Source: Butyriboletus loyo (lineage: Eukaryota; Basidiomycota; Agaricomycetes; Boletales; Boletaceae). Taken from it: a stretch of 27,418 bases of DNA. Below, in pieces: positions 1-27,418 of this stretch. The stretch's first letter is position 1; every line of letters starts with the position of its first letter. A model generated the notes under the pieces. It did not search any database. It was not told where the DNA came from and saw only the letters and a list, made by a program, of their open reading frames with translations. The stretch covers positions 1 through 27,418 of the forward strand of contig JBBPSI010000292.1 in the NCBI GenBank assembly GCA_038093515.1, written 5' to 3'. The position numbers and the translations under genes were made by a program.

Positions 1-74
1 GAAGTTGGGAAAAGCGTGGAAACCTCAAAGTCGCAACGGCTTGCAGTCAGAATCACCACTGGTAGCCAAGTTAA

Positions 75-93
75 CACGTGATCTTCACGTGAT
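75..93. promoter_or_regulatory. Paired CACGTGAT E-boxes upstream of the Crinkler-like gene
   Basis: CACGTGAT occurs at 75-82 and again at 86-93, 11 bp apart, i.e. about one helical turn. The pair sits inside a near-palindromic stretch flanked by GTTA and TAAC. CACGTG is the classical E-box bound by bHLH regulators (family knowledge). The position, about 60 bp upstream of the predicted start codon at 149, suggests a regulatory site for that gene, but this is inference. No clear TATA box is visible in the first 148 bases, and nothing else is recognisable there. Confidence 0.4.
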
Positions 94-148
94 AACTGGG
101 CTCTTGTGGTAGCCTTGAACTTGTCGATCTGCTAACTTGAACTTCACC

Positions 149-1431
149 ATGGACAGCTGGTCACTCTGCTATTGGGTACGCGGAGATCCCTTTGGAGATT
201 GGGGGACCATAGCTGTTTCCCCAGAAACGACGGTCGGAGAGCTCAAAGATTGCATCATTAAACGCGAGGTTCTGTCGATAAGGCCAACATCATTGCACCT
301 CCATAAGGTCCCCAACGAGACTCCAGTACCTGATGACGATTCCATGGAAGATACTCTTGGTACTTTCTCAATCTCTATGCTGGGTACACCGTTGCGGGCC
401 ACGCGAGCGCTATCGACTTATTTCGAGTCGATCCCGCAAGGGCAGCTCCACCTCGTCATCGGTACGTGGCACTCGACTCGTATGTTTAAGTTGACACCCA
501 CGACGATCATCGTTCGCCTCTGCAGATCTCCCAACTTTGGTAGTTCACTGCTGGTGTCGAGGATTTGACAGTGATGCCTCCTTTACAGTCAGAGCCTCAG
601 CAGTTGAACAGGTTAGTCTATTCAAGGGTGCAATCAAGGCCGACAAACACAAGGCTCTCAGTGACGTACCTGAGGCTTCCTTAAAACTTTACAAGATATC
701 GACCACGGACGATGACCTCCCCGAAATTCTTAGCGCTACTGGAATGGGGCAGCTCTTGCACGCAAGCCAGTTCCTAGGAGCGGCCTTCAGCGATGTTCCT
801 TTTTCTGAAGACCTAGGTGTTGCTATAGAGTGGCTTGATGAAAGTAAGTCGGGTGTTCATAAGGCAGAATGGTGTTCACCCACGTTTCCAGGCGTGGCTA
901 AACCTCCCCCATCGGCGTACCGTTCTGTCGCGAACGGAGATCCGATCTCCAGCGCTCGAATTGCATTCCTCACACACGCTCCAAAGGACAAGCCCTCTAC
1001 CTCCGGCACGCCTTCCTCTTTTAGGACGCGACAGAACGGTTGCAAATTCATTCCCTGCGGTCGTGCTCTTGATAACAAATACGAGGATGAAGAAACGATC
1101 CCGACCACATTACTCCACCCTGTCTTTGGTCAGTTCGTCGACGACAGTCAGAGCATCGAGATCACGGCCAGCGACAATCGCCTTGCCAAGGATCTCGAGA
1201 TCGCCATGTCCAACTTACACAAAAATGAAGCAGAGCGGGTTGAATGCGTCAATGAGGTACTCGGGCGTCATCAGATCCATTTTACAATCTCCAAAATCCA
1301 AAAGACGGATTATTTGGTGGACGGAGATATGTCAGTGAATGGACATCGCTATGTGATCGCTGAGTTCAAGAACGAAGCCGGGAGTACTTCGGCGGAACCG
1401 TATTTCGAAGCGATAGCATATTATCTCTGGA
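149..1431 (+). pseudogene. Crinkler (CRN)-like protein gene, 3' truncated by a copia fragment
   Basis: The start is ATG 149 in a strong context (TTCACCATGG). Exon 1 (149-461) joins exon 2 (from 526) through a phase-1 intron with the frame preserved. A second candidate intron lies at 844-891 (GTAAGT...CCAG, 48 bp, in frame either way). The product has two successive ubiquitin-like CRN N-terminal modules, about residues 5-105 and 107-205. Each has the pattern hydrophobic-C-W-x-R-G, a V..LK/K..I helix, L-x-L-x-K and an acidic DDD turn. Next comes a linker with VAKPPPSAYRSVANGDP, then HPVFGQFVDD and VIAEFKNEAGSTSAEPYFEA, blocks I recognise from basidiomycete Crinkler-type proteins that usually continue into a kinase-like C-terminus. 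That C-terminus is missing: at about 1431 the frame runs into Ty1/copia integrase sequence and then an LTR, ending at 1670. Probably non-functional; CRN proteins are known as nuclear effector-like proteins in oomycetes, with unclear roles in fungi. Confidence 0.75.
462..525 (+). other. Phase-1 spliceosomal intron of the Crinkler-like gene
   Basis: The segment begins GTACGT and ends CTCTGCAG, 64 bp. Splicing joins the G at 461 to AT at 526, giving a GAT codon, and links the frame read from ATG 149 to the frame that runs through the second ubiquitin-like module. Without removal, exon 1 hits a stop at 566-568. The size fits basidiomycete introns. Confidence 0.7.
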
Positions 1432-1589
1432 AAACCCCTATTGAGATATTCTCTAGGAAGAAACCGGATGTATCTTACTTCTGGGTATTTGGATGCCACA
1501 CATACGTCTTTATCAAGAAGGAACTCAGGAACAATAAGTTGTCTCTGAAATTGGAACAAGCCACTTTCATTGGATATGAATCTGGTACC
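1432..1589 (+). pseudogene. Copia pol fragment: integrase C-terminal region
   Basis: In frame with the preceding Crinkler-like exon the sequence reads TPIEIFSRKKPDVSYFWVFG and ends FIGYESGT. This is the conserved GKKPDVSHLRVFGC...FIGYE block at the C-terminal side of Ty1/copia integrase. Reading resumes at 2931 (KGYRFWSP) once the LTR at 1590-2925 and one GTACC repeat are removed, which confirms that both parts are one gene. Confidence 0.85.
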
Positions 1590-2925
1590 TGTTACAGTTT
1601 TACCCCTAAGCATACCCCGCCACTCGTTTTCCCACACTCACGCGTTCCTGCCACCCCCGCCGTCTCGTAATGCCACCCATCGCCTGCTCCCAGTCGCCAA
1701 GTGGACACCATCCACTTTCCCAGTCTTTCCGCAAGTCTCAGTGCCACTACACTGAGATAGCCCCTATGTCATCGCCCTGTCGGGCCGGACTCACAGCTGA
1801 GCTGTCGTGTCCTCTTATTCTTATCCAATGACATTTGGTTCATCACATGACTAGATTATGATGTGTCCTTGACTAGCACGCCAAGACCCATATCCAAGGT
1901 CTCCGCTACTTGTGTCCCCTTTGCCCTGTGGGCCCCACCTTGTGGACATCGTCACTTCGCCTTCTGACCTTCTCATTCGCTGACAATGTCGCCACTTTGC
2001 TCCCTCGTTACCAGCACTTTGCCGCTTCTCCCTTCGCGGTTATGACTCGAGTCGACTCATAACCCTTTGCCCTCGCTGCCACGCACAGCTCGGTCTGTGC
2101 ACGACTATCTATTAGTATATATATGCGTACTTAGAGTAGTACGAATTCTCTAGCTAATTCTATGCATCTACCAAGTGCCTAGCAATCTAGCTTATACCCA
2201 TTCCTGCTGATAGAGCCAATAAGAGCCTGCTTGATCTTGTCTGGTTGCCACCACATGACATCTCGCTGACACTTGCTCTGCAGAAGCCCGATAGTGTTAT
2301 GGGCAATGCGCAGTCGAATGCTAGCACGTAGTACCTTTCACAGGCAGTCCAACAATGATTGCAGGATACACAAGTTCCTGGCAGATGTAGACTGGAGTCT
2401 CAACTTAATCCTCAACTGTTGCCAGCGAATAGACAAGTGGTTAAAACTAGGGAATCCTAGTCTAACCACAAGCCTTTATATATTGTACAGATATGCGCAC
2501 AGACCAAGCTGTGCGTGAGATGAACTACTATACATGGCTAGACTACAGGGTCAACGGGGATCATAAAGAAGAGAAGCGCAATGGTGATTAACCACACGAG
2601 GCGCGGCGATCAAAGAGAAGAGAAGTAAACAGAGATTAAATACATGTGTTGTGATGTCATAGAGTCTAGGCTTGGTCTAGGCCATGACATCATATGCTTA
2701 GTCAGCAGGGGATCACATGTAAGTTCCCACGATCACATGCGTTGAGTCACGTGACCTTTGAAAGTGAAAGTTGGTTCAAAACGACTAAGTCCAAAGTTTG
2801 AATGTATGAATAAATGTTATGATTATAACAGATAGCATTATCTATGCAAGTCGGCATCTTCCCGATTAGGCTCGAGCCCCTATTCAACGTGCTCGCTGCT
2901 AGTTGTTTCGCACATCAGCATAACA
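1590..2925 (+). repeat. Solo LTR, family A/B (copy B), split by solo LTR C1
   Basis: Begins TGTTACAG and ends GCATAACA, flanked by a perfect 5-bp duplication GTACC (1585-1589 and 2926-2930). It is homologous over its length to the copy at 25584-26401 and, in reverse, to 5982-6802. Without the nested element it is about 795 bp. A TATATATA box starts at 2116, 15 bp after GGTCTGTGC (2092-2100); the latter lies in the inverted repeat GCACAG-CTCGGT-CTGTGC. No internal retrotransposon sequence is attached, so it is a solo LTR left by LTR-LTR recombination. Parent element not in the window; LTR ends and promoter suggest a Ty3/gypsy relative. Confidence 0.9.
2295..2830 (-). repeat. Solo LTR, family C (copy C1), nested in LTR B
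   Basis: Flanked by a perfect GATAG duplication (2290-2294 and 2831-2835); removing it restores LTR B. Ends are TGTTAT...ATAACA. The sense strand is judged minus from a TATATAAAGG box placed 14 bp after GGTCTGTGC (reverse of 2497-2505). Its promoter-containing two thirds match the copies at 11112-11608 and 22854-23356, but the downstream end (plus-strand ~2295-2420) is unlike theirs, so it belongs to a different subfamily. No coding sequence. Confidence 0.88.
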
Positions 2926-3146
2926 GTACCAAAGGTTATCGCTTTTGGTCTCCAATCCAAAGGCATGTTCTTGTAGAATCTGTTGCGACTTTTAATGAAG
3001 AATCATTCCCACAATGTTCCAAAGAACAGGATGATAGACAGGCCATAATTCCGCCTCCTATTCTTCCAACAGATGCTGATGAAAATGGAGATGATGAAGA
3101 TAGTACATCTGACACCCCACCATCAAACCAACAACAGGCAGATGTG
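2926..3146 (+). pseudogene. Copia pol fragment: integrase-RT linker
   Basis: Reads KGYRFWSPIQRHVLVESVAT and then an acidic, serine/proline-rich stretch, typical of the linker between integrase and RT in fungal copia polyproteins. It ends in the ATGTG target site of gypsy-1 (3142-3146) and resumes at 11071 (PPPLGVHFDGTS). Confidence 0.8.
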
Positions 3147-3576
3147 TGTTACAGTAGTGGTTTACTTTTTCTCTCCATTACCATTGGGACTACTATGTTC
3201 ACCTAGCCTTTTGCTAGTTCCCTTTGAACAGTAACAAACTGTTCCAGCTTAGTCATCAGTTCTCGTGCACGGACGTGTTTTCCTTCATACTCTGGAACAT
3301 TCTAGAGTATCTTTTCCTCATTTGTATTTTCACTCTCGCGACTCGATTAGGGAGCAATGGTCTGTGTGCAGACCCCAGTAGTATAAAGACTCTGTCTTTA
3401 CACCCATGTACCTTATCTAGTTCTACGCAGATACCTGCTAGCAATTAGTATCATTCCAGACTCTTAGTGTGAGCACTAAGACATAGTCTGAGACTTCTCC
3501 CAGAACCGTCTCCAGAGTCCTGAGGCTACTCTTGAGTGCCTCCTCACTGTTCTAGTTGTTAGCGCCCAGCATAACA
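3147..3576 (+). repeat. Gypsy-1 5' LTR (family D)
   Basis: 430 bp, TGTTAC...ATAACA. It pairs with the 429-bp LTR at 10637-11065 and is homologous to the LTRs at 13350-13775, 15297-15713 (reverse), 15807-16231 and 23418-23839. It contains the promoter described at 3359-3424. Differences from the 3' LTR are concentrated at CG versus TG/CA positions. Confidence 0.95.
3359..3424 (+). promoter_or_regulatory. Family D LTR promoter and predicted transcript start
   Basis: GGTCTGTGT (3359-3367) begins the inverted repeat GGTCTG-TGTG-CAGACC. TATAAA starts at 3382 after a 14-bp gap. A small hairpin (AAAGAC-TCT-GTCTTT) lies just after the TATA box. ATCTAGTTCT (3415-3424), 33 bp downstream of the TATA box, is complementary to the primer-binding site at 3579-3588, which points to transcription starting at or very near 3415 if the element self-primes as Tf1 does. 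TATA spacing is seen; start-site use is inferred. Confidence 0.65.
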
Positions 3577-3578
3577 AA

Positions 3579-3588
3579 AGAACTAGAT
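3579..3588 (+). other. Gypsy-1 primer-binding site, self-priming type
   Basis: AGAACTAGAT begins 3 nt inside the 5' LTR boundary. Its reverse complement ATCTAGTTCT occurs in the LTR at 3415-3424, where transcription is expected to begin. In Tf1/sushi elements the 5' end of the RNA folds back onto the PBS and primes cDNA synthesis instead of a tRNA. I saw no obvious tRNA 3'-end complement here, though I could not compare all tRNAs. Gypsy-2 has the same arrangement. Confidence 0.65.
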
Positions 3589-3618
3589 CTTCCTCTTGCT
3601 TCTGCTTCCCAGCAGTAA

Positions 3619-3951
3619 AGCCGCCCCCCCCCCTCACCCAACATTTCCATCCCACGTTCAAGACGCGTTGGTCATTCCTTCCACGTTCCCTCTCCTGAAC
3701 CGGAACCCATCATTGTTGACAACCCATCACTGCCACACTCTCCCGCTCAGCCTGACCCTCTGCCCCAGTCTGACCCCGAACCCTCTTACCAACCCGAGGA
3801 CCAGGGAATAGGGCAGGAATCTGAACAGGCACCCAGCGATGATGGTAACAGTAGCGACTGGCTTGACAAAAACCCTCACGTCTCCCGTTTCCCATCTCCA
3901 CCGTACTATCCACCCGCATACTTTCCAGATGACGACGATGACGACGACGAC
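3619..3951 (+). other. AUG-less open frame upstream of gag
   Basis: The gag frame is open for 111 codons between a TAA at 3616-3618 and the first in-frame ATG at 3952, with no ATG. It reads as a proline/serine-rich, acidic region ending SPPYYPPAYFPDDDD. Gypsy-2 (16274-16612) keeps the same frame open with similar residues (SPSPPYYPSATFPD), also without ATG. It may be an N-terminal part of Gag made from a non-AUG start, or a leader that only looks coding. Confidence 0.45.
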
Positions 3952-4947
3952 ATGTCGGAAAAGAAGAACATCGTCCCCAAGGACTTCACTGGTCTCAACG
4001 AGGATGCCTCCCGATGGCTCCTCGCCATGCGCACCTACTTCGATGCCAACCAGACGTCCTTCCCCGACAACAAATCAAAGATCAACGCTCTTCTTATGAA
4101 GATGAGCAAAGGGAAGGGAAAGACATTCTCCGAAGGATGGATGGGCCTTCTCCTAGACGGACACCCCACAGAATGACAAAAAGAATTCACAATGATCTGC
4201 GAGGACTTTCAAAGGGTCTTCCATCCCTTTGACGTAGGAGAAAGTGCCAGGATCGATCTGGGGAACCTCACCCAGAACAAAGCCAACCGCAAGGACGGCT
4301 ACGACACCTATGTCACGGAGTTCCAGCTCCTCGCTGCCAAGTCAGGAATCTCTGATGAGAAGGCACTCATCGAATGGTTCATTCGTGGTCTCGACCCCCG
4401 CCTCGCCGAATCTGTCCTCTCTTGCGAGAAACCCCCCACCATGCTCGCCAGATGGGCTGAAAAGACCTCCACCTTCCATGCGCAACACAAGCGCATCGAC
4501 GACCTCCGCGCAGGGAAGCGCTACATCCCCACCTTCTCCTCCTCCTCCAAGCCCTCGTCCAACCGAAGGGACCCCAACACCATGGACGTAGATGCCGTCC
4601 GACTTACTCCCGTACAACGTGCGGAGTACATGAAGCAGAACAAATGCTTCATCTGCCACCAAGTCGGCTGCCGTTCCACCAACCATCCCCGCACCCCACA
4701 AAACGGACAAAGCCCCCGAGGACCGCCTCCTCGTCCCCCTCGCAACCCTCAGCGTGCACGCGCCACAATCGTCACACCCCCCGAACCAAAGCCCTCCCCA
4801 CTCGTCGACTACCTGTCCGAGTTGAAGGGTTGAGGCACCCAACAGGAAGATGTCTTGAATGTCCTCAAGGCATGCTTCAATGAAGATGAAGAAAGGCTGC
4901 CCGTTGCAGCAACCAAGGTGGCCGAAGAATGGCCAAAGGATTTTTAG
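3952..4947 (+). pseudogene. Gypsy-1 gag (capsid/nucleocapsid), two in-frame stops
   Basis: 332 codons from ATG 3952 to TAG 4945-4947. The N-terminal two thirds form a Gag capsid-like helical domain (DASRWLLAMRTYF near residue 19; YDTYVTEFQLLAAKSG; LIEWFIRGLDPRLAESV). A basic, serine-rich linker precedes a zinc knuckle at residues 232-245, C-x2-C-x4-C-x4-H (CFICHQVGCRSTNH), in which the usual last H and C are swapped. A proline/arginine-rich region follows, then LVDYLSELKG and an acidic C-terminus ending WPKDF. Stops at 4174 and 4831; the second is CGA in gypsy-2. Gag assembles the particle and packages RNA in this family. Pol overlaps its last codons in the -1 frame. Confidence 0.88.
4938..4947 (+). 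promoter_or_regulatory. Candidate -1 ribosomal frameshift site, gag to pol
   Basis: In the gag frame the sequence is AAG GAT TTT TAG, containing the heptamer G-GAT-TTT directly before the gag stop. Pol is open in the -1 frame across this point. GGAUUUU is a known -1 slippery heptamer in some plant viruses (established knowledge). The identical site is kept in gypsy-2. I did not identify a downstream pseudoknot. Confidence 0.55.
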
Positions 4948-5981
4948 AAGAGAGGGAAGTTTCGACGTCTTCACCTCTCCATGTAATTGCCCCTGTAGTT
5001 TTGTCAAACCCCCATGCGCAATCCATACGAGTTCCTGTATCATTATTCGCGCATGAAGGGGGTCAAATCGTCGACACATTCGCCCTGGTGGACAGTGGCA
5101 CAAGTGGATGCTTCATAGATCGTGATCTAGTGAAGCGAAAGAAATTGCCGATGGAACGGCTACCCAAGCCACTTAGTGCCCAAAATGTGGATGGGTCAAA
5201 TAACCAAGGAGGAGTCATTCGACACAAGGTCACCATCTCCATTAGGATAGGAGAAACCGAGGAGGAACGGAGTTTCCTAGTCCTCAACATAGGAAAAGAA
5301 AACATGATCCTGGGATTACCGTGGCTATGAGAAGCAAACCCAGTAATAGATTGGGCCACTGGCCACATCGATCTCCCAGATCAAATCACGAAGCCCCGAC
5401 ACGACTCCCCTCGGGCAATTGCACAGCGCTACCTAGTATGGTACCTGGATTTGGACCCAGACTCCAAAATCACCAAGCTCTGGAAGAAGCGAGTAGACGC
5501 TTCAGCAAGGGAAGCTTACCCTATTCGAAAAGCAACCATCGCGACCGAGATCGCCGCCCAGGCCGTCAGGGAGAAAGCAGTCTTCCCGACCCCATTCAAG
5601 TCCTTCGCGGACGTTTTTGACAAAAAGAACATGGAAGAGTTACCCCCATCCAGGTCGTTCGACCACGCCATTGACCTCAACAAAGACTTCGTACCCAAAG
5701 TCGCTAAGGTCTATCCTCTGAACCCAAAGGAATCAGAGGCATGTAAAGTGTTCGTCGAAGAACACCTCAAGTCGGGGAAGATCACTCCCTCCAAGTCTCC
5801 ACAAGCGGCCCCCTTCTTCTTTGTGTCCAAGAAGGATGGCTCGCTACGCCCCTGTCAGGACTACAGGTACCTGAATTCCCATACAGTCAAAAATGCCTAC
5901 CCTCTCCCTCTCATCTCCGACCTTGTCAATCGCCTCAAAGGGTCGAGCATCTTCACCAAAATGGACATCCGCTGGGGATAT

Positions 5982-6802
5982 TGTTATGCTGATAGCGCAC
6001 AATAACTAGCAGCGAGCACTTGACTAGGGGCTCGAGCCTAATGAGGAAAGTGGCCGACTCGTGTAGATGACGCTATCAGGCTTCTGCTGAGCAAGTGTCT
6101 TCGAGATGTTGAGTGGTGGCGACCAGTCAAGATCGAGTAGAGACTTATCGGCTCAATTTGGCAGATGAAGGGTATATTGCTAGATTACTATGCACTTGAT
6201 AGATGCGTAGAATTAGCTAGAGAAGTCGTACTGGTCTAAGTATGAGTATATATACTGGTAAGTATCGTGCACAGACCAAGCTGTGGGTGGCAGCGAAGGC
6301 AAAGGGTTATGAGTCGCATCGAGTCATAACGGCGAATGAAGAAGTGGCAAAGTGCCGGTAACAAGGGAGCGAAGCTCCGAGCAAGATGGCGACATTGTCA
6401 GCGAATAGGAAGAGCTGAAGGTGAAGTGATGATGTCCTCGAGGCGAGCCCCACAGGGCAAAGGGGATGCGAACAGCAGAGCCCTTGGATACGGGTCTCGA
6501 CGCGAAGGTACTGACACGTTGTAATCTAATCACGTGCTAGTCACGTGATGAACCAAATGTCATTGGATAAAGAATAAGAGGATGCGACAGCTCAGCTGTG
6601 GGTCCGGCCCGATGGGGCGACAAGACAGGGGCTATCTCAGTGTAGCGTCACTGAGACTCGCAGAACGACTGGGAAGTGGATAACGTCCACTAGGCGACTA
6701 AGGAGCAGGCGATGGGCGGCATCGTGAGATGGCAGGGGCGGCGGGAACGTGTGAGCATGGGAAAACAAGTGGCGGGGTACGCTTAGGGGTAAAACTGTAA
6801 CA
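5982..6802 (-). repeat. Solo LTR, family A/B (copy B'), inside gypsy-1 RT
   Basis: 821 bp flanked by a perfect GATAT duplication (5977-5981 and 6803-6807). Removing it rejoins the RT frame at DIRWGY|NN. In the minus orientation it begins TGTTACAG and ends CATAACA. TATATATA lies 14 bp after GGTCTGTGC (reverse of 6269-6277). Non-coding. Confidence 0.93.
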
Positions 6803-9325
6803 GATATAACAATATCCTCATCAAACTGAACAACCGCTAGAAAGCAGTGTTTATCACTCCCCAAGGGTTGTTCGAACCAATGGTGATGTTTTTCAGGCTG
6901 TGTAACTCTCCCGCCACATTCCAGGCATTGATGGACCATATTTTCGGCGACCTCATGGCAGAAGGTTGGCTAATCATCTATATGGACAACCTTTTGATTC
7001 ATTCTGCCACCACTGCGGAACACGAGGCCCATACAATCTGTGTTCTGGAGCGACTCCGAGAACACAAATTGTTCCTCAAATTAGAAAAGTGTTCATTCGA
7101 CGTCAAGGAAGTCGAATACCTTGGGATGATGGTCCGGGAAGGACAGGTCAAAATGGACCCCACAAAGTTGAAAGCGATTCGTGAATGGAACCCCCCCACT
7201 TCCGTAAAAGCTGTCAGATCCTTCATAGGATTCTGCAATTTCTATCACAGGTTCATTCAAGATTTCTCCCATATCGCAAAACCCCTCCATGACCTGACCA
7301 AGAAGAACTCCCTGTGGGCATGGACTCCGGCTTGTGAACAGGTGTTCCAGGCAATCAAACAGTTGTTCCTATGACAACCAGTTCTCTCAATGCCCGATGT
7401 CACGAAGCGGTTTGCTGTCATGACGGACGCGTCCCTTACTGCCACTGGAGCAGTACTCATGCAGAAAGATGTCAATGGCGACTTGTACCCCTGCGCATAC
7501 CTCTCGAAGATGCTATCGCCTGCGGAACGCAACTACGATATCTATGATCGTGAGTTACTCACGGTCATTCACGCGTTAGAAGAATGGTGACACTATCTGC
7601 GAGGTACTGGTCATCAAGTGGAGATTCTCACCGACCATAAGAATCTCACATACTTTCGCCAACCAAACAAGTTGTCTCCCTGGCAAGCCCGCTGGCTAAT
7701 GTTCTTGCAGGATTTCGACCTGCATTTTCACCACATCCCCGGTGCCCAGATGGGCCCTGCAGATGCCCTCTCCCGATGTGACGATGTTGATACTTCTGCC
7801 GACAATCAGGAAGTCACCCTCCTGCCCGATAACCTGTTCGCCCGCAAAATTGATCTCGCTCTTGCGGAAAAGATCGCTGCTTCCTCCCCCAGCGATCCTA
7901 TGATCAAACGTTGCATGCAGGCTCTTTATGAAGACTCTCCCCTTTTTCCCAAGATGAATGCTGGGGATTGGGACTTCGATGGTAGGGAGTTATACTTCCA
8001 CAAGAAGCAGTACATCCCCGAGGCTGCACGTGTCGACCTCATCCGATCCCTGCACAAGAGTCCCACTGGTGGTCACGGTGGCATCTTCCGCACCCAGAAC
8101 CTGGTGCAAAGGGATTATTGGTGGCCTGGAATGGCCAACCTTGTCCGCCACTTCGTCTCGGGTTGCGCCAGTTGCCAGGCGCATAAGGTCAATACTCACC
8201 CCACTGTGCCCCCTCTCACTCCTCTGGCCAGCATGGCCTCTCGTCCTTTCAAACAGGTCTCTGTCGACCTCATCACCAGCCTCCCCTCTTCTTTGGGTTA
8301 TGATTCAGTCATGGTCGTGGTAGACCATGGGCTTAAGAAGGGGGTAATTTATTCCCCTTGAAATAAAGACATTGATGCAGCAGGAGTCGCAAAACTATTT
8401 TTCAAAACTGTCTTCCTTCGGTTCGGCCTTCACTCCCGCTGCATCTCTGACCGAGGCCCTCAATTTGCCTCTGCCTTTGCTAGGGAGCTTGCGAGACTCC
8501 TCAACTACAACCTCGCCCTCTCCTCGGCATACCACCCTCAGACTGATGGTGAAACAGAACGGGTCAACCAAGAACTGGAGACGTATCTCTGGATCTTCTG
8601 TGATGGTCACCCAGAACGTTGGGCCGAGCTACTCCTGATAGCTGAGTTCTCCCACAACTCCATGACGCACTTGTCAACAAACATGACCCCGTTCTCCCTA
8701 ATGGTCGGGTACAAGCCGAGATCGTATCCTCTGATCAGAAAGACGTTCCTCCCTGCCCTTGAATCCAGACTCTCGGAACTCACGGGAGTCCGAACAGAAG
8801 CTTTGGAAGCCCATGAAAAGGCCCGGCGATTAATGAAGGAACGGATCCCATCCAAGTTCCGCCCATGGAAGACAGGCAATAAGGTTTGGTTGGAAGGGCG
8901 CAACCTTCGACTCAGGTACCTGTCGAAGAAGTTGGCCCCTAGACGGGAAGGTCCATTCGAGATTGTGCAAGTCATCTTCCCTGTGGCATACAGGCTCCGA
9001 CTACCGCCGACCTGGAAGATCCATGACATCTTCCACACATCACTGCTGACTCCTTATCATGAAACCACGGAGCATGGTCGGAATTTCACAAACCCTCCTC
9101 CGGAAGAAATAGACGGAGATGAAGAATACGAGATCGATCGGATCTTGTCCCATCGCGGCTCGAAGGGACGCCGTCAGTTCCTTGTGTCCTGGAAAGGATA
9201 CTCCGCAGCAGAGAACACCTGGGAACCAAACGGGAACCTGGTCCATGCGCAAGCCCTGCTCAAGGCTTATAAGCTGCGCCACCCCAAGGATTTTCCCTCC
9301 CCATCTTCTTCATAAGACAACAAAG

Positions 9326-10585
9326 ATGGCCATCCCCCCTGCTGAGAACAATGCTGCTAACAACAACAAAAACCTTCCCCTTCCGCCGCAACCTCCTGTC
9401 CACTCTTCATGTCTCCCCGTCTCCTCTCGCCGCGTCCTCTACGCCGCTGTTCTTGAAAATCCTGTCGCCACATATGCGCTTGAGCAGCGCATGGACTTCA
9501 CTGGGGACTATGTCCTCCGTACACTTGCCTCTCTCTACCGCTCCTATGCCCTCGCCTGCACCGTTCACACCCGTCTGTGCCCAGACAACCAACCACCCGT
9601 CTATGCCGCCGCCCTCGAGTCTTCCCTGATGGAAGCTCGAGGGTATACGTTGGACATTCTCCATGCTGAAGGATTTGGCTACGTCGTCGACCAACTTTTG
9701 CCAGGTATTCTGGCTCCTGTCCTTAGACCTATCCTCATTGCACTTGCTTCTAGGGAGCGACAGTTCTATCTTCACTCCACCGACCGCATCGGCTACCTCC
9801 GCCCCATGGCTCGTGGCCCCAATCCAGTGCCTCGCCCTCCACCAGCAAGATCTCCTTCGCCACTACCTGTACCAGCGCCATCCACCCGGGAGTCTCCCGC
9901 AACCACATTGGTAGCGGATTTGTCTCGCGAAACGACAGGAGAGTCCCTGGAGTCCTTTCGGACCGACGTCGACGAGCCCCAGGTCGCTCGTCGACACTCC
10001 CCCCTACCGCCTTGCACAGTGCGTCGCCAACCTCACCAAGCATTACTCCAGGTCGGGGCCATCCCTGGGTCCATCACCCTCACTGCTGCAGGAAGAAGGA
10101 TTGCCAACCAGGCCGTCCGCTCCGTCACCCCCCAACCACCTACTCAATAAGGAACTCCCGCCATCCAGCTCATCCCTCGTATCGCCTCCCCCCACACAGC
10201 AGCTGGTAGCTCTAATGACTCTTCCTATGGACCCCCGCCTCCCTACCTTGCCCACTGGGGCACTCGTAATTCCCCTATCATCCTTGATGACCGATCCCCT
10301 GATCCCAGCCCAGGCCCTACTCGACCTCGCCTCGTCCGCCCACAGCTCTGCTTTGAGTGCAGTACCGTCGGTCACTTCCGCAGGGATTGTCCAAACTACA
10401 CCTGCCCGTTCTGTCATCAGATCGCCCCAGGTCATATACAGGAGTTTTGTCCAAGGCGTGTCTGCGGTCTATGTGGCGCCATTGGCCATATCGTCACCAA
10501 TTGCACCTTCAGGGACGATGTCTGGGCAGATGTCTCTGCCGATGACGCTTACAACAATGATTTCAACGAGGGGGCCTCTCAGTGA
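9326..10585 (+). pseudogene. Gypsy-1 ORF3: triple zinc-knuckle protein, one internal stop
   Basis: 420 codons from ATG 9326 to TGA 10583-10585, with one premature TAA at 10148 (codon 275). It starts 10 nt after the pol stop, in another frame. Residues ~35-150 form a conserved, probably helical domain (RRVLYAAVLENP...MDFTGDYVLRTLASLYRSYA...LLPGILAPVLRPIL). A proline/serine/arginine-rich linker follows, then PPPPY at 303-307, a SUMO-interaction-like SPIILDD at 316-322, and three zinc knuckles: C342-C345-H350-C355, C360-C363-H370-C375 (x6 spacing) and C380-C383-H388-C393. The tail is acidic. No signal peptide or membrane segment is evident, so it is not envelope-like. Gypsy-2 has the same length with no indels. 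Nucleic-acid binding is likely; its role is unknown to me. Confidence 0.85.
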
Positions 10586-10623
10586 AGGGACAATACAAGT
10601 AGTGGAGTCGGTGTCTCCACCAT

Positions 10624-10636
10624 GGGAAGGGGGTAA
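10624..10636 (+). other. Gypsy-1 polypurine tract
   Basis: GGGAAGGGGGTAA lies directly before the 3' LTR (TGTTACGG at 10637). This is the expected position of the plus-strand primer. Gypsy-2 has GGGAGGGGGGTAA at 23405-23417. Confidence 0.8.
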
Positions 10637-11065
10637 TGTTACGGTAGTGGTTTACTTTTTCTCTCCATTACCGTTGGGACTACTACATTCACCTAGCCTT
10701 TTGCTAGTTCCCTTTGAATGGTAACAAACTGTTCCAGCTTAGTCATCAGTTCTCGCGCACGGACACATTTTCCTTCATACTCTGGAACATTCTAGAGTAT
10801 CTTTTCCTCGTTTGTATTTTCACTCTCGCAACTCAATTAGGGAGCATGGTCTGTGCGCAGACCCCAGTAGTATAAAGACTCTGTCTTTACACCCATGTAC
10901 ATTATCTAGTTCTACGCAGATACCTGCTAGCAATTAGTATCATTCCAGACTCTTAGTGCGAGCACTAAGACATAGTCTGAGAATTCTCCCAGAACCATCT
11001 CCTGAGTCCTGAGGCTACTCTTGAGTGCCTCCTCGCTGTTCTAGTTGTTAGCGCCCAGCGTAACA
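10637..11065 (+). repeat. Gypsy-1 3' LTR (family D)
   Basis: 429 bp, TGTTACGG...GCGTAACA, followed by the ATGTG duplication at 11066-11070. GGTCTGTGC at 10848-10856 and TATAAA at 10871 keep the 14-bp spacing. It keeps CG dinucleotides at several places where the 5' LTR has TG or CA, and the reverse at others. Confidence 0.95.
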
Positions 11066-13349
11066 ATGTGCCACCTCCACTAGGAGTACATTTTGATGGA
11101 ACCAGTATTATTGTTATAATCATAACATCTTATTCGTACATTTTCCATTCGGACTTAGTCGTTTTCACTTTCAAAGGTCACGTGACATAGCGCACGTGAT
11201 CGTGGGAACTTACATGTGATCTCCTGCTGACTAAGCATATGATGTCATGGCCTAGACCAAGCCTAGACTCTATGATGTCACGACACATGTATTTAATCTC
11301 CGTTTACTTCTCTTCTTTTTGATCCCCGCACCTCGTGTGATTAATCACCGTTGCGCTTCTCTTCTTTAGTCTATCCATGTATAGTAATTCCTCACACACA
11401 CAGCATGGTCTGTGCGCGTCCTTGTACAATATAAAAGGGGCTCGTGGTTGCGGCTAGGATTCCCTAGCTTTAACCACTTGTCTTATTCGCTGGCAACAGT
11501 TGAGAGATTAAGATTTGAGCTATCCTCATTACACCTTGCCAGTACCTGTGTAGTACTGCAACAGTAGTGGAACTTCGTGTGACTTGATAACATCGTTGTC
11601 TCGTAACAATTATATGTGAAGGCCTACCACATATTTCCCCCATATTAAATCCTGATGACATGCAACAACCATCTCCTCATCCATCAGTCACACCTTCATC
11701 CTGAGTTATGCCTGAAAATCCACCATCACCTTTATTCCTCAACCCTCCATCTGTATTCTCATCTTCACACCCTGGAGTTAAAAGAGAAACACCAGATACT
11801 GGACATAGATCATCTATAAAGGATCAACACCAACACAAACATCAAATGATACCTCTGTTGGAAACATTTGAAGATCCTGGTCAGATTTGTCTTTCCACTT
11901 TCTTACCTCCAACTAGAGTTTATCATGAACAAATCACAGAGTTTCGAAATCATCCTTATCAACATCATCTGACATGTGATGAACGTGCTCGAGGTCACCA
12001 ATGTGACTTATATGATGAGTTCGACCAGGATTTACAGTCTCATGGTGTTCCAATCCCAACAATCACTAATCCAGATTTCTTACAGATGGGTCAGGATTTT
12101 AATCCCTGTCCTACTTGCAACCATGTTCCATGGATTGTCCCAGATAATGCTTATGGGAATCAACCTCCAATTGAGATAGAACGGGATATACATACATCAA
12201 GGAATGGATCCTATTCAGGAGGAGTTAATTTCTACTCCACAACCAGTTAATCAACCAAGACCCACAGAAGAAGATGACTTAGGACAGATGTACAGTGCTA
12301 AGTGGATTAAATCTCTTCTTGCCACTACCACTGTTGATGGAATTCCACAGTCTCATAAGGCAGTAATGAGGTTACCTCCTGCCAAGAGATCCAAATGGCT
12401 AACTGCTATGGGAGAGGAATACAAGTCATTCCAAGAATGACATGTATGGGATCCAGTAGATCTTCCCAAGGGATGTGAAGTCATTAAAGAGAAATGGATA
12501 AATGTACGAAAAAGTGATGAACAACACAAGTCTCACTGGGTAGCAAAAGGCTTTACCCAAATCTTTGGAATTGATTATGAGAAAACCTTCTCACCAGTTG
12601 CCAGGTTTGAAACCATCAGAATTCTCTTAGCTCTAGCTGCCTTAGAAGATGGGGAAATCAAGACTCTAGATGTCAAGACCACATTCCTCTTTGGAGATCT
12701 TGACAAAGAAATATATATGGAACAACCTGAGGGTTTCACTCAAAAAGGCTCAGAAAGTAAAGTCTATCACCTACAAAAAGCTATTTATGGTCTCAAGCAA
12801 GCAGCCTTTCAATGGAACAAAGCCTTGCACTCATCACTAATCAAACAAGGATTCAACCGTACCTAGTCTGACCCAGGAACTTATATTAAATTCATCAGGA
12901 AAGTCATCATTATTTTAGTTATATACATTGATGATGGTCTTTTTATGGGTAGTGATAAAACACAAGTCCTTGCTCACAAAAAGCACTTTATGAAGACTTG
13001 GGAAAGTCGAGATCTTGGAGAAGCTGAAAGAGTATCTAGGCATGTGGATTTCCAGGGATCACAAAAACCGTACCATGAGGCTGGATCAGTGTGATTATGC
13101 ACAGAAGGTCATAAAACAATTCAAGCTTGAAAATGCAAAATCCACACACACACCTCTTCCTTCTGGTTATAATCCTTCACCATCAACCACCGAAGCATTG
13201 CCATCTTTGCATTCACAATATCAGTCTGTCATCAGATCTCTTCTCTTTATTATGCTTGGATCTAGACCTGATATTGCTCATGCTGTCATTAAGATGTCAC
13301 AATTTTCTTCCAATCTGTCAGAAGAGCATTTGCAAAGAGTGCTCTATAT
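11066..13349 (+). pseudogene. Copia pol: linker and reverse transcriptase, decayed
   Basis: With the LTR at 11112-11608 removed, PPPLGVHFDGTSI joins ICEGLPHISPILNPDDMQQ in frame. The long variable linker (to ~12200) is followed by the copia RT: AKRSKWLTAMGEEYKSF, then WVAKGFTQIFGIDYEKTFSP, AIYGLKQAAFQWNK, and the active site VIYIDDGLF near 12920-12946 (YIDD, both aspartates kept). Defects: stops at 11702, 12438 and 12865, a frameshift near 12204-12240 and a 1-nt insertion near 13010. It ends LQRVLYI at the TATAT target of the next LTR. Confidence 0.88.
11112..11608 (+). repeat. Solo LTR, family C (copy C2)
   Basis: 497 bp with a perfect ATTAT duplication (11107-11111 and 11609-11613). It begins TGTTATAATCATAACA, itself a 6-bp inverted repeat around 4 bp, and ends CTCGTAACA. 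GGTCTGTGC (11407-11415) is 14 bp upstream of TATAAAAGG (11430), which sets the sense strand as plus. A GCTAGG-ATTC-CCTAGC hairpin lies where the transcript should start. No coding content; reverse-oriented relatives are at 2295-2830 and 22854-23356. Confidence 0.92.
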
Positions 13350-13775
13350 TGTTATGGTAGTGGTCTACTTTTTCTCTCCATTACTGTTTGGACTACTATT
13401 TTCTCCTAGCGTTCTGCTAGTTCCCTTTGAACGGTATGAACCATTTTGATTAGTCATCATTTCTCATGCACAGATACCATTTCCTTCATACTCCAGAAGT
13501 CTCTAGAGTATTCCATCCTCTTTTGTCTTTACAACTCATGCGACCTGATTGGGTCATGGTCTGTGTGCAGACCCCAGTAGTATATAAACCAAGTCTTTAC
13601 ACCGATGTAACTTATCTAGTTCTACGCAGTCTTCTGCTAGCAATTAGTTCCCTTCCAGACTCTTAGTGTGTGCACTAAGAAATAGTCTGAGACCCATCCG
13701 AGAATTGTCTCAAGAGTCCTGCGGCTACTCCAGAGTGCCACCTCAGAGTTCTCATTGTTAGCACCCAGCGTAACA
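13350..13775 (+). repeat. Solo LTR of the gypsy-1/2 family (family D) in copia
   Basis: 426 bp, TGTTATGG...GCGTAACA, with a perfect TATAT duplication (13345-13349 and 13776-13780). Removing it gives VLYIVCYLVGTPDLCIMYS, the normal copia RNase H entry. GGTCTGTGT (13558-13566) is 14 bp before TATATA (13581). Confidence 0.95.
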
Positions 13776-14342
13776 TATATAGTCTGCTATCTGGTTGGAA
13801 CACCAGACCTTTGCATAATGTATTCTGGACACAGCCAGACTGGTCCAAGAGCCAATTCTGGCTTTATTACTTATAGTGACACAGACTGGGCAGGCAATAT
13901 TGAGACCCATCGTTCAATGACAGGTTATTGTATATTTCTAGCATCTGGCATAGTATCATAGTTATCCAGATGACAATGCAAGATTGCTCACTCTTCAACC
14001 AAAGCAGAATATATGGGCATGACTGAGACTGCTAAACAGCTCTCTTGGGTGTGCTCCTTGTTCTTTGAGTTGGGATACAGACTTGGTCCTTTACCCCTTC
14101 TAGTTGATAATCAAGAAGCTATATTTCTAGCTTCTAATCCTGCTGTTGAAGGACACAGCAAACATATTGCAATTCTGTTTCATTACATTTGGGAATGCAT
14201 CAAGAATAAGGAGGTTACTCTCTTCTATACTCCTACTCAACAATGAGCAGCAGATATCTTTATGAAGAATCTGACATGGCAGAGATTTGAAGAAGTTTGG
14301 TCCATGCTCTCTCTTTTACCTTTCTCTTCCATAAAGAAGTAA
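13776..14342 (+). pseudogene. Copia pol: RNase H and C-terminus
   Basis: Contains YSDTDWAGNIETHRSMTGY, AHSSTKAEYMGMTETAKQLS, LLVDNQEAIFLASNPA and the HSKHIAILFHYIWE block near the C-terminus, all hallmark Ty1/copia RNase H motifs. Stops lie within 13960-13975 and at 14244. The natural stop is TAA 14340-14342. A purine-rich tract (GCGAGGAGGAGG, 14349-14360) follows as the polypurine tract, then the LTR. Confidence 0.88.
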
Positions 14343-14360
14343 TGCTAAAGCGAGGAGGAG

Positions 14361-14517
14361 GGTTGAAATGGTAGTGTTCTATTTTCTGTATTTTGCTTAC
14401 AGCCACTACATTTCCAGACTGGTCTTTATGACATCATAGTCTAGACTCAGTCATGCTTGTTACATTACATATAGCTCTTATTGTGCTATTGGATGATATG
14501 TTTAGTCTTATCTCTTA
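14361..14517 (+). repeat. Copia 3' LTR (family E), left part
   Basis: Starts GGTTGAAATGGTAGTG, matching the TGTTGAAACGGTAGTG start of the solo copy at 19362-19811 (reverse) with first base changed. It runs to the TA at 14516-14517 used by the Tc1 transposon. The remainder lies at 24638-25003; together they make about 461 bp, close to the 450-bp solo copy. Confidence 0.85.
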
Positions 14518-14731
14518 CAGTGAGTGAAAAACACTTGCAATGTTTCACTGTTTTGCACTAGATGCTATGTAGCACCTGAGAGCATGGGAATCCCACTTAG
14601 AATTGGTAAGGTGGGAAGTAGCACTGCCTCCTGGCTACACATAGGTCCCTTGGTCATGTGATGTGGCCATGTGGCTGTGGAGATATGTCTATTCTAAAAC
14701 AGGTATACCATTGCAAGAGTTTATTCACTTT
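14518..14731. repeat. Tc1 left terminal inverted repeat
   Basis: Starts CAGTGAGTGAAAAACACTTG and pairs with the right end. It carries a conserved CTTACC/GGTAAG-containing middle and ends near TTATTCACTTT. Transposase binds such ends in this family. Long TIRs of over 200 bp are at the large end for Tc1 elements. Confidence 0.88.
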
Positions 14732-15296
14732 TGGTGGAAGAAGGGTATTTGGGAGATATCAGTACTTGGTATAATCTCCTTTGGCCTTGAGCACTGCCTG
14801 AACCCTCCTAGGCATGCTTTCAATCAACTTCTGACACTCTGCAACTGGTATCTTGTCCTACTCCACCTGGATTCTCTCCCACAACTCCAGTATTCCCTTG
14901 GGGGGGTGTTCATATTCTGCAAGTCTTCTCTTGAGATAATCCCAGGCATGTTCTATTGGATTAAGATCAGGAGACTGTGCTGGCCATACCATAGTACTAA
15001 ACTCCTGTTCATATAGCCACTCCTTGACCTTCTTGCAGCTGTGCTTGGGGTCATTGTCTTGTTGGAAGATTGTGTCAGGAGAATTGAGACCATAATACTG
15101 AAGGGAATCTTGAATTTCATCCTTCAAAATTTGAAGGTATAGGTCCCCATCCATCCTACCATCAATCTTGGTGGAATACCCAACTCCCTCCCAACTTATA
15201 CAGTCCCACATCATCACAGAACCTCCTCCAAACTTGAGTGTCCTCTCCACCAGGCTATCACTGAGCCTCTCCCCTGGCTTTTTCCACACCCATTTG

Positions 15297-15713
15297 TGTT
15301 ATGCTGGGCTCTAACAACTAGAACACTGAGGCAGCACTCTGGAGTAGCCACAGGACTCTTTGAGACAATTCTCAGACTATGTCTTAGTGCACACACTAAG
15401 AGTCTGGAGTGAAACTAATTGCTAGCAGGTTACTGCATAGAACTAGATAAGTTACAAGTGTACAAGAACTGGGCTTATATAGTACAAAGGTCTGTGCACA
15501 GACCATGACCCCTAATTGGGTCGTGAGAGTTGTAAAGACTAAAGGGGACGGAATACTTGAGAAAGTTCTGGAGTATGAAAGAAATAGTGTCCTAGTGTGG
15601 GAAATGGTGACTAATCAGAACGGTCGCACCATTCAAAGGGAACTAGTAAAATACTAGGAGAAAACACTAGTCCAAATGGTAGAGGAGAAAATAAGTAGAC
15701 CACTACCATAACA
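15297..15713 (-). repeat. Solo LTR of the gypsy-1/2 family (family D), reverse, in Tc1
   Basis: 417 bp with a perfect ATTTG duplication (15292-15296 and 15714-15718). On the minus strand it begins TGTTATGGTAGTGG and ends CAGCATAACA. It carries the perfect 16-bp palindrome GGTCTGTGCACAGACC (around 15496-15504), 14 bp before TATATAAG. Removal rejoins the transposase at GCK|WVW. Confidence 0.95.
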
Positions 15714-15806
15714 ATTTGCATCCAGCTGACCCTAGGTGATTGATTTTAGTCTCATCAGACCATACTACTCTCTTCCAGTCCTCCAGAGTCCAATCTTTGT
15801 GAGTAT

Positions 15807-16231
15807 TGTTACGGTAGTGGTATACTTTTTCCATCCACTACCACTTGGACTACTTCATTCACCTAGCTTGCTGCTAGTTCCCTTTGAACGGTACCAACCG
15901 TTTTAGCTTAGTCACCATTTCCCGCGCACGGACGCACTTTCCTTCATACTCCAGAATGTTCTAGAGTATTCGTTCCTCATTTGTACTTTCCTTCTCACGA
16001 CCCGATTGGGAACATGGTCTGTGCGCAGACCCCAGTAGTATAAAGACCCAGTCTTTACACCATGTACACCATCTAGTTCTACGCAGTCACCTGCTAGCAA
16101 TTAGTTCTCTTCCAGACTCTTAGTGTGTGCACTAAGACATAGTCTGAGACTTCCCCAGAATCGTCTCCAGAGTCCTGCGGCTACTCCAGAGTGCCACCTC
16201 AGAGTTCTTGTTGTTAGCGCCAAGCATAACA
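15807..16231 (+). repeat. Gypsy-2 5' LTR (family D)
   Basis: 425 bp, TGTTACGG...GCATAACA. GGTCTGTGC at 16016-16024, TATAAA at 16039-16044 (14 bp between), hairpin AAAGAC-CCA-GTCTTT, and ATCTAGTTCT at 16071-16080 as the predicted transcript start. Confidence 0.95.
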
Positions 16232-16233
16232 AA

Positions 16234-16243
16234 AGAACTAGAT
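16234..16243 (+). other. Gypsy-2 primer-binding site, self-priming type
   Basis: AGAACTAGAT, 3 nt inside the LTR boundary, is the exact complement of ATCTAGTTCT at 16071-16080, as in gypsy-1. Confidence 0.65.
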
Positions 16244-16273
16244 CTTCCTCTCGCTTCTGCTTCCCAGCAGTAA

Positions 16274-16612
16274 AGCCGCCCTCCCCTCTCGCCCAACATT
16301 TCCATCCCACAATCCAGACACGTCAGTCGTTCCTTCCGCGTTCCCTCCCACGAACTGGAACCCATTGTTGTCAACAACCCATCGCCGCCACACTCTCCCA
16401 CCCAGCCAGACCCTCAACCCCAGTTTGACCCTCCGCTCCAGTCAGACCCCAAACCCTCTTATCAACCCGAGGACCAGGGTCTAGGGCAGGGATCTGAATC
16501 AGCACCCAGTGACGACAGTGACTGGCTTGACAGAACCCCCCATGTCTCCCGCTCTCCATCCCCACCGTACTATCCCTCTGCAACCTTCCCAGACAACAAC
16601 GACGACAACGAT
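16274..16612 (+). other. AUG-less open frame upstream of gypsy-2 gag
   Basis: Open from the TAA at 16271-16273 to the ATG at 16613 with no in-frame ATG. It encodes a proline/serine-rich acidic stretch with SPSPPYYP near the end, parallel to the gypsy-1 region 3619-3951. Several residues are conserved between the copies (NISIP, HSP, PSYQPEDQG, DWLD). Confidence 0.45.
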
Positions 16613-17595
16613 ATGTCTGACAAAAAGAACATTGTCCCAAAGGACATCTCTGGCTTAAACAAAGACACCTCGCCATGCGCACGTACTTCAACACCAACCA
16701 GGCAGCCTTCCCTGATGACCAATCAAAGGTCAATGCTCTCCTCATGAAAATGAGCGAAGAGAAAGGCAAGACGTTCTCTGAAGGATGGATGGCCCTCCTC
16801 TTAGACGGACACCCCACCAAACAACAAAAAGAGTTCTCTACAGTCTGCGAGGACTTCCACAGGGTTTTCCACCCCTTTGATGTAGGCGAAAGCGCCAGAA
16901 TTGACCTGGGGAACCTCACCCAGAACAAAGCCAACCGCAAGGACGGCTACGACACCTATGTCATGGAATTCCAACTCCTCGCCGCCAAGTCAGGAATCAT
17001 CAATGAGAAGGCGCTCATCGAATGGTTCATTTGCAGTCTCGACCCTCGCCTCGCTGAGTCTGTTCTCTCATGCAAGAAACCCCCTACTACTCTCGCCGGA
17101 TGGGCCGAAAAGACCTCCGCCTTCCACGCGCAGCACAAGCGCATTGATGACCTCTGCGCAGGAAAGCGCTACATCCCCACGTTCTCCTCCTCCTCCAAGC
17201 CCTCATCTAGTTGAAGGGACCCCAATGCTATGGACGTTGACGCAGTCCGACTCACCCCCATACAATGCGCAGAATACATGAAGCAGAACAAGTGCTTTGT
17301 CTGTCACCAGGTTGGCTGCCGCTCAACCAACCATCCTCGTCCCCCACGCAACAGACAGAACTCCCGAGGACCACCTCCTCGTCCCCCTCGCAACCCTCAG
17401 CGCGCATGCACTGCAGTCGTCACACCCCCCGAACCTAAGCCCTCCCCACTTGTCGACTATTTGTCCGAGTTGAAAGGTCGAGGCATGCAACAGGAAGATG
17501 TCTTGAACATCCTCAAGGCATGCTTCAACGAAGATGAAGAAAGACTGCCCGTCGCAGCAACCAAGGTGGCCAAAGCTTGGCCAAAGGATTTTTAG
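16613..17595 (+). pseudogene. Gypsy-2 gag, decayed
   Basis: From ATG 16613 to TAG 17593-17595, matching gypsy-1 gag at 332 codons once a 13-nt deletion near 16665 is allowed for. The deletion shifts the frame just before the MRTYFNTNQ segment. A TGA at 17212 replaces the CGA of gypsy-1. The zinc knuckle CFVCHQVGCRSTNH has the same C-C-C-H order. It ends AWPKDF at the same GGATTTTTAG junction with pol. Confidence 0.88.
17586..17595 (+). promoter_or_regulatory. Candidate -1 frameshift site, gypsy-2
   Basis: GGATTTTTAG, identical to 4938-4947 in gypsy-1, precedes the gag stop; the pol frame is -1 relative to gag. Confidence 0.55.
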
Positions 17596-19361
17596 AAGAG
17601 AGGGAAGTTTCGACGTCTTTGCCTCTCCATGTAATCGCCCCTGTAGTTTTATCAAACCCCAATGCGCAATCTATTCGAGTCCCTGTATTGTTATTCGCGC
17701 ATGAAGGAGGACAAATTGTTGACACATTCGCCCTGGTAGACAGCAGCGCAAGCGGATGCTTCATAGATCGCGATCTAGTGAAGCGAAAGAGACTGCCGAT
17801 GGAACGGCTACCCAAGCCACTTAGTGCCCAGAACGTGGACGGGTCAAACAATCAAGGAGGAGTCATCAGACACAAGGTCACCCTCTCCATCAGAGTTGGA
17901 GAAACCGAGGAGGAACGGAGCTTCCTGGTCCTCAACATTGGAAAAGAAAACATGATCCTGGGACTACCGTGGTTACGAGAAGCCAACCCGGTAATAGATT
18001 GGGCCACCGGCCATATCGATCTTCCAGATCAAATCAAGAAGCCCTGACATGACTCCCCTTGGGCAATTGCTCAATGGTACCTGGTATGCTACCTTGACTT
18101 GGACCCAGACTCCAAGATCGCCAAGCTCTGGAAGAAGCGGGTGGATGCTTCAGCAAGGGACACCTACCCTGTCAGAAAGGCAACCATTGCCACTGAGATC
18201 GCTGCTCAGACCATCAAGGAGAAAGCAGTTCTTCCTACCCCATTCAAGTCCTTCGCAGATGTTTTTGACAAGAAGAACACTGAGGAGCTACCTCCGTCCA
18301 GGTCGTTCAACCACACCATAGACCTCGACAAAGACTTTGTTCCGAAAGTCGCTAAGGTGTACCCTCTGAATCCAAAAGAATCGGAGGTGTGTAAAGCGTT
18401 CGTTGAAGAGCACCTCAAGTCGGGGAAGATTACTCCCTCCAAGTCCCCCCAAGCAGCCCCCTTCTTCTTCGTATCCAAGAAGGATGGCTCGCTATGACCC
18501 TGCCAGGACTACCGATACCTGAACTCCCATACGGTCAAGAACGCCTACCCTCTCCCCCTCATCTCCGATCTTGTTGATCGCCTCAAGGGATCAAAGATTT
18601 TCACCAAGATGGATATCTGCTGGGGATACAACAACGTCCTCATCAAACCGAACGACTGCTGGAAGGCAGCCTTCATCACTCCTCAAGGGCTGTTCGAGCC
18701 CACCGTGATGTTCTTTGGACTTTGTAATTCCCCAGCCATGTTCCAGGCTCTGATGGACCACATCTTCGGCGACCTCATGGCAGAAGGTTGGCTGATCATC
18801 TACATGGACGACCTCTTAATCCATTCCGCCACCACCGCCGAGCACGAAGCACGAACGATCCGTGTCCTAGAACGTCTTCGCGAACACAAATTATTCCTCA
18901 AACTAGAAAAGTGTTCGTTCGATGCTGAAGAGGTAGAGTACCTCGGAATGATGGTACGAGAAGGTCAGGTCAAGATGGACCCCACCAAACTGAAAGCCAT
19001 TCGCGAATGGAATCCCCCGACCTCGGTGAAGGCAGTTAGGTCCTTCATCGGGTTTTGCAATTTCTATCGCAGGTTCATACAGGACTTCTCTCATATCACG
19101 AAGCCGCTGCACGACCTGACTAAGAAGAACTCCCCCTGGGCCTGGACCCCCACCTGCGAAGCCGCATTCCAGGCAATAAAACAGTCGTTCTTGAGGCAGC
19201 CCGTCCTCTCCATGCCCGATGTCACGAAGCCGTTTGCCGTCATGATAGACGCCTCCCTCACTGCTATTGGAGCAGTGCTCATGCAAAAGGATGTCAACGG
19301 CGACCTGCATCCTTGTGCTTACCTGTCAAAGATGCTCTCACCCACGGAGCGCAATTACGAT

Positions 19362-19811
19362 TTTCGGAATTGGTAAAGTCCGAGCAGGCGCACCGAGGGC
19401 AATGAAGGATGCAAGGGTTAAACCTATCAGTGGAAAGACTCACTGATAATACGAGAGTGAGAGTATCGCAAACAGAGTATAAGGAGCAAGGCTCAACTTA
19501 GAGATATTGCAGTAGTGATGATAGAACTGAAAGATCTAGAGAAAAGCGACAAGCCATAAGGGCTGTCTTATATACAGTACATGAGTGTTTGTACTTATGT
19601 TCTGTATAGTACCTTTATAAGGTATAGTATGAAATACATGACGATATGATAGAGATAAGAGATAAGACTAAGCATATCGTCCAATAGCATAATAAGAGCT
19701 ATTTGTAATGTGATAAGCGTGACTAGGTCAAGACAATGATGTCATATAGACCAGTCTAGAAACGTAGTGGCTGTAAGTGAAATACAGAAATAGAACACTA
19801 CCGTTTCAACA
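19362..19811 (-). repeat. Solo copia LTR (family E) inside gypsy-2 RNase H
   Basis: 450 bp with a perfect ACGAT duplication (19357-19361 and 19812-19816). On the minus strand it starts TGTTGAAACGGTAGTG and ends CCAATTCCGAAA. TATATAAG is present around plus position 19570. It matches the 3' LTR of the copia element, showing that this copia family was active after gypsy-2 inserted. Confidence 0.9.
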
Positions 19812-21598
19812 ACGATATCTATGATCAGGAGTTGCTTGCGGTCATTCACACACTAGAAGAATGGCGACACTACCTGTGAGGTACTGGTCACCAAGTGGAG
19901 ATTCTCACTGACCACAAGAATCTCACCTACTTTCGCCAACCCAACAAGCTGTCCTGCCGGCAAGCCTGCTGGCTCATGTTCCTGCAGGATTTTGACCTGC
20001 ACTTCCATCACATTCCCGGAACTCAAATGGGCCCTGCAGATGCCCTATCCTGACAAGATGACATTGACACCTCCGCCGACAACCAGGAGGTCACCCTTCT
20101 CCCTGAAAACCTGTTCGCCAGAAAAATCAATGTCGCACTCACAGAAAAGATCGCCGCCTCGACCCCCAGCGACCCTATGATCAAGCGATGCATGCAGGCT
20201 CTTTATGAAGACTCTCCCCTTTTCCCTAAAATGAACGCTGGGGACTGGGACTTCGATGGAAAAGAGCTGTATTTCCGCAAGAAATGGTATATCCCTGAAG
20301 CTGCATGTGTTGACCTCATCCGGTCTTTGCACGAGAGTCCCGCTGGAGGTCACGGTGGTATATTCCGCACCCAGAACCTGGTGCAAAGGGACTATTGGTG
20401 GCCAGGCATGGCTAACCTAGTCCACCGCTTCATTTCCGGCTGCGCCGTCTGTCAGGCGCACAAGGTTAATACTCATCCCACTGTTCCCCCTCTCACTCCT
20501 TTGGCCAGTGTGGCCTCTCGTCCGTTTGAACAGGTCTCCGTTGACCTCATCACCGGCCTTCCCCCCTCTTTGGGATATGATTCTGTCATGGTCGTGGTAG
20601 ACCATGGGCTTACGAAGGGGGTAATTTATTCCCCTTGCAACAAAGACATCGACGCGGCAGGAGTCACCAAGTTATTTTTCAAAACAGTCTTTCTTCGATT
20701 CGGTCTCCACTCCCAGTGCATCTCCGACCGAGGCCCTCAGTTCGCTTCTGCCTTCGCTAGAGAGCTTGCAAGACTTTTGGACTTCGACCTTGCACTCTCC
20801 TCCGCGTACCACCCTCAAACCGATGGCGAAACCGAACGTGTTAACCATGAACTGGAGACTTACGGATCTTCTGCGATGGTCACCCAGAACGTTGGGCTGA
20901 ACTCCTCCCTATGGCCGAGTTTTCCCACAACTCGATGACCCATTCTTCGACCAACGTAACTCCTTTCTCCCTCATGGTCGGCTACGAACCAAGGTCCTAC
21001 CCTCCAATCGGCAAAATGTTCCTCCCCGCCCTCGAGTCTAGACTCTCGGAGCTCATGGGAGCCCGAACGGAAGCATTGGAAGCCCATGAGAAGGCACGGC
21101 GCTTGATGAAGGAACAGATCTCCTCCAAATTCCGACCATGGAAGGCAGGAGATAAGGTTTGGCTTGAGGGGCGTAACCTGAGACTCAGGTACCTGTTGAA
21201 GAAGCTCGCCCCTAGATGGGAAGGACCGTTTGAAATCGCACAAGTCATCTCCCCTGTGGCGTACAGGCTCCGACTACTGCCGACTTGGAAAATTCACGAC
21301 GTCTTCCATGCTTCCCTCTTATCTCCCTATCGTGAAACGGTGGAGCATGGCCCGAATTTCACAAACCCTCCTCCAGAAGAAATAGATGGAGATGAAGAAT
21401 ACAAAATCGACTGGATCTTGTCTCATCGCGGCTCCAAGAGACGCTGTCAGTTCCTTGTTTCCTGGAAAGGGTACTCTGCAGCGGAGAACACCTGGGAGCC
21501 GAATGGGAACTTGGTCCATGCGCAGGCCTTGCTCAAAGCTTATAAGCTGCGACACCCCAAAGACTTTCCCTCCCCATCTTCGCAGTAAAAACTCGAAA

Positions 21599-23366
21599 AT
21601 GGCTATTCCCCCCACTGAAAACAATGCCTCCAATGACAACGAAAACCTTCCTCTGCCGTCTCAACCCCCCGTCCGTTCCTCCCGCCTTCCCGTGTCCTCC
21701 TGCCGTGTTCTCTATGCTGCCATTCTAGAAAATCCCATCGCTACGTACGCTTTGGAGCAACGTATGGACTTCACCGGGGACTATGTCCTCTGCACCCTTG
21801 CCTCCCTCTACCGCTCTTACGCCCTTGCCCGTACCGTCCATACCCATCTTTGCCCGGACAACCAGCCGCCCGTTTATGCTGCTGCCCTTGAGTCCTCTTT
21901 GATGGAGGCTAGGGGTTACACCCTTGACATCCTCCATGCCGAAGGTTTCGGCTACGTGGTTGACCAACTTCTGCCAGGTATTTTGGCTCCGGTCCTTCGT
22001 CCCATCCTTATCGCCCTCGCTCCTAGGGAGTGACAATTCTATCTCCATTCCGCCGACCGTATCGGCTACCTCTGTCCCATGGCTCGTGGCCCCAATCGAG
22101 TGCCTCGTCCTCCCCCGGCAAGATCTCCATTACCAGTACCTGTACCAGCGCCACCCACCCGGGAGTCTCCTGCAACCACGTTGGTAGCAGACTCGTCTTG
22201 TGAGACGACTGGAGAGTCTCTGGAGTCCTTTCAGACTGACGTCGATGAGCCCCAGGTCGCTTGTCGACACTCCCCTCTCCCGCCTCGTACTGTGCATCGC
22301 CAACCTTGCCAGGCGCTCCTCCAGGTCGAAGTCATCCCCGGCTCAGTTACCCTCACTGCCGCTGGACGAAGAATTGCCAACAGAGCCGTCTGCTCCGTCA
22401 CCCCCCAACCATCCACTCGACGAGGAACCCCAGCCATCCAACTCATCCCTCGTGCCACGACCCCCGCCGCCGCAGCTGGTAGCTCTAATGACTCTTTCTA
22501 CGGCCCCCCACCTCCCTACCTCGCTGGTTGGGGCACTCGTAATTCCCCTATCATCATTGATGACCGATCCCCTGGTCCCAGCCCAGGCCCTGCTCAACCT
22601 CGCCTCGTCCGCCCGCAGCTCTGCTTTGAATGCGGGACTGTTGGCCACTTCTGCAGAGAATGTCCCAATTACACCTGCCCATTCTGTCACCAGGTCGCCC
22701 CTGGTCATATACAGGAGTTTTGTCCAGAGCGCGTCTGCGGCTTATGTGGTGCCATTGGCCATATTGTCGCCAACTGCACGTTCCGGGACGACGTCTGGGC
22801 AGACTTCGATGGTGACGACGCTTACAATAATGACTTCAACGAGGGAGCATCTCTGTTACGAGACAACAATGTTATCAAGTCACACGGGGTTCCGCAACTG
22901 TTGCAGCTATACACAGTAACTGGCAAAGTGTAATGAGGATAGCTTAAGTCTTAATCTCTCAACTGTTGCCAGCGAATAAGACAAGTGGTTAAAGCTAGGG
23001 AATCCTAGTCTAACCACAAGCCCTTTTATATTATACAAAGATGCGCACAGACCATGCTGTGCGTGTGAGGAATTACTATACATGGCTAGACTAAGAAGAG
23101 AAGCGCAACGGTGATTAACCACACGAGGCGCGGGGATCAAAAAGAAGAGAAGTAAACGGAGATTAAATACATGTGTCGTGACGTCATAGAGTCTAGGCCT
23201 GGTCTAGGCCATGACATCATATGCTTAGTCAGCAAGAGATCACATGTAAGTTCCCACGATCATGTGCGCTATGTCACGTGACCTTTGAAAGTGAAAACAA
23301 CTAAGTCCGAGTTGAAAGTGTACGAAGTGTACGAATAAAATGTTATGATTATAACAATCTCAATGA
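21599..23366 (+). pseudogene. Gypsy-2 ORF3: triple zinc-knuckle protein, one stop and one LTR insertion
   Basis: ATG 21599 is 10 nt after the pol TAA, as in gypsy-1. After removing the LTR (508 bp with its duplication) it is 1260 nt, identical in length to gypsy-1 ORF3, ending GASQ-TGA at 23364-23366. A premature TGA at 22031 is CGA in gypsy-1. Motifs: GPPPPYLAGW, SPIIIDDRS, and knuckles CFECGTVGHFCREC, CPFCHQVAPGHIQEFC and CGLCGAIGHIVANC. The block PPVYAAALESS...LRPILIAL is identical in protein to gypsy-1 despite 32 nucleotide differences. Function unknown; RNA binding or chaperoning is likely from the knuckles. Confidence 0.85.
22854..23356 (-). repeat. Solo LTR, family C (copy C3), in gypsy-2 ORF3
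   Basis: 503 bp with a perfect ATCTC duplication (22849-22853 and 23357-23361). Minus-strand sense: TGTTATAATCATAACA start, CTCGTAACA end, GGTCTGTGC (reverse of 23045-23053) 14 bp before TATAAAAG. It splits ORF3 four codons from its end. Closest relative here is 11112-11608. Confidence 0.93.
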
Positions 23367-23404
23367 AGGGAGTTTTCAAGTAGTGGAGTCGGAGTCTCCA
23401 CCAT

Positions 23405-23417
23405 GGGAGGGGGGTAA
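23405..23417 (+). other. Gypsy-2 polypurine tract
   Basis: GGGAGGGGGGTAA directly precedes the 3' LTR, the standard plus-strand priming position. Confidence 0.8.
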
Positions 23418-23839
23418 TGTTATGGTAGTGGTATACTTTTTCCATCCACTACCACTTGGATTGCTACATTCACCTAGCTTGCTGCTAGTTCCCTTTGAAT
23501 GGTACCAACTATTTTAGCTTAGTCATCATCTCTCGCGCATGGACGCACTTTCCTTCATACTCTGGAACGTTCTAGAGTATCTTTTCCTCATTTGTACTTT
23601 TGCTCTCGCGACCTGATTAGGGGACACGGTCTGTGTGCAGACCTCAGTAGTATAAAGACCCAGTCTTTATAGCCATGTACACCATCTAGTTCTATGCAGT
23701 CACCTGCTAGCAATTAGTTCTCTTCCAGACTCTTAGTGTGTGCACTAAGACATAGTCTGAGACTTCTCCAGAATTGTCTCCAGAGTCCTGCGGCTACTCC
23801 AGAGTGCCGCCTCAGAGTTCTTGTTGTTAGCGCGTAACA
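23418..23839 (+). repeat. Gypsy-2 3' LTR (family D)
   Basis: 422 bp, TGTTATGG...GCGTAACA, followed by AGTAT. GGTCTGTGT at 23628-23636 and TATAAA at 23651, 14 bp apart. A few bases are missing near its end (TTAGCGCGTAACA versus TTAGCGCCAAGCATAACA in the 5' LTR). Confidence 0.95.
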
Positions 23840-24368
23840 AGTATAGGCAAACTCTACTCTTGTCTTGCAATGCCTGGCAGAGAGGATAGGTCATTTTTGC
23901 TTGACCACAGCCTTCATACCAGGTTTTTTCAAGTGCTGGAATATGTGTTGGGATTAAGGGGTTGGTTGATAATATTGGTGAGAGCTTTGGTCACTTGGAC
24001 AGCATTTTCTGCCTTGTGAGTAGAGATGAGATGGATGGCATGGTAGATACTAGCTATAGAAAGCTTGGATGGATAACCTCTATTGGACTTTTGCACATTA
24101 GAACACTCCTTTAAACAAAGCCTAGAGATGGTGGAGAGATGACCAGTGGTGGAGGCAATGGAGCAAGCAGAATGACCAGAATCAAGCATGGCTAAGATGG
24201 TATTCTTTTGGGTGGAGGAGATAGATCTCATGGTGGTAGCAGTTGGGAAGAAAGAAGTGTGTGAAATTTTTCAAACTCAGGCATAATTTTTATATGTGTA
24301 TCTTCATTTGTAGGACCAGACAAACACAATTATCCTTTCATTTGACTAAGATTCCACTGTTGAGGCTG

Positions 24369-24583
24369 AAAGTGAATAAACCCTTGCAATGGTATACCTG
24401 TTTTAGAATAGATATATCTCCACAGCCACATGGCCACATCACATGACCCAGGGACTGGTTTGTAGCCAGGAGGAAGTGCTACCTCCCACCTTACCAATGC
24501 TAAGTGGAATTCCCATGCTATCAGGTGCTACATAGCATCTAGTGCAAAACAGTGAAATATTGCAAGAGTTTTTTCACTCACTG
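24369..24583. repeat. Tc1 right terminal inverted repeat
   Basis: The reverse complement begins CAGTGAGTGAAAAAACTCTT and aligns along 215 bp with 14518-14731. Between it and the transposase start (24232-24368) I see only a short untranslated leader. Confidence 0.88.
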
Positions 24584-24699
24584 TAAGAGATAAGACTAAA
24601 CATATCATCCAATAGCACAATAAGAGCTATATGTAATCTTGTTACATTACATATAGCTCTTATTGTGCTATTGGATGATATGTTTAGTCTTATCTCTTA
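24584..24699. repeat. 54-bp perfect inverted repeat at the Tc1/copia-LTR boundary
   Basis: Arms 24584-24637 and 24646-24699 are exact reverse complements with an 8-bp spacer (CTTGTTAC). The right arm plus spacer (24638-24699) is also an exact 62-bp direct copy of 14456-14517, the LTR sequence left of the Tc1. Thus the right flank holds an inverted piece of LTR E followed by a repeated piece, not the simple continuation expected after a Tc1 insertion. Confidence 0.88.
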
Positions 24700-25003
24700 T
24701 CTCTAACATATTGTCATATGTTTCATACTATATCTTATATAGGTACTATACAGAACACAGGTACAAATACTCATGTACTGTATATAAGACAGCCCTTAAG
24801 GCTTGTCGCTTTTCTTTAGATCTTTCAGTTCTATCATCACTACTGTGATATCTCTAAGTTGAGCCTTGCTCCTTATAACTCTTCAAGTACACCTGTTTGC
24901 AATACTCTCTCTCATTATATCAGTGAGTCTTTCCACTGATAAGTTCACCCTTGCATCCTTTGTTGCCCTCGGTGCACCTGCTCGGACTTTACCAATTCCA
25001 AAA
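24638..25003 (+). repeat. Copia 3' LTR (family E), right part
   Basis: Continues LTR E after the Tc1: 24638-24699 repeats the segment already present left of the transposon, and 24700-25003 is the missing 3' portion, including TATATAAG near 24780 and ending CCAATTCCAAAA. It abuts gypsy-3 coding sequence. The exact end is uncertain by 2-3 bases. Confidence 0.82.
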
Positions 25004-27418
25004 TTATAATCTATTACAGCATCATCATGGTCTGCTCAATGCAAAAGCACATCTGCTCTGCCATTGGTAGATCCTGGTTTGTACACGTAAAGATAATTAA
25101 ACTCTTGAAGGAGCATGTGCCATCAGGCTTGTTGTCCAGACAATGTTTGCAGCTTCTTCCAGTATTCAAGGTTCTTGTGATCTGTCCAGAGCTTAAAACC
25201 TTCTCTCCCAATTAAATAGTGGTGCCATTCTTCTAAGGCATGGATAATGGCTAATAGTTCTTTATTGTAGATTGAGTAATTCTGCTCCACAGGATCAAAA
25301 GAGTGTGAAAGGAAAGCACAGGGTCACCATAGATCATCCGATCCTTTTATGGAAAGAACAGCTCCAACTGCTATATCCAAAGTGTCCATTTCTACCCTCA
25401 CCTCCTTGTTGTGATCTGGGTAGGCTAAAAGTGGTGCTGTCATAACCATCTTCTTCAGCATATCAAACACCAATTGTTTTCCTTTACCCCATTTGAAAGG
25501 AGTATCCTTCTTTGTCAAATTATTGGGGGGGCAAGCTATCTCCAAAAAGCTCTCCATAAACCTTCTGTAGTAGTTGCATAAGCTGTTACAGTTTTACCCC
25601 TAAGCGTACCCCGCCACTCGTTTTCCCACGCTCACGCATACCCGCCGCCCCCGCCGTCTTGCGATGCCGCCCATCGCCCGCTCCCTAGTCACCTAGTGGA
25701 CGTTATCCACTTCCCCAGTCGTTCTGCAAGTCTCAGTGTCGCTACACTGAGATAGCCCCTGTCTTGTCACCCTGTTGGGCCGGACCCACAGCTGAGCTGT
25801 CGCATCCTTCATTCTTTGACCAATGACATTTGTTACATCACGTGACTAGCACATGATTAGATTACGATGTGTCAGTACCTTCGCGTCGAGACCCGTATCC
25901 AAGGGCTCCGCCGTTCGCGTCCCCTTTGCCCTGTGGGCTGTACCTCATGGACATCGTCACTTCGCCTTCAGCACTTCTCATTCGCTGACGATGTCGCCAT
26001 CTTACTCGGAGCTTCACTCCCTCATTACCAGCACTTTGCCGCTCCATCATTCACCGTTATGACTCGCGCGACTCATAACCCTTTGCCCTCGCTGCCACGC
26101 ACAGCTCGGTCTGTGCACCATATCTATTTAGTATATATACCAGCGTACTTAGCATAGTACGGCTTCCCTAGCTAATTCTACGCATCTACCAAGTGCCTAG
26201 CAATCTAGCTTATACCCCATCTGCCGATAGAGCCGATAAGCTTCAGCTCGATCTCGTCTGGTCGCCACCATACGACATCTCGCCGACACTTGCTCTGCAG
26301 AAGCCCGATAGTGTCGTCTACGCGAGTCAGCCATCTTCCCGATTAGGCTCGAGCCCCTATTCAAGTGCTCACTGCTAGTTGTTTCGCACTCCAGCGTAAC
26401 ATAATCCAAGGAATGCTTGAACTTGTTTAAGATGCATGGGAGTGGGCCAGTCACAGATGGCATCTGTTTTCTCGGTCTGCATCTCAAAACCATCCTTGGA
26501 AACTATCATACCAAGAAAGTCTACTCTATCTGAAGAAAAGACACATTTTTCTGGTTTTACAAATAAATTATTGTCCTGAAGGTGTTAGAGAACTTCTTTT
26601 ATGATATCCTTGTATTCCTTATTAGTTCACCCTTTCATAATTATCATAACATTGTTGATGTAAATAATGACAATGGCATACATGTTGTTAAATATATTGT
26701 TCATCATGTTTTGGAAAGTAGGAGGGGAATTAGTAAGCCCAAAGTACATAATGGTAGGTTCATAAGCCCTGATAGGCATTACAAATGCAGTTTTCCATTC
26801 ATCTCCTGCTTTGATACAAATATTGTTAAAACCCCATTGAAGATCTAACACAGTAAAGATTTTGGTGCCTTTAAGCCTATCAATCAACTGCAGTATAAGG
26901 GGTAATGGATAACCAATTTTGATGGTTCCATCATTTAAATAATGATAGTCCATAACCAGTCGCTTCATGCCAGTCTTTTTCAGAATAAAGAACACTGGAG
27001 CCATCTGAGGTGACTTCAATGAACTTATGTAACCCTTTTTGAGTTCTTTATCAACAAAGCCTCTAATCTGGTCCTGTTCCTCATCGGACATTGGAATAAC
27101 CTGACCAATGCTAATGGACAACAACTGGTAATACTGGACAAAGAAATTGTGTCCACAATAACTTTACAATAGGGGGAACAATGGTTGAAAGAAATCTTTT
27201 TGAAGCACCAATCAATATCTGGATTGTGGCATGCAAACCAATCATAACCAATAATCATTTGATGGGAACCCAAGAGGGAAATGTAAGCCTCAATGGCTTC
27301 ATAATGTCCATCAATTTCCATAAAAAAGGAAGCTTTATGTGTAATATGACCAATAGCTCCTTTAGAGCCATCCACATTAATAACTTCCATAGAATGTGGT
27401 AAAGGAATAAGGTCAATT
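25004..27418 (-). pseudogene. Gypsy-3 pol (protease-RT-RNase H), partial and decayed
   Basis: Read right to left: post-protease region (HQMIIGYDWFACHNPDIDW), RT (IRGFVDKELKKGYI, SPQMAPVFFILKKTG, FTVLDLQWGFNN), a dead active site YINN in place of YxDD (near 26660), FLGMIVSKDGFEMQTEKTDA, then across the solo LTR FLGL|CNYYRRFMESF, RNase H (VEMDTLDIAVGAVLS, LLAIIHALEEW, TDHKNLEYW) ending near DDAVID at 25007. In-frame stops include TGA after SDDLW, TGA after MKG, TAA in EVL*HL and TGA in QQA*WH. No integrase or LTR is in the window; it continues past the right edge. It is not closely related to gypsy-1/2. Confidence 0.9.
25584..26401 (+). repeat. Solo LTR, family A/B (copy A), in gypsy-3
   Basis: 818 bp, TGTTACAG...GCGTAACA, flanked by TAAGC (25579-25583) and TAATC (26402-26406), a 5-bp duplication with one mismatch. 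On the gypsy-3 strand, removing it gives CTT GGA TTA TGC AAC TAC, the RT/RNase H frame. GGTCTGTGC (26108-26116) is 15 bp before TATATATA (26132), within GCACAG-CTCGGT-CTGTGC. The best-preserved member of this LTR family here. Confidence 0.92.

What the first reader, a model, noticed from the sequence alone, without database searches (positions are those of the whole stretch)
9326..10585. A third ORF in a fungal chromovirus, under purifying selection
Both full-length gypsy copies have a 420-codon frame between pol and the polypurine tract. Once nested LTRs are removed it is 1260 nt in each with no indels. In a 51-codon block (el. 1 ~9592-9744; el. 2 ~21865-22017) I count 32 nucleotide differences, all silent. 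Chromoviruses normally end after pol. It has no membrane segment or signal peptide, so it is not an env. I do not know it as a described family.
Basis: partly seen in the sequence, partly recalled or inferred. Interest (0 to 1): 0.85.

Follow-up and report, generated by a model that had tools for sequence, protein, structure and literature searches.

The report
Third gene in fungal jumping gene
A family of fungal LTR retrotransposons carries, right behind its enzyme gene, a third gene for a protein with a helical part and three zinc knuckles; selection keeps it intact, and searches here found no relative of it outside this genome.

Summary
Both elements have a 419-codon frame between pol and the polypurine tract, gap-free over 1254 nt (dN 0.075, dS 0.71); the 51-codon block has 32 differences, all silent. 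Each window copy carries one in-frame stop, so the case rests on other copies in this genome: 85 of the 100 best-scoring have no stop, and 159 of 159 exact copies of the pol-end motif have an ATG 4-14 nt behind. Omega is 0.10 for ORF3 (0.06 for the last 200 codons of pol): helical part 0.03, knuckles 0.13, linkers 0.35-0.47. ORF3 found no relative in 5.8 billion proteins; a piece of the same integrase found 1201. No sequence likeness to gag; "no membrane segment" is not secure. The pol-to-ORF3 spacing falls in all three frames, so frameshift or readthrough cannot be the shared route; restart after termination or splicing can. Best reading: an accessory nucleic-acid-binding protein that helps Gag bind or handle element RNA. 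Selection and anatomy are shown; function is inferred. Accessory third ORFs are a known kind; I found this protein family in no paper I searched (Repbase and GyDB not held).

The parts
3147..3577 (+). 5' LTR of element 1; target-site duplication ATGTG at 3142-3146 and 11067-11071
   Evidence: 94.9% identity over 431 nt to the 3' LTR and printed flanks
3952..4833 (+). gag of element 1, from the first ATG as far as the frame is open apart from one in-frame stop; cysteine motif C-X2-C-X4-C-X4-H, no CCHC knuckle
   Evidence: Retrotrans_gag PF03732 in 4192-4833; motif
8662..9315 (+). C-terminal end of pol of element 1 (the same part of element 2, 20911-21588, has the Tf2-1-like SH3 and chromodomain); stop codon TAA at 9313-9315
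   Evidence: ORF list; Pfam on the element-2 copy
9326..10585 (+). ORF3 of element 1, ATG 10 nt behind the pol stop; in-frame TAA at 10148-10150
9416..9820 (+). N-terminal part of ORF3, residues 31-165, predicted all-helical at low confidence; most constrained part (omega 0.027)
9968..9995 (+). 10-bp inverted repeat with 8-nt loop inside ORF3, in a stretch conserved at the nucleotide level
10349..10504 (+). three zinc knuckles of ORF3 (CX2CX4HX4C, CX2CX6HX4C, CX2CX4HX4C)
   Evidence: zf-CCHC PF00098 6.9e-08; ligands in 71 copies; solved relatives
10624..10633 (+). polypurine tract of element 1
   Evidence: read directly
10637..11066 (+). 3' LTR of element 1
15807..16231 (+). 5' LTR of element 2
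   Evidence: 91.9% identity to the 3' LTR over 420 nt; ends read from the sequence
20911..21588 (+). C-terminal end of pol of element 2 (Tf2-1-like SH3, chromodomain)
   Evidence: PF24626 2.6e-18, PF00385 6e-12
21599..22853 (+). ORF3 of element 2 up to the insert; in-frame TGA at 22031-22033
22854..23356 (.). solo LTR inserted near the end of ORF3 of element 2, duplication ATCTC on both sides
   Evidence: sequence; related copies (D11, D15, I2, I6)
23362..23366 (+). last bases of ORF3 of element 2 behind the insert, stop TGA 23364-23366
23418..23839 (+). 3' LTR of element 2

Best explanation
ORF3 is a real third gene of a high-copy chromovirus family: an accessory protein of about 404-426 residues made of a rigid helical N-terminal part, proline-rich linkers and a C-terminal array of three zinc knuckles. 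Shown: it sits behind pol in this family, it is under strong purifying selection with a domain-and-linker pattern, and its zinc ligands are near-invariant. Inferred: the knuckles bind the element's RNA (or cDNA) and the helical part binds itself, Gag or a host factor, so that ORF3 works beside Gag in RNA packaging, chaperoning or export; Gag of these elements has one non-CCHC cysteine motif and no knuckle array of its own. Expression, inferred: an independent start a few nt behind the pol stop, by restart of terminating ribosomes or from a spliced mRNA; a frameshift or readthrough fusion with pol cannot be the shared route, because the spacing falls in all three frames.
For: Selection: W1-W2 dN 0.075, dS 0.706; MGK omega 0.104 for ORF3 and 0.062 for the last 200 codons of pol over the same 59 copies; omega = 1 costs 1687 lnL units; by segment 0.069, 0.027, 0.353, 0.086, 0.466, 0.129. 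Also low for the closer pairs: pN/pS 0.068 for 35 pairs with pS 0.05-0.15 (only 2 pairs are closer, 0.154). Intactness: 85 of the 100 best-scored places have no stop (406 candidates). Linkage: motif CCATCTTCNCAGTAA 159 times in the genome, and the same motif with ATG(G/T) 4-14 nt behind it 159 times (both listings show the first 100 or so). Start: gap 6-12 nt, 36/14/18 of 68 for gap mod 3 = 0/1/2, stop TAA in 67 of 68, purine at -3 in 68 of 68. Knuckles: PF00098 6.9e-08; 10 of 12 ligands in 71 of 71 copies and 2 in 70 of 71; TUT7 2.5e-08 and AIR2 2.7e-06 with the 83-residue knuckle piece. Gag: motif C-X2-C-X4-C-X4-H in 7 of 7 copies read.
Against: No function is shown; the helical part has no match in Pfam, in the protein set or by structure (AlphaFold2 with two rows gave mean pLDDT 43.9, unusable). 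The knuckle end is acidic (net charge -7), unlike a typical basic nucleocapsid; the middle part is +11. No stable RNA structure behind which ribosomes could restart was found in the last 50 codons of pol (z -1.17), and stop and start do not overlap. No conserved GTRHGT donor in the five leader-gag stretches speaks against splicing, but only part of the element was scanned. The copies were the best-scoring ones, which favours intact copies.
Confidence: 0.55

Rival explanations
1. ORF3 is a Rev- or CERV-like factor: it binds unspliced element RNA in the nucleus and brings it out, as CERV of Cer1 does in C. elegans, and is made from a spliced mRNA whose acceptor is the pyrimidine-rich CAG at the end of pol.
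For: Same position (between pol and 3' LTR), cysteine-rich RNA-binding type of domain, no env likeness; CERV is described so in passages of PMC10309623. Pol ends TTTCCCTCCCCATCTTCGCAG in 43 of 68 copies and the last codon is CAG in 65 of 68 (no CAA), while Gln codons over the last 200 pol codons are 223 CAG to 55 CAA.
Against: No conserved canonical donor in leader plus gag of five copies, and in the four LTRs GTRHGT occurs only in element 2. CERV is reported with a C4-type cysteine region, not CCHC knuckles. No localisation or export signal was tested.
Confidence: 0.2
2. ORF3 is a diverged second Gag: a capsid-like helical domain followed by nucleocapsid knuckles, kept as a separate gene.
For: The order helical domain, linker, zinc knuckles is that of Gag; nucleocapsid chains are among the weaker solved matches of the knuckle piece (2ihx 2.6e-04).
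Against: No Retrotrans_gag or Ty3_capsid match to the ORF3 pieces at E up to 1 while the gag piece matches; profile comparison with gag probability 0.2 (weak, two gag sequences); best knuckle matches are cellular (TUT7, AIR2). The fold could not be tested.
Confidence: 0.15
3. ORF3 is an env-like or membrane-acting protein.
For: Position of env; one hydrophobic stretch, residues 128-146 of copy L012, Kyte-Doolittle mean 1.82.
Against: That stretch has three prolines and an arginine and lies inside the most conserved helical part; no second such stretch; a C-terminal knuckle array is not an env feature. No signal-peptide or topology program was run.
Confidence: 0.04
4. ORF3 is a passenger: a captured host gene or chance frame without function for the element.
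For: The two window copies each carry a stop; such copies exist elsewhere (15 of 100).
Against: Omega 0.104 and 0.068 pN/pS among the closer pairs; linkers free, ligands fixed; pol-end motif and ORF3 start linked in 159 of 159.
Confidence: 0.02

Closest known systems
[quoted passage not shown] 2010, PMC2864245, section on fungal survey read; figure not held)
   Same: Chromodomain-containing Ty3/gypsy elements, with an extra ORF of unknown function drawn in the structure figure
   Different: The text gives no sequence, position or element name for the extra ORF in what I could read, so whether it is this protein cannot be told; the figure also holds one spikemoss element
Cer1 of C. elegans and its CERV protein (PMC10309623, passages read)
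   Different: CERV has a proposed C4-type finger and no CCHC array; Cer1 Gag has three CCHC fingers, here Gag has none; no homology test was run
Bdelloid rotifer ORF3s (PMC5408684, passages read) and plant additional ORFs (PMC7264820, passages read)
   Same: Accessory ORFs behind pol in LTR retrotransposons, not necessarily env
   Different: Those named are enzymes, env-like or unassigned; no zinc-knuckle type was seen in the passages
Antisense gene brtn of Boty-like elements in Botrytis (cited in PMC8365987 and PMC7264820, passages seen)
   Same: Additional gene in a fungal gypsy-type element
   Different: Antisense, whereas ORF3 here is in sense and directly behind pol
Cellular zinc-knuckle proteins AIR2 and TUT7 (solved structures 2lli, 8oef)
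   Same: Array of zinc knuckles; AIR2 aligns over all three, including a second knuckle with a longer middle loop
   Different: No relation outside the knuckles; short repetitive domains, so likeness may be convergent

Membership tests
Chromovirus (chromodomain Ty3/gypsy LTR retrotransposon) | LTRs with target-site duplication, RT-RNaseH-integrase order, chromodomain at the integrase end | tested here: met
   LTR pairs 94.9% and 91.9%; RVT_1, RT_RNaseH, Integrase_H2C2, rve, Chromo on element-2 pieces
Chromovirus (chromodomain Ty3/gypsy LTR retrotransposon) | Element ends after pol (usual case) | tested here: not met
   ORF3 behind pol in 159 of 159 exact pol-end motifs
LTR retrotransposon with an accessory ORF behind pol | Conserved sense ORF between pol and 3' LTR under purifying selection | tested here: met
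Envelope protein | Signal peptide and transmembrane segment, likeness to viral glycoproteins | tested here: inconclusive
   One borderline hydrophobic stretch (1.82); no Pfam env match at E up to 1; no topology program run
Duplicated Gag | Sequence likeness to gag of the same element | tested here: not met
   hhalign probability 0.2 with two gag sequences; no Pfam gag match to ORF3 pieces
Duplicated Gag | Capsid fold of the helical part | not testable with these tools
   AlphaFold2 pLDDT 43.9 with the two rows allowed
Nucleocapsid-type RNA-binding protein | CCHC zinc knuckles | tested here: met
Nucleocapsid-type RNA-binding protein | Basic flanks of the knuckles | tested here: inconclusive
   knuckle end -7, middle part +11 in copy L012
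CERV-type RNA export factor | Nuclear localisation, binding to genomic RNA, need for export | not testable with these tools
   experiment needed
Fungal-virus stop/restart junction (victorivirus, hypovirus) | Overlapping AUGA or UAAUG and an upstream RNA structure | tested here: not met
   stop and start 6-12 nt apart; last 50 pol codons z -1.17; pattern described in passages of PMC6631646

The most novel reading that the evidence does not exclude
The element has moved its nucleocapsid work out of Gag into a separate gene: ORF3 supplies a three-knuckle RNA-binding protein, and a stretch of about 90 nt inside ORF3, nearly invariant at the nucleotide level and able to form a 10-bp hairpin, is the packaging or regulatory site it recognises. 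The second half of ORF3 also overlaps a +1 frame that stays open in 64 of 71 copies and could encode a fourth product.
Probability: 0.12. Interest if true: 0.75.

Novelty: new variant of a known kind. Interest (0 to 1): 0.55.

Why it matters
Fungal chromoviruses are usually described as gag and pol only (PMC2864245 and PMC3248453, passages). A strongly selected third gene with an RNA-binding array, in a family with many intact copies, gives a case in which to ask how LTR retrotransposons gain accessory genes outside animals and plants, how a gene behind pol is translated in a fungus, and whether an element can split nucleocapsid work from Gag. All three are open to ordinary tests.

Tried and rejected
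Structure of the helical part: AlphaFold2 on the two window rows gave mean pLDDT 43.9; no fold search was made on it. The second structure job was not used.

Pol comparison was spoiled by frameshifted pol copies; I use only the cleaned set (59 of 71 copies). One search failed because the reference copy L004 has foreign sequence in its pol.

The element's own copies were not reported, so the set does not hold this genome's ORF3.

Frameshift or readthrough from pol: rejected as the shared route, spacing in three frames. Rfam on 9001-11200: no match up to E = 1. Hairpin covariation: not better than shuffles (98.4% paired against 98.2%, 50 of 500 shuffles as high); single-strand fold z -1.65. So structure there is suggested by the alignment fold (z -5.18 with 25 shuffles; z -3.98, 0 of 150) and not proved.

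+1 frame: 64 of 71 copies open against 3-4% of synonymous shuffles, with the N-terminal half and pol not unusual; copies are related, so this is not a probability, and some 5-6 sites carry most of it.

Rows dropped: L001 (same as window), L006 (frameshift in ORF3) and duplicates, leaving 71 distinct copies; three of these without an in-frame ATG found (L038, L040, L047) are left out of start-site counts (68).

Full report
Where it is. The window is contig C292 of a 30.3 Mb genome in 420 contigs. Many hydrophobins would fit a mushroom-type fungus, which is inference. Element 1 runs from its 5' LTR at 3147 to its 3' LTR ending at 11066, with target-site duplication ATGTG; element 2 from 15807 to 23839. 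Both are damaged and hold nested insertions.

What the frame is. Behind the pol stop, with a gap of 10 nt in element 1, an ATG opens a frame of 419 codons plus stop that ends about 40-50 nt before the 3' LTR. Both window copies carry one in-frame stop. A DNA search of the own genome lists 40 matches and a protein search 100 scored of 406 candidates; 85 of these 100 have no stop, the other 15 have one to three, almost all TGA (counted by eye from the table). A 28-nt motif inside ORF3 occurs 173 times with up to 3 mismatches and 0 times in the reversed control. The pol-end motif CCATCTTCNCAGTAA occurs 159 times, and the same motif followed by ATG(G/T) within 4-14 nt also 159 times. A search with the last 70 residues of pol lists 150 scored of 388 candidates, several dozen of them in open frames of about 1200 codons. 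So ORF3 is a fixed part of a high-copy family with many intact copies.

Selection. From 71 distinct ORF3 copies, 59 with a usable pol end were analysed on one tree: omega is 0.104 for ORF3 and 0.062 for the last 200 codons of pol. Omega fixed at 1 (kappa 4.643) gives lnL -17857 against -16170. Segments, by copy L004: residues 1-30 0.069; helical part 0.027; linker 0.353; a middle part 0.086; second linker 0.466; knuckles and tail 0.129. The higher linker values come partly from low synonymous change there. Among pairs with pS 0.05-0.15 the pN/pS is 0.068 (35 pairs); for the 2 closest pairs 0.154; for more distant bins 0.106, 0.164 and 0.180. Copies are related and were the best-scoring ones; neither can produce a tenfold deficit of amino-acid changes with free linkers.

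What the protein is. The C-terminal part has three knuckles, CX2CX4HX4C, CX2CX6HX4C, CX2CX4HX4C; Pfam zf-CCHC matches (6.9e-08). Ten of the twelve ligands are present in 71 of 71 copies and two in 70 of 71. The best solved matches of the 83-residue piece are TUT7 (2.5e-08) and AIR2 (2.7e-06), ahead of retroviral nucleocapsids (2.6e-04 and weaker). The N-terminal part (77 of 136 columns invariant) has no Pfam match. AlphaFold2 gave only helices at pLDDT 43.9, which is not evidence of a fold. A hydrophobic stretch (Kyte-Doolittle 1.82) lies at residues 128-146 of copy L012.

Relatives. Searches found no protein at E up to 0.001 (whole) and 1 (residues 28-168) among the candidates scored (7993 and 384). 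In the same set a 253-residue integrase piece of element 2 found 1201. Searches found none in viral and prokaryote contigs, where few fungal sequences are to be expected. Within the genome a diverged copy (L038) matches other copies at 59-75% over about 92 residues, so the family is old in this lineage.

Expression. Pol ends in TAA (67 of 68) and the ATG follows after 6 to 12 nt: 1, 11, 34, 14, 7 and 1 copies for 6, 8, 9, 10, 11 and 12; by frame 36, 14 and 18. A purine stands at -3 in 68 of 68 (A in 65, G in 3). A fusion made by frameshift or readthrough would need one frame; so ORF3 starts on its own. Restart behind a stop is known in fungal viruses (passages of PMC6631646), but with overlapping stop and start and an upstream structure, neither seen here. 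A splice acceptor is possible: pyrimidine-rich pol end with CAG last in 65 of 68; no conserved donor was found in leader and gag of five copies.

Why RNA-binding beside Gag. Gag has one motif CF[IV]CHQVGCRSTNH in 7 of 7 copies, which Pfam does not call a knuckle in the one gag piece holding it that was scanned. The knuckle array has thus been found only in ORF3. Whether it does nucleocapsid work, RNA export or control of copy number is inference.

Nucleotide-level signal. Synonymous diversity falls in alignment codons 160-200, 210-250 and 310-360. Around codons 205-245 a block is nearly invariant, most differences being C-to-T or G-to-A, with a 10-bp inverted repeat. See Tried and rejected for what does not support a structure.

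What is in print. Eight searches of the held library brought no description of a zinc-knuckle ORF behind pol in a fungal chromovirus. The nearest is the 'add. ORF' of PMC2864245 (passages and section 5 read). PMC2774666 says a clade of fungal chromoviruses carries additional genes, citing a reference that it also cites for dUTPase (passages). Most subscription papers, Repbase and GyDB are not held.

Verdict. A real, selected third gene with an undescribed helical part and a knuckle array: a new variant of a known kind.

Noticed in passing
window 9923-10042 and the same part of 60 other sequences of alignment A2: Stretch of ORF3 conserved at the nucleotide level with a 10-bp inverted repeat; alignment fold better than 150 of 150 column shuffles, covariation weak.
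   Followed up: partly
ORF3 alignment codons 202-428 (window 10101-10724 and 22200-22919 in part): A +1 frame overlapping the second half of ORF3 is open in 64 of 71 copies, against 3-4% of synonymous shuffles.
   Followed up: partly
L079-L083, leader before the gag ATG: The leader is open in the gag frame back to just behind the LTR without an AUG, and varies most at third codon positions (33 of 126 against 17 and 11), as if gag were extended by a non-AUG start.
   Followed up: partly
window 137-568 and 537-722: Two frames with the Crinkler N-terminal domain PF20147 (1.2e-06, 8.3e-07); the second runs into a piece of retrotransposon (SH3_retrovirus, 1.7e-10).
   Followed up: no
window 5994-6806: An insertion within pol of element 1, inverted copies of which lie at 1586-2297 and 25583-26390.
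   Followed up: no
window 26627-27390 (-): Reverse transcriptase frame of another LTR element (RVT_1 2.3e-13); its end lies outside what was read, so whether it has an ORF3 is unknown.
   Followed up: no
window 14858-15289 (-): DDE_3 transposase piece (4.4e-12).
   Followed up: no
L038:3176-3716 (-): A diverged ORF3 copy broken into pieces beside an intact one.
   Followed up: partly
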